Below are positions 1 to 64,000 of a stretch of 64,000 nucleotides of DNA, one piece after another. The stretch lies in assembly GCA_021371935.1 (NCBI GenBank), contig JAJFVF010000012.1, forward strand, positions 62,001 through 126,000. Direction: 5' to 3'. Below the pieces are notes generated by a model. It was not told the DNA's origin, did no database searches, and was given only the letters and a program-made list of their open reading frames with translations. The position numbers and the translations under genes were made by a program. How positions within the stretch are numbered: the first letter of the stretch is position 1; each line of letters begins with the position of its first letter. The DNA comes from a bacterium (GTDB lineage: Bacteria; Armatimonadota; UBA5829).

Positions 1-15
1 TGTGGCGACTCAGCC

Positions 16-93
16 TAACCCGGATTATGCGCTTACCGCATAATCCGGATCTCTGTGAGCATTATTCACGTTTCTCGTGAATAATGCGGGCTA
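16..93. repeat. Twin-hairpin dispersed repeat, copy 1
   Basis: Two perfect 12-bp stems lie 10 nt apart: 20-31 with 37-48 (loop CTTAC) and 59-70 with 76-87 (loop TTTCT). The element begins TAACCCGG and ends GCGGGCTA. The final CTA is the complement of the TAG stop codon of the minus-strand barrel gene. Four further copies occur at 18083, 18846, 32574 and 53050. The shape resembles REP/BIME elements, but no RAYT-type transposase is in the window. Confidence 0.85.
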
Positions 94-2037
94 AAAACTC
101 AGCGCAGAAAACTCTACCCGGAAGCGTCTGCGCGACTGTGACCAGATGATTTGCGCTTGCTGCCTGCCAAGAGCTTTTGCAAGAGATATCTCGAAATCGG
201 AGTAATTGGAATCGGTGGAATCGGAACTGGCAAACTTCTGGAATAGGCTTTGTACGCTCAACCTCCAGGTTGGACGGATGGTGTAACCAAAGTCCCCAAA
301 CGCACTAATGGTTGAATCATCAAGACCGTAAGTCAGATTGATATTCGAACTCCATAGTTGAGATGGCCGTAAACTTAAGTTTGAGCTGAGCCTCTGAGCA
401 TTATAACCGCTTGTGGAATCAGCAAACGAATATGAGTAGTTGAGACCGAATGAACCTATATTACGCAGATTCCGAGAATATCCGGCGCTTGCATAGATAG
501 ATGTGCCGGGAGATGAACCTCCCCAACTGCGAAGGGTGGTTAGTGAAGTGTTGAGCGTACCTTGTCCGAACTTAATAGGCTTGCCGTAAAGCTGCAGCCC
601 TAAACCTCTGCCTATTTTTTCCCCCGAGTCAGAGCTAATGGCGCTGTTATATGTCAGTCTGGTGGTGAATGAATAAGACAGCGCACCGCCCATCATAGGC
701 TTTGCACGTGACTGAATGTACGCTGTCGAATAATATCTATCGTCGTTGTTGCGTAACATATTTCCACGCAGATTCCACGAGAAATTGTAGTTGCCAAGCG
801 ACCGGCTGTAGTCGACCGTCCCATAGAGATTTTTGTGAGAAGGAAAATCAAAATAAGTGTATAGGCGAGAATCGTTGTTGAATTCCCTTCTGTTACTCCA
901 GGACAATCCCCAATCACCAGAGGTTATTCGACTCACTTCAAACTTGCCTTCAGTCGATCCATCTGAGGTATATTCCTGATCGAGATCGAGCTGCCAGCCG
1001 GCATTGGAATAGTTATACTCGGTCGATTCACTGTGGCGCAGTCTGACCGAACCTGTGCCGTTGGGGGTTAAAGAATAGTATATCGGCAAATCCATCTGTA
1101 GACCATCGGTGCCATAAGTGAGCATCTGGCCCATTCCAGCACTTCGGTCGCTTAATGAAAGAACATGAAGAGGAACACTCAGAACCTTATCGCCTTCAAG
1201 ATAGAAGTTGGCGCGCTTTATCTTTACCTCTTCGCCCGGGCGGATAATTAGACTGCGCGCACGAACAAACATATTTGATTCCGCGACAGGCTCAAAATCA
1301 AATTTTATCTTTTCATCAGGCTTTGTATCCGGTTCGGTAAACATATCCCGTCCACGAAAGAGCAGCCTGTGAGCCCCGTCTTCAGCCGGAGTGATCAGCA
1401 CACCGCTCATCTTATCAAAACTGTAATACAAGATACTCGCAGCTATCTGCTTATCACCGCGTTTGATGACTATGTTATCTCCGCCTAAGCAGGCACGCGC
1501 ACGGAGAATGTTGTTCTTTGCATCTATCTGCGCCTCTTGGGCAGTGATACTCAGACCTCTGTGGCATATTGTGACCCCACCTGCGGCATCCACCTTTTTG
1601 GAACTGATATCATAACCAAGATACTTGCTGCTTGATACAGATATAAAAGACTCGTTGAACATCTCAGTGCCCGGCGCAAGAAAATCAACACTGATCTTGG
1701 CTATGGCTCTGCCATTTGAAGCTACTGCGGATATTAACGCCGTGCCAATAGTCGTGTCGCTCTGAAGCCGTACACGCGCTATCCCTGAAGTGGTCTGGGC
1801 ACTGTTTTCTATGACACCCAGACTTGTTGTGAACTCCACAAGCGTGCCATCCGGGACTGCGTCACCGTCTGAATCTCTCACGTCGGCGGTGATTGTGGTC
1901 GCGCTGAAAGAGTCGGCAACTATCGCCTGAGGCTGGGCGCGGAGTCGCATAGTGTAGTCATTGATGGCGGCATCCGCAGACACAGTGCTCAGGGCAAACA
2001 CAACTATTAAGGTCAGAATACACTTAACTTGCATCAT
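91..2037 (-). CDS. Big_1 domain plus OstA/LptD-like outer-membrane beta-barrel protein
   Basis: Probable outer-membrane protein, last gene of the secreted-protein operon. After a signal peptide (hydrophobic ILTLIVVFAL, cleavage near SADA), residues about 30-110 resemble an invasin-type Big_1 Ig domain (ITADVRDSDGDAVPDGT). Residues about 150-260 resemble the OstA/LptA fold. The rest is aromatic-rich amphipathic strands typical of LptD, including a stretch like the LptD barrel entry (LPIYYSLTPNGTGSVRLRH). The last residue is Phe, as the BAM machinery prefers. The Met at 2037 is chosen because it directly precedes the signal peptide; an upstream Met at 2070 is possible and neither has a strong SD. 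The LptD-like assignment is by pattern only. An alternative is an unrelated 16-26-strand porin with an Ig plug. Confidence 0.75.
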   Translation of the reverse strand: MMQVKCILTLIVVFALSTVSADAAINDYTMRLRAQPQAIVADSFSATTITADVRDSDGDAVPDGTLVEFTTSLGVIENSAQTTSGIARVRLQSDTTIGTALISAVASNGRAIAKISVDFLAPGTEMFNESFISVSSSKYLGYDISSKKVDAAGGVTICHRGLSITAQEAQIDAKNNILRARACLGGDNIVIKRGDKQIAASILYYSFDKMSGVLITPAEDGAHRLLFRGRDMFTEPDTKPDEKIKFDFEPVAESNMFVRARSLIIRPGEEVKIKRANFYLEGDKVLSVPLHVLSLSDRSAGMGQMLTYGTDGLQMDLPIYYSLTPNGTGSVRLRHSESTEYNYSNAGWQLDLDQEYTSDGSTEGKFEVSRITSGDWGLSWSNRREFNNDSRLYTYFDFPSHKNLYGTVDYSRSLGNYNFSWNLRGNMLRNNDDRYYSTAYIQSRAKPMMGGALSYSFTTRLTYNSAISSDSGEKIGRGLGLQLYGKPIKFGQGTLNTSLTTLRSWGGSSPGTSIYASAGYSRNLRNIGSFGLNYSYSFADSTSGYNAQRLSSNLSLRPSQLWSSNINLTYGLDDSTISAFGDFGYTIRPTWRLSVQSLFQKFASSDSTDSNYSDFEISLAKALGRQQAQIIWSQSRRRFRVEFSALSF

Positions 2038-2084
2038 GCCTGAGTCTGACAATTGGCCATAAATATGCATTAAGAAGCAGATAA

Positions 2085-2110
2085 AGCGCGCCGGGCTTAC
2101 CCGGCACGCT
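2085..2110 (-). terminator. Intra-operon hairpin before the barrel gene
   Basis: GC-rich inverted repeat, 11-bp arms with one mismatch and a four-base loop, between the CsgG-like gene and the barrel gene. It is followed in the minus direction by TTTATCTGCTTCTTA rather than a clean U-run, so it may attenuate or protect mRNA ends rather than fully terminate. Confidence 0.4.
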
Positions 2111-2146
2111 AATATTATAATCTTTTTAACCTACTCTGCTTCCAGC

Positions 2147-2872
2147 CTATCTTGCAGTCTGCACTGCAGGCATCGCTGCAGGAGCAGGCTCAGCCGATTT
2201 CTTTTCAGCAGTGGTATTGGAAGATGCATCGGGCGATGCTGCCTCCTCAAACAGTTGAGCCTTTAATTTGGCGATCACATCACCCGCCGCCAATGCCCGA
2301 GCATCTTCTTCCTCACTTGGAGATGACCCTTCGGGCGTGCGACCCGTCACAAGCAGAGTCTTAACCACTTTGCCGGTCTTTGTACTCATAATATTGACAG
2401 AGACGGTAAGCTGCGCAGATTTATGAGCGCCGTCAATCCGATAATCCTCCACTGAGCCTACAAGCAGGTAGTCAGCAGCCAATAACTTGGCCAACATCAG
2501 ACACTTGTTTGTATCAACCGTAAACGGACCAGTGGCATCATCGTCGTCCTTTATCTCTCCTTCATCTTTTGCTCTCTTTATTGGAGCCAAGCGATCAGTA
2601 TAGTAATACACCCAGTACTGATCGTTTTCGGACAGTATGGTGCGTAGCGCTGAGGCCATGTCATCACCGAAGTTTTCAGGTATTTTGCCCACACCAACGC
2701 TGTTGTCGAACGGGAATATTACAAGCGATCGTACGACAATCTCTTTTGACGCCTTCTTTTTGGACTTGAAGAGACCGAACAGTCCAGCATCTGCCGACCC
2801 TACTGCCGCTATGCCTAATATGAGCACCAGTCCGACAATCAGGCAAGAGAAATATCTATCTATCTTGATCAT
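2147..2872 (-). CDS. Exported CsgG/TolB-N-like periplasmic protein
   Basis: A 241-aa exported protein of unknown exact role. An N-terminal hydrophobic segment (CLIVGLVLILGIAAVGSADA) is followed by a basic patch (KSKKKASKE) and an alpha/beta domain that begins VRSLVIFPFDN and later has AKLLAADYLLVGSVEDYRI. That pattern, an oligomer-forming beta strand and then a strand reporting a calculated value for a system, is characteristic of the CsgG / TolB N-terminal / FlgO-type fold. The tail (residues about 205-241) is Ala/Ser/Pro-rich and probably disordered. The start is the ATG at 2872, 11 nt after GGAGG; the upstream in-frame TTG overlaps that SD. It sits between the giant Ig protein and the LptD-like barrel and shares its fold with the first gene of the operon, which suggests a role in assembling or exporting the surface proteins. 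Confidence 0.7.
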   Translation of the reverse strand: MIKIDRYFSCLIVGLVLILGIAAVGSADAGLFGLFKSKKKASKEIVVRSLVIFPFDNSVGVGKIPENFGDDMASALRTILSENDQYWVYYYTDRLAPIKRAKDEGEIKDDDDATGPFTVDTNKCLMLAKLLAADYLLVGSVEDYRIDGAHKSAQLTVSVNIMSTKTGKVVKTLLVTGRTPEGSSPSEEEDARALAAGDVIAKLKAQLFEEAASPDASSNTTAEKKSAEPAPAAMPAVQTAR

Positions 2873-2986
2873 GACAAAAAACAACCTCCAAGAGTGAGCA
2901 AATTTCTAATATGTCCACATAGACCCTGGCATGATAAATGGTAATATAACACATTACCACCTATCTACGCTCTCATTATAACACTA

Positions 2987-5900
2987 TTACAACTGTGGCT
3001 TCGGCGGCCTATCAAGCATATCTTCATCCATAAGATCAGTGGACTGCACAGACGAACGAAGCGAACTTACCGACGAAGTAGAAGATGACTCGCCGTTGTA
3101 ACTCGTATTCGGATCAATTATCAATGTGCAGTCGACAAACGCCTTTATCCAGTAGCCATACCACATCCTGAGCACACGTTCGGCACCACTGGCGGTGGCA
3201 TGGACAGGGGCATAATCGTAAGCAGAAGAATCCCAGCGCCATGCGCATTTTCGTATCCAACCCGCCGATGCTGCCTGGTCAAGCGTCTTCACAACGTTAA
3301 GATACTTGACTCGAAGCTCGCTGATCGGAATTCCAACGTCTTCTTTCGGCGTTATGACATTGCCGGATGAATCTTTCTTCCAGTTGGAGAAGATATTGCC
3401 GATCTGGTTCCAACCATTCTTTATTGAAATATAACAAGGAGCCAGTTCAGTCTCATTCGTTATTGAGTTTACCTGAGTATCATAAGCATCAGCAAAGACC
3501 TTTATTAGCCGATATTTCCTACTGAAATCAAATCCGACGTCGGGATTGCCAGACATTAATAAGCCGCTATTGACGTCATCACTGCTGATGGCCTCCTTAG
3601 GATAACTCGACTTCGGTTTGATCCAGACGGCTTCACCAGGCTCAAGACCCGGGAATGTGGTCGAAGCACCAAACCGATAATATGCCCCCAATTCGGGATA
3701 CCATCTGACAATCTGCATCAGAGACGCGTTATCATAACCGAATATATCACCGGGGTCGCTGCTGCAAATTACCATCGGCGGCGTAATCATATCCACAACA
3801 GGAGCGTCGGCCACTGAATCGTCAGGGTCTGTCGGGTCTGTTATCGCTATAGTTCGCTTCGGACCGCCTACACTGACAGTGTAGCTATCATTAATATTAT
3901 CAATCGTATCATCGGTTTCAACCTCGTTCCAACTCGTGCCGCCATTCCATGAGGCATTTAGTTTCCATACCCCACTGGCACACAGAGTGAGGCTCTCACC
4001 GGTTACCAGTGCTGAATCAATGCCGCTTGGATATGAAGACACACTCAGATCCCCTATCCAATTGGTATCGTCATAATCATTGACCTCAACTTTGCCTACC
4101 AATGATATCGTTGCCCCATCAGGTTTTGTGATCTCAATGGCAACATCACTGATTGTTTCCGGCTTGCTGGTGAGAGAATTAATCGGGAACAACATGTGTC
4201 CGACAATCAATACCTCATCGCCAACGGCAGCACTGGTTATACCATCGGCTGAATCTGGATCAGATGCGGATGCATCCACAAATCTCAAGTCCTCGATGAT
4301 GGGAACCAGCAGCACCGGGCCATTTTTGGAGCCTGGAGTTGCCGCACTATCGGTGCCGTCTGAAGCCTGTACCGTATAAGTGTGAGTGCCTGTTCCCAAA
4401 ATGGCTCCGGTGACCGACACACTATACTCTACACCTGCTGAAGCAGTATAGTCGGGCGTTGTCGAGGATGTCCGGGTCATTTTATATGTCCGTTGAGTTG
4501 ATAAGCCCTTGTCTATAACAAGTGTTAGACCCTCAGTCTTAGATGTGCCGGAACCGACCACAGGAGGATCGTTATTGACATCGCTATACCACGCCTTGTA
4601 GACGAATGTTTCACTCGTCTTGCCGGCTACCGGATTTACCAAATAATCGACAATCTTAGGAGCATCGTTGTTAATACGTACGACTAATCCACCCACATAT
4701 GTCAGCGGCGTCGCATCCTGGTATCCGTCGTTTGCTTCGAAGACAACATCGTATGTTCCTGGAAGAAGGTCGGTCATTGTCCCAACAAATACAGCACCAT
4801 TTGCATAAACAGGACTCGAACTTTGAGCAGACATTGAGACACTGTATGTCTCCGATGTCGATGTGTTTGTCAGCTTAACACTGACACTCGGCGTGGGTGC
4901 ACCGGTCGCAGAACCGTCGAGGTCCTTGTATGTCACTGTGAACTTGAATGTAGTCGCCTGCTGCCCGGAAGATGGATCAATCGACGCACTTGAGAGCGTA
5001 GGCAAATAGTTGACTGTTATAGTATAGTCGTCCGATGAGTTTTCGGGATACCTTACCTTATGATCCGGATCATAACCGTCAGAGGCCACGAAATGGTATG
5101 CCGTGGTCCCCTCCGGTAAGTCGTCAGTCGTCACCTTGAACTGCACTGGTGAAGTATAGTTCGTCGTAGTTGCTGCAGGCGCCATAGGCAAGCCCACTGT
5201 ATTGCTATCATTGTCGAATACAAGGCGCACATACCCGGCTAGACCATCATGATACGTCGGAGGATCGTTATCCGCATCCTTGTAATTAACTGTGAATGTC
5301 AGACTCTGCCCAGGCAGAATCGCACTCGTACTCTCATAAGTCTCATAATAAGTTACATACACGGGCGGCTCTGCATCCGCATTGGGAGTATACTCGATAT
5401 AAACCGAGGTGACACCGCTTGGAAGCTCCTGATCCAGTGTCAGCGTAGTAGCATCAGCAGCAGGACTGCCGGCGTAATAGTTCGTGCCGGACAGTTCAGC
5501 ATTGTCGTATACACCAATCACACTGTCAATGCAGCTAATTGAATCCGGCGTAACTACTGCAGGATCCGAACCCACACTCCCAAGTTGAACCAGCGTGGAA
5601 GGCACACTGCCTAACTCAGGCGAAAGAGATATCTCATTGCTTGTTGTAGAATCAAATGTCTGGCTCGTGTCATAATAGTTCGTGTCCGATTCGGTCGGAT
5701 TTGCATTCCAGTATACACCTGATACCTTTTCGCAGCTCTGCACTCCCTGCAATGACCAGTTCCCGGTCGAAGAGTAGTCCAGCTCAATCTTGCTGGAAGA
5801 GACAACTGTCGCTGCCTTTACACTTGCATCATATGAAATCCCTGCACCAGAGAGCTCTGGAGCCACATTTCCTGTGGGCGCTGTACTGGCCACAGTGGGA

Positions 5901-8900
5901 CCAGTGGCACTTGTTCCATCCGTCGGATATTGCGCCTTGGATGAGTAAGGCACCCAGGACTTACCGGCATCTGTCTCAGCATCAATCAACCACTGCGGCT
6001 TGTCGACTCTGCTGCGCGCCGTGAACCTGTATTGGTGGCTCCCAACACCCAGCTTCGGCACTGTCAACTGATAAAGGCTGCCGGCAGAAAATGCATTTGT
6101 GTCCTGCCTTACCATCAACAGACCGTTTATCGTGAATGTTGAACCGGACGCGAGATTATCGCCGCCTGTACCTAAATTGGCGGTTGTTAGAGTCAGCGTA
6201 TTTGATGTGTTGGTCGAAATCAGATATGTGCGGTATTTCAATGTTCCACTGGTGATCTGTACCAGCTTGTCCGCAAACTCATTATCTGTCCAATCCGGGC
6301 TTGTGCCGTCTATATTCGTCGCCACAATCGTCCGCATCTTGCCCGTCTCAAGTGGATCGGCACTCAGACCGGAAACCTTACCCAGAACTAAAGTATCTTT
6401 GCCGTCACCGTCTATCCACAACCGCGGAGAACCAGATACATCTTGGCCTATGTATTTGCCTGTGCTGTCGACATCAGTAGTCGAGTTAAAGAAATACGGT
6501 GTGTCGTTGTCGGCATCCGTATATGTAACGGCAAACGTCACAGTCGTGGCAGACGTTATCGTCGAATCCTCGCCAGGTGTGGCGCTCCCATCAGAAAGAA
6601 CGGGTGCAGTGTTGATATAAGGACCGTCAAGATTGATATATGACGCTTCACTGGAATCGGTCGGTCGGTCAATACTATTCTCCGTGTAATAATCATATAT
6701 CGCAACATCGCTGCCGTCACAAGCCTCGAAACGATACTTGTGACTGCCTGAACCCAGGTCGCTTGCAGCGGCCGTGTAGGTATAGACCGCTCCATCTCTA
6801 TATGGAGGAGTCCCATCGCCGTCGTAACTCATGCCATGTGCAACATTGTCTATATATACACGCACATAAGAAGGAGCCTGACCATTTGATCCATCGGTGT
6901 CCCTATATGTGACCGTATACACGAACTGCTGGCTGGATGACTCAGTCGAAACCGGGGATAAGCTGCCGTCTTCAAGTGTCGGAGCCGTGTTGGCACCCAC
7001 TGTTGTCGACATCTTTGTCCCGAAGAGATAAGTGGCGCTTACTGTGTCTGTCGGTGCACTCAGAAATTCTAGGATACGATTCCATCGGTCAATCTGGTAA
7101 TCACCCAACTGATAATAACGTGCCCACATCGAAATGGTACCTGTAGGCGCTGAATAAGTAAGCTCCACGTGAGATGGGTTGTTCTCACTTGTCGACCTGA
7201 ATGGGTCAAAATAGCTTAAGCTGTCGCTGTCATCAGTCCATACACCCAGCACACCCGCTGTCGGGTCGCCGTCATTCCCGTAGCCGTCGTTGCCCTTCAT
7301 GTGGACTGTATCTCCACCCGCATCCTGTTCTTCCCAACCGGCAGGTGAAAAATGTGTCGTGCCCTGGGTCCAGTTGTAAGGACTGTCCTCCTCCTGCTGC
7401 TGCGCAGCACCGTCTATCTTATGCGTAAACCGAACATCGGAATACTTGATGAACACCGTCTGCCCCGCTGTCGGGACAGGATCCGTCAGCCATATCAGCG
7501 AGTCGCCGGTACTGTACATCGTCCGCGTATAATATATATAGACCTTTGACCCGAGAGGTTGAGCATCACTATCAGAAAGAACGATCTTGCCGCTTGTATC
7601 CAGACTAAGGCCAGAATTGGTAATCAGGTTCATATCCTCATCATATATGGCCGTTGGAGTCTTTATCAATCTCGGAGAACTCGGTATTATTGTCTTTCCT
7701 GTCCTGTTGACCTGATCGTATACCTCGGAGGGGTCGATGACACCCTCCATGGCGCTGTCTACACTGTTCGGAACACTTATAGACGCGGTCGAATCGTAAT
7801 AGGAAGCACTCGAGTCTGTGACATCTTCCAGTGAAGCATATACACCCTCCACACTGGCGATCACAGATGGGTCCTCAGGTCTCACATATATGGTCGATGC
7901 CTTTCCATCGGAATTGACTGCAGTTCCCATCATAATGGAGTAACGTTCGTCTCCATCATCCACTCTTTGCCAACCGTTCTTCATGTCATCGACAAGCTTT
8001 TTGATGTCACCATCGTATACTTGAGCGTCTGATATAAGAGTGCCCGTGCCCGATGTAGTGTCAAGAAGAGGACCGACTATTGGGGCCTCAGGTACATATT
8101 TCAGCCAGACAATTTTTGTATTTGTCGGCAGGCCTGTACCTACATTCAAGATAATCCATTCATCACCCGTCTTAAAGGCAGGGCTCGCTGTAGCCGCATT
8201 ATAATAGTTCGTGCCTGTAAGGTCCTCTGTGAGATAGACGCCTTGCAAATCAAGTATTATATTTGGATCGTTGGGCGCTACCTTGGTCAGAGTGGAATCA
8301 GGAGTCCCTTGCTGCGCAACAACAGGCTCGAACGCATAACGCAGGCCGCCAAGCGAAGTCAGTTCTTCGCCCTCTATGCAACTTGCGGCATTCGATCTCA
8401 ACTCCGCATTGGAAGAAGACTTGTACGTAGCATACTCAAATCCATCTTGGAAGAGAAACGCATAATAGTACTGCTTTGCCTGGTCGTATTCGTTTTCAAT
8501 GCCGCCGAGCCTGGTCTGATAATAGAACTGCACACCGTTGCTGTACTTCGTGTCGGCGGTGTCATACTGAAGCATATCATGACCTTCATCCCAAAGGACT
8601 GTTTCACCATCGGGCTGAAGAAGACCCATGAATACCTTCTTGACCGCCGGCGGGTCGCTGTCAACGTCTTTATAGGTCGCATTGAATGTCCATAGAGTGG
8701 CTCCATTACTTGTCCCGTCAGCAGAATCGATACTGCCGTCATATAATATCGGCGCGGTGTTGTCTTTTACGGTAAGATTGGATATCCAACTCGTCGTTAC
8801 AGTCTCACCCTCAACTGTGTCATCTGTGCCTACCTGGCGACCCCAATCGTCAACGAACTCGAACTTGTATTTGCGGGTGCCGTTCTCAAGTTCGGAACTT

Positions 8901-11536
8901 GACAGATTATAGTAGTAATAAACACCAGCCTTATATTGCGCAGAATTGTTTGCCGACGAACTGAGCAATACCTCGGGCAACATATTGCATACACGCTGAG
9001 TGCCTGCGGAGTCTGTCTGGATTATCAACCTGGCTGCATACGGCCTCTGGCCATCTGCATCAGAATATTTGACTCTGAACTTGAATATCTGACCACGCTT
9101 GCCGCTGGTCGGAGAAACACTGTCATCGGCAACAGTCAAAACCGGAGCATTATTGACATATGGACCCGGCACAAAATCGTTGTTGTCGTAGTCGGGATTC
9201 GGAATCGTGTTACCCTCATCATCCGTGATGAAACACTCATCTGAAGTGCTTTCAGTGGGTACCCACCAGTCGTCCCACGTCCTGCTTAGATAATCGTAAT
9301 GGTCGGGACGCCGCGGCCAAATGATCGTCTGATTATCGTCACTTGCCTCAAAGAAGTAGTGGTACGGACCTGGTGTTGTGAAGTTCTTTGTCACCGTATA
9401 CCATACACCATCAGTGAAGTCAAAATCCGATGGGTCCTCTTTGTCCATCTCGATACTCATCGGATAAGTGTTGCCTTCCACATAATCATTTAGTGTAAGA
9501 GAACCACGGCTGCTGGTATTACCAATCATAAGTCGCACATGCGTCGGACTAGAACCGTTGCTTGACTTGTACATGATCCGGAAAGTGCACTGAGAACTCG
9601 TTGTCGCGCCGGCAGTCTCTGCACGGCGAGCGGCGATCTCCCGTTGGTAAGAAGTACCGGTGTATGTGCCGTCCATCAGGGGGTTCATAGCACGCTTGAA
9701 CGAACCATCCATCAGCAACGTGCCATAGTAGCGCCCACCACCATACTTAGTCAAATCTCTATAGCTGACAATATCATCATCCCAAAGCGGCATAGTCAGC
9801 GCACCGTAAACAGATGGATGCTGTGTCGAAGGATACTGATAAGTTGAACCAAACTTGCCCGGCACAAACACGGGGCGATCGACATATATAGTCGAATCGA
9901 ACGCATATCTGTTATCCGTGCTATAGCTGCGATGCGCGGAACGTTTGATGTCGGGATTGCCGGTCACATCACGCGCATTCATCGGGTCGAGGGCATTATT
10001 GTTGGCAAAGCCCTGCACTGTCGTATAATCAGGTGGACAAGAATATGTCAGCCCGCTATCATTTCGACCCCAAGGAACATAACCCCATATGGAATCGGTC
10101 GCTTCAGATGGAACCTCTGTCCAGTCAATCGTGCTGCACACATATTGAAGATACTGTGTATGCCTGTAATCTGTGAAGCCTGTCGGTATGTTCCAACTAT
10201 AGCCCGGATTGGGCTCTACACCCCACTCCGTGAGATTCGGCTGCATTTCAAGTAAGAGATTAGGCACATCAGGCGTATAATTCAGCGTGTCCAGCGGGTC
10301 CTCATTGAAATTGTACCTGAGCCAGTCATCACTACATGCAAAGAAATAGTTGAACGTGCCTACGGGCAGCGCATTGTACGCCCAGCAGGAATAGGCGGGG
10401 AAATACTTTGCTATATATTCTTCACCCAGCGGTTTTGCCATCCCATCGTTAGGCATTAAGTGAGCTACGAATACGACGCCACTGGTATAGTCCTGAGAGG
10501 TCCAAGCTGCATCATGCTCTATGCCCTCCTCCGGCATCATTGGTATCAGGCGATAGTCGCCTATTCCAAAAACGTCGAGATAGAGCGCAACACCATAATC
10601 GGCGTCTTCCGCATAGTCGTGAGGTGAATTATGATAGGTATGCCACCAAGCCTGGGGCGGCAGACCATCTCTGTTGTGGTATTTGACCCGGAAAACATAG
10701 TCATGGCTTGCAGAACCGTCATCGCTTACAATTCCACTGCCGTCATCGCTTGGCTCAACTGTCAAGGGATCGGGATCTTCAGGACCACCCGCACTCAGAT
10801 AATCTCTGTCACCCTGGTTGCCGCCGTAGTCTATCATCTCGGGAACTAAATCACCCGCAGAATTGTATTGATCATTCGGACGGCTGTCGCTTATAGTTAC
10901 TGTTACATCTTCTGATTTTGTGGTTTCTTCATTCCATTCCCCATCTTTGTTGCAATACCATGCAAATGCCTTTACAGTGATCTCACGCTTAATGCCATTA
11001 CCGTAGGCAATAAGATTGGGACCATACCACATCGGAGCCAATGTATATGCATCCCAAAGCAGATTGTTATAACTGTAACTCGGATACCAGGAATACGGAT
11101 CGGTCTCATTGGGGCTCGTCAGATATTTGTATATGGGATTAGTACTTGAGCCCGTCCAGTAACCCGGATGCTGATAATAAGTCCTCGACATATTCAAACC
11201 GGCACTCGCCGTAACCAAGTAACGTGCACCAGTGCCGTCATTGGGAGTGTGGTCTTGATAATACATAGGGATCCCACCGAGAATTGGGTCCGAATATCCC
11301 AGACCGGTCAGCACAACCATACCCGGTGTATTCATTCTCTGGCCAGATACCACATTCGGATAAATGCCGTTACTCTCTGTCCATGTGGCTCTGAACGTAA
11401 ATATAGAGTTGGATGTGCCGTGCTGCGGCGATACCTCAAGCTTAAGACCCTGCGCACCCACATTTGAGAGAGCCAAGAAGCCAAAGGCAAATATTATTAT
11501 CGTTAACTTGAAAGCACGTTTCCAAATATTACTCAT
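2987..11536 (-). CDS. Giant secreted protein of tandem Ig-like repeats with shared C-terminal module
   Basis: A 2849-aa secreted protein, probably a long surface filament or adhesin. It starts with a signal peptide (KLTIIIFAFGFLALSNVGAQG) at the ATG at 11536, which has AAGGA nine bases upstream; the open frame extends 20 codons further but lacks an SD. At least nine roughly 100-aa Ig-like units follow, each with a core like FxFxVxYxDxDGxxP, a short V-x-I-D strand and a closing GxHxYxFxAxDG. Between them lies a second repeat type of the form GVYxxxxLTGTNYY with a following IxYTP. The last 250 residues carry the window's shared C-terminal module (GWNQIGN near 3388-3413, then YGYWIKA), followed by a Ser-rich tail. 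Seventh-kilobase-scale size, low Lys/Arg and high Asp/Thr/Ser/Tyr fit an extracellular protein. No catalytic motif was seen. Confidence 0.85.
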   Translation of the reverse strand: MSNIWKRAFKLTIIIFAFGFLALSNVGAQGLKLEVSPQHGTSNSIFTFRATWTESNGIYPNVVSGQRMNTPGMVVLTGLGYSDPILGGIPMYYQDHTPNDGTGARYLVTASAGLNMSRTYYQHPGYWTGSSTNPIYKYLTSPNETDPYSWYPSYSYNNLLWDAYTLAPMWYGPNLIAYGNGIKREITVKAFAWYCNKDGEWNEETTKSEDVTVTISDSRPNDQYNSAGDLVPEMIDYGGNQGDRDYLSAGGPEDPDPLTVEPSDDGSGIVSDDGSASHDYVFRVKYHNRDGLPPQAWWHTYHNSPHDYAEDADYGVALYLDVFGIGDYRLIPMMPEEGIEHDAAWTSQDYTSGVVFVAHLMPNDGMAKPLGEEYIAKYFPAYSCWAYNALPVGTFNYFFACSDDWLRYNFNEDPLDTLNYTPDVPNLLLEMQPNLTEWGVEPNPGYSWNIPTGFTDYRHTQYLQYVCSTIDWTEVPSEATDSIWGYVPWGRNDSGLTYSCPPDYTTVQGFANNNALDPMNARDVTGNPDIKRSAHRSYSTDNRYAFDSTIYVDRPVFVPGKFGSTYQYPSTQHPSVYGALTMPLWDDDIVSYRDLTKYGGGRYYGTLLMDGSFKRAMNPLMDGTYTGTSYQREIAARRAETAGATTSSQCTFRIMYKSSNGSSPTHVRLMIGNTSSRGSLTLNDYVEGNTYPMSIEMDKEDPSDFDFTDGVWYTVTKNFTTPGPYHYFFEASDDNQTIIWPRRPDHYDYLSRTWDDWWVPTESTSDECFITDDEGNTIPNPDYDNNDFVPGPYVNNAPVLTVADDSVSPTSGKRGQIFKFRVKYSDADGQRPYAARLIIQTDSAGTQRVCNMLPEVLLSSSANNSAQYKAGVYYYYNLSSSELENGTRKYKFEFVDDWGRQVGTDDTVEGETVTTSWISNLTVKDNTAPILYDGSIDSADGTSNGATLWTFNATYKDVDSDPPAVKKVFMGLLQPDGETVLWDEGHDMLQYDTADTKYSNGVQFYYQTRLGGIENEYDQAKQYYYAFLFQDGFEYATYKSSSNAELRSNAASCIEGEELTSLGGLRYAFEPVVAQQGTPDSTLTKVAPNDPNIILDLQGVYLTEDLTGTNYYNAATASPAFKTGDEWIILNVGTGLPTNTKIVWLKYVPEAPIVGPLLDTTSGTGTLISDAQVYDGDIKKLVDDMKNGWQRVDDGDERYSIMMGTAVNSDGKASTIYVRPEDPSVIASVEGVYASLEDVTDSSASYYDSTASISVPNSVDSAMEGVIDPSEVYDQVNRTGKTIIPSSPRLIKTPTAIYDEDMNLITNSGLSLDTSGKIVLSDSDAQPLGSKVYIYYTRTMYSTGDSLIWLTDPVPTAGQTVFIKYSDVRFTHKIDGAAQQQEEDSPYNWTQGTTHFSPAGWEEQDAGGDTVHMKGNDGYGNDGDPTAGVLGVWTDDSDSLSYFDPFRSTSENNPSHVELTYSAPTGTISMWARYYQLGDYQIDRWNRILEFLSAPTDTVSATYLFGTKMSTTVGANTAPTLEDGSLSPVSTESSSQQFVYTVTYRDTDGSNGQAPSYVRVYIDNVAHGMSYDGDGTPPYRDGAVYTYTAAASDLGSGSHKYRFEACDGSDVAIYDYYTENSIDRPTDSSEASYINLDGPYINTAPVLSDGSATPGEDSTITSATTVTFAVTYTDADNDTPYFFNSTTDVDSTGKYIGQDVSGSPRLWIDGDGKDTLVLGKVSGLSADPLETGKMRTIVATNIDGTSPDWTDNEFADKLVQITSGTLKYRTYLISTNTSNTLTLTTANLGTGGDNLASGSTFTINGLLMVRQDTNAFSAGSLYQLTVPKLGVGSHQYRFTARSRVDKPQWLIDAETDAGKSWVPYSSKAQYPTDGTSATGPTVASTAPTGNVAPELSGAGISYDASVKAATVVSSSKIELDYSSTGNWSLQGVQSCEKVSGVYWNANPTESDTNYYDTSQTFDSTTSNEISLSPELGSVPSTLVQLGSVGSDPAVVTPDSISCIDSVIGVYDNAELSGTNYYAGSPAADATTLTLDQELPSGVTSVYIEYTPNADAEPPVYVTYYETYESTSAILPGQSLTFTVNYKDADNDPPTYHDGLAGYVRLVFDNDSNTVGLPMAPAATTTNYTSPVQFKVTTDDLPEGTTAYHFVASDGYDPDHKVRYPENSSDDYTITVNYLPTLSSASIDPSSGQQATTFKFTVTYKDLDGSATGAPTPSVSVKLTNTSTSETYSVSMSAQSSSPVYANGAVFVGTMTDLLPGTYDVVFEANDGYQDATPLTYVGGLVVRINNDAPKIVDYLVNPVAGKTSETFVYKAWYSDVNNDPPVVGSGTSKTEGLTLVIDKGLSTQRTYKMTRTSSTTPDYTASAGVEYSVSVTGAILGTGTHTYTVQASDGTDSAATPGSKNGPVLLVPIIEDLRFVDASASDPDSADGITSAAVGDEVLIVGHMLFPINSLTSKPETISDVAIEITKPDGATISLVGKVEVNDYDDTNWIGDLSVSSYPSGIDSALVTGESLTLCASGVWKLNASWNGGTSWNEVETDDTIDNINDSYTVSVGGPKRTIAITDPTDPDDSVADAPVVDMITPPMVICSSDPGDIFGYDNASLMQIVRWYPELGAYYRFGASTTFPGLEPGEAVWIKPKSSYPKEAISSDDVNSGLLMSGNPDVGFDFSRKYRLIKVFADAYDTQVNSITNETELAPCYISIKNGWNQIGNIFSNWKKDSSGNVITPKEDVGIPISELRVKYLNVVKTLDQAASAGWIRKCAWRWDSSAYDYAPVHATASGAERVLRMWYGYWIKAFVDCTLIIDPNTSYNGESSSTSSVSSLRSSVQSTDLMDEDMLDRPPKPQL

Positions 11537-11599
11537 CTGCGGTTTTCCTTCCAAACTCCATCCATCATTCAGCACAAGCTGATAGTATAAGGGCATTAT

Positions 11600-13618
11600 C
11601 TAGTATCCGCCGCTCAAGGACGTGACTCCTGAATCAGGGAAAATTGCCGGCCTGAAAATCAGCGTGACCGGAGTCTTTGCACGAACCCAATATCCATTCC
11701 ACGGCACCAGCATTTCATCATTTGCGCTGAGTGTCTCATAGGAAGATGTATCGAGACTCCATCCATATATAGTCTTGCTGAGCCACCCCTTCTTGACAGC
11801 GTCCTCATACGAATAAGATGTATTTGTTGTCTTGTTGTAAACCATTAGCTGCCCGATATACACTGGGTAGACGAACGGATTGCCGATCATGTTCCAGCCC
11901 TTCGATAGCTCTATGTCCTGCTCTTTATACTGCTTGCCGTAATATTCACCAACAATAGCCGCATCTTCAGCAAGAGAATATGTTTGCTGGCCGCCTCTGC
12001 CCAAACTGTAGACATTAACCCAAAATGCCTTACCCGGCTCCAATTGGGACAGCGTGACATATTCCTTCGCATCGAGATCATATGAGACGGCCTTATATCC
12101 AGACGTAAGCCCAAAAGCATGCTCAAAAGTGGGATTGTTGAACTCGAACGGAACACTGACCATCTGATAGCCATAGCGAAGTACGGCCTTCTTAGCAGCA
12201 GGAACCATAATGGTACGCGTGACTGTCTGACTCCAGCCGCTCTCATCACTGAAAACCACGTAATATTCCAACTCACCACAGTATTCACCAGTCGGCTTAA
12301 CAGACCAAGTCACAACATCCGACTCAGAATTGGTCGGCACATCTCCAATTTCCTGTTTAGCTGTTGAACCTGAAGCAAGCTCAAGACCATCAGGTAAGTA
12401 AAGATATGCTGAAACATCTTCTAAATTATATGGACCGGAGTCCATTGTCGTATTGTAAACATACGCACTGATTGTGAATGGATCCGGAGTAATATCAACG
12501 AGGTTAACATCGGGATCAGTGCTGTCGTATTTAAGTGAGCTTGGCCCCTGAACAGCCGCAGTTACAGAGTCCCGGACAACTTTGGTGCCGGACTTATATG
12601 TCCACTTTTCCGATGCAGCACCTATGCCGTAATATGTGACATATGTGCGTGAAGCTCCGGCGGCAAGAGACTTCTGTTTCCACTCAATCAGACAGCATGG
12701 AGCATCAAGTGCCACTAAAGGGTCAGGTGAATAACTATCCGGCAGCCATGTGGATGTCATGATAAGACCGCCGCTTTCCCATTCACCCACGGCTACATAG
12801 TCTGGCACAGTGGAATCCTGCTCATCAAAGGTGAATCTGGTTACCCTCTCCGGAGAATCCACACTGTCGTAGAACTCAATCCTTTCGGGAACCTTTGTCC
12901 CTGAGAAAATGGTCCCAGGAAATGAATCCGATACGCCATTGGCACGTGTCATTCCAATGCCCTCAACATATGGATATGCATGCAAAGAACTGTTGGTAAC
13001 CTTTGGAATGCCAAACATACCCAATCCTATGGACTGAGTTGTGGTAGCCTTGTTGGTAATCGTCAGAGCATAACGTATCTGGTCACGCACAAGACTGATA
13101 TTAATCTTGACAGCGACTGGTGTGGTGCCGGCTGTAAGCCATTCACCCTCAATGTAGGGACCACCAGGCCCAAGTGTGGTGCCGACAATCGGTGTATCGT
13201 ATTTTTTGGGTTCAGTGGACCAGGAACCACTGCCGTCACTGCCTGCACCAATCAGCACCGGCGTATTGTCGCCAACCTTGACCTTCCAATAACCCAAGGG
13301 ACCAAACGGATATGATCCCCAGGGAGTCATCTCCGCGTTGTCGTCATCGGTGGTCTCGGGATCGCCCATTATAGACATTGCCGAATAACGACCGGCTACT
13401 TCCCATTCAGTCGAATCACCATCCGTATCATACACTGTTACAGTGCCGTCGATACCGATATACGCTTCCACATAGTCGTTTGAAAGTGACATAGCGGAGT
13501 AATCATCAGATAACTCTATATAGATAATCGCGTCATATGCCCATGCAGCCGACCATGACCCTATGAAAATTGTCAGCACAAACAAGATCATGGATAATAT
13601 CGCTCTTGTATTATTCAT
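11600..13618 (-). CDS. Secreted protein with shared C-terminal module
   Basis: A 672-aa exported protein of unknown function. The signal peptide ends near AAWAYD. The first 330 residues are beta-rich and open with repeated motifs (IELSDDYSAMSLSNDYVEAYIG); this may be a carbohydrate- or surface-binding domain, but I do not recognise a family. A CARDB/Ig-like segment follows at about 340-460 (PFTISAYVYNTTMDSGPYNLEDV). The C-terminal 200 residues are the shared module: YGYQMVSVPFEF, PGKAFWVNVY, LSKGWNMIGNPF and WNGYWVRAKTPVTLIF. The start at 13618 has AAGGAGAT nine bases upstream. It lies 46 nt downstream of the protease gene and 63 nt upstream of the giant-protein start, so all are probably co-transcribed. 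Confidence 0.85.
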   Translation of the reverse strand: MNNTRAILSMILFVLTIFIGSWSAAWAYDAIIYIELSDDYSAMSLSNDYVEAYIGIDGTVTVYDTDGDSTEWEVAGRYSAMSIMGDPETTDDDNAEMTPWGSYPFGPLGYWKVKVGDNTPVLIGAGSDGSGSWSTEPKKYDTPIVGTTLGPGGPYIEGEWLTAGTTPVAVKINISLVRDQIRYALTITNKATTTQSIGLGMFGIPKVTNSSLHAYPYVEGIGMTRANGVSDSFPGTIFSGTKVPERIEFYDSVDSPERVTRFTFDEQDSTVPDYVAVGEWESGGLIMTSTWLPDSYSPDPLVALDAPCCLIEWKQKSLAAGASRTYVTYYGIGAASEKWTYKSGTKVVRDSVTAAVQGPSSLKYDSTDPDVNLVDITPDPFTISAYVYNTTMDSGPYNLEDVSAYLYLPDGLELASGSTAKQEIGDVPTNSESDVVTWSVKPTGEYCGELEYYVVFSDESGWSQTVTRTIMVPAAKKAVLRYGYQMVSVPFEFNNPTFEHAFGLTSGYKAVSYDLDAKEYVTLSQLEPGKAFWVNVYSLGRGGQQTYSLAEDAAIVGEYYGKQYKEQDIELSKGWNMIGNPFVYPVYIGQLMVYNKTTNTSYSYEDAVKKGWLSKTIYGWSLDTSSYETLSANDEMLVPWNGYWVRAKTPVTLIFRPAIFPDSGVTSLSGGY

Positions 13619-13664
13619 CTATAATATCTCCTTACGTCCTCAGTGAAAAATCATCAATTGCGAT

Positions 13665-15956
13665 CTACGGCAAAATTGTCATCTCAAGGGAGTCGCTTGA
13701 AGTTACTCCACCAACCCTGGCATAGAGCCAATACCCCATATATGCATCAAGCGCATCACGATTTGAAAGTTTGTGGTAGCCACGGCTCGGTGTCTGGGTG
13801 TAGTAATAAACACTTGAACCTATCCAGCCGGCAGCCTGAGCATCCGCCAGAGTTTTCGTTATGCCCTTATATGTAAAAAATGCATTGCTCCATGAAACCT
13901 GCTTGTCATATGGATTGCCGAACATGTTCCAGCCTTTGTAGAGACTAATGTTGTATGCATCACTTTCTAGAACTGCTGAATATGCACTGTTTAATACAAC
14001 TTCCTGGTTGCTCGGCACCATAAGCCAAAAACCTGTACCAACCGGAAATGAATAGACACCAGAACTCTGATTGTAACTGCCGCCCGTATACCAACTATAG
14101 CTGGAATTGGAATCAAGTGGATTTTCCCATGCAAGCACGTTATCAGGATAATATAAGTAGCCCGCTCCAGATGCTATGGTAGTCTTCGGAGACCAGCGTG
14201 CCAGACGGACTCGTAACTTGCTCGTATCCGCAAAATTCGCGGATTCTCCATCCGCAGTAAGAAATAGATTCTCCGGCAATGCCGTCATCGTTAAGGCCCC
14301 ATCACTATCGAAATGGGCAAAGTTGTAAGGAAGAGATATTAAGTATAGACCAGAAGAAAAAGTTGTGGACGCAACTGAAAAAACTGCCCAGTCAGAATAT
14401 ATCTGCCCACCAGCTGTTGACGAAGCCCTAACATAAATTGAATGGTCGCCCGCACTCAAAGGACTCTGCGTTGATGAATCCAATGGCCATGTGGCGGTAA
14501 TGATGCCGGCACTGATGTTGGAGCTGTCCAAAATAACATATGACGTATCGGTTAGGTCGTCAGGAACTCCATTCTCGTCAGTGTCAGGATAGTCCAAATA
14601 AACCTTGACGGATGAAGTATCAACATTGGTCAGAGATATCTTGAACGTCGGTCTGCTGGAAACAGTGCCACCCGCGCTGGGCTGAAGAATCTGTACACCG
14701 CCATAAGTCAGAGCCGCCTTCACATCCAACACACCAGCACCATATTTATTCGGGTCCAGCGCACCAGTCTTTGGAGGACGAGCAGACTTCAATAGTCTGT
14801 CTGTCACTTCGCTCGCAGGAATACCGTAACTCAAAAGGATCGCTGCTGCACCAGCTACATGGGGGCATGCATACGATGTACCTGCACCAAAATATCCATA
14901 GTAATAATAATACTCACCAGTGTCATCATCTATCGAAAAGACTGTGCTGTAGATCTGATCTGCCGTACTTGTACTATCATCCCCACCGGGAGCAGCAATG
15001 TCGATTGTTGAACCGTAGTTGGAATAGTAAGCCAGACTCTCATCAGGACCTAAAGCAGATACTGAAATAACTCCGTCGCATGAGGCTGGATAACTCGGTA
15101 GATTTGTCTCTTCGTTTCCAGCGGCTGCAACCAGAATTACACCGGCTGCATATAACTTCTTCATCATCTCATCTGTGGCAGCATCATCTCCATAACTGCC
15201 ATAGCTCATATTTAACACGTCCACACCCTGATCCAAAGCATATTGCTCGGCTTCAAGAAGAACGTCCGTATCCGCAGAACTACCTTCAAAAGCCCGGATG
15301 GGCACAATCTGCACGTTGTCCCAGCATACACCCACGACACCCTTATCGTTGTCACCTTGGGCTGCTATGATCCCGGAAACAAAAGTGCCATGACCATGCA
15401 AATCATTGCTGGGGTCACTATCATCATCCACAAAGTCATAGCCACTCGATATTCTGCCTTCCAGGTCAGGATGATTTGCTACGCCCGTATCGATTACACC
15501 TACTCGAACCGACTCGACACCCTTCTCAATATTCCAGGCATCCGGCATATTTATCATTTCCATGCCCCACTGGTTCTCATAGCCGGGATCATTCGGAACT
15601 GTACAGAGTGTGTAGACATAGTTTGGCTGAATGTGATCGACTGCCCACGTCACGGCTAACCTGGAACTAAGTGATGAACGACTCCGTGAAGATATTCTGG
15701 AAGTCCGACCCATCTTTATGTGATACATGCCGGACAATGGAAGCTCTTTTACAATTGAAGCTCCCATATTGTCCACAAGCATTTCGACTGCAGAGGAACT
15801 GGTTCCCGATTGCACGTTGATGATATACTCGTTGGGTACATAGTTATAGTTCCCCGCATCCGCTGCTGAAACAATGCCAAAGCACAGTCCAAGCAGGACC
15901 ACTAGCTTCAATCCAAGCAGCGACTCCTTATTCAACCGACATGCATGCGGTCTCAT
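13665..15956 (-). CDS. Subtilisin-family (S8) secreted serine protease with shared C-terminal module
   Basis: A 763-aa exported endopeptidase. Signal peptide at residues about 14-35, then an I9-like propeptide (YIINVQSGTSSSAVEMLV). The S8 catalytic domain has Asp156 (VIDTG), His189 (HGHGTFVSG), oxyanion Asn281 (AAAGNEE) and Ser361 (GTSYACPHVAG). An Ig-like domain spans about 415-530. Residues about 545-763 are the shared module (LYKGWNMFGNPY near 13911-13934 and GYWLYAR). The start has GAGGAGG eight bases upstream. As the only protease among the module-bearing proteins of this operon, it could process its neighbours, much as PorU-type peptidases act in other systems; that is inference. It is also plausible as a stand-alone nutrient protease. 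Confidence 0.92.
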   Translation of the reverse strand: MRPHACRLNKESLLGLKLVVLLGLCFGIVSAADAGNYNYVPNEYIINVQSGTSSSAVEMLVDNMGASIVKELPLSGMYHIKMGRTSRISSRSRSSLSSRLAVTWAVDHIQPNYVYTLCTVPNDPGYENQWGMEMINMPDAWNIEKGVESVRVGVIDTGVANHPDLEGRISSGYDFVDDDSDPSNDLHGHGTFVSGIIAAQGDNDKGVVGVCWDNVQIVPIRAFEGSSADTDVLLEAEQYALDQGVDVLNMSYGSYGDDAATDEMMKKLYAAGVILVAAAGNEETNLPSYPASCDGVISVSALGPDESLAYYSNYGSTIDIAAPGGDDSTSTADQIYSTVFSIDDDTGEYYYYYGYFGAGTSYACPHVAGAAAILLSYGIPASEVTDRLLKSARPPKTGALDPNKYGAGVLDVKAALTYGGVQILQPSAGGTVSSRPTFKISLTNVDTSSVKVYLDYPDTDENGVPDDLTDTSYVILDSSNISAGIITATWPLDSSTQSPLSAGDHSIYVRASSTAGGQIYSDWAVFSVASTTFSSGLYLISLPYNFAHFDSDGALTMTALPENLFLTADGESANFADTSKLRVRLARWSPKTTIASGAGYLYYPDNVLAWENPLDSNSSYSWYTGGSYNQSSGVYSFPVGTGFWLMVPSNQEVVLNSAYSAVLESDAYNISLYKGWNMFGNPYDKQVSWSNAFFTYKGITKTLADAQAAGWIGSSVYYYTQTPSRGYHKLSNRDALDAYMGYWLYARVGGVTSSDSLEMTILP

Positions 15957-15995
15957 TCTCCAATCCTCCTCAAAATCTATACAGCAACTGCCTAA

Positions 15996-16021
15996 GGGCG
16001 GTGATATTCATATCACCGCCC
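15996..16021 (-). terminator. Intra-operon hairpin
   Basis: A perfect 11-bp stem with loop TTCA lies between the CsgG/FlgT-like gene and the protease gene. There is no U-run after it in the minus direction, so it more likely stabilises an mRNA end or attenuates than terminates. Confidence 0.45.
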
Positions 16022-16043
16022 ACATCCGAAACCCAAAACTATG

Positions 16044-17873
16044 CTATTCCGTACTCGGCTCCTCAGGCGGCAGTGAGCTGATCTCAAACCTGTTTTGCTC
16101 GCCCTCATACCAACCGTTACCCGTATCCGCCTCGTGTCTGCAATATACGGTCCAACCCATAACTACACCCGAATAGTCTTCGAGCGCAGCAGCCAAACTG
16201 ATCCGCTGGGAATCTGTGAGCGAAACAGTCGGACCTGTTTCACTAATAACGCTCGAAGTCCATGTCGGACCTTGCCCGGCTACTACAGGCGCAACCACCA
16301 CATAATATGAATCAGCACCGTCCTTGCGGTTCCATTCGAGGTTTATAGTGCCATCCTGAAGATCACTGATCTGAAGCTCAGGAGCCGCATCGGAACTGGA
16401 ATAAGCAGGAGAAATAACATCGCTGTTTAGTACCGGCTCAATTACGGTTGCGGTTAAAGTATTACTCACCTTGGTAAGGTAATACCAGGTGGTAGTAGTG
16501 TCATCATCGTCATCGTCATCGTCGTCATCATCGTCATCATCGTCACCTATTGTCGAGTGTGACGTCATCTTATAAAACGCACGTATCTGATATGTATGAG
16601 TTTTGCCATATGGCTCGACTGCTACAGTTGTGCTCTGCGAAGCATATGTCTGAGATGGATTAGTGTCCAGCGAATAATAGTTTACTGCAAGATCACTACC
16701 ACTGCCGTATAGACCAGCAATACTCGTCCGACCGGAATCCATTGAACCGGAATCGCGCATGACCTTTACAGGAGCTTCTGAATCAGCAAAACTGTCCCTT
16801 ATGACCTGGTATTCCATCACGTTTTTGCCATTATCCAACGCACTCGCATCCCAGGAAATAACAGTCGGGTCTGTGAGACTGATGCTCGGAGCATCCTCCG
16901 TGCCACGCCCGCCCTTGAACAAAGACACAACTCCAAAAACAAGAGCAGCACCTAAAAGGAACTTCCCTATCTTGCTGATTGCGCTGCCCTTAGTCTTGCT
17001 TTGTGTAGGTGCCCCCGAAGGCAATGCCTGTGTCCTGGCTGCTCCGCCCACGGCAGGCATATCGAAAATTGCTCTCGCCTTGTCTTGCGCCTGGATACCA
17101 CGCATGGATTTGGTCACCTTTGCGATACTGTCTACAGGAGTTACAGATTGAATCGAGAGGTATCCGATAATCTCCCTGTCGCGCAGAACTATCATTTGCA
17201 TGCCCTGCTTTATACCGTCACGAGAACCCTTGTTAAGCATTACCTGGCTGGCACCCATGCTGTTTTGAACCGTGGCCTCAGGAATGATGTAATCCACCAT
17301 CGTCTTGACGCCCAGAAATGCGGCATTATTAATCGCCTCGACTATGAGAGCGTCATCATCAGGAGTATAGCCAACCCTTGCGCTCGAATTGCCAGTCTGT
17401 ACTGCACCATTTACAATCTCGCCGGACGCTTGATCGTACATTCGCAGAACCATGGTCACGGATGCTCTTCTCGTGACACCGGAACCCGCAAGTTGAACAG
17501 AGGTGATCGCACCCTCAAGCATCGCATCGGCACTCAAATACTCACCCAGCCTCACAAGACCTACCTTGTCAAGCGGAGAATGCAGATCAAGCGCCTCCAT
17601 TGCTGTCTTGATGCTCGCACGAGTGTTACTGCCGACATCAAAGCGGGTTGTTTTGCTCATTTCCACGACAACCGCGTCGGTTGCAAGCCTGGCAAGCAAA
17701 TCACCCTGAACACCGGACTCGTTCATAAACTCAACAACTGCGACTGAATATTGGGGCATAAGCTGAGCCTCTGCCCGATTTGATAGCGGCAGGGGCCCTA
17801 TTGTCGCCACAAGCGTTACTATTATTGCGTAGCACACACTCTTGAAAACCCTGCATTCTATTAGCTGCCTCAA
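16044..17873 (-). CDS. CsgG/FlgT-like exported protein with Fn3-like domains and poly-Asp linker
   Basis: A 609-aa envelope protein, first gene of the operon. Signal peptide (YAIIVTLVATIGPLPL, cleavage near AEAQ), then a CsgG/TolB-N-like domain (YSVAVVEFMNESG to LSADAMLEGAITSVQ, residues about 41-130) and a FlgT C-terminal-like domain (VMLNKGSRDGIKQGM to QDKARAIFDM, about 205-275). A hydrophobic segment (KIGKFLLGAALVFGVVSLF, about 295-315) could anchor it. Two Fn3-like domains follow, separated by fifteen consecutive Asp at residues about 444-458, ending EEPSTE. The start is TTG at 17873, ten bases after GGGAGG. CsgG and FlgT relatives form rings at the outer membrane, so this protein and its smaller relative at 2147-2872 could build a pore or collar for the module-bearing proteins (inference). 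Confidence 0.8.
   Translation of the reverse strand: MRQLIECRVFKSVCYAIIVTLVATIGPLPLSNRAEAQLMPQYSVAVVEFMNESGVQGDLLARLATDAVVVEMSKTTRFDVGSNTRASIKTAMEALDLHSPLDKVGLVRLGEYLSADAMLEGAITSVQLAGSGVTRRASVTMVLRMYDQASGEIVNGAVQTGNSSARVGYTPDDDALIVEAINNAAFLGVKTMVDYIIPEATVQNSMGASQVMLNKGSRDGIKQGMQMIVLRDREIIGYLSIQSVTPVDSIAKVTKSMRGIQAQDKARAIFDMPAVGGAARTQALPSGAPTQSKTKGSAISKIGKFLLGAALVFGVVSLFKGGRGTEDAPSISLTDPTVISWDASALDNGKNVMEYQVIRDSFADSEAPVKVMRDSGSMDSGRTSIAGLYGSGSDLAVNYYSLDTNPSQTYASQSTTVAVEPYGKTHTYQIRAFYKMTSHSTIGDDDDDDDDDDDDDDDTTTTWYYLTKVSNTLTATVIEPVLNSDVISPAYSSSDAAPELQISDLQDGTINLEWNRKDGADSYYVVVAPVVAGQGPTWTSSVISETGPTVSLTDSQRISLAAALEDYSGVVMGWTVYCRHEADTGNGWYEGEQNRFEISSLPPEEPSTE
16500..16544 (-). repeat. 15-codon Asp run in mixed GAT/GAC codons
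   Basis: Fifteen consecutive Asp codons use GAC and GAT irregularly. This argues for selection on an acidic, possibly calcium-binding linker rather than pure replication slippage. It separates two Fn3-like domains. Confidence 0.9.
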
Positions 17874-18082
17874 CGGTAGATAACCTCCCTAATATCCAAT
17901 TCCAACAAAAAATGTGATTGCCGACCAATATATCGCAAGTCTTTTCGGGTGAATAAACCTGATAACTAGACGCCATCGAGGTACGGCATGGGGACTTGCA
18001 CCAGAACAAAAACACATAAAGCCAGTAGCCCACCATCTGTCACATCTTGTCTTCACAGTATAAATACTCATACAAACGTGAC
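17874..18082 (-). promoter_or_regulatory. Leader of the secreted-protein operon with a possible structured RNA
   Basis: No credible gene is seen. Arms GCAAGTC and GACTTGC (17993-17999 and 17935-17941) could close a 65-nt structure containing smaller pairings TGCC/GGCG and GGT/ACC. A TATACT-like -10 (18057-18062) lies upstream with a weak -35. I compared the region with the c-di-GMP, SAM, TPP and cobalamin riboswitch cores I know and found no match, so this is an unclassified leader. A 60-codon open frame in it lacks an SD and is not called. Confidence 0.35.
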
Positions 18083-18160
18083 TACATCCTGATTATGTGT
18101 TTTCTGCATAACCCGGATCTCCGAGAGCATTATTCACGTTTCTCGTGAATAATGCGGGTA
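18083..18160. repeat. Twin-hairpin dispersed repeat, copy 2 (one stem decayed)
   Basis: The second hairpin is perfect (18127-18138 with 18144-18155, loop TTTCT). The first (about 18088-18117) has two mismatches and looks degraded. It lies between the 3' end of coaE and the leader of the secreted-protein operon. Confidence 0.75.
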
Positions 18161-18219
18161 CAGGCTGCCCAACTATAACCAGTTAACCTGATACTCATCC
18201 GTCAACAACTATAGCACAA

Positions 18220-18840
18220 CTACTCTTTTAAGAGCAAGAGAATTTCATACCAGACATCTTCCACCGACTTGCGCAAATTCACCAAATCTGCATCGTTCCG
18301 TATAACGCGGTCGGCACGCCGAACTTTGATATCCATCGGCATCTGGGAATCAATTCGCCGAAGAGCCTCGTCGTGAGAAATACCACTTCTGCTTGTCAGA
18401 CGATGTATTTGGGTCTCTTGTTCCGCAGCAACCACGATTACTTCATCCAGCATATACTCCATGTTGCATTCCATCAGAAGCGGAATCTCGATTGCAAATA
18501 CCTTATCATCACCCGGATCCTTTCTGTACTCTTCTATCGTCCGGTTGATTTTTTCGATGATGCGCGGATGAGTTATGGCATCGAGATCTGCCCTGGCCTT
18601 GGAATCGGAAAATACGATCCGCCCAAGTGCTGAACGATTGATCTGCCCGTCGGCAAGCAATACATCATCGCCAAAACGCTCACATACCTCACGATATGCG
18701 GGCTCATCTATATCTAAAATCTGCTTGGCAACATTGTCGGCACTCAGGACGCGCGCACCCAATTCAGACAGCATCCCGAGCACCGTGCTCTTGCCTGTGC
18801 CTATTCCACCGGTTATACCTATCACATAAGCCATGCTCAT
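18220..18840 (-). CDS. coaE: Dephospho-CoA kinase
   Basis: Phosphorylates the 3'-hydroxyl of dephospho-CoA with ATP, the last step of coenzyme A synthesis, in the cytosol. P-loop GGIGTGKS near the N terminus, then LSADNVAKQIL and the family motif THPRI, and an adenine/lid region near RLTSRSGISHDEALRRI. Length about 206 aa is normal. The start is ambiguous: ATG at 18840 or 18834. An in-frame ATG at 18855 lies inside the adjacent twin-hairpin repeat and is unlikely. No clear SD is present because the repeat abuts the start. It sits between two copies of the repeat, and rpsA upstream has its own terminator. Confidence 0.93.
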   Translation of the reverse strand: MSMAYVIGITGGIGTGKSTVLGMLSELGARVLSADNVAKQILDIDEPAYREVCERFGDDVLLADGQINRSALGRIVFSDSKARADLDAITHPRIIEKINRTIEEYRKDPGDDKVFAIEIPLLMECNMEYMLDEVIVVAAEQETQIHRLTSRSGISHDEALRRIDSQMPMDIKVRRADRVIRNDADLVNLRKSVEDVWYEILLLLKE

Positions 18841-18845
18841 CACTA

Positions 18846-18924
18846 TAACCCGCATTATTCACGAGAAACGTGAATAATGCTCTCGGAGACCCGTATTATG
18901 CGTAAAACGCATAATACGGGTCTA
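18846..18924. repeat. Twin-hairpin dispersed repeat, copy 3 (inverted)
   Basis: Stems 18852-18863/18869-18880 (loop AGAAA) and 18891-18902/18908-18919 (loop TAAAA), both perfect. The second stem has a compensatory T-A pair where copy 1 has G-C (CCGTATT/AATACGG versus CCGGATT/AATCCGG), so base pairing is conserved. It ends a few bases before the coaE start. Confidence 0.85.
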
Positions 18925-18935
18925 ACAAAAGTAAT

Positions 18936-18965
18936 GGCCCGGCACCTATAATAAAGTGCCGGGCC
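18936..18965 (-). terminator. Rho-independent terminator of rpsA
   Basis: A perfect 10-bp GC-rich stem (GGCCCGGCAC with GTGCCGGGCC, 10-nt loop) lies about 65 nt after the rpsA stop and is followed by the T-rich ATTACTTTTGTT in the minus direction. Confidence 0.7.
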
Positions 18966-19029
18966 GTGTAATTGGCCTTTTAAGCCGAATCCTGCTCGGC
19001 ATAAAATCAATTTTCTGGCTGAAGCCGAC

Positions 19030-20640
19030 CTACTTAGCCTCGGATTCCTCAGAACCCTCTTCAGCAGCAGTGGCTGCCGTCTCGACAGGTGCTTCCTCGG
19101 TCTCGGCGCTTGCAGCGGGAGTCTCAGACACTTCGGAGACCGGCTCCACCTCGGCCTGGATGTCTTCAACCATCTCCAGCTCTTCTTGAGCCTCGGCCAA
19201 TGCCTGCGCCTCTGAGATATCTTCCTTCTTTGCCTTGGACCTCGACTTCTTGGCGGGCTTCTCCTTCTTATCGCCAAAGTCAAGTTCGCCAAGCTGCTCG
19301 CCGATCAGATCACCGATTGTGGTCTTGGTCTCGGGTTTGGCCTGGGCATAACTGCGAAACTCAGTGTCCTCGCGCTCCTTCTCCTTCTGATTCAGCAACT
19401 GCCTTACGGACAATGTCAGCCGCCGCTCGTCGGGCCGAAGGTCGATTACTTTGACCTCTACCTCCTGGCCGACACTGACTACCTCTTCAGGATTGTTGAC
19501 ACGCTTGACGGCAAGCTCGGAGTTGGGAATGATACCCTCTATCCCACCTTCAACCTGCACGAATGCACCGAATGGAACGAGCCTGGAAATTGCACCGGTA
19601 AAGACATCGCCCACTTTATAAAGCCGCTTGATGTCCTCCCAAGGGTCAGGCAGTATCTGCCGCAAACCGAGAGATACCCTGCCCTGCTCCAAGTTGAGCT
19701 TGAGAACCATCACCTGTATCTTCTGGCCGACCTTTACAACCTCGGACGGATGATTGATTCGCGTCCAGCTCATCTCGGAAATGTGCAGCAGACCGTCAAC
19801 ACCGCCAAGATCAATAAATGCACCGTAATCGGTGAGCCTGCGAACAATGCCTTCTCGTATCTGACCTACCGCAAGTGTCGCAACTGTCTCTTTCTTGAGT
19901 TCTTCGCGCTCTTCTTCCACTGCGAGCCTGTTGGAAAGCACTACCTTCCTGCGCTCGCGGTCAACCTCGATAATTTTAAAAGGCATGCTCTGGCCGACAA
20001 ATTTATCCAGGTTCTTGAGCTTGCCGCTCTGGACATGTGACGCGGGGACAAAACCCCTGATACCAAGATCGACTACAAGTCCGCCCTTGACGCGGTCGGT
20101 GACCATCGCCTTGACTACTTCCTTCTCGGCAAATGCCTTGTCAACCTTGTCCCAAGCATTCTCGAAATCAGCTCTCTTCTTGGAAAGAACAGGCCCGCCT
20201 TCCTGACTCTCTGACTCAACAACGTAAACCTTGATCTTCTCCCCAACTGAGACGACTTCTTCAGGCTCGAGACTGGCATCGCGAGTAAGTTCATTGGGCT
20301 TGATGACGCCTTCCGATTTCGTTCCTACATCTACCAGCACGCCTTCTCGGTCGATGTGCACAACTACACCTTCGACAACATCGCCAGGAGACAATGACCT
20401 GAATGTCCCAGAATAATCGACTCCGGCACCACCCATCTGGGCCATCGCCGCCTCCATGGTCATCGGTTCCTCAGCTTCAGCTGATGCCGGTTCCTCGGTT
20501 TCAACCGATACCGGTTCCTCAACAGGCTTGGAAGTCTCGTCTACCTGCTCAGGCTCAGTTGCATTGGAACCAAATGGGGTCTCGGACATCTCGTGCGTAG
20601 GGACGGACGTTTGCTCCCGCTCCACATTCTCATCAGACAT
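19030..20640 (-). CDS. rpsA: 30S ribosomal protein S1
   Basis: RNA-binding ribosomal protein that helps mRNA dock on the 30S subunit. 536 aa with an acidic Glu/Pro/Thr-rich N-terminal extension (about 1-80), four S1 OB-fold domains (starting near SPGDVVEGVVVHIDREG, VVKAMVTDRVKGGLVVDLG, GQIREGIVRRLTDYGAFID and GDVFTGAISRLVPFGAFVQ) and a low-complexity charged tail (KKEKPAKKSRSKAKKED, then Glu/Ala-rich). Four domains rather than the six of E. coli is common outside Proteobacteria. The start has GAGGAG nine bases upstream. A good sigma-70 promoter lies about 205 nt upstream, leaving a long leader where S1 could act on its own mRNA. Confidence 0.95.
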   Translation of the reverse strand: MSDENVEREQTSVPTHEMSETPFGSNATEPEQVDETSKPVEEPVSVETEEPASAEAEEPMTMEAAMAQMGGAGVDYSGTFRSLSPGDVVEGVVVHIDREGVLVDVGTKSEGVIKPNELTRDASLEPEEVVSVGEKIKVYVVESESQEGGPVLSKKRADFENAWDKVDKAFAEKEVVKAMVTDRVKGGLVVDLGIRGFVPASHVQSGKLKNLDKFVGQSMPFKIIEVDRERRKVVLSNRLAVEEEREELKKETVATLAVGQIREGIVRRLTDYGAFIDLGGVDGLLHISEMSWTRINHPSEVVKVGQKIQVMVLKLNLEQGRVSLGLRQILPDPWEDIKRLYKVGDVFTGAISRLVPFGAFVQVEGGIEGIIPNSELAVKRVNNPEEVVSVGQEVEVKVIDLRPDERRLTLSVRQLLNQKEKEREDTEFRSYAQAKPETKTTIGDLIGEQLGELDFGDKKEKPAKKSRSKAKKEDISEAQALAEAQEELEMVEDIQAEVEPVSEVSETPAASAETEEAPVETAATAAEEGSEESEAK

Positions 20641-20844
20641 TGCTCAACACTCCTCTCGCGGGCTTGAAAAACACACCCGCTTTTACTAGTCATCCCAAGC
20701 AGCTCGAAAGCCGCACGGGGCAAGCCATTATGGCCGGCAAAATCAAATAATACAGATCAGTATATGCATTACCGACTGTATCCCAAAAATTGTCCGGCAG
20801 AACATTCGCCGGTGAAACTCCATATACCGATGGCTCGACTCTTT
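20641..20844 (-). promoter_or_regulatory. rpsA 5' leader, no gene
   Basis: About 200 nt of untranslated leader between the promoter and the rpsA SD. It contains small hairpin-forming stretches (CCGGC...GCCGG at about 20790-20810 and GCGGG...CCCGC just before the SD). Autoregulation is known for S1 in other bacteria; here it is inference only. Confidence 0.4.
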
Positions 20845-20873
20845 ATAATAACCTCTTAATCGCTCAGCGTCAA
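20845..20873 (-). promoter_or_regulatory. Sigma-70 promoter for rpsA
   Basis: In the minus direction TTGACG (20868-20873), a 17-base spacer, then TATTAT (20845-20850). Close to consensus with ideal spacing. Confidence 0.65.
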
Positions 20874-20900
20874 ATTTTACTTCGTGCCGATTAATCCATT

Positions 20901-22202
20901 TCAATCAGAAGCCAATAACTCCATCAGTGTGGCAGCGAAAAACTCATGACCCAGATCATTTGGATGATTTATGCCATTTGCTAGAAGAGTCTCATAAGGG
21001 ATTCCCAGCGACCTGAGGTTAGCCCATATGTGTGCCGTATCACCCAGAGCTACTTGATTATCGACGGCTGCCTGACGCATTGCGGCGGCGGCTTTCTCAA
21101 AGTTGGCGTTCCAGGAATGTGTCATAAAGTGAGGAGTTAGCAGGATAAACTCTACATTCGGGTTGCTTTGCCTTGCACGCTCGATGAACTCACTCCAATT
21201 CGATGCTATCTTCTCCGGCATATGGACATCATTCACGAACTCGACGGTGATCAGATCAGGATTATACGAAAGGACCTCTTCATCGTAGCCGTCCCTCCTC
21301 GAATCAGTGGTCGTACCGCCTATACCAGCGTTCCTCAGATTTATCTCTGAGTTTGGATATGCATCCTTAAGCGACGCGCGAAACAGCTCGACATAACACT
21401 TGGAATGAACACTCGGTGAACAGCCCTGTGTGACACTGTCGCCCCAGCAGACTATGGTAACGGGCTTTCCCTCATGCAGAAGACTCTTTGTATGGTTCAG
21501 ATAATTGCCGCCGCTGACATTGATATAATCTCTCCATGAAGCGTTTTTTGCCGGCATGGGATAGATATTGCTCGGTTCTATTACCGTAGTACGATGGGTG
21601 ACATAAATGCTGTCGAGCGCCTTCCAGCCATTGTCGGCATCGGGAAGAGCGGGGCAAACAGGTGCTGATATTCCCTTCTTGACGGCAAGCTCGCCGGTCT
21701 GAGAAATCTGCACGATATCCAGCCGCTCATCGGTGACTGCATAGTCTATGTATACCTTTGCCCCTTTGGGAATGCTGCTGGTGCTTACTCGTGAAATGCC
21801 TCCCCAGTCGTGATCGAGCATATAGTCCATTTCCTCTTTATACAGGATGCCACCAGCCTTTTCAGAATGCACTTTGACGGACTCTGGAATGATTGCATAC
21901 GGCAGGCGCGTATATCTGTCTACTGGACCGCATGTGAGATCGAGAAAAGTGCCCCCGGCAAATGAGCCTGCAGGGTCATCCGACAAAACATGCTCTTCTG
22001 AATGCACATCTTTTCGCTCAGGAGTATCCATTCTGAGTGTGACAGCAGTCGGCACTTCGATGTCACCACATTGAGCCTGATATGTGCCGGGCTCGACCAC
22101 CACGGCCATCGAGGGTTCGTCTGTCGAGCGCACTGCTGTGCAAACATTGCTGCATACGGCAAGCATTGTGAGCACGATTCGCACGCAGAAATACATTTCC
22201 AT
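20901..22202 (-). CDS. Exported SGNH/GDSL-family hydrolase
   Basis: Probable secreted esterase or deacetylase of the SGNH superfamily, acting on carbohydrate or lipid esters. Signal peptide at about 1-25. A beta-sandwich-like N-terminal half (about 40-220) may bind carbohydrate. The catalytic domain begins VTIVCWGDSVTQG (block I, Ser in GDS), then LRNAGIGG (block II), VEFVND (block III, Asn) and GINHPNDLGH (block V, Asp and His). Start is the ATG at 22202, eight bases after GGAGG; an upstream in-frame TTG overlaps the SD. Downstream of, and probably co-transcribed with, a GHL10-type glycosidase, so polysaccharide processing is likely. Confidence 0.85.
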   Translation of the reverse strand: MEMYFCVRIVLTMLAVCSNVCTAVRSTDEPSMAVVVEPGTYQAQCGDIEVPTAVTLRMDTPERKDVHSEEHVLSDDPAGSFAGGTFLDLTCGPVDRYTRLPYAIIPESVKVHSEKAGGILYKEEMDYMLDHDWGGISRVSTSSIPKGAKVYIDYAVTDERLDIVQISQTGELAVKKGISAPVCPALPDADNGWKALDSIYVTHRTTVIEPSNIYPMPAKNASWRDYINVSGGNYLNHTKSLLHEGKPVTIVCWGDSVTQGCSPSVHSKCYVELFRASLKDAYPNSEINLRNAGIGGTTTDSRRDGYDEEVLSYNPDLITVEFVNDVHMPEKIASNWSEFIERARQSNPNVEFILLTPHFMTHSWNANFEKAAAAMRQAAVDNQVALGDTAHIWANLRSLGIPYETLLANGINHPNDLGHEFFAATLMELLASD

Positions 22203-22262
22203 CACTTTCTCCTCCAAAAACTAAAAGCATTATTATTGCTGCTTGGCAAAGCGTATAGTTTT

Positions 22263-22289
22263 TCGGGCTGGATCGGATATCCAGCCCGA
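22263..22289 (-). terminator. Hairpin between glycosidase and SGNH hydrolase genes
   Basis: A perfect 11-bp stem (TCGGGCTGGAT with ATCCAGCCCGA, loop CGGAT). In the minus direction it is followed by AAAAACTAT, not a U-run, so it is probably not a true terminator on that strand. Confidence 0.4.
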
Positions 22290-22341
22290 ATGACTAACTA
22301 TATTCATCTCACGCCGACTCATTCCAACTGGAAAAGAAACA

Positions 22342-23982
22342 TTAGCTGCCGGTGGACCTGCTGTTTCGTGATTGCGAAAGCAGTGCCGGAGCTTCATGTG
22401 GAGCATTCATCGGCTTTGGAAATGCCTGCTTGAGCACCGACCACCAGTCGTAATCGCGAACATACACAAGATCGAAAAGCATGCAGCCCTGAGTCTTGGC
22501 GAGACACTGCCTGACCGCCTTTAGAAACTTGTCCGGGCGGCCGTTATACTGGCGCAGATATAGACTGCCATAGACGAAAGTCTCGTCCTTTATTGCATTC
22601 ATTGACTCTTCAGCAGCCGCCTCGACGCTCTTCCAGTCTTCCTCGCCCCTGGCCTGGGCTTCCCTGCGAGTGGGGTATGTGTAATAACAGCCAGTGCATA
22701 TATAGTCCGCGAGATCGGCATAGCCGGTCTCTTCATAGCCGTCCGGCCACCAGTCCAGATCAGGTGCGCTGTGACTCGGACTGCCCCAGTTTACACCCAC
22801 GTCAAAATAGACCGGATACCACGAGCCTACATATACACCGAGCCGGACTCCGCGCCTGATGGACTTGACTGTGTGCCTGACCTGAGCAAGAAAATCGCGA
22901 ATTACCTGTGCTCTGAACTTCAGCCATTCCTTGAACAGTGGTCCCCGCTCGATATCTCCGGGAGCAAGCGGTCTGGCAAAAACATCCTCGGGCCACTTGC
23001 TGACTTTTCGACCAATGAAGCTCTCGAACTGTTTGCGGGTGACATCACTGAAGTCAGTGTAGATATTTGGGTAGCGCATGCGGTCGAGTACGATGCCGTC
23101 TACATCGTAGTGCTCAACTATCTCACGCACAATACTCAGCTCATATGCCTGCACATCCGGGTTGCATGGGTTTACAAATACCGCATGGTGGACGTTATCC
23201 GTCTCGCTGACACGGCGCATGGCGGCCTCGCCTTTGAGAGTAAATTTTGCGCCGCTTTCGGCTGCATGCTTAAGCCATGCGCCGGCTTCCTTGTCTGCCA
23301 ACAGGATAAACCCACCATCCGGCGCAGCAAGATGAGCGCGTCCCGTAATCTGCTCGGGACGGCTGGCCTGGCCGTCGCCAGATACTCTTACATAGGTGGT
23401 GTCCGGTGGAAGATCACCGGCTAGAGCTGAATTGGAACCGTAAGCACATATATTCCCAGGATATGGACCGTCGGCTGAATGGAGCTGCCTGCTTTGGCCG
23501 TCGCTGGTGCAGACAGCACGATCCATATCGTATTGAACGCACTGCCAGTCGCGGTTCCTTAATGCAGGACCACCGCCTGCTTTCTGTGAGCCCTCTGAAA
23601 ATACATTTATGGAAGCATGGACTGCTATACCTGCTTTGTGACCTTCATCGACAACGGCTTTGAGCAGATCATAGTCTCGCGGATATGCGGCCCCATCGAG
23701 ACTGGTCAGGCGAGGAGCTATCCTGCTCCTGTAAAGCACTAGACCCGAAAGGGGTTTCACGTCCACAATGATGGTATTGATGTTGGCGTCTCGGCACCTT
23801 CGGACGGTCTCAGCAACACCTTTGCGACTGGACAAGTGCCGGAGGTTGGCCTCGGCATCAAACCAGATTATTCGACCCTGCAGGTGTCTCTGCCTGCATA
23901 TTGCACTTAAATTGCTGTTCGCCGCAGCGCCCGGCTGAACCCACATAAGCGATATCCCTATCAATATAAGTATGTAACGCAT
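22342..23982 (-). CDS. Exported GHL10-type (DUF187-like) glycoside hydrolase
   Basis: Secreted TIM-barrel protein of the glycosyl-hydrolase-like 10 family, whose members act on polysaccharides or peptidoglycan-like glycans. Signal peptide (ILILIGISLMWVQPGAAA). Recognisable elements are GRIIWFDAEANLRHLSS at the start of the barrel, INTIIVDVKPLSGLVLY, KAGIAVHASINVFSEG and the conserved VDGIVLDRMRYPN strand with the likely catalytic Asp. The C-terminal part resembles later barrel strands (VRLGVYVGSWYPVYFDVGVNWG). 546 aa from the ATG at 23982, chosen for the signal peptide; SD is weak. Flanked by two other exported proteins in one transcription direction. Confidence 0.82.
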   Translation of the reverse strand: MRYILILIGISLMWVQPGAAANSNLSAICRQRHLQGRIIWFDAEANLRHLSSRKGVAETVRRCRDANINTIIVDVKPLSGLVLYRSRIAPRLTSLDGAAYPRDYDLLKAVVDEGHKAGIAVHASINVFSEGSQKAGGGPALRNRDWQCVQYDMDRAVCTSDGQSRQLHSADGPYPGNICAYGSNSALAGDLPPDTTYVRVSGDGQASRPEQITGRAHLAAPDGGFILLADKEAGAWLKHAAESGAKFTLKGEAAMRRVSETDNVHHAVFVNPCNPDVQAYELSIVREIVEHYDVDGIVLDRMRYPNIYTDFSDVTRKQFESFIGRKVSKWPEDVFARPLAPGDIERGPLFKEWLKFRAQVIRDFLAQVRHTVKSIRRGVRLGVYVGSWYPVYFDVGVNWGSPSHSAPDLDWWPDGYEETGYADLADYICTGCYYTYPTRREAQARGEEDWKSVEAAAEESMNAIKDETFVYGSLYLRQYNGRPDKFLKAVRQCLAKTQGCMLFDLVYVRDYDWWSVLKQAFPKPMNAPHEAPALLSQSRNSRSTGS

Positions 23983-23997
23983 TTTGCATATGCCCAA

Positions 23998-24025
23998 ACG
24001 ACCGGGCATATGGAATCCCGGTCGT
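23998..24025 (-). terminator. Hairpin overlapping a stop codon
   Basis: A perfect 9-bp stem (ACGACCGGG with CCCGGTCGT, 10-nt loop) begins at the stop codon of the upstream exported protein. In the minus direction it is followed by TTTGGG, a weak terminator at best. Confidence 0.35.
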
Positions 24026-25830
24026 TATGACCTCACCACAAGAGTTGCGGGGTAGTTCGATCCCGCCACCGGCAGAGTCACTATTCTTACATACCTCACT
24101 TCGCCCGGCCTGAGCCGATATGACTTTAGCGAAAATTCTGACGGCGGCTTGATATACTTCGTCGATACGAACTCTCCGTCAATAATAAATACCCCGGATG
24201 CGAGTCCCGCACTCGGATCGAACACCACTGTCACTTTTTTTGTAGTATCGGTCGGATTCGTTACCTTAACGTCAATCTGGTACGTTACACCATAATTGCC
24301 GTAGAGCTTCTTCTGTTCGGTGGCATCCGTTAAGGCATGCTTGCCGATTGGAATGAACGCCCACCGTTTGCCCACTACATAGTCTGCATTTACATCAAGG
24401 ACCGGAAGAGGATAGATATGCTCGCTCATTGTCAGGACAAGAGGGTTCGGCGCCGAGGCTATATCACCCGCCGCAACGTTATCGAGACCAGGCGGATTGG
24501 CAACGATCCTGATATAAGACTCGCCGCCGTCTATCTGGGTGATCTGTAATATGCCGCTGGTGGTGTCAAGATGACCGAGCATATCCGAGACAAGCACCAG
24601 GCGAGACTCGGGCGGTATGGTCTCTATTACACTGACATCACTGCGGTCATCCTTCAAAAATGAAGAACTCGCCTGATACCCGACAAGCACTGTGTCGGTG
24701 ATGGGACTGGATACGGCTCGTGCAACTTTGATTCTGATCGGAGTAAGGTTCGGGTTTATCACATCCACCAGAAAATGGACATTCTTGCCCATGGCGTTTT
24801 GGTGATGGAAAAGCACCCTGGTCGGCTTGTTGTCCGTCAGTTTGCCGGCAAAGAGCACCTGATATTTGAGCAGGCGCTCGGGATCATTGCTATAGAAGAG
24901 CTGACTCACTTCGCTGCGGCGCATCGCGATATTGTGAACACTGACATCCGCTTTTGTACTTAATGGAATATAACCAGGACCACTGATGCGGACGTCGACT
25001 TTAGCGGTTCGTTCCCTGGCTGTGGGAAGCGCATCACCACGGCAGTCGACCGAGCCAAGCTCCAATCTTGCTCCAGGTTCGACCATGATATTGCGGGTAA
25101 TGGCCTGTCTGACGGCATAGCAGACGGTTGAAGCCGGACAGGGATTGCCCGTCACCTCCGCAACAGCCCTGCCTGAAATATAGCCTGCATACTTTTTTAC
25201 ACTTACAGGCAAACTTGCTTTCTCGCCGTCGACACTTACATCAATGACTGTGTCGCCGAGCTTTCGGCCTGTTACCTGAACACAACGCGAGCCCGTCACT
25301 GCCATGGCCGATGCGGTATTCATGTCCTGAGAACTGGCGGTAATCTTGCCGATAGCGGCTCCACCAACTGAGACAATTCTGTTTTCACCCAAAGGCACGG
25401 TCAGCCGCCTGTCGCTGAGCACAACTGCAGGCATCAAAAGCAGAGATTTGATATTGGATGCCCAGGAGACTGCAAGCGATAAGGCATCCGTGCGATTTGC
25501 CTTTGCATCGGAGGATGTGGCGATGCAGATCATTGTGTCGCCAGAATATACTCGACCCTGAGATTTATCGCCCTTTGCATACAGACTCTTCGGATCAACC
25601 CCAGACTTTACCAGTTGGATCAGACGCCCTGCTGTAATTTCAGCCCTCCTGGCGGAAGTGAGAGAGCCGTTGCCAACCTTGAACTTTACTACAGGCAGGT
25701 CGTTGATGGTGACCGTTGCGTTCGCAATACCCACCCTCGGCTTGAACTCTGCCAACGCCGATCCGGCCAGGATTAAAGACAAGACAACAATCAAAATAAT
25801 ACCGGTTGTCCTGCGGATACAGACACACAT
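24025..25830 (-). CDS. Exported protein of unknown function with Ig-like (Big_2-like) segment
   Basis: 601-aa exported protein; I do not recognise a family. Signal peptide (GIILIVVLSLILAGSALAEF). Residues about 30-105 contain a possible small domain on the theme VKFKVGNGSLTSARRAEITAGRLIQLVKSG. Residues about 140-215 are Big_2-like (VPLGENRIVSVGGAAIGKIT, then VSVDGEKASLPVSVKKY), followed by a BON-like or secretin-adjacent stretch (VCYAVRQAITRNIMVEPGARLELG). The rest is beta-rich. No SD precedes the ATG at 25830; instead an intrinsic terminator hairpin sits directly upstream, which suggests attenuation control. It probably heads an operon with the glycosidase and SGNH hydrolase. Confidence 0.75.
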   Translation of the reverse strand: MCVCIRRTTGIILIVVLSLILAGSALAEFKPRVGIANATVTINDLPVVKFKVGNGSLTSARRAEITAGRLIQLVKSGVDPKSLYAKGDKSQGRVYSGDTMICIATSSDAKANRTDALSLAVSWASNIKSLLLMPAVVLSDRRLTVPLGENRIVSVGGAAIGKITASSQDMNTASAMAVTGSRCVQVTGRKLGDTVIDVSVDGEKASLPVSVKKYAGYISGRAVAEVTGNPCPASTVCYAVRQAITRNIMVEPGARLELGSVDCRGDALPTARERTAKVDVRISGPGYIPLSTKADVSVHNIAMRRSEVSQLFYSNDPERLLKYQVLFAGKLTDNKPTRVLFHHQNAMGKNVHFLVDVINPNLTPIRIKVARAVSSPITDTVLVGYQASSSFLKDDRSDVSVIETIPPESRLVLVSDMLGHLDTTSGILQITQIDGGESYIRIVANPPGLDNVAAGDIASAPNPLVLTMSEHIYPLPVLDVNADYVVGKRWAFIPIGKHALTDATEQKKLYGNYGVTYQIDVKVTNPTDTTKKVTVVFDPSAGLASGVFIIDGEFVSTKYIKPPSEFSLKSYRLRPGEVRYVRIVTLPVAGSNYPATLVVRS

Positions 25831-25841
25831 AACTTTAAAAA

Positions 25842-25867
25842 GGGAAAAAGCCGCTTAGCCTTTTCCC
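25842..25867 (-). terminator. Intrinsic terminator/attenuator just before a start codon
   Basis: 10-bp stem (GGGAAAAGGC with GCTTTTTCCC, one G-U pair, 6-nt loop) followed by TTTTT and, six bases later, the ATG of the exported protein. Just upstream AGGGGAG plus ATG (25869) opens an in-frame mini-ORF Met-Gly-Lys-Gly-stop that runs into the hairpin. Confidence 0.65.
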
Positions 25868-25903
25868 ATTTACTCCCCTTGATTTATTCACTCTTTCATG
25901 GCT

Positions 25904-25932
25904 ATTCTATATATAGGTATTCCTGGTGTCAA
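25904..25932 (-). promoter_or_regulatory. Sigma-70 promoter for the exported-protein operon
   Basis: Minus-strand TTGACA (25927-25932), 17-base spacer, TAGAAT (25904-25909). It would start a leader of roughly 65 nt that contains the mini-ORF and terminator. Confidence 0.65.
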
Positions 25933-25997
25933 GGATAAGCAGACATAGTTATAGTTCCATGCTTTTTGGGTAATGCCCAAATCGTGGAGGACTCATA

Positions 25998-26336
25998 TTG
26001 AGATTTATGAGAATTATTTTCCTGGTGGTGTTGGTGGTCGCGCTCTGCACAGGAGCGTCAGCCACCCTGACGTGGGTCAAAACATTTAACGATCTCTATA
26101 ACCCCAAGCCCAACAGCGCTATCACTAAAGCAAAGTGCGCACTCTGCCACACAACGCCCGCAGGGACAGATGGACTCAACTGCTATGGCAAGATGCTTGA
26201 AAAAGCCAAGGTTGAACCCAGCAGCCTTAAGGCCATTGAAAGGAAAGACGCCGATAAGGACGGGGTCAGCAATATTGTCGAGATCAAGGCGGGCACACTG
26301 CCGGCAGACCCGAAGAGTAGACCTCGAAATAAGTGA
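25998..26336 (+). CDS. Small exported CxxCH protein with Ca-binding repeat
   Basis: 112-aa exported protein, probably a small periplasmic c-type cytochrome or haem-binding protein. Signal peptide (IIFLVVLVVALCTGASA). One CALCH motif at residues 47-51 would hold a single haem. A downstream DADKDGVSNIVEIKAG (84-99) is a thrombospondin-type-3-like Asp/Gly calcium-binding repeat. The two together with LNCYGK between them recall small single-haem proteins of environmental bacteria. Start is TTG at 25998, seven bases after GGAGG; the next Met at 26007 is too far from the SD. Transcribed divergently from the exported-protein operon. Confidence 0.75.
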   Translation: MRFMRIIFLVVLVVALCTGASATLTWVKTFNDLYNPKPNSAITKAKCALCHTTPAGTDGLNCYGKMLEKAKVEPSSLKAIERKDADKDGVSNIVEIKAGTLPADPKSRPRNK

Positions 26337-26464
26337 GTACTGAGTGATTTTTCTTGGACCTGCGCAGCATCACTGCTCTTAATGCTTATCTGCGGCATTC
26401 AAAATATTCATCTGTGAAACGGCCTGAACACATTAATTTTTTGACACTAATTTACGAAGAAATA

Positions 26465-26494
26465 TTGACCACATTAGTGTGCGGATGTTATACT
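26465..26494 (+). promoter_or_regulatory. Sigma-70 promoter for the cdaA operon
   Basis: TTGACC (26465-26470), 18-base spacer, TATACT (26489-26494), about 57 nt before the cdaA start. An 8-bp inverted repeat ACACTAAT (26444-26451) / ATTAGTGT (26473-26480) flanks the -35 and may be an operator. Confidence 0.6.
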
Positions 26495-26550
26495 TACAGT
26501 GTAATATTAGAGCGGACACAACAGGCAACTGACTCATCGGACAAGGTAAA

Positions 26551-27423
26551 TTGGACTTCTTAGGGGCATGGCTTAAAGACCTCGCGGCTGCGGGGTGGAC
26601 CAACATTATTTCAACATTTTTTGACATCATATTCGTGGCCGCGCTTGTTTACTGGCTGATTATGCTGTCCAAACGCAGCCGGGCATGGCATATCATCTGG
26701 GGACTGCTGCTCTTCCTATTTCTCGTTCCGATAACCGATTGGCTTCATCTTCAGACCCTCAACTATTTACTGCGCTCATTCCTGCCTTTGGGACCGGTCG
26801 CGATTGTTATCCTTTTCCTGCCTGAGCTTCGCCATGCGCTCGAAAACATGGGCAGGTTCGCCGGATGGGGGTCGGGACTGGGCGTGTTGGATGAAGAAGA
26901 CCGCTCATCACTTGTCGAGGTGATTGTGAAATCGACATGCAGGATGTCCGATAGACAGATCGGTGCACTAATTGTCATAGAACGTGAAAGCTCACTCGAC
27001 GATATTGCCGCTACCGGCACTCGTCTGGATGCACAGGCAAGCGAGGGGTTGATAGGCTCTATCTTTAACCCCGGCAGCCCTCTACACGATGGCGCGGTCA
27101 TTATTCGAAGCAACAGAATTATCGCCGCCGGATGCACACTTCCACTGAGTGAAAGCGCCCACGTAGGAACGATGATACATACCCGGCACAAGGCTGCACT
27201 CGGTGTTGCTGAAGAAAGCGACGCCGCTGTGGTGGTGGTCTCGGAAGAGACGGGCACAATCTCACTTGCGCTCGAAGGGAAACTCCACCGCGGCTTGAAT
27301 GAAGAATCACTTACACGCAGACTTAAAAACCTTTCTGGGATCGCTGACGAAAAAAGAAACAGGTCGGATTTCGCACGCAGAGTTAACGGCACCATCAGGA
27401 AGGCCAGGTCCAGACTGAGATGA
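26551..27423 (+). CDS. cdaA: Diadenylate cyclase CdaA
   Basis: Makes cyclic di-AMP from two ATP. Three N-terminal membrane helices (about 20-90) then the DAC domain with the DGA motif (LHDGAVII, 180-182) and an RHK variant (TRHKAALG, 212-214) of the usual RHR. 290 aa is typical for CdaA. Start is TTG at 26551 behind an AAGG; no in-frame ATG lies nearby. It overlaps cdaR by 4 nt (ATGA), the conserved cdaA-cdaR arrangement, and the operon continues to ndk rather than to glmM as in Firmicutes. Confidence 0.93.
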   Translation: MDFLGAWLKDLAAAGWTNIISTFFDIIFVAALVYWLIMLSKRSRAWHIIWGLLLFLFLVPITDWLHLQTLNYLLRSFLPLGPVAIVILFLPELRHALENMGRFAGWGSGLGVLDEEDRSSLVEVIVKSTCRMSDRQIGALIVIERESSLDDIAATGTRLDAQASEGLIGSIFNPGSPLHDGAVIIRSNRIIAAGCTLPLSESAHVGTMIHTRHKAALGVAEESDAAVVVVSEETGTISLALEGKLHRGLNEESLTRRLKNLSGIADEKRNRSDFARRVNGTIRKARSRLR

Positions 27424-28358
27424 TCCAACACAATCTCTTTTATAAACTGCTTGCCCTCGGCGTGGCTGTCGGCCTGTTTATGTATGTAAATGCCGAACAG
27501 AACCCGAGAGCACGAAAGACTTATAATGTTCCGATTTCATCCATCAACATCGCTAAGGGATATGTGGCAGATGTCAGTCTGGACGAAGCAAGCGTGACGA
27601 TAAGCGGCCTCAAATCCATTACAGACTCAATACAAAGAGTGACCGCAGTAGTGGACCTGAGTTCCGCAAAGCCGAGTTTTGGAAAGATCGAAAAAACACT
27701 CAAGATAAAAGCAAACATATTTGGGGTGGCATCGGCGGATTTGGACAAACTCGACGTCAAGGTGAACCCCAAAACCGTCAAAGTGCACATAGAGGCTCTC
27801 AGCGGCAAAAGACTGCCGGTTGAGGTAAAGTTCCCTACTGCTCCGCCGCTTGGTTACTCATACTCTAACCCGGAACTGGCGCCGGGAAGCGTCTCGGTAT
27901 CGGGAAAAAGCACCCAGGTATCGCAAGTAAAGAGAGTTGTGCTCACCCTGCCGAATCAGTTCTCCGATCAGTCCATAGATGATTATTTTGCCCTGACACC
28001 TCTCGATTCAAGCGGAAGTAAGGTGGAAGACATAGCTCTTTCGCCTGAAAAAGTGAGGCTAAAAATCGAACTGGTGGAAGTGCCTGCAACTAAAACAGTG
28101 ATAGTCAGCCCTAACGTCCAGGGTGAACCAAAATATCCGGCTAAAGTCAATCGTGTGACGACCGTTCCGGCATCGGTGACTCTTATGGGTAAACCAAGCA
28201 CATTGGCAGGCATAAGCACAATTACCACGGACAGAGTCTCGATCGAAGGAGTAAGCGAGACAATTACTCGCGATGTTGACCTGAGGGTGCCGCCGGGAGT
28301 AAAGATATCGGGACATGGCAGCGTGAAAGTGGGAGTCTATATAGGAGCCGGTGATTGA
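27420..28358 (+). CDS. cdaR: YbbR-domain protein CdaR
   Basis: Membrane-anchored regulator of CdaA, facing the outside of the cytoplasmic membrane. One N-terminal helix ([20 protein letters not shown], the conserved YbbR start) followed by three or four YbbR repeats of about 80 aa (for example [22 protein letters not shown] and [21 protein letters not shown]). 312 aa. Overlaps cdaA by 4 nt and ndk by one, so translation is coupled. Confidence 0.9.
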
Positions 28359-28771
28359 TGGCCGAAAGAACATTCATAATGATTAAGCCCGATGGGGTCG
28401 CTAGAAAGCTCATCGGTGAGATAATAGGCCGGATAGAGCGGCGCAACTTCACTATCGCTGCTATGGAGATGCTCGTCCCATCACGTGAACTTGCAAGGAA
28501 ACACTATGCCGTCCATGAAGGAAAAGACTTCTTCGAGGCTGTGGTGGACTTCATTACATCGGGACCGGTGGTGGCGATGGTGGTCGAAGGCGAAAATGCG
28601 ATCGCCCTGATGCGAAACATTATGGGCGCTACAAAGCCAGAAAATGCCTCCCCGGGAACAATCCGGGGAGACCTTACTATAAGCACTCGCGAAAACCTCA
28701 TACACGGCTCGGACTCACCGGAGACTGCCGCATATGAGATCGGACTGTGGTTTCCCGAGATCGGTAATTGA
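28358..28771 (+). CDS. ndk: Nucleoside diphosphate kinase
   Basis: Transfers the gamma-phosphate of ATP to NDPs through a phosphohistidine. 137 aa; TFIMIKPDG at the N terminus and active-site His116 in NLIHGSDS, with the usual [16 protein letters not shown] before it. Start is the ATG at 28358 in a TGATG overlap with cdaR, with AGGAG ten bases upstream. A decayed copy of its 3' end lies at 31339-31422. Confidence 0.96.
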
Positions 28772-28779
28772 TCGTGCTG

Positions 28780-28926
28780 TTACCAGACCCAACTAATATC
28801 GGTTGAAGTCCCGCCAATATCCACAGAGTCCTCGCCCCATGAACGTCTTGCCTCGACGCCGATATTTGCAATGTAGAAGCCTAGAGGCTGTTGAAAACGC
28901 AGCGCTCCACATAACAGAGTAAACAC
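28780..28926 (-). pseudogene. Possible 3' remnant of an unknown gene
   Basis: In the gap after ndk an open minus-strand stretch of 48 codons reads like the end of a beta-rich protein (GFYIANIGVEARRSWGED, ending SWVW and TAA). It has no SD and is closed upstream by a stop. It may be a gene fragment or chance. Confidence 0.25.
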
Positions 28927-29173
28927 ACTCGAATAACACGTTGCAACCCTCTAGCCCCCTGAATTTCATTTCATAGTCCATACAACTCGTCAGCCAGAAT
29001 AAATATCTCTGACTGCCCGCCTTTCGCGGTCATCATTATAGTGCATGCATGCAAATTGAGTCAGTTTGTGCACAAAGAAGGACATCAGTAAATATGTACA
29101 GTATTTACTGTAATGCCGTGTGTCGCACGGATGATTGATAATTCAATTCTGATTAATGAAGGAAGAGAAAACT
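28927..29173 (+). promoter_or_regulatory. Upstream region of the ankyrin/HEAT gene with an inverted repeat
   Basis: No gene seen. At 29086-29110 CAGTAAATA and TATTTACTG form perfect 9-bp arms around TGTACAG, a possible operator about 65 nt before the start. GTGCATGCATGC repeats at 29041-29052. Confidence 0.35.
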
Positions 29174-31300
29174 ATGAACAAACATTTTTGCGTTATGCTT
29201 GCCGTATGCACGGCACTTACCCTCGGCATGTTGAGTTCAGCTTGGGGAGGAGCAATTCACGATGCAGCCAAAGAAGGAAACCTCGACAGTGTTCGTACAC
29301 TTATTGAAAAAGAGCCTTCATTGGTAGATTCCATGAGCAAGTCGGACGGAACTCCTCTCGTCTGCGCCGCATGGAAAGGCCATCTGGCGGTTGCCGATTA
29401 CCTTATTTCACAAGGCGCGGATGTTAATGCCAAATTCTCCGATGACTACACCCCACTTTATATGGCTGTTATCGGAGGCAGCGTGGATGTCGTCACTTTA
29501 CTTATTGACAAAGGCGCCGATGTTAATGCTAATGAAAAGCAATATAATCTGACTGCACTGCACATTGCTGCATCAAATGGCAACAAGGAACTTGTGCAAC
29601 TGCTGCTTGACAAAGGTGCTGACCCCAAAGCAGCATCAAAAAAGGGCGTTACTCCAATAGAAAGCGCTGCAAACAATGACAATGGAGATATCTGCCAGAT
29701 TATTGTGGCAAAAGACCAGGGAGTTGTCGATTCACTTATTGCAAAACTCAGTGACAAAAACACAGATGCACGTAAAATGGCGGTGCGTGCGCTTGGTTAT
29801 GCAAAAGACCCACGGGCAATTGCATCTTTGGTCGACTTGCTGAAAGACAAAAACAAGGATATACGTTCCGCAGCCGCGAAAGCACTCGGTGACATCGGAG
29901 ACCCCCAAGCAGTTGAACCCCTGATAGCAGCGCTAAATGATAAGGATGCATCTACCCGAGCAGCAGTGGTTTCATCACTTGAGTCGCTTAAAGACGTGCG
30001 TGCTGTGGAACCATTGATTGCAACACTCAAAGATAAGGATTCTACAACACGGCTCGCAGCGGTTTCAGCACTCGGTTCGCTAAAAAACGATAGTGCGGTG
30101 GAGCCCTTGATTGCAACTTTGAAAGACAAAGATGCGGCAGTGCGGATCAAGACCATCTACACGCTTGGTTCCTTTAACGACCCGCGCGCAGTGGAGCCGC
30201 TCATCAAGCTGACAAAGAACAAAGATGCAAATGACCGAATCTGCGCAATATCCGCATTGGTAGCAATCGGCGACAAACGAGCTCAGGATGTCCTTATAAA
30301 CGCGCTGAAAGATAAGGATCCAAATGTTAGAGAACAGGGAGCCGGGGGACTGGGAGTTATAGGCGATTCAAAATCAGTAGAGCCGCTAATCTCCTCTCTT
30401 AATGACAAAAACTCCCAAGTCAGGGATGCTGCGGCTGAGTCACTGGTTGCGGTATGTGACTCAAGTTCTACCGATTTTCTGATGCAGGCAGTCAGTGGCA
30501 ATGATCCAAATGTCCTTGTCCCTGCAATGGATGCATTGGCCAAGATCGGCGATGCAAAGGCATTTCAGAGCGTCATCGACGCAGTAAAAATGAGCAATAG
30601 TCTGGATGTGTTGGAACACGCAGGTAATTGTCTGGCAAAAATTGCACCCGATGACGCCGTGAATGCGCTTGTTGAGATTGTTGAGGAGGCAAAGAACCCA
30701 TCAAACATCCAGGCAGTCATCACACTAGGTGCAATGGGACCTATGGCTATGGGTGCGGTGCCTAAAATAGCTCAGACTTGTGAGGCAAATGACTTTAAGG
30801 CGGTCGCTGATTACAGATATGACATGACTTCTTATGGCTCAGGACGCAGCATCTCATATGTGCTGACAAAGCCTAATAGGAATACGCCGGACTCGAAAAA
30901 AGGGAATCAGGGTGGTGGGTATACGCCGCGAACAACGAGGACGCCGGTGCCGGTGATGGCAGGCGCAAGCCCGGCAGCAATATTAGCGGGAGGAATTGGA
31001 GCCGCATTAGGATCAGGCCTTGCCAACGCTATTTTCAGTGCCAAGGACAAAAAGAAAGAGCGCAGAATTCTCAGCGCGAAAGTGGACAGCACTGTGAAAT
31101 CCGACATGGCCGAGCAATACGGAAGCTATGCAAAAGTCGAAAAGATCGAAATTGATGCACAGGCAATCTCTGTCTCTGCCCATGTCAATGCGCTGATTCA
31201 GGCAGGTCCCTATTCTCTAAAGAAGATTACCGGACAGGACTTTGGTCAGGATCGGGAAAAATGGCAGCAGTGGTGGTCGACTAGTCAAACTGGCGATTAG
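29174..31300 (+). CDS. Exported ankyrin plus HEAT repeat protein
   Basis: 708-aa exported protein-interaction scaffold of unknown partner. Signal peptide (VMLAVCTALTLGMLSSAWG). Residues about 28-165 hold four or five ankyrin repeats (GTPLVCAAWKGHLAVADYL, TALHIAASNGNKELVQLLL). Residues about 170-480 hold ten or so HEAT/PBS-lyase-like repeats of about 31 aa with consensus AVEPLIATLKDKDxxxRxAAxxALGxL, several nearly identical in DNA too. A Gly/Pro/Thr linker and a Gly/Ala hydrophobic segment (ILAGGIGAALGSGLANAIF) follow. Start is the ATG at 29174 with AAGGA ten bases upstream; an earlier ATG at 29156 lacks an SD. Confidence 0.88.
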   Translation: MNKHFCVMLAVCTALTLGMLSSAWGGAIHDAAKEGNLDSVRTLIEKEPSLVDSMSKSDGTPLVCAAWKGHLAVADYLISQGADVNAKFSDDYTPLYMAVIGGSVDVVTLLIDKGADVNANEKQYNLTALHIAASNGNKELVQLLLDKGADPKAASKKGVTPIESAANNDNGDICQIIVAKDQGVVDSLIAKLSDKNTDARKMAVRALGYAKDPRAIASLVDLLKDKNKDIRSAAAKALGDIGDPQAVEPLIAALNDKDASTRAAVVSSLESLKDVRAVEPLIATLKDKDSTTRLAAVSALGSLKNDSAVEPLIATLKDKDAAVRIKTIYTLGSFNDPRAVEPLIKLTKNKDANDRICAISALVAIGDKRAQDVLINALKDKDPNVREQGAGGLGVIGDSKSVEPLISSLNDKNSQVRDAAAESLVAVCDSSSTDFLMQAVSGNDPNVLVPAMDALAKIGDAKAFQSVIDAVKMSNSLDVLEHAGNCLAKIAPDDAVNALVEIVEEAKNPSNIQAVITLGAMGPMAMGAVPKIAQTCEANDFKAVADYRYDMTSYGSGRSISYVLTKPNRNTPDSKKGNQGGGYTPRTTRTPVPVMAGASPAAILAGGIGAALGSGLANAIFSAKDKKKERRILSAKVDSTVKSDMAEQYGSYAKVEKIEIDAQAISVSAHVNALIQAGPYSLKKITGQDFGQDREKWQQWWSTSQTGD

Positions 31301-31338
31301 ATATTTTAGCCTATTGCTGTGTCCCGATGGACATCGAA

Positions 31339-31422
31339 CTGGAAAATGCCTTCCCGGAAACAATCCGGGGAGGCATCACTCATGGCTCGTACTCGATGGA
31401 AACTACCTCACTTGAGATCGGG
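31339..31422 (+). pseudogene. Decayed 3' fragment of ndk
   Basis: Reads ENAFPETIRGG, then ITHGSYSMETTS and LEIGN, against intact ndk [23 protein letters not shown] and YEIGL. DNA matches over GAAAATGCC and ACAATCCGGGGAG. It lacks about 24 nt before the His and seems to have lost 21 nt between two GAGATCGG repeats present in intact ndk. It has no N terminus, so cannot be functional. Confidence 0.7.
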
Positions 31423-31424
31423 AA

Positions 31425-32351
31425 TCAGCATAGTCTTCTTCGTATGAGAGGGATTGCAAGACCCAGACCTGTAAGACATACGGCAAGCGTGCTCGGCTCG
31501 GGCACCATTGGCACGTCCCCATCGAACGCATAGCTGCGGAATGAACTGCTGTTCTGAGTTGAACTGCCCGCCACTGTGATGCCGTTTATGCCCCCATAGT
31601 TGAGAGTGAGTGCGGCATCTGGAGCAAGCAGGCTGCCCTGCAAAGACATGGAATTGATAGTGAGTGATGATGCATCATAATAGTTGAACAGCACATGGGT
31701 GCAGTCGATCCCATTGAGGGTCATGCCATAACTTAGGGTGCAGGTTTCACCGCCGACATTGACTATGACTGTGGAGCCAGCAGGGGCGCTGATTACGTGT
31801 GAGCTGACATTTGACCAGACTGTCGCCTGTTCATCCGTCAGGTTGAAGACATTCAGCGTGTCGCTGGTGCCTGTGAGGGTTACAGTGCTGTAGCCGTCAT
31901 AGACAAAAGTGCCGCTGCTCGTAAGGCTGGTCAGATTGTCTGAAGTAGACTGCATGCCGGTCAACAATGACTCGAAGTCGAGGACATCTGAATTATTTGA
32001 GATCGTATATGACGAAGAGGTCGAAGGCGAGGAGATAAGCTCACCCCCATAGGCCGTGTTTCCGTTATAGACCTGCCAAGCTCCCTCTGCATTCAAGTCT
32101 TCACCAACTATGAGACTGTAGCTGGAGGCATCCGGGGTCAATGAAGTGCCCACGCCGTACCATTTCGCCAATAGGTCACCGCCGACTGCCATGCGACCCT
32201 CCGTGCCGCCGCCCGCTGCCTGAGCATTGCCGAATATAAGCGCGTTGTAGTCGCTTATTGAGCTGAGAGGATTATATGCCTGCGCGCTCAAAGGAAGGGA
32301 AATTGATATGGCCAAAAAAGCAGCATTGCGAATCCATTTGAATACAACCAT
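31425..32351 (-). CDS. Choice-of-anchor A family PEP-CTERM protein
   Basis: 308-aa exported surface protein. Signal peptide (AAFLAISISLPLSAQA), then a choice-of-anchor A domain (NPLSSISDYNALIFGNAQ, EGRMAVGGDLLAKWYG near its start) and a C-terminal PEP-CTERM sorting signal: VPEPSTLAVCLTGLGL, helix, RRRLC. Such proteins are cut and anchored by exosortase and are often tied to exopolysaccharide. No exosortase is in the window. Start is the ATG at 32351, eight bases after GGAG; the open frame continues 25 codons upstream without an SD. Confidence 0.9.
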   Translation of the reverse strand: MVVFKWIRNAAFLAISISLPLSAQAYNPLSSISDYNALIFGNAQAAGGGTEGRMAVGGDLLAKWYGVGTSLTPDASSYSLIVGEDLNAEGAWQVYNGNTAYGGELISSPSTSSSYTISNNSDVLDFESLLTGMQSTSDNLTSLTSSGTFVYDGYSTVTLTGTSDTLNVFNLTDEQATVWSNVSSHVISAPAGSTVIVNVGGETCTLSYGMTLNGIDCTHVLFNYYDASSLTINSMSLQGSLLAPDAALTLNYGGINGITVAGSSTQNSSSFRSYAFDGDVPMVPEPSTLAVCLTGLGLAIPLIRRRLC

Positions 32352-32573
32352 CCTATATTCTCCATAATCCTTTAATTCTGCATGACCGATACGATATCGA
32401 TCACATGCATGCCTTAGCACATGCATATATTACTCCATGATTCATAATTAGCGCAACTGCAATTTCACTAATTGCCACAATATGGCTAATAGTTACGCAT
32501 ATAATGGCATGATTGTGACATGCAGGCGTCAAGTTGCTGTTGGATGGATGGATTGGAAGTTCGTCTGCTTGTT

Positions 32574-32651
32574 TAGCGCGGATTATGCGCATATCGCATA
32601 ATCCGGGTCTCTGAGAGCATTATTCACGTTCCTCGTGAATAATGCAGGTTA
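32574..32651. repeat. Twin-hairpin dispersed repeat, copy 4
   Basis: First stem GATTATGCG/CGCATAATC (32581-32589 with 32595-32603, loop CATAT) plus outer pairs; second stem 32617-32628/32634-32645 (loop TTCCT). The last three bases, TTA, are the complement of the TAA stop of the PIG-L gene. Confidence 0.85.
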
Positions 32652-33323
32652 GTAGCTTCGCAGAGTCTCGGCGTAGGGCCGGCTGACCTTTGCTCCCTCG
32701 CCAATGAGCTTCTTAATAAATGCCCCTCGGATCAGCAGCCAGTAATACCACGGAGTCTCGGTGCGGTGCGCACGCAGTGATTTGAGCTTGACACTATATA
32801 CATCTTCATCAAAACCTACCCATAGATCGGGTTCACGAGTGCCGTAGTAGAAGATATGGCGGCCTGCCGACGCTAAAGCGCCTGCATCGGCGGAGGCCTG
32901 GTGATCCGGGTGAGGATTGTAGATATAGTCGGGGTCCCAGGAAAATATAATGTCCGGATCGGTGCTCTTTATGAGTGTTTTGAGATCGGAAGCATAGGCA
33001 TCTATGTGACTGGCAAGAGACTTATCGGGATAATCACAAAATACCACGTCAACGCCGCCGAGAATGGCTGCGGAACGGAACTGATGGGTTGTCCTCAGCT
33101 TTTCAAGCCGTTTCTTCATCCAGCCATTATGCCCTTTGCCTCCGCGAGTGGCTATCGCGAATGTGATTTGTGTGCCGTTCTTGCCGAGCATGTGGACCAG
33201 CCCACCGCAGTAGAACTCGATATCATCCGGGTGCGCGCCTATGAACAGGACCCGCTTCGCCTCGAATATCCGGCTCAGTCGGGATGAGTTGTCTTGGGCT
33301 GGATTGTTCGCGGATATGGACAT
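32649..33323 (-). CDS. PIG-L family N-acetylglucosaminyl deacetylase-like protein
   Basis: 224-aa zinc-dependent deacetylase of the PIG-L/LmbE family, which removes acetyl groups from GlcNAc-type substrates. Metal-binding motifs AHPDD (30-34) and HPDH (138-141), with the core start RVLFIGAHPDD. The substrate cannot be told. It starts 4 nt after the neighbouring sugar-isomerase-like gene, so the two are one operon and may act on the same amino-sugar. The stop codon is provided by the edge of a twin-hairpin repeat. Confidence 0.88.
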   Translation of the reverse strand: MSISANNPAQDNSSRLSRIFEAKRVLFIGAHPDDIEFYCGGLVHMLGKNGTQITFAIATRGGKGHNGWMKKRLEKLRTTHQFRSAAILGGVDVVFCDYPDKSLASHIDAYASDLKTLIKSTDPDIIFSWDPDYIYNPHPDHQASADAGALASAGRHIFYYGTREPDLWVGFDEDVYSVKLKSLRAHRTETPWYYWLLIRGAFIKKLIGEGAKVSRPYAETLRSY

Positions 33324-33327
33324 GGCT

Positions 33328-34221
33328 TCAACGGATGCTCTGTCCCACAGGCAACTTTATCAGCCGGTTGTAATTATCAACCACTAACTGAACAGCCTGT
33401 CTGGGAGTTTGGACATTCTTTATGTGGGTCTCATAGATCAGGGGACCCTGATAGCCGATCTCTATGAACGCTTCGAGGACTGCGCCCCAGTCGAGCTTGC
33501 CCTCAAACGGAAGCCAGTGGCGCTCATGGTCGTCCTGATCGGATATGTGCGTGCTGAATATACGCTTGCCTGCCTTTTTGATCATGCCGGGTATGGCTAC
33601 AGCGGGAAATAGGTGGTTGACATCGAAATTGACGCCTGCGTTCGGCCTGTCGATCTCGTCCAGTATCCACAAGACTTCTTCGAGAGTGCAGCCCACCTCG
33701 TCATTTGGAAGAGGCTCGACTGCGATCTTTATATCATACTCTGCGGCATAATCGGCGACTTTTGCCATCACTTCCGGTACCAGCTTGAGCCTCTCGAAAT
33801 GGGGCATTTCATAATCGGATTTCGATCCTGGATGCACAACGACCACTTTCGCACCTAATCTATTAGCGACGTTAATTCCCGAGCAGCAGGCTTTGAATGC
33901 GGCATCGCGTATATCGGGGTCGGGCGAGGAAGAATCCAGCAAGCGGCCATACGGAGCGTGGACTGACCAGAACTCGATGTTCTGACTCTCCAGTATCGGC
34001 TCAAGAACCTTGTCGGAGTCCCATATCATTGAGTGATAGCACTCAAGGGCGGCAACATCAGAACTGTTTATGGCATCCATCATCCGGCGAGTGAAGTCGA
34101 TCATGATCTTATTTTGCCTGTCATCGAGCACTCTCATAGGTCCCATGCACTCGACGATCTCTCTGGGCATCAGATAAATAAAGGCGCTGCTTGACAGGCC
34201 AAGGCGTAACCGCTGCGGCAA
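33328..34221 (-). CDS. Sugar phosphate isomerase/epimerase-like TIM-barrel protein
   Basis: 297-aa AP-endonuclease-2/xylose-isomerase-like barrel. Probable divalent-metal ligands lie in VVVVHPG, IAVEPLPND, NFDVNHL, FSTHISD and LIYETH, in the order expected for the family. Members isomerise or epimerise sugars, inosose or hydroxypyruvate; the substrate is unknown. Start is TTG at 34221, six bases after AGGAG. Upstream of and coupled to the PIG-L deacetylase. Confidence 0.85.
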   Translation of the reverse strand: MPQRLRLGLSSSAFIYLMPREIVECMGPMRVLDDRQNKIMIDFTRRMMDAINSSDVAALECYHSMIWDSDKVLEPILESQNIEFWSVHAPYGRLLDSSSPDPDIRDAAFKACCSGINVANRLGAKVVVVHPGSKSDYEMPHFERLKLVPEVMAKVADYAAEYDIKIAVEPLPNDEVGCTLEEVLWILDEIDRPNAGVNFDVNHLFPAVAIPGMIKKAGKRIFSTHISDQDDHERHWLPFEGKLDWGAVLEAFIEIGYQGPLIYETHIKNVQTPRQAVQLVVDNYNRLIKLPVGQSIR

Positions 34222-34343
34222 TTTCTACTCCTGACTTTCTCTTTGCGGCGGCGACTCGGTTATCGCCACCGAGGTTCTATTACTTCTCACCACTTACCCA
34301 ATCCGGGAATGAAGTCCTCCGCGGCACGAGCAGCAGCACAAAT

Positions 34344-34374
34344 TTGCATGAAAGCGATGGGTTTGAGTTATAAT
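34344..34374 (+). promoter_or_regulatory. Promoter for the MscS-type channel gene
   Basis: Perfect TATAAT (34369-34374) 27 nt before the start, with TTGCAT (34344-34349) 19 bases upstream, one or two bases longer than ideal. Confidence 0.5.
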
Positions 34375-34400
34375 GGCGGAGGTTGATTTGGAGGTGAGGT

Positions 34401-35411
34401 ATGTCCGGGTTGGTTAGAGATATTATCGAAGCGGCAGTGATACTGGTCGTCACGGCAGGGATTGTGATTGCGGTGCGGATCGTGCTGGCAACACTGGCAG
34501 ACAGGTTCGACCAGAAAAACTCGAACCTTACTGGTGATCTGCTGCGAGCCATGAGGCAACCCGCATCTATCTTAATCCTGCTGGCTGGTATATATATTGC
34601 GCTGCTCCAGGTCGACCAGGTCGCCGATTATATCGTTAAGTATAACTCGATCTTCGACGCTGTGACTGCTGTGGTCGTGCTTGTGGCGATCACCAGCATT
34701 ATCAACCTCGCGATTCGATGGTATGTCGGAACAGGCGTGGACAAAAAATCGCAGCTCTCCATGTTCAGGAAGCTGGCTATCCTCATTGTCTGGATCATAG
34801 GTGCTGTGCAGATACTGGCGATGATGGGGGTAAAGGTGACCGCACTGGTCGCAAGCCTGGGTATAGCCGGTTTGGCTGTCGGCCTGGCTTTGCAGGATAC
34901 AATTGCAAATCTATTTGCGGGTTTTTATCTGGTTGTGGACCGGACGGTGCGGCTGGGTGATTATATCAAGCTCGACAGTGGTCAGGAAGGTTTTGTGGAG
35001 ACGGTGGGCTGGCGCAACACTCAGGTCCGGCTCGCCTCCAACAACCTGGCCCTCATCCCAAACGCAAAGTTGATACAGTCCGTCATAACAAATATGACTT
35101 TGCCAAACCCAGTGCTGAGCATCTACACTTACGCAGGAGTCGACAACAAGAATAACCTCGAACGTGTGGAAAAAGCAGCAATCGAAGCTGCCAACGAGGT
35201 GCTCAAGTCTTTTCCCGGAGGCGATATGTCGTTTCCTCCAGTGCTGCGGTTCAAAGAGTTTATTGAATCAAGCATCACGTTTGTTGTGGTCTTCAGGGCA
35301 ACCGATGTGGACGCGCAATATCTGCTGCAGCATGAATATATGAAGGCGCTTCAAAAGCGGTTCAACCAGGAAAACATTGACATCTTTTTCCCGATAAAGC
35401 AGTCGAGTTAA
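34401..35411 (+). CDS. MscS-family mechanosensitive channel
   Basis: 336-aa small-conductance mechanosensitive channel that releases solutes on hypo-osmotic shock. Four N-terminal hydrophobic segments (about 10-140), then the pore helix with the Gly/Ala pattern ASLGIAGLAVGLALQDTIANLFAGF and the beta domain (VRLGDYIKLDSGQEGFVETVGWRNT, then LIPNAKLIQSVITN). GGAGG lies six bases before the ATG. Its last 4 nt overlap the convergent FAD-oxidase gene. Confidence 0.93.
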   Translation: MSGLVRDIIEAAVILVVTAGIVIAVRIVLATLADRFDQKNSNLTGDLLRAMRQPASILILLAGIYIALLQVDQVADYIVKYNSIFDAVTAVVVLVAITSIINLAIRWYVGTGVDKKSQLSMFRKLAILIVWIIGAVQILAMMGVKVTALVASLGIAGLAVGLALQDTIANLFAGFYLVVDRTVRLGDYIKLDSGQEGFVETVGWRNTQVRLASNNLALIPNAKLIQSVITNMTLPNPVLSIYTYAGVDNKNNLERVEKAAIEAANEVLKSFPGGDMSFPPVLRFKEFIESSITFVVVFRATDVDAQYLLQHEYMKALQKRFNQENIDIFFPIKQSS

Positions 35412-36925
35412 AAGAGGTTTCCTCTGTTCAGCATCAGTTCCGGGTCGAAAAGAGACCGTAGAGAGCGCATCTGAGAGATGCCCTCATCGCCATACATCAT
35501 CCTCAAAAACGGAGCCTTGATCTTGCCGATGCCATGCTCGGCTGATACAGAACCGCCCAATTCCACCACCCGCTTTGCCCAGTCCATATACAGCGACTTG
35601 CCGCAGCTATAATCATCCATATCCCTAGGGAGAATATTGACATGGACATGGTTGTTGCCTATATGGCCGAAGATCACCGACTCCAGCCCGCTTTTTTTCA
35701 AGTCATGATTATACATGGCGATGACATCTTCAAGATATTCATCCGGCACTGACATATCGGTGCCGAGTTTGGTAATATCCGGGCACCGGTGCTTGCGCTT
35801 GTCTATGAGCAGGTTCACTGCCTCCGGTACTGCATGACGGAAAGCCTTGATTGGTTCGAGTTCGCGCAGCGTGGTGGCAAACCAGGCATCTTCATCACTG
35901 GCTCCAAGCTCTGCAAGAGGCTCCATCGCAGCCATTACAGCTTCTTCAAGTTCCTCATCGCTCGACCCATGAAACTCGGCATAGACGGCTGTGTGAAAAC
36001 CAGGCTTTAGTGCAGGTATCTTCTCAAATGCCGAATTTTCGCCTTTCATGCGCCTAAGCAGGTTAAGCGCATCGGAGTTGAAATACTCTATCCCGACAGG
36101 CTTAAATGAGATCGGGTCAAAGTTATCGACACTCTCACCACGCAGGATTCTCACAGACTTAAGTGCCGCCTCCTCCGAAGGCAAAAAGACAGTCAAAGCA
36201 TTGATCGCACGCGGAGCAGGTATCAGCTTCAACCATATTTCCGTAATAATGCCGAGTGTGCCCTCCATACCGATCATCAAATCGATAAGGTCCATATCGT
36301 CGGAGACATAATAGCCCGCAGCGCTTTTGACATCCGGCTGAGTGTAATCCGGCAGATCGCCTGAAATGACTCGCCCGGAAGTGGTTGTAATGGAAAAAGA
36401 ACGCCCCCTGGCTATGCATTCACCGCGCAGCAGGCTTATCGTATCACCATCGGCAAGCACTATGCGCAGGGACTCGACCCAGTTTCGCGTGGGACCGTAG
36501 TGGAAAGTCAGCGCTCCTGATGCATTGGAAGCTACCATGCCGCCTATCGAAGCCGATGTCTCTGTGGGGTCGGGTGGAAAGAAGAGATTTTGCTTTGCAG
36601 CCACATCACGAACCTCAGCAAGCAGCGTGCCGGGTTGGACTACAATACTCCCCTCGCCGGTTTTCTCATCCAAATGAATACCACAAATGGATTTCATCCG
36701 GCTGAGATTTATTACCAGACCGCCATTGGGCACTGCGCCCGCTACAATACCTGTCCGAGCGCCTTGGGTGGTGATGGACATATTATGTTCGCGAGCATAT
36801 TTAACGGCTTCGATCACTTCCTGCTCGCTTGTAGGAAATACTATCGCCTCGGCACTGCCGATGAGGCGTGATTCGTCGCGAAGATAGTCGTCATATTCAC
36901 TTGTGCAGGGAATTATGGCTGTCAT
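35408..36925 (-). CDS. GlcD-type FAD-linked oxidase (glycolate/D-lactate dehydrogenase-like)
   Basis: 505-aa flavoprotein that oxidises a 2-hydroxy acid such as D-lactate or glycolate. N-terminal PCMH FAD domain (PTSEQEVIEAVKYAREH, GARTGIVAGAVPNGGLVINL, PPDPTETSASIGGMVASNAS) and FAD_oxidase_C domain with GHIGNNHVHVNILPRD and GGSVSAEHGIGKIK. No Cys-rich Fe-S partner gene is next to it. It lies 178 nt downstream of paaK on the same strand and may belong to that operon. Confidence 0.9.
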   Translation of the reverse strand: MTAIIPCTSEYDDYLRDESRLIGSAEAIVFPTSEQEVIEAVKYAREHNMSITTQGARTGIVAGAVPNGGLVINLSRMKSICGIHLDEKTGEGSIVVQPGTLLAEVRDVAAKQNLFFPPDPTETSASIGGMVASNASGALTFHYGPTRNWVESLRIVLADGDTISLLRGECIARGRSFSITTTSGRVISGDLPDYTQPDVKSAAGYYVSDDMDLIDLMIGMEGTLGIITEIWLKLIPAPRAINALTVFLPSEEAALKSVRILRGESVDNFDPISFKPVGIEYFNSDALNLLRRMKGENSAFEKIPALKPGFHTAVYAEFHGSSDEELEEAVMAAMEPLAELGASDEDAWFATTLRELEPIKAFRHAVPEAVNLLIDKRKHRCPDITKLGTDMSVPDEYLEDVIAMYNHDLKKSGLESVIFGHIGNNHVHVNILPRDMDDYSCGKSLYMDWAKRVVELGGSVSAEHGIGKIKAPFLRMMYGDEGISQMRSLRSLFDPELMLNRGNLF

Positions 36926-36983
36926 TGCTTACATTTCGCGATGTGTCCACAGTTTGCCGTGATCCCTCTCTGTCGATGAAAAG

Positions 36984-37061
36984 GAGATTCCTCGACTAAT
37001 CCGAATTGCAGCTACATTATGAAAATTTGAACTGCAACTCGGATTATAGCTCGGAATGACG
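36984..37061. repeat. Dispersed CATTCCGAG-type repeat containing a hairpin
   Basis: On the minus strand CGTCATTCCGAGC and GTCGAGGAATCTC, a motif I recall as abundant in many environmental genomes, are separated by about 52 nt holding a near-perfect 15-bp inverted repeat (36997-37011 / 37032-37046). It lies in the paaK to FAD-oxidase gap. The database abundance is from memory. Confidence 0.5.
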
Positions 37062-37103
37062 GTATGCGATCACTCGTGCTCGTAATGAACTGCTTGCCGG
37101 ACC

Positions 37104-38390
37104 TCAACACTTCTTGGTATCGTTATTTTCATACAGCACACGAACCGCTTTGCCCTCATTGCGAGGCAGAGTGCCCGGCTTATACACATCACCCTTGGGG
37201 CTGAAACCCAGGACTTCCTTGAGCTTCTTTTCAACCACGAAGCCCGTCACGCCCTCTTCCGCCTCTACATTGATGCGGACGTCCTTGACGCCGTCTTTCT
37301 CCTCGATAATGATCTGATAGTTGCTGCAGACGCCAGGAATTTCCATGAGAGCCTGCTCGACCTGCTTGGGGAAGAAGTTGACACCCTTTACGATGAGCAT
37401 GTCGTCCCGGCGGCCTGTGATACGGTCAAGACGAAGTGACGTTCTGCCGCATTCGCACTTCTGGCGCGTGAGGATGCGGGTAAGGTCGCCTGTCTTATAG
37501 CGGATAATCGGTATGGCCTGGCGGTTGAGCGACGTAAAGACTACCTCGCCGAACTCGCCGTCTGGAACTGCATTGCCGGTCGTCGGGTCGATTATCTCAC
37601 AGATATACTGGTCTTCCCAGACATGAATGCCGCTGTGCGCCTGGCAGTCCATTCCCGTGGTCGAAACACCGCCGGTCTCGGTCATTCCGTATATATCAAA
37701 TGCCTCGATGCCAAGGCCGTTTTCGATCTTCTCGCGCATCTTGTCGCTGAATGTCTCCGCACCAAAAATACCGACTTTGAGGCTCGGTATCTCAGTCTTT
37801 TGGTCCTCCAGCACCTCCATGATTCGGATGCCATAGCTTACTACACCCATCAGCGCTTTGACGCCGAAATCGTTCATCAGCTTAATTTGACGAGGGGTGT
37901 TGCCGGCACCTGCGGGGATTATGAACATATTGGACGTGCGTCCGCCATGGTAGAAACCGAAACCTCCATTGAACAGGCCGAACGACGGCGTGATCTGAAT
38001 TGTGTCGCCGCTGACCAGCCCGGCCATATAATAACAGCGCGCCATACACTCGCCCCACTGGTCGAGATCGTGCTGATTGTAGGCCATGACGATAGGTGAA
38101 CCGGTCGAGCCGGAACTCATGTGCATCTCGCGCAGCTCTGATCTGTCCACACAAAGCATACCGAGCGGATACTGGTCACGAAAGTCATTCTTCTCGAGCA
38201 ACGGCAAGTTGCGTATGTCTTCCAGCATCTCGATATCTGCAGGTTTGATGCCGGCCGCATCCATCTTGGCCTTGTAAAATGGACTTCGGTCATATGCCGT
38301 TTTCACCGTTTCTTTTAGCTTTGTAAGCTGATGCGCCGTCAGTTCGTCACGCGACATCGTCTCTGCTTTTTCGTTCCAGTATCCGTTCAT
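37104..38390 (-). CDS. paaK: Phenylacetate-CoA ligase family protein
   Basis: 428-aa AMP-forming acyl/aryl-CoA ligase. Motifs SSGSTGSP (ATP binding), YGMTETGG, YKTGDLT and GRRDDMLIVKGVNFFP (C-terminal lysine region). PaaK-like ligases activate phenylacetate and related aryl acids formed from aromatic amino acids. Start at 38390 has GAGG eight bases upstream. It follows a branched-chain-type ABC importer on the same strand, a common arrangement that suggests uptake and activation of amino acids or their acids. Which acid is used cannot be told from sequence. Confidence 0.92.
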   Translation of the reverse strand: MNGYWNEKAETMSRDELTAHQLTKLKETVKTAYDRSPFYKAKMDAAGIKPADIEMLEDIRNLPLLEKNDFRDQYPLGMLCVDRSELREMHMSSGSTGSPIVMAYNQHDLDQWGECMARCYYMAGLVSGDTIQITPSFGLFNGGFGFYHGGRTSNMFIIPAGAGNTPRQIKLMNDFGVKALMGVVSYGIRIMEVLEDQKTEIPSLKVGIFGAETFSDKMREKIENGLGIEAFDIYGMTETGGVSTTGMDCQAHSGIHVWEDQYICEIIDPTTGNAVPDGEFGEVVFTSLNRQAIPIIRYKTGDLTRILTRQKCECGRTSLRLDRITGRRDDMLIVKGVNFFPKQVEQALMEIPGVCSNYQIIIEEKDGVKDVRINVEAEEGVTGFVVEKKLKEVLGFSPKGDVYKPGTLPRNEGKAVRVLYENNDTKKC

Positions 38391-38407
38391 TGTGTATACC
38401 TCATACT

Positions 38408-38434
38408 TCCCTCCAGGAAAGATTCCTGGAGGGA
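38408..38434 (-). terminator. Hairpin between binding-protein gene and paaK
   Basis: Perfect 11-bp stem (TCCCTCCAGGA with TCCTGGAGGGA) with a 5-nt loop, no U-run after it. It could lower expression of paaK relative to the binding protein or protect its mRNA. Confidence 0.5.
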
Positions 38435-38463
38435 TAAATTGTCTGTAACTAAATATCTAGCGC

Positions 38464-39606
38464 CTATTTTATCAGCGTCCACTTTCCGTTTTTGACTTCG
38501 ATCATCACGAGAGAAGAACTGTCCAGCCCGCAGTGATCCTTCTTTGACATGTTATATATGCCGCTAACTCCGACATATCCTTTTGTGTTTTCTATGGCCT
38601 TGCGCAACTTGACAGGATCGGTGCCGACTTTCTTCATGGCGTTCGCAATTATCTGGATCGCATCCCATGCATAGCCGGAATGGGTGCTGATCTCGCCGTA
38701 TCCCCTCTTTTTGTATTCCTTGGCAAATGCAAGCTCAACCTTCTTCTGCGGGTCGGAGTTCGGAAGTTGGCTCGCCACCATCAGCTTGGTGGAGGGCATG
38801 ACCGTCCCGTTTGCGGCTTTGCCTGCGAGCTTGAGATAGATAGGGTCGGGCTGGCCATGACACTGCACGACCAAAAACGGCACCTTGAGCTGCTTTGCGC
38901 TCTTTGCGACGACTGCGCCGCCGGGACCAATCGTCCATACGACCATCGCCTGCGGCTTCTTCGAGGCAATTTTACCGATCTGAACAGATGTGTCGGCATC
39001 ATTGGGGTCAAACTGCTCCTGGGCAACAATCTTCATCTTGTAGCTTGGCGCAAGCTGCTTCAGAAGCTCTTCGCCTTCCTGGCCAAACTTGTCCGTGGCT
39101 GAGAGAATGCCAATCTTGTTGATTTTCTTGCTCTTTAGATATTGAAATATTCTTACTACAGCAGATGAACTCTTCTGCGGACTCTTGAAAACCCAAGGCC
39201 TCACAGGCGTGACCGGAGCCGCACCGCCGACACACGCAATTGTCGGAATCTTTGCAGCCTCAATCGTCGGTATGCACGCCATGATCTCACCCGTGGTGGT
39301 GGGACCACAAATAGCCGCGACTTTCTCCCTCTCGATCAGCTTCTTCAGTGCGACAACCGCCTGAGACGGCTCGGAACGAGTGTCCGCAACAACCAGCTTG
39401 AGCTTGGCGCCGTTTATGCCGCCCTTGCGATTGATATCGTCGATAACCATATTGGCTACCTGCTTGGTTGTTATGCCCACGTTCGCAGCCTTGCCCGAAA
39501 GAGCAAACAACCCGCCGATTTTGATCTCCTTTGCCGCATAGGCTACGCCCGCAGTCAGCAATGAGATCACAATTACTAATGCAACTACCTTCGCCAGATT
39601 CCTCAT
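38464..39606 (-). CDS. Branched-chain amino acid-type ABC transporter substrate-binding protein
   Basis: 380-aa periplasmic binding protein (Peripla_BP_6 type) of a LIV-like importer. Signal peptide (VVALVIVISLLTAGVAYAA), then KIGGLFALSGKAANVG, the typical start of the family. The ligand may be a branched-chain amino acid or an aromatic/organic acid. GGGTGAG precedes the start. It lies last but one in the liv-like operon, just before paaK. Confidence 0.92.
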   Translation of the reverse strand: MRNLAKVVALVIVISLLTAGVAYAAKEIKIGGLFALSGKAANVGITTKQVANMVIDDINRKGGINGAKLKLVVADTRSEPSQAVVALKKLIEREKVAAICGPTTTGEIMACIPTIEAAKIPTIACVGGAAPVTPVRPWVFKSPQKSSSAVVRIFQYLKSKKINKIGILSATDKFGQEGEELLKQLAPSYKMKIVAQEQFDPNDADTSVQIGKIASKKPQAMVVWTIGPGGAVVAKSAKQLKVPFLVVQCHGQPDPIYLKLAGKAANGTVMPSTKLMVASQLPNSDPQKKVELAFAKEYKKRGYGEISTHSGYAWDAIQIIANAMKKVGTDPVKLRKAIENTKGYVGVSGIYNMSKKDHCGLDSSSLVMIEVKNGKWTLIK

Positions 39607-39638
39607 TTACATTCTCACCCTTTCATTGTAAGTTGGTC

Positions 39639-40346
39639 TTATACTCCCAGATATGCTTTTTGAATACGTTCGGAAGATTTCAGAGCATCCCCTGTGTCCT
39701 CCAGAATAATCCTGCCGTTTTCGATGACATAACCCCTGTCTGCGATATCAAGCGCCTTATGGATATTCTGCTCGGCAAGCAATATTGTCATCCCCTGCTC
39801 TTTGAGAGCCGCGATTTTATCGAACAACTCCGCAACCAGTACAGGAGCTAACCCAGTAGACGGTTCATCCAGCAATAAGATTCGCGGATTGCTCATCAAA
39901 GCCCTTCCCAGCGCAAGCATCTGCTGCTGGCCGCCGCTGAGTTCGCCTGCCCTGCCGGAAAGACGTTTCTTGAGGTCAGGAAAGAGATCGAAAACCATAT
40001 CGAAGCGGTCTTTGACCTCGGAGCGTGATGCACGAGCCGCGTTTGCACCGACTTTGAGATTTTCATATATCGTCATCGACGCAAACAGCGCTCTGCCTTC
40101 GGGAACAAGAGCAAGCCCCATGCGCGCTATCTTCTCGGCGGGTCGACCAGCAATATTCGACCCGGCCAGCATCACGCGCCCCTCAGAGACCCTTACAAGC
40201 CCGGCGATGCTGCGCAAAAGAGTGCTTTTGCCCGCCCCGTTGCCGCCGACCAGGGCTACGACTTCATTGGCGCGCACGCTCAACGAGATCGACTTTATAA
40301 CCGTCAACTTGCCATAGCCTGCGCATAGATTTACCGCCCTCAGCAT
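39639..40346 (-). CDS. livF: ABC transporter ATP-binding protein LivF
   Basis: 235-aa ATPase of the branched-chain-type importer. Walker A GGNGAGKS, signature LSGGQQQ, Walker B ILLLDEPSTGL, and the LivF-like ALVPEGR. Overlaps livG by 7 nt, so translation is coupled. Confidence 0.95.
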   Translation of the reverse strand: MLRAVNLCAGYGKLTVIKSISLSVRANEVVALVGGNGAGKSTLLRSIAGLVRVSEGRVMLAGSNIAGRPAEKIARMGLALVPEGRALFASMTIYENLKVGANAARASRSEVKDRFDMVFDLFPDLKKRLSGRAGELSGGQQQMLALGRALMSNPRILLLDEPSTGLAPVLVAELFDKIAALKEQGMTILLAEQNIHKALDIADRGYVIENGRIILEDTGDALKSSERIQKAYLGV

Positions 40347-41086
40347 TCGCTTGCCCCTAAATAGGCCTCGATGACCCTCGGATTGTTGCTGACCTCGGAC
40401 GGCATGCCATCCGCGATTAGCGCTCCGCTGTCGAGCACTATTACACGCTCGGCCAACTTCATAACCAACTGCATATCATGCTCGACCAGCAGCACGGTAA
40501 TCCCGCCGCTCACGATATGGCGAATCAACTTTGCAAGCTGCACGCTTTCCGTCCTGTTGAGACCGGCTGCAGGTTCATCCAAAAGCAGCAGCTTTGGGCG
40601 AAGTGCAAGTGCCCTCGCAATCTCCGCAAGCCTCTGCCTGCCGAAAGGTAGATCGCCCGCCCTCGTATTCATATCATCACCAAGACCCATGTCTTCCAGT
40701 ATATAACTCGCCCGCTTCATACGCAGGCGCTCGTCCTCTCGATATCCGCCTGGCCATATGGAACAGCCGACAAAGGAACCCTCGTTCCATGCGCAAAGCA
40801 CGTTCTCGAGCAGAGTCATCTCATGAAAGAGCCGGACATTTTGAAATGTGCGAGCTATGCCTCGTTTTGCAGCCTTGTGCGGCAGGGGTGGAAGCCTCTT
40901 GCCCATAAAGCTGATATGACCCCCATCGGCAGGCATCGCCGCAGCAATCAGGTTGAACAGAGTGGTCTTGCCTGCCCCGTTCGGACCGATGATTGCCGTC
41001 AGACTACCCTCGTCAATAGAAAAGCTCACGTCGTCCACAGCACGCACGCCGCCAAATGCTTTAGTTATGTTAGTCAATTCAAGCAT
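40340..41086 (-). CDS. livG: ABC transporter ATP-binding protein LivG
   Basis: 248-aa second ATPase of the importer. Walker A GPNGAGKT, the LivG-type signature LPFGRQRLAEIARAL and Walker B LLLLDEPAAGL, with GIARTFQNVRLF in the Q-loop region. Separated from the upstream GH130 gene by 102 nt in which I see no gene. Confidence 0.95.
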   Translation of the reverse strand: MLELTNITKAFGGVRAVDDVSFSIDEGSLTAIIGPNGAGKTTLFNLIAAAMPADGGHISFMGKRLPPLPHKAAKRGIARTFQNVRLFHEMTLLENVLCAWNEGSFVGCSIWPGGYREDERLRMKRASYILEDMGLGDDMNTRAGDLPFGRQRLAEIARALALRPKLLLLDEPAAGLNRTESVQLAKLIRHIVSGGITVLLVEHDMQLVMKLAERVIVLDSGALIADGMPSEVSNNPRVIEAYLGASEC

Positions 41087-41188
41087 AAGAAAAGTTGAGA
41101 GTGAAGAGCCAAGAGCAGGCTCTGTGCATTCTGCTCACTCTATCGTAAAGACATCCAAAGGTCAGCGCTTTGAATGATTGCCTCCTAA

Positions 41189-42151
41189 CTACTCCACCAT
41201 GCCCTTGTTTCTGCCGACCATATCCAGGTAATCATGCTCCCACACAAAATCGACCAGTGTAGAGAGCTTAGCCGTTGCAAGGCCGACTGCAGTATCTGCT
41301 GCTCCATAATACATCCAGACCTCATCTCCGTGCGTGAGCGCCCCGCATGTGAAAACCACGTTCGGCACCAGACCATACTGCTCATAATCGACCTCGGGAC
41401 CAAAGCACCAGTCAGATGCTCTCGCAAGCACCTTTCGCGGATTCTCCAGATCGAGCAGCGCCAGTCCCAGTCTATATACAGGATGGCCTGCGGCCTCTTT
41501 TACGCCGTGATATATCATCAGCCAACCCTGATCGGTCTTTATGGGCGGCGCACCGACACCTATCCTCAGACCGTCCCACCAGGGACCGCCGCGCTCAGGG
41601 ATCAGCACGCCCGGCTGACTCCAATAGACCATGTCATCAGGTGAACTGGCATACCATATGTGCTCCTGACCGCCGGTGACCGGCCTGTGGAGCATTATCC
41701 AATGGCCGTCGAACTGCTCGGGAAAAAGGCACGCGTCTTTGTTTGTCGGAGGAAGGACAGTGCCGAGCCTTTCCACACTCACGAAATCTTTTGTCCTTGC
41801 AAGAGCGACCGCCGGACCATATCTGGAATAGGCCGTGTAGGCTATAACCCACTCGTCCGGCGCGATCTGCGTGACTCGCGGGTCTTCACAGCCCCACTCT
41901 TCATATGGAAACTCAGCTTGGTCAGGACACAGCAGAGCTTTGTCGTCAAAGCGCCAAGAGTCTATGCCGTTTCTACTCCTTGCTACTCGAATCTCGGAGA
42001 TACCGCGCCGCACCTCTATGCGAAGCAGCAGGAGAGTCTCCCCTTTATACTCGACTACACCTGGATTGAACACCGAATTCGCCTTTATGGGCACATCCGC
42101 AGGTGTTATCAGTGGTTTGTTTGTTACTCTCGTAAAGGGTCCATCAGACAT
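41189..42151 (-). CDS. GH130 glycoside phosphorylase-like protein
   Basis: 320-aa five-bladed beta-propeller of glycoside hydrolase family 130, whose members phosphorolyse beta-mannosides (mannosyl-glucose, mannooligosaccharides or N-glycan cores). Motifs FNPGVVEYKGETLLLLR, WGCEDPRVT, NKDACLFPEQ and GVGAPPIKTDQGWLMIYHGV are in family order. Start is the ATG at 42151, eight bases after GGAGG; two upstream in-frame starts overlap the SD. It is placed inside the liv-like operon, 24 nt after livM, which is unusual. Confidence 0.88.
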   Translation of the reverse strand: MSDGPFTRVTNKPLITPADVPIKANSVFNPGVVEYKGETLLLLRIEVRRGISEIRVARSRNGIDSWRFDDKALLCPDQAEFPYEEWGCEDPRVTQIAPDEWVIAYTAYSRYGPAVALARTKDFVSVERLGTVLPPTNKDACLFPEQFDGHWIMLHRPVTGGQEHIWYASSPDDMVYWSQPGVLIPERGGPWWDGLRIGVGAPPIKTDQGWLMIYHGVKEAAGHPVYRLGLALLDLENPRKVLARASDWCFGPEVDYEQYGLVPNVVFTCGALTHGDEVWMYYGAADTAVGLATAKLSTLVDFVWEHDYLDMVGRNKGMVE

Positions 42152-42175
42152 CACCATCACCTCCAAAAGCAGCCA

Positions 42176-43189
42176 TCACTGCCTCCTGACAGAGCCCGCA
42201 AGACGGGCAGCTGCCCTCTTAAGCCCCGGAATCATCCCCGAAGGCGATAAAATTAAAATCAGCCCAAGCATAACACCAAAAACCAAGTGCTCGATGCGCG
42301 ATGTATCGGCAGCGCCCGCCGCAGTGCCTGTAAGATTGATAATCTCATGCAGCGCAGTCAAGATCACTCCGCCGGCCACGCTGCCCCAGATGCTGCCCAT
42401 GCCGCCTATCACTACCATCATCATAAGCTGAACGTTCATCATCAGGCCGAACTCTTCAGGCAGGAGCATGCCGCCCGACTGTACAAACGCAAAGAGTATG
42501 CCCCCGATAGCTGCAAGCACGCATGAAGCCGTGAACACCTTGACCTTGAGAGTGAACGTGTTGATGCCGAGCGATGACGCGGCGGATTCGTCACCCTCTA
42601 TGGCTCTGAGACTGCGGCCTTGAGGAGACTCAATAAGCTGGATCGCCCAGACAACGCACACTGTGACAACAGCCCATATGAAATAGAACTTGCCCAGGCT
42701 GTCCTTGACCAGACCAAAACATGTGATCTGCGGAAGACCCAGTATTCCATCGGCGCCGCCCGTGATTGGAAACTTTGATATCCCCTCCCCGATTATAATG
42801 CCTATCGCCAGGGTCGCCATAGCGAGATGGTTGCCTTTGAGTCGAAGGATTGAGCCGCCGATCAGAAATGATATCAATGCAGTCCCAATGATTCCCGCCA
42901 GAATCGCCGACCACATCGGCCAGTGCAGCGACCTGATGAGCACGGCGGGAATGTATCCCCCGAGAGCATAGAAACCGGCATGACCGAGCGATACCTGGCC
43001 GGTGTAGCCCATAAGCAAGGTCAGGCCGCATACGATAATTACATATATCCCGCAAAGCTGAGCAAGATCGAGCAAGTATGAATAATCACCCGGCAGGAGT
43101 TTGGGAAAAATAATTACCGCCATGACCAACCCAAGCGGCCCAGTATATATCTTCCAAAGCGGCTTGGGACGAGGATATTTGCCCATCAT
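42176..43189 (-). CDS. livM: Branched-chain-type ABC transporter permease LivM
   Basis: 337-aa inner-membrane permease with about eight to ten hydrophobic helices and the motif GYTGQVSLGHAGFYALGGYI, diagnostic of LivM. Its start overlaps the livH stop. Confidence 0.94.
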   Translation of the reverse strand: MMGKYPRPKPLWKIYTGPLGLVMAVIIFPKLLPGDYSYLLDLAQLCGIYVIIVCGLTLLMGYTGQVSLGHAGFYALGGYIPAVLIRSLHWPMWSAILAGIIGTALISFLIGGSILRLKGNHLAMATLAIGIIIGEGISKFPITGGADGILGLPQITCFGLVKDSLGKFYFIWAVVTVCVVWAIQLIESPQGRSLRAIEGDESAASSLGINTFTLKVKVFTASCVLAAIGGILFAFVQSGGMLLPEEFGLMMNVQLMMMVVIGGMGSIWGSVAGGVILTALHEIINLTGTAAGAADTSRIEHLVFGVMLGLILILSPSGMIPGLKRAAARLAGSVRRQ

Positions 43190-44040
43190 CTCGACAAAAT
43201 CCCCCTGGGCTTGATGAGCAGCAGCACGACCACAATCGCCAGCGCAAGGATGTCTTTATAGCCCGAACTGAAATAGCATATGAACTGCTCCAGAACCCCG
43301 ATTATCAATCCGCCGAGCACACAACCGACTGGATTGCCCAACCCGCCGAGGATTGCTGCGGAAAAGCCTTTGATGCCGATCATTGTGCCGCCATCGAACT
43401 GCATACTCAGGATCGGCGTTATCATCACTCCGCCAACTGCAGCAAGCGCCGCACTCAAGGCAAACGACATCGCAGAAACTGTGTCCACGCTGATGCCGCA
43501 GAGTTTTGCGCCCTCCCTGCTCTGTGCACACGCGCGCATGTTCATCCCCAGCCGCGTAAACCTGAAAAACACAACGAGCAAAAGCATACACGCGCCTGCA
43601 ACCGGGATAACCAGCAGAGAATGCATATCCATTTGACCCGCGCCGATTTTGACCGAACCATGCATCAGTTTGGGAAGAGTGTAGGGATCGGTCCCCCATA
43701 TAAATGATGAGGCTGACTTGAGTACGATCGAAAGAGCGATTGTCAGAATTATATATGTTACGGCAGAAGCACCCCTGGCGGGCCGTATACCGATCAAATA
43801 TGATATAAGGGCAACTACTGCCGCAACAGTGATCCCCAACAGAATTGCCAGAGGCATGGCCAGCTTGAGAAATGCAAGACTCCAGGCGGTCGTCAGAGCA
43901 CCGATCATCACAAACTCACCCTGGGCAAAGTTGATGATCCCGGTCGTCGAGTAGATGACGTTGAACCCAAGCGCCACGAGCGCGTAGATGCTGCCTATCA
44001 CCACCCCGTTTGCAAAAAATAAGCCGATGTAATGTCCCAT
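43186..44040 (-). CDS. livH: Branched-chain-type ABC transporter permease LivH
   Basis: 284-aa permease, first gene of the operon. LivH motif STTGIINFAQGEFVMIGAL near the N terminus and the C-terminal GGLGNPVGCVLGGLIIGVLEQF. The order livH, livM, (GH130), livG, livF, binding protein, paaK runs in one direction with short gaps or overlaps. Confidence 0.94.
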   Translation of the reverse strand: MGHYIGLFFANGVVIGSIYALVALGFNVIYSTTGIINFAQGEFVMIGALTTAWSLAFLKLAMPLAILLGITVAAVVALISYLIGIRPARGASAVTYIILTIALSIVLKSASSFIWGTDPYTLPKLMHGSVKIGAGQMDMHSLLVIPVAGACMLLLVVFFRFTRLGMNMRACAQSREGAKLCGISVDTVSAMSFALSAALAAVGGVMITPILSMQFDGGTMIGIKGFSAAILGGLGNPVGCVLGGLIIGVLEQFICYFSSGYKDILALAIVVVLLLIKPRGILSR

Positions 44041-44125
44041 GTATTAACCGATACTTAAGCTGTTCAATAACACTGATAGCATAGCGCAATATGGAGAGGA
44101 GTGCAAGAAAGGAAGTAAAAATAAG

Positions 44126-44149
44126 AAAGGCCGGGATGCCCCGGCCTTT
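44126..44149 (-). terminator. Rho-independent terminator
   Basis: Perfect 10-bp stem (AAAGGCCGGG with CCCGGCCTTT, 4-nt loop) just after the stop of the 147-aa lipoprotein gene, followed by CTTATTTTT in the minus direction. Confidence 0.8.
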
Positions 44150-44158
44150 GTTGAATTG

Positions 44159-44602
44159 CTAAAATGACGGCGGAGAGGGCGGAGTCTCGCCCGGTACCGT
44201 GAATGTGCAAGACTTTGTAGATGTGTTCCCCGACGAGTCCGTCGCCGAAACAACTACTGTATAGGTTGCTGAAGAAGTGTTATCGTTCTCAGCAGCATCA
44301 TAGCCGCTGTAGGCGTATGTGATGCCGGAACTAAGACTCATCGCCAGAGCCGAAGATGAATTTCCATCGGGATCCGTGACAACCGCCGATACCGACTGAA
44401 CTGCCGTATCGTCTGTGACAACCGCTGTAATTGTGACATCGCCACCTGAAGAGCTGCTCGGAGAAGTCGCCGAAGCACTGGATATTGTGGGAGCAGTTTT
44501 GTCGCCGGAACTAGACCCGCCGCCACCTCCTCCACATCCTGCAATCAGTGCGATCGCTAATAACACAACAAACGCAGAAACAATCCGTCCTTTATCCAAC
44601 AT
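44159..44602 (-). CDS. Small Ig-like lipoprotein
   Basis: 147-aa probable lipoprotein: lipobox LIAGC, then a Gly/Ser linker (GGGGGGSSSG), one Ig-like domain (DVTITAVVTDDTAVQSVSAVV, YTVVVSATDSSGNTS) and a Pro-rich end. It lies 42 nt downstream of the papain-like protease gene, with a strong terminator after it, so the two are probably one transcript. Confidence 0.8.
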   Translation of the reverse strand: MLDKGRIVSAFVVLLAIALIAGCGGGGGGSSSGDKTAPTISSASATSPSSSSGGDVTITAVVTDDTAVQSVSAVVTDPDGNSSSALAMSLSSGITYAYSGYDAAENDNTSSATYTVVVSATDSSGNTSTKSCTFTVPGETPPSPPSF

Positions 44603-44644
44603 AACAATTAACCTCTAGTTTCGAGTCAAACCTTTCCTCATTAC

Positions 44645-47600
44645 CTATGGAGCTGGAATTAACAGATAGCACTCCTGCAGCGCCTTCATCCAATACGCAC
44701 GCCACGGAGCCATCACATCAGTTGCACCGGAAACCACATCAGGGTCACCCACCAGGTAATACTCGCCAGTGTAAGGATTATCATCACTCTGCTGCCAACC
44801 CCACACATAGCTTTTTACATAAAGACCCGCTGACTTTAATGCCATTGAAGCGCCTGCAGTTGTTTGAACCTTGATCTTGGCAGTGTCCCATGTAACTGTC
44901 TTCATAAAGGGCTGGCCGATGAGGTTCCATCCCTTGTAAAGATGGATGGAGACGGTCGATGTTTGATCCGGCACCTCACCGCAAGGATCTATTGGAGTCT
45001 GCTCAAACATAGCCCAGAAACCTCTTCCGGGCGTAGCGCTGGTCGGATCAAACCAGCTGTAGTGGTTTGTGTCTGAGCCATAACCGTAATATTTGTTGCT
45101 CTTTGTCCTATACATCATCCAATCCACATCGTAGAAATTCACTACGTTTTTCGGATCAGTATCGTCAGGTACAATTGGCAGCGAAACCATAACCAAACCC
45201 TGCCAAGCATCTTCGACAGGTGTGGACTCACAAGTGACCTGTATGGAATCGACTGCGCTTTGATCGGCGGCATCAAATGCCGTTACAGTGATGACATTCG
45301 TTTCACCCTCAACAACCTCAATGTCGCCTATTTCCCAATTTGTGGCACCCGATATAGACCCAGACTCACCAGTACCAGAGTTTGCCCATGTGATCGACGT
45401 CGTATCACTCGAAGCTGTTCCCGACAAGTTGATGCTTGCCCCGGTGCGGACAGTGCTGTCATCGGAAGTCGGACCGGTTATCGTAATTGTAGGCTCCGGA
45501 TTGGTTACCGTAAGGACGGCCGTACTGGTAGCCTTAGTGGTAGATATACTTGTGCAGGTCGCCGTGCATGTTATGCTGATGTGCTTGTCACCATCCGTGG
45601 CATTTGCGGGCGCAGTATAGGTCGGATTTTGTACACTCGCGCTCGGGCTGAACGTGCCGCCCGCTCCCGAATCCGTCCACCTATACTTAAGCAGGTCGCC
45701 TCTGGAATCAACCGCGGTTGCAGAACAAGCAACGCTCTCACCAGGACCAACAGTCGATGGGGTTAGCGTCGGAACATGGCTGAACGTTACCGCATGCCCA
45801 CCGGTCACTATCAACTGAGCCGAAGCACTGTTCGTTATAGATGAGTCATCTTTACATGCCGCAGAACAGGTGATTGTTACTACAACGTCACTACCACTCG
45901 TGTTGATTGGAGCAGTATATGTAGTGCTTGAAGCGCTTTGATCAGCAAATGACCCACCAGCGCCTCCGTCAGACCATGCGTAAACCACATCATGCCCCTG
46001 CGAATCGACTGCAGTTGTGCTAACAGTAGCAGTCGATCCAGACTCCACAGTCGAAGGATTCAAAGATGGCGTCGATACGATTATGGCGTGATCAGTAGCC
46101 GTATAGTAAACAGTTAATGTCTGCTGCACTTCACTCCCGGCAGCATTATGCGCAGTTATGATTATGATATTGCGACCCAAAGCAAGAGGCACACTGCCCA
46201 CTGCCCAATTGCGAATGCCAGCGCATGTGCCGCTATCACCAGTGGTGGAGTTAGCCCAGGTGAGATTGAGAACAACCCCTGTTGTTATGCCGATAACAGG
46301 TATACTTGAACTATGCCAGAAGCCGTCGAAATCGTCATCCGGCGAAGTTATGGTAATTGTCGTATCCTCATCCGGAACATATTTCTGCACACGGTCATTG
46401 TTCATATCAACAACGTAAACGTTGCCGGCTGAGTCCTGCACGATCCCCGCAGGTTGAACAAACTGGCCGCCGCTGGTCCCATACTCTCCCCACTTGCCGA
46501 TAAAGCTGCCGGCTAAATCAAATACCTGAACGCGATTGTTGAGATAATCGGAAACAAATACATCACCCGACAGACCGATTGCTATGCCAGTCGGATTCAT
46601 AAACTGCCCGTCTCCAGTACCTCCAGAACCCCACGGCTGCTGGACCAAGCAATATGTAACGTTTATGTGCGAACCGAGATTAGTTACGCCCAGTTTTTTG
46701 CTGGAAAGCGTGGATGAGAGCAAACCTGAGGTCACTTCAGTAAACTCAACAACTCGATTGTTAAGCGTGTCAATTACATAAACATAGCGGGTTCCATTAT
46801 TATCTACCACAGCAACATCACGCGGCCATGAGAAATTAGCCCCAGTGGTGGTTGATGCAGACAATTGGGCAAGATAGTTGCCGTTACAATCGAACTTCTG
46901 AATCCGATTGTTGCCACTGTCGGCTACATATACGTTATCATCGTCGTCAATGGCGATGCCGTGCGGGGATATTAATTGCCCTTCGCCTGTACCGTATGAA
47001 CCCCATGTGGTTACAAATTCCCAGTCGGAATTGAATTTCTGTATGCGGTTGTTTCTGGTATCGCTGATATAGAAGTTGCCCGACGAATCGATGCCGATGC
47101 CGCGCGGCGTATCAAAAGGATCAGCACCTGTGCCCGTAAATGAATAGTCATATGATCCTTTTGAACTGTATTTCTGAATCCTGTCATTCAGACTGTCGGC
47201 CAGATATATCGATCCATCCAGACCTATGGCAACTCCTACCGGTTTACTCAGATTGCCGCCCCACCAGCGTTCCAGCACGTAGCCCCCAGCAGCATTCTCT
47301 GGGAATACTTCGACGCTAATCTGGGTCTGTGTGCTCCCATAAGCAACGGTGACTACACTAGACTCTGAACCGGCTGTAAACTCACCAGTCTGAGAATCGA
47401 TCTCGCCGGTCGTCGCAGACCAAGTCAATAAGGTGCCATCGGCAATAGGCCTGACATCCCCGTTGATATCTATCGGGACGGCTGTGAACTCCTGCGTCAT
47501 TCCCTGAAGCAGGCCTGCCTTGCTGGGATTTACATAGAACCCCTTCAAAGCAGGATAATGGGTGACGGTGAGAGTGTCGGTGGCGGTATGACCCGCAAGA

Positions 47601-49624
47601 TCGGTGGCGGTAACGGTTATGACATTTGCATCCTTGCCATCTGCAAGCGTAAGCCCCGAAGCACTCCACGTCACGCTGTCCGTGCCAGACAGCGTGCACG
47701 AGCCACTGTCTCCCGTGCCTGAATTGGACCAAGTCACACTCGCAACATTGATATTGTCTGAAGCAGTTCCTCCGATATCAATTGTCGATGTCTCAGGCCA
47801 GTACTTATCATTGGATGTAGGAGACGTGATTGCAACACTCGGGCTTACCGAATCGTTTACTACGGCAATCGAATCAGTGGATGTGTTGCCGTCACTATCG
47901 GTCGCAGTAATCAAAATATTGTTGCTGGCATTAGGCTCTAGGCTGACACTGCGAGCACACCATGTCGCCCAATCACCACCGTCCTCACATAACTGCGCAG
48001 TGGTCCCCAGGGTCGTGTTTTGCCAGATTATGGACGAGACCGACCTGTTGTCCGAAGCTATGCCGCATATATCGATTGACGTCTCTGTTGAGTTGTAGAT
48101 CGGCTCCATGGTGGGACTTGTTATCTGCACATCAGGTGGAACCGTTGCCGGTGACCCTGCATATGCCTTGATACAATTATTGATCCTATACTCAGACCAG
48201 AGATCCCAGAGATCATCCCATGTGTCGCCATCATAACTAATATAACTCTCACCAGGGTTGGAAGTGGCTGATGCGGTGTGATAGTATTCATACGCCATCT
48301 CGATGGGAATAGGAGATGTATAGCCGGGAGTGGTCAGTTTTATTACTACGGAAAATGTCTCGTTCTTCGTGAGGCTCAGAGGTGTGTTGAGCTGTACGGT
48401 CGTGTAGCCCGGATTTGCTATTGTGCCGGTCTGCTTAAGCGCATAACCACCGGAACTGATTGGACCTGAGGTTGGGTTCTTGTAAATATAAATCTCATAC
48501 GGCGAGTTTGGCTCGGCAGTATACCAACCGACCGCTCTCAACGGCTGATTGTCGCATGCGGTAAATACGTTCGCAAACCATCCGGTTTCACTGCCGTAGC
48601 TGATATCAGTTACCCATCCAAGAGTATCATACTGATAGAGCGTTGCATAGTTGTCGGTCGACTCAGTCGTATAAACACAACCTGCAGCCCATGTCATCAG
48701 ATTGACGTCATAATATGACATATAGAAGTAGCCGTTATCACCCCAGGAGGTGCCCCAACTGTTCTTAACTATAAATGCTCCATCACCAGGCGGCTCTATG
48801 CCGAAATTTGACTTTGAATAGCAGTCGTCCCAGCCCACTATACAAACGGCATGATTGGTGCCTGCCGAAATATTCATATAATATGCGTGAGTTGTGGAGT
48901 TGTAAAAATCATAATCGCTATAGGTATAAATATAGAATGAAACAGCCACGGCACCATAAGTCATTATCGCCTGCTTGATGCCGTCGTTGTCCAGCGAAAA
49001 TTCACGGGGGGGTATCTGGATATAGCTTTGAACATGCTTTTGAACAGTCTGGCTGGTTGAATCACATGAGCTGTCATCATAGGGATCATCAGCCTCATTT
49101 ACGGGACCGTCCCATCGGAGAAAATATGCAGCTGCTTTATCAAAATTGCCACCACTGCAGCAATCATAGTCTTCACCTTTGAAGCCGGACAGATTCTTCA
49201 GATTGTTTTCGGAAAAATCCCAGCTTTCCGCAGTTAACAGACATGACTCCATTGAACCTATCGCTGCAAATGCCCAACAACTGCCGCAGTCGCCTTGATC
49301 CTTAATGGAGCTGACCTTGCCATGATCACGAAGATCATACGAGGTGGGAAGAGTCCCCATCAGCCTGTTTCCGGTGAGAATTAGGTGCTTGCCTTTTAGG
49401 TAAGAAGTATCACGCGTGGACGGTAGATACCCAGTTTTATGTTCGCTTGCTCCTTGAAGCTGTGAAAACACACTGCTCTCTCCTGTTTTGTACTTTATAA
49501 AATCAGGATTTATGGACCCAAGCTTTGGCTGAACGTCCTTCGCAAAGCCCAAAGTCGACAGGCAAAACACTGCCGCTAACATCAATACTGGGGATAAATT
49601 TCTTAACAGTCGGCTTACCTTCAT
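44645..49624 (-). CDS. Secreted papain-like (C1A) cysteine protease with NHL, Ig-like and shared C-terminal domains
   Basis: 1659-aa secreted protease. Signal peptide at 1-29, then a short pro-region and a C1A domain: Gln110, Cys116 (QGDCGSCWAF), His258 (GTNHAVCIVGWDD), Asn288 (VKNSWGTSWG). Next a lectin-like domain (about 325-450), Ig-like domains, an NHL-repeat propeller (about 735-1060; repeats like SPHGIAIDDDDNVYVADSGNNRIQKFD minus the ends), more Ig/PKD-like units, and the shared module at the C terminus (LYKGWNLIGQPF, WRAYWMKA). The start ATG at 49624 has GGAG seven bases upstream; the open frame extends 26 codons further without an SD. Confidence 0.9.
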   Translation of the reverse strand: MKVSRLLRNLSPVLMLAAVFCLSTLGFAKDVQPKLGSINPDFIKYKTGESSVFSQLQGASEHKTGYLPSTRDTSYLKGKHLILTGNRLMGTLPTSYDLRDHGKVSSIKDQGDCGSCWAFAAIGSMESCLLTAESWDFSENNLKNLSGFKGEDYDCCSGGNFDKAAAYFLRWDGPVNEADDPYDDSSCDSTSQTVQKHVQSYIQIPPREFSLDNDGIKQAIMTYGAVAVSFYIYTYSDYDFYNSTTHAYYMNISAGTNHAVCIVGWDDCYSKSNFGIEPPGDGAFIVKNSWGTSWGDNGYFYMSYYDVNLMTWAAGCVYTTESTDNYATLYQYDTLGWVTDISYGSETGWFANVFTACDNQPLRAVGWYTAEPNSPYEIYIYKNPTSGPISSGGYALKQTGTIANPGYTTVQLNTPLSLTKNETFSVVIKLTTPGYTSPIPIEMAYEYYHTASATSNPGESYISYDGDTWDDLWDLWSEYRINNCIKAYAGSPATVPPDVQITSPTMEPIYNSTETSIDICGIASDNRSVSSIIWQNTTLGTTAQLCEDGGDWATWCARSVSLEPNASNNILITATDSDGNTSTDSIAVVNDSVSPSVAITSPTSNDKYWPETSTIDIGGTASDNINVASVTWSNSGTGDSGSCTLSGTDSVTWSASGLTLADGKDANVITVTATDLAGHTATDTLTVTHYPALKGFYVNPSKAGLLQGMTQEFTAVPIDINGDVRPIADGTLLTWSATTGEIDSQTGEFTAGSESSVVTVAYGSTQTQISVEVFPENAAGGYVLERWWGGNLSKPVGVAIGLDGSIYLADSLNDRIQKYSSKGSYDYSFTGTGADPFDTPRGIGIDSSGNFYISDTRNNRIQKFNSDWEFVTTWGSYGTGEGQLISPHGIAIDDDDNVYVADSGNNRIQKFDCNGNYLAQLSASTTTGANFSWPRDVAVVDNNGTRYVYVIDTLNNRVVEFTEVTSGLLSSTLSSKKLGVTNLGSHINVTYCLVQQPWGSGGTGDGQFMNPTGIAIGLSGDVFVSDYLNNRVQVFDLAGSFIGKWGEYGTSGGQFVQPAGIVQDSAGNVYVVDMNNDRVQKYVPDEDTTITITSPDDDFDGFWHSSSIPVIGITTGVVLNLTWANSTTGDSGTCAGIRNWAVGSVPLALGRNIIIITAHNAAGSEVQQTLTVYYTATDHAIIVSTPSLNPSTVESGSTATVSTTAVDSQGHDVVYAWSDGGAGGSFADQSASSTTYTAPINTSGSDVVVTITCSAACKDDSSITNSASAQLIVTGGHAVTFSHVPTLTPSTVGPGESVACSATAVDSRGDLLKYRWTDSGAGGTFSPSASVQNPTYTAPANATDGDKHISITCTATCTSISTTKATSTAVLTVTNPEPTITITGPTSDDSTVRTGASINLSGTASSDTTSITWANSGTGESGSISGATNWEIGDIEVVEGETNVITVTAFDAADQSAVDSIQVTCESTPVEDAWQGLVMVSLPIVPDDTDPKNVVNFYDVDWMMYRTKSNKYYGYGSDTNHYSWFDPTSATPGRGFWAMFEQTPIDPCGEVPDQTSTVSIHLYKGWNLIGQPFMKTVTWDTAKIKVQTTAGASMALKSAGLYVKSYVWGWQQSDDNPYTGEYYLVGDPDVVSGATDVMAPWRAYWMKALQECYLLIPAP

Positions 49625-49749
49625 CTCTTTTCTCCACCTCTCGGATCGGCAAATCTTGGCCAAACCGATGCAAAACAACTTGTTATGAATAATTCGATAC
49701 AAACTATAAACTTATTCCGCCATATTTATATGCTGCTATAGCTGATTGC
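49625..49749 (-). promoter_or_regulatory. Leader of the papain-like protease gene, no gene seen
   Basis: About 120 nt between promoter and start, AT-rich, no obvious hairpin. The rest of the gap (49780-50002) also shows nothing except a short palindrome TCGGATGATATCCGA near 49942. Confidence 0.3.
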
Positions 49750-49779
49750 ATTGTATCCCTGCCACGAAGCTAAAGTCAA
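49750..49779 (-). promoter_or_regulatory. Promoter for the papain-like protease operon
   Basis: Minus-strand TTGACT (49774-49779), 18-base spacer, TACAAT (49750-49755). Confidence 0.55.
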
Positions 49780-50002
49780 TAGCCGAAAACCGAAAAACAA
49801 CATATATGGCTCAGTCAATATTTCAAAATGCCCACAGTTACCCAACACACCATACAAGAACATACATACCTTTACAAAAAGATTGACACCTAAAGCCTGC
49901 AAAATGTTCCCTGGGTAACTACCGCGCCAACACACATTCATATCGGATGATATCCGAAGTTGGCTGGTTTGCAAAAATGCAGAAAATATGAAGAAAAACG
50001 GT

Positions 50003-50635
50003 TTAGTTCAGTGTCTCAAGGAAACCACTGACTTCACGGAACAGGTAATCATATGCTGCGTCCATCTTTGACTCAACTACGGTAATGTCATTGAACTGCG
50101 TCGGATGCTGCACGTCAAGCTCCACATATAGCTGGCTCAGGTCACTGAAAAACGGCTCGAACTTAAGCTCATGTACTCCATCCTGGTGCAGCACAATACG
50201 AATACCCGCACCCTGTCTTCCAGGACCGAGAAGATCGAGGTTGTCTTTGATCGAACTCAGCGCGCTGCCCTCCAACAATTCCGCCGCGTTGCGATCACCC
50301 TCAACCGGCAAAAAAGCAGTCAGCTTGATGCCAAATGTCATAAATTGAGGAATCTTGAGCCTCTCCTGAGCCATCCTGAACAGGTCTAGTGACTTTTCTT
50401 TGGATGACTGAAAATAGTCCACGTTATCGTTTACCTGCATGCGTGTCGTCTGGATGAAAAAATCTCCGCTCGGATTTGCCATGCGAGCACCATCGGGCAA
50501 GTGCTGAAGCGTCTGAAACGGATAGCGCTCGGTAATATCTGCATAGATGCGATTTACCTGCTGAGGCTGCAGCTGATAAGGAGGATACACAATTCCGGCG
50601 GTCATACGCCGACAAGTGAGAAGTTGTGTTTTCAT
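50003..50635 (-). CDS. Conserved-looking cytoplasmic protein of unknown function
   Basis: 210-aa soluble protein that I do not recognise. No signal peptide or membrane helix. It has alternating strands and helices with several acidic residues (MTFGIKLTAFLPVEGD; GAGIRIVLHQDGVHELKFEP; LYVELDVQHPTQF). The Met at 50635 is chosen because the promoter at 50665-50693 would lie inside a longer reading. Confidence 0.65.
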   Translation of the reverse strand: MKTQLLTCRRMTAGIVYPPYQLQPQQVNRIYADITERYPFQTLQHLPDGARMANPSGDFFIQTTRMQVNDNVDYFQSSKEKSLDLFRMAQERLKIPQFMTFGIKLTAFLPVEGDRNAAELLEGSALSSIKDNLDLLGPGRQGAGIRIVLHQDGVHELKFEPFFSDLSQLYVELDVQHPTQFNDITVVESKMDAAYDYLFREVSGFLETLN

Positions 50636-50664
50636 AGCGCTCCATTGGAAGATTTGATCAGTTG

Positions 50665-50693
50665 ATTTTACATCACACACAGGACATAGTCAA
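50665..50693 (-). promoter_or_regulatory. Promoter for the 210-aa unknown gene
   Basis: Minus-strand TTGACT (50688-50693), 17-base spacer, TAAAAT (50665-50670), 29 nt before the start. Confidence 0.55.
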
Positions 50694-50718
50694 CCTTGAT
50701 GACTTGGTATTTTGTATT

Positions 50719-52284
50719 TTATTGCCGTCTATATAGCAGATAATTACCCGACCGGCTCACAACTTTTCCTCCTGGAGGAAGAGCTTTTAGCCCCTCTTTT
50801 TGAATCACAACAAACTTTATCCTGCCGCTGCTTACAGATTCATTTAGCTTTTTCGGATCATTTATACTCAGCACCGGCCTTTCAGCATAAAAACCCAGTG
50901 CGGGCTGGGGGTGTGCGAGCCGGTATGCAGCCACACCATCCCGAGGCGGTGATATCTTTCTGATATGACATGCAATCTCAACTACAGGTGTGCTCAGCTT
51001 TTTTGCCGCTGCTGGGAGTCCAATAAGCACCGCAGTCGCCATGAATATGACCATCCCCATACACAAAGCCGCAAATGCCGCTTTGCCCTTTCGTAAAGCA
51101 AGCATTGTCACCGATAGAGCCGATCCGCCTACAATAGCAATGCCCATTATAATAAGTGCAAGACTCAGACCAGGCATAGGATCGGGAAGAAATCTCAACC
51201 CGATATGGAACGCAGCCGCAAGCATAATCGACACAGCCATTACGATCCATGAATATTTATACAGACTGCCGAGTGTCTTAGCATTAGTAACCTCTGCCCA
51301 CATAGCTCCTACAAGAATCGCTGCGGCAGGCAACATCGGAAAAATATACGAGGCCAGCTTAGAGCAAGATAGTGTGAATACTCCTATCACCACAACCATC
51401 CAGACTGCCATAAACAAAGACGCATCGACACGCATACGCCTCACCTTCACACTCCATGCAAGCGGCACGTATATGCTCCAAGGAAAGAACCCGGCCACAA
51501 ATATCGGCAAGTAAAAATAGAACGGCTGGTTGTGGCTGAAGTCCTCACCCATTGCTCGCTGTAGGTTCTGGTGTATAAAGAATTCCCCGGCAAACACCCC
51601 GTGAGTGCGTATCTGGACAAGAATATACCACGGCAGGCATATCGCCAAAAAGATAAGCACGCCAAGCAATGGAATGGCATTCCTTAATGCACGTCTATCA
51701 CGGCTCATGAGCAGGAAAACTCCGGCAGTTATGCAAATGATCACCATCCCGGCAGGTCCCTTTATCATTGCCGATATCCCCATGGCTGCCCAAAAGAGCA
51801 CATATCCCCGCCTGTCCCACTTGCCGGAGTATGAGAGAATAAATGAACCGAGGGACAGCGTGATCGCTAGAGCGAACAATTGGTCCATTATTGCCATGCG
51901 AGCCAGAGCGGATGTCAAAATGGCGCTGGCAAGCATGAACCCGGCCATAATGCCTGCCCTTCGGCCATACAACTTGGATCCCAGATATACGACATATCCG
52001 GCAAGCAGCAGCGCAGCTATAGTAGATGGAAGCCTTGCGCCGAGTGAGTTGACTCCAAAAACTCGCATACTCGCAGCCTGCAGCCAATAGACAAGTGGCG
52101 GCTTGTCCAAAAACAGCACACCGTTACATGTGGGCACCACATAGTCTCCACTTACCAGCATCTCACGAGAGCATTCGGCATATAACCCTTCGTCCAGACC
52201 AATCAGTGGTGTGCTGCCCACTCGCCAAGCAAACAAAATGGCACAAAATAGCGCAAGCAGAATATATGGTGTGAATCGATTCAT
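50719..52284 (-). CDS. GT39-family (ArnT/PMT-like) membrane glycosyltransferase
   Basis: 521-aa polytopic glycosyltransferase that uses polyprenyl-phosphate sugars and acts on the outer face of the cytoplasmic membrane, on lipid, polysaccharide or protein. GLDEGLYAECSREML carries the catalytic Asp-Glu of the first external loop; KPPLVYWLQ is also typical. About ten hydrophobic segments follow. It lies 5 nt after the PAP2 gene, so the PAP2 enzyme could recycle the lipid carrier. Confidence 0.88.
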   Translation of the reverse strand: MNRFTPYILLALFCAILFAWRVGSTPLIGLDEGLYAECSREMLVSGDYVVPTCNGVLFLDKPPLVYWLQAASMRVFGVNSLGARLPSTIAALLLAGYVVYLGSKLYGRRAGIMAGFMLASAILTSALARMAIMDQLFALAITLSLGSFILSYSGKWDRRGYVLFWAAMGISAMIKGPAGMVIICITAGVFLLMSRDRRALRNAIPLLGVLIFLAICLPWYILVQIRTHGVFAGEFFIHQNLQRAMGEDFSHNQPFYFYLPIFVAGFFPWSIYVPLAWSVKVRRMRVDASLFMAVWMVVVIGVFTLSCSKLASYIFPMLPAAAILVGAMWAEVTNAKTLGSLYKYSWIVMAVSIMLAAAFHIGLRFLPDPMPGLSLALIIMGIAIVGGSALSVTMLALRKGKAAFAALCMGMVIFMATAVLIGLPAAAKKLSTPVVEIACHIRKISPPRDGVAAYRLAHPQPALGFYAERPVLSINDPKKLNESVSSGRIKFVVIQKEGLKALPPGGKVVSRSGNYLLYRRQ

Positions 52285-52289
52285 TATGA

Positions 52290-52877
52290 CTATATCGTTT
52301 CAGAGTGTGCAGACGGGCTGTCAATTCGTGATTCCTCGTCCCACCTATGCGATCTTACAAGAGCCGCTGAACCAATGCCGATAAGCGTGCCGACAAACCC
52401 ACCATAGGCGACATCGAGTGGGAAGTGTACACCAAGATATACCCTGGATATGGCAGTGATAAAAGCAAACGGTATCAATACCCAGCGCAACTTTGGCAAA
52501 AAAACCGATATGGCTACAATCACGGCAAAGGCCGTCGTGGTATGACCCGAGGGGAAACTGTGGGCAAATAGCGGCTCGCCAACCACTCGGACATCGAATA
52601 ATGCAAGCAAAGGACGCGGTCGATCCCATATGTGTTTGGCAACCTGGACGGCAATGCCCGATAGAGCAAATGCTGTCAGACCGGCATAACCTGCCCGGCG
52701 GACACTCACGCGTTCACCGATCAATCCCCACATTATGCATGCCAGGCTCAAACCTGCCTGCACCACACCGACACCCAGCATCGTGGCGGCAAGCATCACC
52801 TTGTCCATAACCGGTGACGCCAGTTCAGTGTTTATATATCGAAATACAGCCGCATCCATGCCGCCAAGATTAATCAT
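52290..52877 (-). CDS. PAP2-family membrane phosphatase
   Basis: 195-aa lipid phosphatase, perhaps an undecaprenyl-pyrophosphate phosphatase. All three PAP2 signature motifs: KHIWDRPRP (81-89), PSGH (109-112) and SRVYLGVHFPLD (144-155), with about six hydrophobic segments. Pairs with the GT39 gene 5 nt downstream. Confidence 0.9.
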   Translation of the reverse strand: MINLGGMDAAVFRYINTELASPVMDKVMLAATMLGVGVVQAGLSLACIMWGLIGERVSVRRAGYAGLTAFALSGIAVQVAKHIWDRPRPLLALFDVRVVGEPLFAHSFPSGHTTTAFAVIVAISVFLPKLRWVLIPFAFITAISRVYLGVHFPLDVAYGGFVGTLIGIGSAALVRSHRWDEESRIDSPSAHSETI

Positions 52878-52893
52878 TACAACACCCTGGCTG

Positions 52894-52922
52894 ATTATAC
52901 CGGATTATGACCGCTTCGCCAA
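52894..52922 (-). promoter_or_regulatory. Promoter for the PAP2-GT39 operon
   Basis: Minus-strand TTGGCG (52917-52922), 17-base spacer, TATAAT (52894-52899), leaving a very short leader. A GACCGC/GCGGTC palindrome (52909-52930) overlaps its -35. Confidence 0.55.
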
Positions 52923-52989
52923 GTGCGGTCGAAGCATTTGTGGCGGCATTTGATTCGCCTGCGTAACGTGTACGGCAAATGCTTCGACC
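52909..52989. repeat. Nested palindromes
   Basis: GACCGC...GCGGTC (52909-52930), then perfect 14-bp arms GGTCGAAGCATTTG / CAAATGCTTCGACC (52927-52940 / 52976-52989) around a 35-nt loop. Not seen elsewhere in the window. Confidence 0.6.
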
Positions 52990-53049
52990 CACAACCAAAC
53001 CCCCTATTGGGATAAAACCTCTCAAATCAGGCCACCTTTGCCCAACACC

Positions 53050-53128
53050 TAACGCGCACTATTCACGAGAAACGTGAATGATGCGCGGCCCGGACCCGAA
53101 ATATGCTCGACGAGCATAATTCGGGCTA
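53050..53128. repeat. Twin-hairpin dispersed repeat, copy 5 (inverted, diverged)
   Basis: Stems 53054-53067/53073-53086 (loop AGAAA) and 53095-53108/53112-53125. CCCGAA/TTCGGG replaces CCCGGA/TCCGGG of copy 1 with both sides changed, so the stem is kept. The rest of the 52990-53326 gap shows no gene. Confidence 0.75.
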
Positions 53129-53326
53129 ATACCCATCACTCGATACCCATGTTTTGAACCCTATGGCCGCCGGGTATATCGGTCACGATGGCAAGCAGAC
53201 AATCATATGTGGATATTTTCCCCATTCGGCCTATTGATGGGCTGAGTGGTACGAATTGTGCAGCAAACTCATCCGATGGATCCGCGCCCCTTGTGGATCT
53301 GTCACCTTTGGAGGAGCGTGATAAAG

Positions 53327-53515
53327 ATGGTTAAGTGCTTCTGGTGTGGAGCTGAAAATTCCAAGCACCAGGATGTGTGCTGTGTTTGTAAGAGAAAGCT
53401 GCAATGGACTGCTTTCTTTAAGGGTGTGCTGCATCCTTCAGTCGGATGTCTCATGGGAGCAAAAGCGTATTCCGGCGAACACAAGCCCGCGTCTGATCTC
53501 AGGCTGGCATCATAG
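53327..53515 (+). CDS. Small zinc-ribbon-like protein
   Basis: 62-aa protein with CFWC and CCVC near the N terminus (C-x2-C, ten residues, C-x2-C), probably binding one zinc. Start is the ATG at 53327, about ten bases after GGAGGAG. The final 6 nt overlap the convergent BrkB gene. No function is assigned. Confidence 0.6.
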   Translation: MVKCFWCGAENSKHQDVCCVCKRKLQWTAFFKGVLHPSVGCLMGAKAYSGEHKPASDLRLAS

Positions 53516-54340
53516 CGTCGTATGTCTACTGGTGCGAATCGATGCCAGTTCAGCACCGAATATTACTATTACCGATGAGTAATATATCCAGAACAGCAGC
53601 AGAATTACGCCTCCAAGAGAGCCGTATATCTGATTGTAATCCGCAAAGTTGGCTACGTAATAGCTGAACGCATATTTAGCAATTTCCCACATAACACCGG
53701 CAAATACTCCGCCCGCAAGCGCCGAAGTCCAAGGCACTGTTGTATTTGGCAATATCTTGTAGAACAGTGTGAATGTGAAAATAGTAATCACAAGCGGCAG
53801 CAGATATGTGAGTGTGTCCCAAAACCAACCCAGGTGAAACTCTGGAATTAGATCACGGCTTCGGATCGCCGTAATTGCGGCGGTCATGCCGAATGATACA
53901 CCGAGCAGCACAATCAACATCAATAACACAGCAACCGATATCAATCGCTTTGTCAGATAGCTCCGCCGCTGCTCGACATTCCAGACATGGTTCATCGCCG
54001 TTTCCAATGTGGCGATCAGAGAAATCCCTGACCACAAAAAAGTAAGCAGACCAAAGCCCGTTGCAGCGCCCCTGTCCTGGATTACCTGCTCGACCATCTT
54101 GCCGATGCCGGGTCCCACTGAACCCACACCCAAGAACTCCATAATCTTCTGTTCGGCCTGGGCGGTTGAACCCAGAAAAAACGCGAACACGGCTATGGCC
54201 AACAATACAAGCGGGATCAGTGAAAGAAACACATAAAAACTGACTGCCGCCGCCACAAGAGAGCCATTGTCGGCATTGTATCCAGCTAAGATCTCCTTTA
54301 TGTGCCTATATGCCTTTATGAGCGGTTTCGGCAGTCTCAC
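53510..54340 (-). CDS. YihY/BrkB family membrane protein
   Basis: 276-aa inner-membrane protein of the YihY/BrkB family, formerly mis-annotated as RNase BN; function uncertain. Six helices, with the family motifs LVAAAVSFYVFLSLIPLVL near the N terminus, SLIATLETAMNHVWNV and YGSLGGVILLLFWIYYSS. Start is GTG at 54340, with AAGG eight bases upstream. Confidence 0.9.
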   Translation of the reverse strand: MRLPKPLIKAYRHIKEILAGYNADNGSLVAAAVSFYVFLSLIPLVLLAIAVFAFFLGSTAQAEQKIMEFLGVGSVGPGIGKMVEQVIQDRGAATGFGLLTFLWSGISLIATLETAMNHVWNVEQRRSYLTKRLISVAVLLMLIVLLGVSFGMTAAITAIRSRDLIPEFHLGWFWDTLTYLLPLVITIFTFTLFYKILPNTTVPWTSALAGGVFAGVMWEIAKYAFSYYVANFADYNQIYGSLGGVILLLFWIYYSSVIVIFGAELASIRTSRHTTL

Positions 54341-54404
54341 GCAGCAACCTTCTGAATTTAGTATTTAGTATTTGGAATTTTGGATTTGGGACTTTATATT
54401 TGAT

Positions 54405-55790
54405 TTAGTTACGAGCGCCCGTGACCTTGACTATGGCTGTGCAGTGATTATCTCGATCGGGATAATACGCCTTGATGTTAAACTCAAGACCCTGGGTCGC
54501 CAAAGGTCCCTCAAGAGCAATCGGGCCGACTTTGAACTCACCATTCTTACCCACCGCTGCCATCTGCGAAGTCACCTCGCCGCTGAGCCTGAGCAGCCCA
54601 ACCAGACCGTTTGAATATGTCACGTTTACAAGCACCTTGGCATCCGGCTCGGCTGTGCCTTTTATCAGAAGTGCGCGCTTTATATTCGCCCCATCGGGCG
54701 GGTTGGTGAGCACAATCTTTACCGGCTCAGGCTCGGGCGCAGGCGGCTCGACGGGCTGATTAGGCTGTTCGACAGCAACCGGCACTTGAGTCGCCGAGAC
54801 GGGCTGCATAGCCGGAATGATCTGGGGCTGTTCATCCTTTGCAACTGCCGCCTTTGCAGGCATAGGCGGCAAAACAGGCAATACCGGCTCAACACTCACC
54901 AGCCTGCTCGCCTGCACCGGTGCAGCGCTCACATCGCCAACGATCAGTCTGGCTATGAGCGCAGATCCCTTTGCACTCTTGTCGGCGGGAATCTCCACGA
55001 CTCCCCTATATGCGCCGGGCTTCATCTCGTCTAGAGTGACCGACTTTATCAAATCCTTTATCTCGACTGATGCTCTGCCGCCGGGTGTGCCGGACACATC
55101 GACAGTGAGCAGATCACCACTCCGCAGAGGCGTTGGCGCGGAAAACGTCACTGAGTTTATCTTTGGTTTTGGCTTATCGGAAATCTTTGCCGCAGCCGGC
55201 TTATCTTTTTGGACTGAAGCTTTGGCTGGTGATGGCGCACTTTGTGCCTTTACAGGCACTTTTTTAGCCGCAGGCGCGCTCTTGGCCGCATTCTTGTCCG
55301 GCATCGCAGCGAATACAGTCCATGCCTGGGAGCTTGTTGGACTGACGCGGCACTTGACAAGCATACCCCGCTTAACGTCTCCAAGTTTGCCGATGCTTCC
55401 ATTTCCCAGAACAACCTGAGCTTCAGGTCTGATCTTTACGCTGCGGCCGTCTTCGAATATGACTTTGTTGTCCTTTACGCCAGCTGCAGTGCCGATCATA
55501 ACTCCGAAAAGTCCCTTGACTGAGGTCGCTGAGCCGTTTTGATTTACCACAGCCACAATATGATCGCCTTTGGCAAGATCGCGCAGCCCAACGGCACGCA
55601 TATCTTTGCCGACCTGGCCACGCATCACTTTTGCATCCTTGGCCAGTGTATATTTTCCGGTGTCGAGCACAAATGCACTTGAATCAGACGCTACGCTCAG
55701 CAGCGTACCGGTCACAGTCCGAGCACACTGAGCGCAGCTTGCGCCGATCAGAGTGATAATAATGCACATGATAATTGATGTGTATCTCAT
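54405..55790 (-). CDS. Exported protein with Ala/Pro-rich linkers, unknown function
   Basis: 461-aa exported protein, no family recognised. Signal peptide (IIMCIIITLIGASCAQCA). Two N-terminal beta-rich repeats (TVTGTLLSVASDSSAFVLDTG; GTAAGVKDNKVIFEDGRSVKI), an Ala/Lys/Pro linker (about 165-210), an Ig-like domain (about 215-300), a second Pro/Val/Ala linker and a final Ig-like domain (IVLTNPPDGANIKRALLIKG). Start is the ATG at 55790, eight bases after GGAGG. Confidence 0.75.
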   Translation of the reverse strand: MRYTSIIMCIIITLIGASCAQCARTVTGTLLSVASDSSAFVLDTGKYTLAKDAKVMRGQVGKDMRAVGLRDLAKGDHIVAVVNQNGSATSVKGLFGVMIGTAAGVKDNKVIFEDGRSVKIRPEAQVVLGNGSIGKLGDVKRGMLVKCRVSPTSSQAWTVFAAMPDKNAAKSAPAAKKVPVKAQSAPSPAKASVQKDKPAAAKISDKPKPKINSVTFSAPTPLRSGDLLTVDVSGTPGGRASVEIKDLIKSVTLDEMKPGAYRGVVEIPADKSAKGSALIARLIVGDVSAAPVQASRLVSVEPVLPVLPPMPAKAAVAKDEQPQIIPAMQPVSATQVPVAVEQPNQPVEPPAPEPEPVKIVLTNPPDGANIKRALLIKGTAEPDAKVLVNVTYSNGLVGLLRLSGEVTSQMAAVGKNGEFKVGPIALEGPLATQGLEFNIKAYYPDRDNHCTAIVKVTGARN

Positions 55791-55926
55791 AATACCCTCC
55801 TCCAAACTTGAGGTCGCTTAATACTTCTACCAGATGTGCCAAATAACCTTGTTGATTTCTGAAGGAAGTGGATAGCGGAAAGTGGAAAGTGGAGGTGTTA
55901 GTCGGATGCCGAGTGTAGGAGGTTGG

Positions 55927-56859
55927 ATGTTGGAAAAGAAGATTGTTCGACATTTTTTGTGGCTGGTGATTATTGCTGTTGCGCTGTGCGGGTGTGGCAG
56001 GCAAAAATCAAGCCCAGCAAAATCCGCCCCTCTGGGTTCGGCGAAAAACCCTATAAAGATGGCTCTGGTGCCGTCGCTGGACACAAAAAAACTCGTCCTC
56101 AGCGGTGAAAAACTGGCTGTGCTGCTTAAAAAAGAGACCGGCCTTAACTATAAAATCAGCGTGCCCACCAGCTATGCGGCAGTCATATCGGCGATGGGAG
56201 CAGGTAATGTCGATGTCGGCTGGCTTTCTCCACTGCCATATGTGATGGCGCACGATCAATATGGTGTGGAAGTGATTTTGACCACAGTCAGAAACAAGTC
56301 CACCAAGTATTTCAGCGCAATAATCGCGCGCACCGATACCGGCATCAACAAACTCTCGGACCTCAAAGGCAAGAAATTCGCCTACGGCGACCCTGTGTCT
56401 ACCTCCGGCAGCATATATCCGAAGCACCTGATCCGCACCAGCGGCTATGACCCTGAGAAGTTCTTCTCCAATGTCATCTATGCGGGGGCACATGATAAAG
56501 TGGTGATGGCAGTCTATAACAAGCAGGTCGATGGCGGCGCAATATACGGCGGGGTGGTGAGTGATGCCCGAGAAAAGGTTGTCGACACCATCAAAGATGT
56601 GATGCAAAAGACTCACGTCATCGCCAGAAGCATTGAAATTCCAAATGACACGGTGAGCGTGCGCAAAGGTATGCCGCCCAGCCTCGTCAAGAAGATTCGC
56701 GATGGACTGATGAAGGCCGCATCATCAGACGAAGGTAGAATCGCAGTGATGAGTCTGTATGGGATTGACGGATTCGTCATTGCAAAGGACAGCGACTACG
56801 ACTCCGTGCGCAAAGTGGCCAGGATAGAAAATATCGATCTCGAAAAGATAGACAAATAG
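55927..56859 (+). CDS. PhnD-like phosphate/phosphonate-type substrate-binding lipoprotein
   Basis: 310-aa binding protein of the PhnD/PtxB group. Lipobox near VALCGCG, then NPIKMALVPSLDTKKLV, VDVGWLSPLPYVMAHD and LKGKKFAYGDPVSTSGSIYPKH minus its edges, all typical. Ligand may be phosphate, phosphite or phosphonate. No permease or ATPase lies next to it, so it may serve a transporter elsewhere or a sensor. AGGAGG precedes the ATG at 55927 by four bases; the TTG at 55930 is an alternative. Confidence 0.85.
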   Translation: MLEKKIVRHFLWLVIIAVALCGCGRQKSSPAKSAPLGSAKNPIKMALVPSLDTKKLVLSGEKLAVLLKKETGLNYKISVPTSYAAVISAMGAGNVDVGWLSPLPYVMAHDQYGVEVILTTVRNKSTKYFSAIIARTDTGINKLSDLKGKKFAYGDPVSTSGSIYPKHLIRTSGYDPEKFFSNVIYAGAHDKVVMAVYNKQVDGGAIYGGVVSDAREKVVDTIKDVMQKTHVIARSIEIPNDTVSVRKGMPPSLVKKIRDGLMKAASSDEGRIAVMSLYGIDGFVIAKDSDYDSVRKVARIENIDLEKIDK

Positions 56860-56862
56860 GGC

Positions 56863-57507
56863 TTATTGAATTGTGATGCTGCCCGTAATATAGGTCTTGT
56901 CCGGGTCCTCGATATTGGAAATATAATAGTTTACTGTCCCGGAACCGGTAAACTTTCTGCTGAATGTGCCGCCATTGATAAGCACATCGCTTTGAAACAG
57001 TCCGTTGGGGTTCGGCACGCCATAGAGCGTAAATGTGCCGGAGAAGAACACATTGTTCCTCTTTTGGGCTGTGTATTTGCCCGCTGTGGGGAACTGCGAA
57101 TAACCCTGAACCTCACCGTTTGCGAATGTCAGTGTTGCGATCACAGTGCCGGCATCGTTTAGTATGTCCATCGTGAAATCAGAGCCTGTTGCATTGCGCC
57201 ACCTGACCGTATCGCCGAAGTTGCCCTCCAGTGTGCTCGGTTCAAAGGTGTTGTCGGCCTGTATCACAATCTCGGAGAGTATGACCGGGTTTGATACTTT
57301 GTCCAGTGTGCCGCTTATAACCTGGTGAGGGTCTGTATCGGTGTTTATCCACTGCACGCTGTCGCCGGACTTGATAGTCAGAGTCTTTGGAGACACTCTC
57401 TGAGTCTGTATCCTTACCACGAACGCATCTGAGCCTCCCCCACCACCACCGCCGCCGCAACCGCAAATATATAGGACGCATATTATGACGGTGAACAGCC
57501 TTGACAT
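56863..57507 (-). CDS. Cupredoxin-like lipoprotein
   Basis: 214-aa probable lipoprotein: lipobox ICGC and a run of eight Gly, then two cupredoxin-like segments, TLTIKSGDSVQWINTDTDPHQV and STLEGNFGDTVRWRNATGSDF. Only the first keeps a His (DPHQV) at a copper-ligand position, and the usual C-terminal Cys/His/Met loop is not evident, so metal binding is doubtful. It lies 90 nt after the sigma / anti-sigma / RseB operon on the same strand. Confidence 0.65.
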   Translation of the reverse strand: MSRLFTVIICVLYICGCGGGGGGGGSDAFVVRIQTQRVSPKTLTIKSGDSVQWINTDTDPHQVISGTLDKVSNPVILSEIVIQADNTFEPSTLEGNFGDTVRWRNATGSDFTMDILNDAGTVIATLTFANGEVQGYSQFPTAGKYTAQKRNNVFFSGTFTLYGVPNPNGLFQSDVLINGGTFSRKFTGSGTVNYYISNIEDPDKTYITGSITIQ

Positions 57508-57597
57508 AACCAAGTCCCCCTAATACGCTGCACAAAACGCTGGATAATTCAACGATAAGAACGCTCAGAGAGGATACCCGCAGGCGGGTGACTTGAA

Positions 57598-58518
57598 TCA
57601 TTTTGTGGAAGCAGCAATTTTGCGAAGTTCGGATGTGGAGATATCACCCATGAGAATAAAACGAATGCCGTTATGCGCCCATGTCAAGACATTTGTGACC
57701 TTGCTCTTTACAGGCGATGGAGCGCACTCCTTATTTGCTCTGCGTTGGAACATAGAGATTATGCATGCTCCATTGGAAAACTGCAGATGAGCCGAGTTGT
57801 ACCCATTTATCGACATGTTGGAAACACCCACCAGTTTGTAACCCTTGGGCAGATAAGTCGGCTTGACCACCTCAAAACGCTTCTCCGCAGGCTTGCAGGT
57901 TTGCCTGACCTTGCCGGTCACCTCGAATGTCGATGGAGATATGTCGGGAGGATTGATCTGGATACTCGTGAACTTGGATGAATTGATAATCATCCCCTGA
58001 GGGCTTTCGACCTGAGAGCGCATAATCAGATAGTATTCTTTGTCTATCCAAACCCTGCGCGCAGAATCAAACCTGCTGTGAGGAACCGCAAAAACGATGT
58101 ATGTCGGACGCCCGGCAACTGTGTCCGTGCCGACAAACCTAAGATCGTAGTTGCGCAGGGTCTCTTCGTGAATGGCGTTCATTGGAACGGTAAACAGACC
58201 GGAGGATTCAACCCACTCATCATGCTTGGGGTAATACTTCCAGGATTTGGAACCGTCCTGAATCACTTTCATCCCAGCCAGAGCGCTTGGCGCAAAGTAT
58301 TCCGTGAATGTCTGATCCGGCAGAAGATGGACAACCTTAAACTTGGCTAATGTCGGCTGCCCCGCAAAATGAAACGATGCAACCTTCATTCCCCGGTAGC
58401 TGATGTATCTGTCCGCCGTCTCAGTTTTTTGCAGCAGTTCATTGACGTTGGCGGCAAATACCAGCGCCGGAGTAAAAAATATCGGTATCAGGAATGATAA
58501 CAGCTTCCTGTTTGTCAT
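57598..58518 (-). CDS. MucB/RseB-like periplasmic regulator
   Basis: 306-aa exported protein. Signal peptide (LLSFLIPIFFTPALVFA), then a MucB/RseB N-terminal domain of the LolA-like fold (YISYRGMKVASFHFAGQ; WKYYPKHDEWVES; NYDLRFVGTDTVAGRPTYIV) and a C-terminal domain (FEVVKPTYLPKGYKLVGVSN). RseB proteins bind the anti-sigma factor and sense envelope signals. It overlaps the anti-sigma gene by 4 nt. Confidence 0.85.
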   Translation of the reverse strand: MTNRKLLSFLIPIFFTPALVFAANVNELLQKTETADRYISYRGMKVASFHFAGQPTLAKFKVVHLLPDQTFTEYFAPSALAGMKVIQDGSKSWKYYPKHDEWVESSGLFTVPMNAIHEETLRNYDLRFVGTDTVAGRPTYIVFAVPHSRFDSARRVWIDKEYYLIMRSQVESPQGMIINSSKFTSIQINPPDISPSTFEVTGKVRQTCKPAEKRFEVVKPTYLPKGYKLVGVSNMSINGYNSAHLQFSNGACIISMFQRRANKECAPSPVKSKVTNVLTWAHNGIRFILMGDISTSELRKIAASTK

Positions 58519-59012
58519 GGCGCGTTTGAGTCCCTCGAAAGGCTCGCATTCTCCATCTCAGCAGCTATAAACGTTACATGTGGATCTCCCAATATCTGCT
58601 GGCGCTGAGCGCGAGAATGAGCCGAAATACATTGAGCGTATTCGGGCATCGATGCCGGATCGACACTGGACCGGTCGTTCTTTATGCAGACCGGCAGCAC
58701 TAAGAGCAAAATCAAAACCATCACAAACGCAAAAGCCGGAACAGCATATGCCGAACGTAGTATCCATGGCTGTCTGCCTTCTCGTGCGCCATGCCCCTCC
58801 ATGATCCTGCTTTTGACACCTGCCCAGCAATCAATCGGAGTTTCTTCCGTTTTCAGTGACTTCAAAGAAGCCAGCATCCGCTCCATGGAAGCCAGCCGCT
58901 CTGCGCAATCGCTGCACTCCCTGATATGAGCTTCAAACTTAGTGCGTATATGCCCGGCAAGAGTGTTGTCTATATATTCAGATATTAAGACGGTGATTTT
59001 CTTGCAATTCAT
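58515..59012 (-). CDS. Membrane anti-sigma factor (zf-HC2)
   Basis: 165-aa anti-sigma factor: zinc-binding H-x3-C-x2-C (HIRECSDC), one membrane helix (AVPAFAFVMVLILLLVLPVC) and a short extracytoplasmic tail. It overlaps the sigma gene by 4 nt and should sequester it. Confidence 0.9.
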   Translation of the reverse strand: MNCKKITVLISEYIDNTLAGHIRTKFEAHIRECSDCAERLASMERMLASLKSLKTEETPIDCWAGVKSRIMEGHGAREGRQPWILRSAYAVPAFAFVMVLILLLVLPVCIKNDRSSVDPASMPEYAQCISAHSRAQRQQILGDPHVTFIAAEMENASLSRDSNAP

Positions 59013-59650
59013 AACGTCTCACCCAATTGCTTGCCCAACAGGTATCTTAGCTCGGTGCGCGCTCTCGACACGCGTGATTTCACTGTTCCCACCGGCACGT
59101 TGAGAATTTGAGCGACTTCCTCCTGAGAAAGCCCTTCAATGTCATAGAGCACCAGAGCCATTTTCAATTTGTCCGAAAGCTTTGATATCGCATTCCTCAA
59201 CATATGCACCTGTTCGGACCTGACTATAACTCTCTCCGGGTCGGTGGACATATCATGAGAGACCGGCTCGAAACCGACTTCGGTATATTTATCGTCATCC
59301 AGCGAATCAGCTGGCCTGGACTTGCGTTTTCGTATAAAGTCTATTGCCGCATTCACTGCGATTCGATACAGCCAGGTGTAGAAAGCGGAACCTGAGTTGA
59401 ATGTCGTGAGCTTTGAGTATGCCTTTACGAACGTATCCTGTGTAATATCCACGGCATCCTCACGGTTTGCGACATAGTTCAACACGGCAGAGTATATCCG
59501 GTCCTGGTATCTATCCACCAGGATCGAAAAGGCGTCCATCTCGCCGCCGAGCACACGCTCCACAACTGCCTGATCCGTTAAGCCGCTCATCTCGCGTCCT
59601 GTTGCAATTCCTATTATGGGTCTGTTGGGCGCATATGTTATGCTCTCCAT
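59009..59650 (-). CDS. ECF RNA polymerase sigma factor (RpoE-like)
   Basis: 213-aa sigma-70 family factor with only regions 2 and 4. Region 2: YQDRIYSAVLNYVANREDAV, DITQDTF. Region 4: LSQEEVAQILNVPVGTVKSR and VSRARTEL. Start at 59650 has AGAGG five bases upstream. The operon sigma / anti-sigma / RseB-like is a classic envelope-stress module. Confidence 0.93.
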   Translation of the reverse strand: MESITYAPNRPIIGIATGREMSGLTDQAVVERVLGGEMDAFSILVDRYQDRIYSAVLNYVANREDAVDITQDTFVKAYSKLTTFNSGSAFYTWLYRIAVNAAIDFIRKRKSRPADSLDDDKYTEVGFEPVSHDMSTDPERVIVRSEQVHMLRNAISKLSDKLKMALVLYDIEGLSQEEVAQILNVPVGTVKSRVSRARTELRYLLGKQLGETL

Positions 59651-59717
59651 CTAAACCTCTGTTACATAGATACTATCAGACGCAAGAATATACGGCAAAC
59701 TTCCTGACATGGGTTTC

Positions 59718-59742
59718 GACGAGAGAAAAAAAGAATCGTTCC
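59718..59742 (-). promoter_or_regulatory. ECF-type promoter for the sigma operon
   Basis: Minus-strand GGAAC (59738-59742), 16-base spacer with a T-tract, CGTC (59718-59721), 68 nt before the sigma start. It fits the GGAAC/CGTC pattern of ECF promoters and suggests autoregulation. Confidence 0.55.
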
Positions 59743-59887
59743 ATTCTGGAATTACCGGAATTTGCAGCAAAAGGATAAATCTTGCCGTTCACACCAGACT
59801 GCAAAATGTTAGTCGCAAGTATGAATATGGGGATAATTATAATGGCGTTCAGGCGAAAAACAACGCAGACGTCAGGGAGTGTCTAAA

Positions 59888-60142
59888 ATGAGAACCTTGA
59901 GCATCACAGCGCTGATCCTGATGGTTATCGGCGCTATAAACTGGCTGCTTATAGGTGTGTTCAATTTCAACCTGATAACAGCTATATTCGGCTATTCCAC
60001 AGCCGGAATAGTTGTTACACGCATACTCTATATACTGGTCGGTGTGGCTGGTCTGCATGGGATTTCCATGCTGACCAGACTGTCTGAGTCTCACGACGAT
60101 GTATGCGTGCCTGGACACGCCAGGGCTGCAGGAATGCAATAG
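59888..60142 (+). CDS. DUF378 family small membrane protein
   Basis: 84-aa protein with two hydrophobic segments. The start SITALILMVIGAINWLLIG is the DUF378 hallmark; function unknown. Start is the ATG at 59888 with AGGGAG eight bases upstream; a GTG at 59879 is nearer the SD. A TATAAT (59838-59843) lies upstream with a weak -35. Confidence 0.85.
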   Translation: MRTLSITALILMVIGAINWLLIGVFNFNLITAIFGYSTAGIVVTRILYILVGVAGLHGISMLTRLSESHDDVCVPGHARAAGMQ

Positions 60143-60200
60143 TCTAGATATGAATCACTTCCAATCGAGCGCAGATATTACGCTTGATTTTGAAATAGTC

Positions 60201-60233
60201 GAAAGTGGAAAGCAAAATCAGCTTTCCACTTTC
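60201..60233. repeat. 13-bp perfect hairpin
   Basis: GAAAGTGGAAAGC / GCTTTCCACTTTC around AAAATCA, in the 180-nt gap after DUF378. No U-run. The motif GGAAAGTGGAAAGTGG recurs at 55877-55892 before the PhnD-like gene. Confidence 0.5.
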
Positions 60234-60322
60234 AGTATTTGGGGTGCAAAAAAGCTGTTACTTTTCTGCCTGCACGTTGTCCAACCTAATAGAACGAAAA
60301 AAGCACGATGAGGTTGATGGCG

Positions 60323-61210
60323 ATGGAGTGCATAAAGATAAGAGATAAGTTGGGGTTTTATCTGGACGGCACACTCGACGAGCACACCCTTGAGCAGATG
60401 GAAGCTCACCTTGCTCAGTGCGAGGAATGCAGGCGGGAACTGGCAGCAATGAAGACTCTGATCGATGCTGCCGGGGAAATAGAGACGGTTGAGCCGCCGC
60501 TGGGGCTGCGCGACAGAATTATACAGGCTGTGACAGATGAAAATCGGGCTGATCGAGCACAAGCAAAGGTCTCAAGCAAATTGGGCCTTATGGGCCGGCT
60601 GAGAAGTTGTGTGTCACCTGCGTGGATGCGCTGGGCAGCCGGGGCTGCAATTGCAGGCTGCGCGGCACTGGCTATCCTGATCGGAGCGCCGCATGAGCCC
60701 GCCCCAAAACATATTGCGCGACAGATGCCAAAACCTGCTCAGACTATCTCTGAAAAATCTCAACCTCAGACTAAATCGACTGTTGTCGCAGAGTCACAGT
60801 ACAGTGAGCCTGCCCAAGTTCAATCGACAGAAAAACCTGCGCGTCGTTATACGAAAAAGAATGGTGCCAACAAACGCAGAGTCATTATCGCTGACCACCC
60901 TGCAAAATCACTGACTTCACATGCCGTACAAGCTCGATTGACCATACCGACAGGCAAAAAAGATACTGAAGACAAAGCCGACACGGACGCACAGGACACT
61001 GAAATTGCAGCGGCACAGACAGCATCTGCCGAAACATCCGCAAATGCCGAACCTGTCAATGAGCAGCCGATTGCTATAAAGGTTGCTGCCGCTCCAGTGT
61101 TCGATAATGAAAAAATTCAAGAGATGATGCAGCAGGCGAAGATGCAGGCGGAGATGAGAAAAAGTCGAAATTCGCGCGCGATGGTTAACATTGTGAGCAC
61201 AAGGTTTTAG
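60323..61210 (+). CDS. Orphan zf-HC2 membrane protein (anti-sigma-like)
   Basis: 295-aa single-pass membrane protein. Zinc-binding H-x3-C-x2-C (HLAQCEEC) after the typical start CIKIRDKLGFYLDGTLDEH, a helix (AAGAAIAGCAALAILIG, about 115-135), then a long Ser/Thr/Lys/Ala-rich exported tail. The Met at 60323 is chosen for an upstream GAGG nine bases away and for the family start; earlier Mets exist. No sigma factor is adjacent on this strand. The next gene starts 13 nt downstream. Confidence 0.78.
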   Translation: MECIKIRDKLGFYLDGTLDEHTLEQMEAHLAQCEECRRELAAMKTLIDAAGEIETVEPPLGLRDRIIQAVTDENRADRAQAKVSSKLGLMGRLRSCVSPAWMRWAAGAAIAGCAALAILIGAPHEPAPKHIARQMPKPAQTISEKSQPQTKSTVVAESQYSEPAQVQSTEKPARRYTKKNGANKRRVIIADHPAKSLTSHAVQARLTIPTGKKDTEDKADTDAQDTEIAAAQTASAETSANAEPVNEQPIAIKVAAAPVFDNEKIQEMMQQAKMQAEMRKSRNSRAMVNIVSTRF

Positions 61211-61223
61211 GGTTGGAGAAGGA

Positions 61224-63752
61224 ATGAGAAGGATTGCATACATAATCCTGATAATGTTCTTGCTGACAGGGCTGACTGCAATCTCGATGAATGCGGAGGA
61301 AACCGCATCATCAGAGGGCATGTTGTCGAATATGGCCCTGCGCTTGAGTTCGTCCTCCACTCTATCAAGCATAATGTATATGTCTGAAAATTCGTTGACG
61401 TCGACTTCAAATTCCACCAATTCGCTGTCGAGCGCGCTGAAAAAGGATAACTATCTGATGCTTCAGAATGCCGACCTCGGATTGGGCAAACTCAAGCTAA
61501 AACTTGGATTTCAGGATATTGGCGAGGATTTCGATGGTTCTGATTCCCTGCGCAGTTCAAATGCAATAGCCAATGATGCGCTCAATCAGATACAAAAAGA
61601 AAAGGGCATCAAGAGAATGAACTTCAGCGGAGAGATGCCGACATCCGGCCTGAGTTTCTTGTTCAACCAGATTGACGATGCCAATGATTACATCAGAAAC
61701 TGGATGCTCGGCTACAAGGTCGGCGGTCTCGGCTTCACATACACTTCGAGTGATGTCGGCAATGATTTCGACCGGTTCACCGATCTCAAAGAATCCAACA
61801 GAGCACAGCTCGCCAATCAAATCGGAACCAAGCGCACTCAATATGCCGTGCAATACGGCGCAGGACCAACCAATTCAGCCTTAAGCAGTCTGTGCATGTC
61901 TCAGATTGACAGCGAAAACGGCGTGCTTACACAAAACTCCGGAGACATTAACGTCGGCAGCGTCAAAGTGCATGCATATGTTCGCGATGCGGATCCCACG
62001 TTCGACCAGTTCAAAGCCATGAACAACGATGACCGCACCCAATTGGCACTCAATGCACGCAGACAGTTCGATCCGAGCGTGCAATCATCAAGCGTGACAG
62101 GCACCGATAAGTCGAAAGTCACCAGTGAAACCGGTCTGGACCGCGCCAATTATTCCGTCGAGGTTGCCACGGGTCAAGTAAGCACATGGCTGTCATATCT
62201 CGGCCTGAATTCGACGAATGGTGATTTGAGTCGAGGTGCAGTTACGATGAAAGGCAAAAACTTCGGTCTGTATTTTAACCATCATGACATCGACAGCAAG
62301 TTTACAAAGCTCAGCAGTCTACAGCCGGTGGAAGTAAGCAACTTCGGCAACGAATACGGTATGTCCCGCTCCGGCGCAGGCGGCACTTTCAAACTGGGGT
62401 TTGGTGAACTTGCGCTCAACACAGTTAATATCAAAGACAATGATGGCGCATCCATATCCAAGCAGAGTCTCGGTTTCAAAAACACTGCCCTTAAAGTAAA
62501 TATCAATCATCAAAATATAGACCCGGACTTCGACAGGATTTCCGACCTTTCCACCATAGATAAGGCCGATATGGTCGATGATGACAGCGGTTATAGGTGG
62601 TCCGATTACTCAGTCAACTTCCAAGCGACAAAAGTTCTCAACATAGACTCATATGTATATGATTCTGTGAACCATACTACCGGTGACAGTCGGAACCAGA
62701 ACAGACTTTCTTTGAAGTATGCTGCCGACGGCAATTCCACGTATATGATGGACGTAATAAACGTTGATTATGGTAATGGAGATTTCGTCAACACACAATC
62801 ATTGGGAATGAGCAAGAAAGTAACCGGCAACCTGGCTGTGGTGACCAAAATTGCACGCATCACCAGAGACTCGGATGACACTACTACTGCAGGCACGCTT
62901 GGGTTTGACTGGTCAGTCGGGAAGAAACTGACTGTCTCGGCAAATATCTCTAATGCGAACAGCGGTATCAATGATTTGCAGAAAAATAGAAAAGTGGCCT
63001 TGAACGGCCTGATCGCGAAACAGTTTTTGTTCTTTAAGAACATCACTGTCGGCACGGGAATGAACACTACCAGCCTTAAGGGCAGCCAGACAGCATGCGA
63101 CAATGCATTCAAGATGCAGACCGGCGTGATTGGCAATGGAACATTTATGATCGACAATTCGGACAAGATAAACCGCAATACGGGACTGTATAACAACTCC
63201 CGAATAATCAAATATGAGTCCGATGCAGACAAAAAGAAACCTCTGCATGTCAAGATGCTCAGGCAGAATGTGGTCACATCCACAACCACATCTGTGGACA
63301 AACGCAGCTACAGCGCCGAATTGCTTCTGAGCAAAAGCTCAAGCTTTACGTATAAAGATCAACTCGCGGATACCAACTCTGCAGGAACTATTTCGACTAT
63401 CGCAGAAAACGCATACCAAATCAATCATAAGCTCAGCGAAAAGCTCAACATAACCGCCGATTATACAACACAGATCAATGCCACGACCAATAAGTGGGCA
63501 CACATAATGGGCATGGGCTTTGCGGGCAAGCTGAGCAACAACACCGATGTAGAAGTGTATTACGGCATATGCCATATAGCGGATGCCGATGGTGCAAACT
63601 CGGGCGTATATAAGATCAAATACAATCGTAAGCTGGATGATAACCACTATATATCGTTCTCCACCCAGAGGAAGTCGGACTGCGATGCCACAATAGATGT
63701 CGACGAAGGCCGGACCATAGCAAGGCTTGATTTCAAGACCATCTTCCATTAA
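61224..63752 (+). CDS. Exported, probable outer-membrane beta-barrel with novel DFDRF repeats
   Basis: 842-aa exported protein, no family recognised. Signal peptide (YIILIMFLLTGLTAISMNAE). Residues about 85-460 hold five imperfect repeats with a strand, then a (D)xDFDRFxxL motif (GEDFDGSDSL; GNDFDRFTDL; DPTFDQFKAM; DSKFTKLSSL; DPDFDRISDL). The remainder is alternating hydrophobic and polar strands with Asn/Asp/Gly turns, as in an outer-membrane barrel; it ends FKTIFH, not in a Phe. GGAG precedes the ATG by five bases. It is coupled to the zf-HC2 gene. Confidence 0.7.
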   Translation: MRRIAYIILIMFLLTGLTAISMNAEETASSEGMLSNMALRLSSSSTLSSIMYMSENSLTSTSNSTNSLSSALKKDNYLMLQNADLGLGKLKLKLGFQDIGEDFDGSDSLRSSNAIANDALNQIQKEKGIKRMNFSGEMPTSGLSFLFNQIDDANDYIRNWMLGYKVGGLGFTYTSSDVGNDFDRFTDLKESNRAQLANQIGTKRTQYAVQYGAGPTNSALSSLCMSQIDSENGVLTQNSGDINVGSVKVHAYVRDADPTFDQFKAMNNDDRTQLALNARRQFDPSVQSSSVTGTDKSKVTSETGLDRANYSVEVATGQVSTWLSYLGLNSTNGDLSRGAVTMKGKNFGLYFNHHDIDSKFTKLSSLQPVEVSNFGNEYGMSRSGAGGTFKLGFGELALNTVNIKDNDGASISKQSLGFKNTALKVNINHQNIDPDFDRISDLSTIDKADMVDDDSGYRWSDYSVNFQATKVLNIDSYVYDSVNHTTGDSRNQNRLSLKYAADGNSTYMMDVINVDYGNGDFVNTQSLGMSKKVTGNLAVVTKIARITRDSDDTTTAGTLGFDWSVGKKLTVSANISNANSGINDLQKNRKVALNGLIAKQFLFFKNITVGTGMNTTSLKGSQTACDNAFKMQTGVIGNGTFMIDNSDKINRNTGLYNNSRIIKYESDADKKKPLHVKMLRQNVVTSTTTSVDKRSYSAELLLSKSSSFTYKDQLADTNSAGTISTIAENAYQINHKLSEKLNITADYTTQINATTNKWAHIMGMGFAGKLSNNTDVEVYYGICHIADADGANSGVYKIKYNRKLDDNHYISFSTQRKSDCDATIDVDEGRTIARLDFKTIFH

Positions 63753-63832
63753 ATTTGCGCCACAGAGGAAGAATGACTCCGGTAGTATAACTCTATTCTA
63801 TTATTTCATTTGCCGATAGATTGGAGTTGGAA

Positions 63833-64000
63833 TTGGAGATAGTATGTCCTGCTTGGTTTCCCGGTGTCGAGCGGCTGGCCGATGCCATACCTCTGCTGGC
63901 AGATCAGGGAGTGACTGCGGTGGAGATCGGTGTGCAATTCTCGGATTACTTCGATCACCATGATGGCACGCAATTGCAGGCTTTGCTCTCCGAACTGTCG
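63833..64000 (+). CDS. Sugar phosphate isomerase/epimerase-like protein (5' part, cut by window end)
   Basis: First 56 codons of a probable TIM-barrel (AP-endonuclease-2-like) protein: LEIVCPAWFPGVERL, then DQGVTAVEIGVQFSDYF and a His-His pair. Start is TTG at 63833 with GGAG six bases upstream. Similar in style to 33328-34221. The rest lies outside the window. Confidence 0.6.
   Translation, partial: MEIVCPAWFPGVERLADAIPLLADQGVTAVEIGVQFSDYFDHHDGTQLQALLSELS

Follow-up and report, generated by a model that had tools for sequence, protein, structure and literature searches.

Four proteins encoded in the window (the whole 64,000-nucleotide stretch of Armatimonadota DNA analysed here) end in homologous copies of one module of about 170-235 residues. 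The module is a real, unnamed family that spans bacteria and archaea. We tentatively explain it as a folded domain that may hold proteins non-covalently at the cell surface after their export.

Four proteins in the window share a C-terminal module

The original prediction was that four secreted proteins with entirely different N-terminal domains share a C-terminal module. The four carriers (P0001-P0004) and their modules are located as follows:

2987..11596, minus strand: giant exported protein of 2869 aa (P0001), carrier, gene 4 of a six-gene cluster; no Pfam domain, assigned by synteny
3098..3805, minus strand: GWN/GYW module of the giant protein; two units, then a 36-aa tail; profile match at E 1e-52
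11600..13618, minus strand: p672 (P0002), carrier, cluster gene 3; N-terminal domain without Pfam or PDB match
11639..12181, minus strand: GWN/GYW module of p672, then a 13-aa tail; profile match
13665..15956, minus strand: subtilase (P0003), carrier, cluster gene 2; PF00082 and synteny
13668..14357, minus strand: GWN/GYW module of the subtilase; its first unit has a long insert; extends to the stop codon
44645..49702, minus strand: papain C1, lectin-like and NHL protein (P0004), carrier, outside the cluster; assigned by Pfam
44648..45196, minus strand: GWN/GYW module of the papain-family protease; extends to the stop codon; AlphaFold2 pLDDT 69

We built leave-one-out HMMs from three copies and searched for the fourth. 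Each held-out copy was recovered (E 7e-12 to 5e-15), and the next ORF of the window followed at E about 0.4-4. The sole exception in the window was the ORF at 28059-28373 (minus strand), which a leave-one-out profile matched at E 7e-4. Pairwise BLASTP among the four C-termini gave E 1e-5 to 1e-10. The overall sequence identity of the copies is low, at 20-30%. The N-terminal parts of the carriers showed no mutual BLAST similarity at E<1e-3. Both the shared module and the dissimilar N-termini were therefore predicted correctly, as were the ORFs and motif positions. The description of P0001 as a giant Ig protein did not hold, since Pfam gives this protein no domain; p672 (672 aa) is likewise without a credible Pfam domain.

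The conserved blocks read MITPP, GEAVW, GWNQIGN, AGWI and GYWIKA in the giant protein; MVSVP, GKAFW, GWNMIGN, KGWL and GYWVRA in p672; and LISLP, GTGFW, GWNMFGN, AGWI and GYWLYA in the subtilase. The papain-family protease has MVSLP, GRGFW, GWNLIGQ and AYWMKA, and its W block is absent (GLYV instead). The motif at 44909-44932 is GWNLIGQP, corresponding to residues 1591-1598 of P0004. The identity of 20-30% could in principle reflect a convergent or low-complexity resemblance without any true domain. The leave-one-out E values, the genome-wide specificity, the cross-phylum profile matches and a confident structural model rule this out for all practical purposes.

The module is a tandem duplication with a compact predicted fold

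The module was originally described as one unit. It is indeed homologous in all four carriers, but it really consists of two tandem copies of a single unit (GWN..IG.P ... GxGYW). When the profile of the first half ([LMY][IV]S[LV]P ... GxGFW) was compared with that of the second half (GWNxIGNPF ... GYWxxA), the probability was 95.8% for the Armatimonadota set and 97.8% for the cross-phylum set, against <1% for the halves and an unrelated neighbouring domain. The two units of a Methanophagales protein are nearly identical repeats. AlphaFold2 modelled this archaeal copy with pLDDT 90 and pTM 0.85, predicting a compact fold in which the order beta-beta-alpha-beta-beta-beta-beta occurs twice over. 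The model of the papain-protease copy from the window was weaker (pLDDT 69, pTM 0.68).

The module matched no Pfam or NCBIfam profile, and its matches to PDB sequences were at chance level (E 0.06 or worse). A match to a known domain whose function is not sorting, which would have counted against the original prediction, did not turn up in these libraries. Foldseek searches with the module models against PDB and BFVD (viral) returned nothing at E<=1e-3. On the basis of one prediction and the libraries searched, the module probably lacks a known fold. A literature search on C-terminal domains in Armatimonadota and Methanomassiliicoccales found no description of the module, and searching for the motif string returned nothing relevant.

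Copies are widespread and predominantly C-terminal

The genome from which the window derives contains eight copies of the module, four of them in the window. Outside it, one copy is C-terminal in a 3007-aa protein, one stands alone (signal peptide plus module) and two are internal in giant beta-helix-type proteins. A profile search detected the module in 59 of 61 Armatimonadota relatives, with 1 to 21 copies each. It also occurs in archaea, Nitrospirae, Eremiobacterota, Bacteroidetes and Ignavibacteriales, and two Methanomassiliicoccales genomes carry 41 and 34 copies. For pattern searches of contigs we used the four-row alignment, the eight-row alignment being too divergent. Four scans of viral contigs found no relative of the module at the sensitivity used.

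Among the fetched Armatimonadota loci, 136 of 143 distinct copies were terminal or directly preceded a conserved C-terminal tail: 80 ended <=70 aa from the stop codon and 56 were followed by a conserved tail that ends the protein. The others were internal (4) or ran off the contig edge (3). This sample is biased to the six-gene cluster and to module hits; the approximately 50 copies outside the cluster had the same position, mostly 0-5 aa from the stop codon. In the archaeal loci, which cover named archaeal genomes only, 54 of 56 copies ended 0-11 aa from the stop codon. Hits are thus not placed at random. The idea that they always form the C-termini of signal-peptide proteins is correct for most copies but had to be rejected as a rule, given the two internal copies among the eight of the window's own genome.

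Signal-peptide-like N-termini were found in 115 of 120 Armatimonadota carriers and 35 of 40 archaeal carriers by a lax heuristic that was also positive on 164 of 414 background ORFs. Little beyond a signal peptide and the module is present in some 15 proteins (219-292 aa). The N-terminal partners include peptidases (S8, C1, C39-like and pro-kumamolisin-type) as well as GHL10, polysaccharide deacetylase, RCC1, VWA, NosD/beta-helix, CARDB/transglutaminase and Big_7 domains. The family defined in this way comprises exported proteins with a pair of GWN/GYW units that either form the C-terminus or immediately precede a C-terminal tail. The module ends 34-41 exported proteins in some archaea and is near-universal in the Armatimonadota checked, yet it has no name in Pfam or NCBIfam; a name would provide an annotation for the C-termini of a great many exported proteins now listed as 'hypothetical'.

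The module is distinct from known tails and sorting tags

The C-terminal sorting domain of the type IX secretion system (T9SS) is likewise a promiscuous C-terminal domain on unrelated exported proteins. P0001-P0004 did not match Por_Secre_tail (PF18962) or CHU_C in Pfam, and the T9SS translocon protein SprA (PF14349) was found in none of 61 Armatimonadota genomes, including that of the window. As a positive control, the same search detected SprA in three T9SS genomes (L016, L019 and L024). In T9SS genomes, a Por_Secre_tail match lay downstream of the module in all ten carriers scanned, some below the Pfam cut-off; in L019 the module is likewise upstream of a separate Por_Secre_tail-like tail. 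Module and T9SS tail are thus separate domains, and an identification of the module as a T9SS tail is ruled out.

A second tail is found in most Armatimonadota families, where 230-290 aa follow the module in orthologues (a conserved beta-sandwich-like stretch plus FlgD_ig). This tail is a shared C-terminal region of the same proteins and comes immediately after the module, but it is a separate domain (hhalign probability <1% for both module halves). In the window's family it is essentially lost, with weak matches only, and the module is retained.

Short membrane-anchored tags are a further class of C-terminal features. The LPXTG/sortase, MYXO-CTERM, GlyGly-CTERM and PGF-CTERM systems have the class of function proposed for the module, but their tag features are absent here. 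None of 136 carrier C-termini contained a transmembrane-like stretch, and a search of these C-termini for LPxTG, PGF, MYXO-CTERM and GlyGly-CTERM tags gave one chance motif match, without a transmembrane stretch. LPXTG is ruled out by these results. PEP-CTERM is also a C-terminal feature on many exported proteins, and the window's own genome encodes two copies of exosortase. PEP-CTERM is a short tripartite tag, whereas the module is a folded domain of about 180 aa. The PEP motif, transmembrane helix and basic end are all absent from module carriers, and with 0 of 136 C-termini transmembrane-like, PEP-CTERM is ruled out as well. The exosortase serves proteins other than the carriers, for example the product of a PEP-CTERM gene that adjoins the stand-alone module gene in five genomes of the window's family.

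A possible role in surface docking after export

The original prediction assigned the module a role as a common anchor or sorting domain. Its promiscuity, its strongly C-terminal position and its exported-looking carriers are in favour of this proposal; the separate tails downstream, the lack of a hydrophobic, LPxTG or PEP-type tail in the carriers and the internal and stand-alone copies speak against the sorting part. We consider an anchor role plausible and a sorting role unlikely. The module is a folded, promiscuous domain close to the C-terminus; it occurs in both archaea and diderms, is found on its own in some proteins and next to a dedicated tail in others. From these properties we infer docking and its target: a non-covalent surface-retention or docking domain acting after export is the best explanation, and we favour it with reservation.

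The carriers would leave the cell via Sec, and the module would fold extracellularly at or near the C-terminus. Through non-covalent docking, the folded module could then attach the protein to a partner at the surface, either a glycan or another surface protein. Docking would hold varied enzymes and giant structural proteins on the cell envelope or assemble them into it. Where a dedicated tail is present (T9SS in Bacteroidota; beta-sandwich and FlgD_ig in most Armatimonadota), the module directly precedes it; archaea and the window's family have no such tail, and there the module itself ends the protein.

The high copy numbers in the two Methanomassiliicoccales genomes are what one would expect if many proteins shared a localisation domain, and the partners have nothing in common but export, which also counts for a docking domain. 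A binding domain accounts for proteins made of a signal peptide and the module more readily than a tag does. The occurrence in archaea and diderm bacteria indicates that the module does not depend on one bacterial secretion machine; it bears on how large exported proteins are held at the surface of archaea, and of diderms without T9SS or LPXTG. SLH domains are repeated, folded, non-covalent surface-attachment domains located at one end of unrelated exported proteins, and they can occur alone. The module is similar in its repeats, its being folded, its end position and its stand-alone occurrence. It differs in that neither SLH nor another surface-binding profile of Pfam or NCBIfam matched, and in its fold, as far as Foldseek shows.

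Some observations speak against docking: no fold match in PDB or BFVD points to a function, the two internal copies of the window's own genome lie within giant proteins, and a purely structural stalk or cap would give the same positions. Such a stalk or end-cap would be a stable spacer that protects the C-terminus or lifts the working domains without a specific partner. The C-terminal-proximal position, the stacking beside anchoring tails in T9SS bacteria and Armatimonadota and the compact duplicated fold agree with it, but stand-alone copies leave nothing to cap or lift, and motifs kept so strictly between archaea and bacteria suggest a role beyond spacing. We regard this explanation as unlikely. 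It is also fairly improbable that the module is a CBM-like or lectin-like aromatic-rich domain through which enzymes bind an external polymer instead of the cell. Conserved W/Y residues and several carbohydrate-active partners (GHL10, polysaccharide deacetylase) would be explained in this way; however, proteases, RCC1, VWA and giant repeat proteins account for many of the partners, a near-universal C-terminal position across two domains of life is not something a CBM would require, and the PDB search gave no CBM or lectin fold match above threshold.

A genuine C-terminal sorting signal would be read by a dedicated translocon, here possibly the LptD-like barrel of the six-gene cluster. Two points favour this reading: copies from archaea and from the window's family occupy a strictly C-terminal position, and in many genomes the genes of three carriers lie next to one for an outer-membrane barrel. 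However, T9SS species sort by another tail, the highest copy numbers occur in archaea, which have no outer membrane, and internal and stand-alone copies exist. Hence the chance that the module is such a signal appears slim.

Three carriers belong to a conserved six-gene cluster

The genes of the subtilase, p672 and the giant protein occupy positions 2-4 in a six-gene cluster with the order LpoB-like, subtilase, p672, giant, small CsgG/LpoB-like, and invasin-Ig plus LptD-like barrel. The three cluster genes without the module are:

16044..17873, minus strand: LpoB-like exported protein, cluster gene 1; PF13036 at E 5e-6 and synteny
2147..2884, minus strand: small LpoB/CsgG-like protein, cluster gene 5; weak PF13036 and CsgG matches and synteny
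91..2070, minus strand: invasin/Big_1 Ig domain plus LptD-like outer-membrane barrel, cluster gene 6; PF09134 at E 9e-10

When compared with PDB, the profile of cluster gene 6 matched invasin (1cwv, E 3e-8) and LptD (7omm, E 6e-7). The putative function of the cluster is envelope or surface assembly.

The cluster is a phylum-wide finding additional to the module, and it gives a concrete place to search for the module's partner. A broader proposal, which we consider rather doubtful, is that the unnamed fold serves as a general C-terminal surface-retention domain of archaea and bacteria with dozens of clients per genome. The core clients in Armatimonadota (subtilase, p672 and giant protein) would then form an undescribed surface-assembly system together with the LptD-like barrel and the LpoB/CsgG-like partners.

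The gene order is kept, in whole or in part, across many families, including those of Chthonomonas and Fimbriimonas; in some families the giant gene or the subtilase is missing. The barrel profile was detected in 146 of 151 Armatimonadota genomes and the p672 domain in 128 of 151. In 78 of the 119 genomes listing both (mostly drafts), the two were located <=30 kb apart on one contig, at a median distance of 3.9 kb.

The six-gene cluster and its barrel protein

Six genes lie together at window positions 91-17873, encoding an LpoB-like protein, a subtilase, p672 (the 672-aa carrier of the GWN/GYW module), the giant 2869-aa carrier, an LpoB/CsgG-like protein and an LptD-like barrel protein. This cluster is kept across Armatimonadota, with the barrel present in 146 of 151 genomes and the p672 domain in 128 of the 151. 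The C-terminal part of the LpoB-like protein (16044-17873) contains a run of ~16 aspartates.

In the barrel protein (91-2070), an N-terminal invasin D3/Big_1 Ig domain is fused to an LptD-like region; profile searches matched invasin (1cwv) and LptD (7omm). Its profile gave 7 matches in the own genome and at most 9 in some genomes. The protein may be the LptD of Armatimonadota or a paralogue of LptD.

In most Armatimonadota families, the module is directly followed by a shared C-terminal tail consisting of a beta-sandwich-like stretch and FlgD_ig, found at these and other loci:

L069:11059-11841, tail
L074:5863-6675, tail

In the window's family, the tail is nearly gone from all cluster proteins simultaneously.

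Module contexts outside the cluster

A GHL10 glycoside hydrolase-like protein with DUF4985 (window 22342-24009) has no module, whereas other Armatimonadota GHL10 proteins bear it. Two Methanomassiliicoccales genomes (loci L168-L207) yielded 41 and 34 module matches, nearly all C-terminal, and many of the carriers are NosD/beta-helix proteins.

Internal modules occur in giant beta-helix-type proteins of the own genome (L007 and L008, contig C14), each preceded by one particular domain. On own contig C2, this domain is encoded by a separate small gene beside a stand-alone module gene. A PEP-CTERM gene adjoins the stand-alone module gene in five genomes, all of one family, and the two products are possibly a partner pair:

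L134:1666-3442, stand-alone module gene and PEP-CTERM gene (likewise L118, L125, L126 and L130)

Two subtilase orthologues have a carbohydrate-binding-like insert right before the module's last strand (DVTLIIPP):

L067:961-4017, subtilase orthologue with insert
L068:1284-4340, subtilase orthologue with insert
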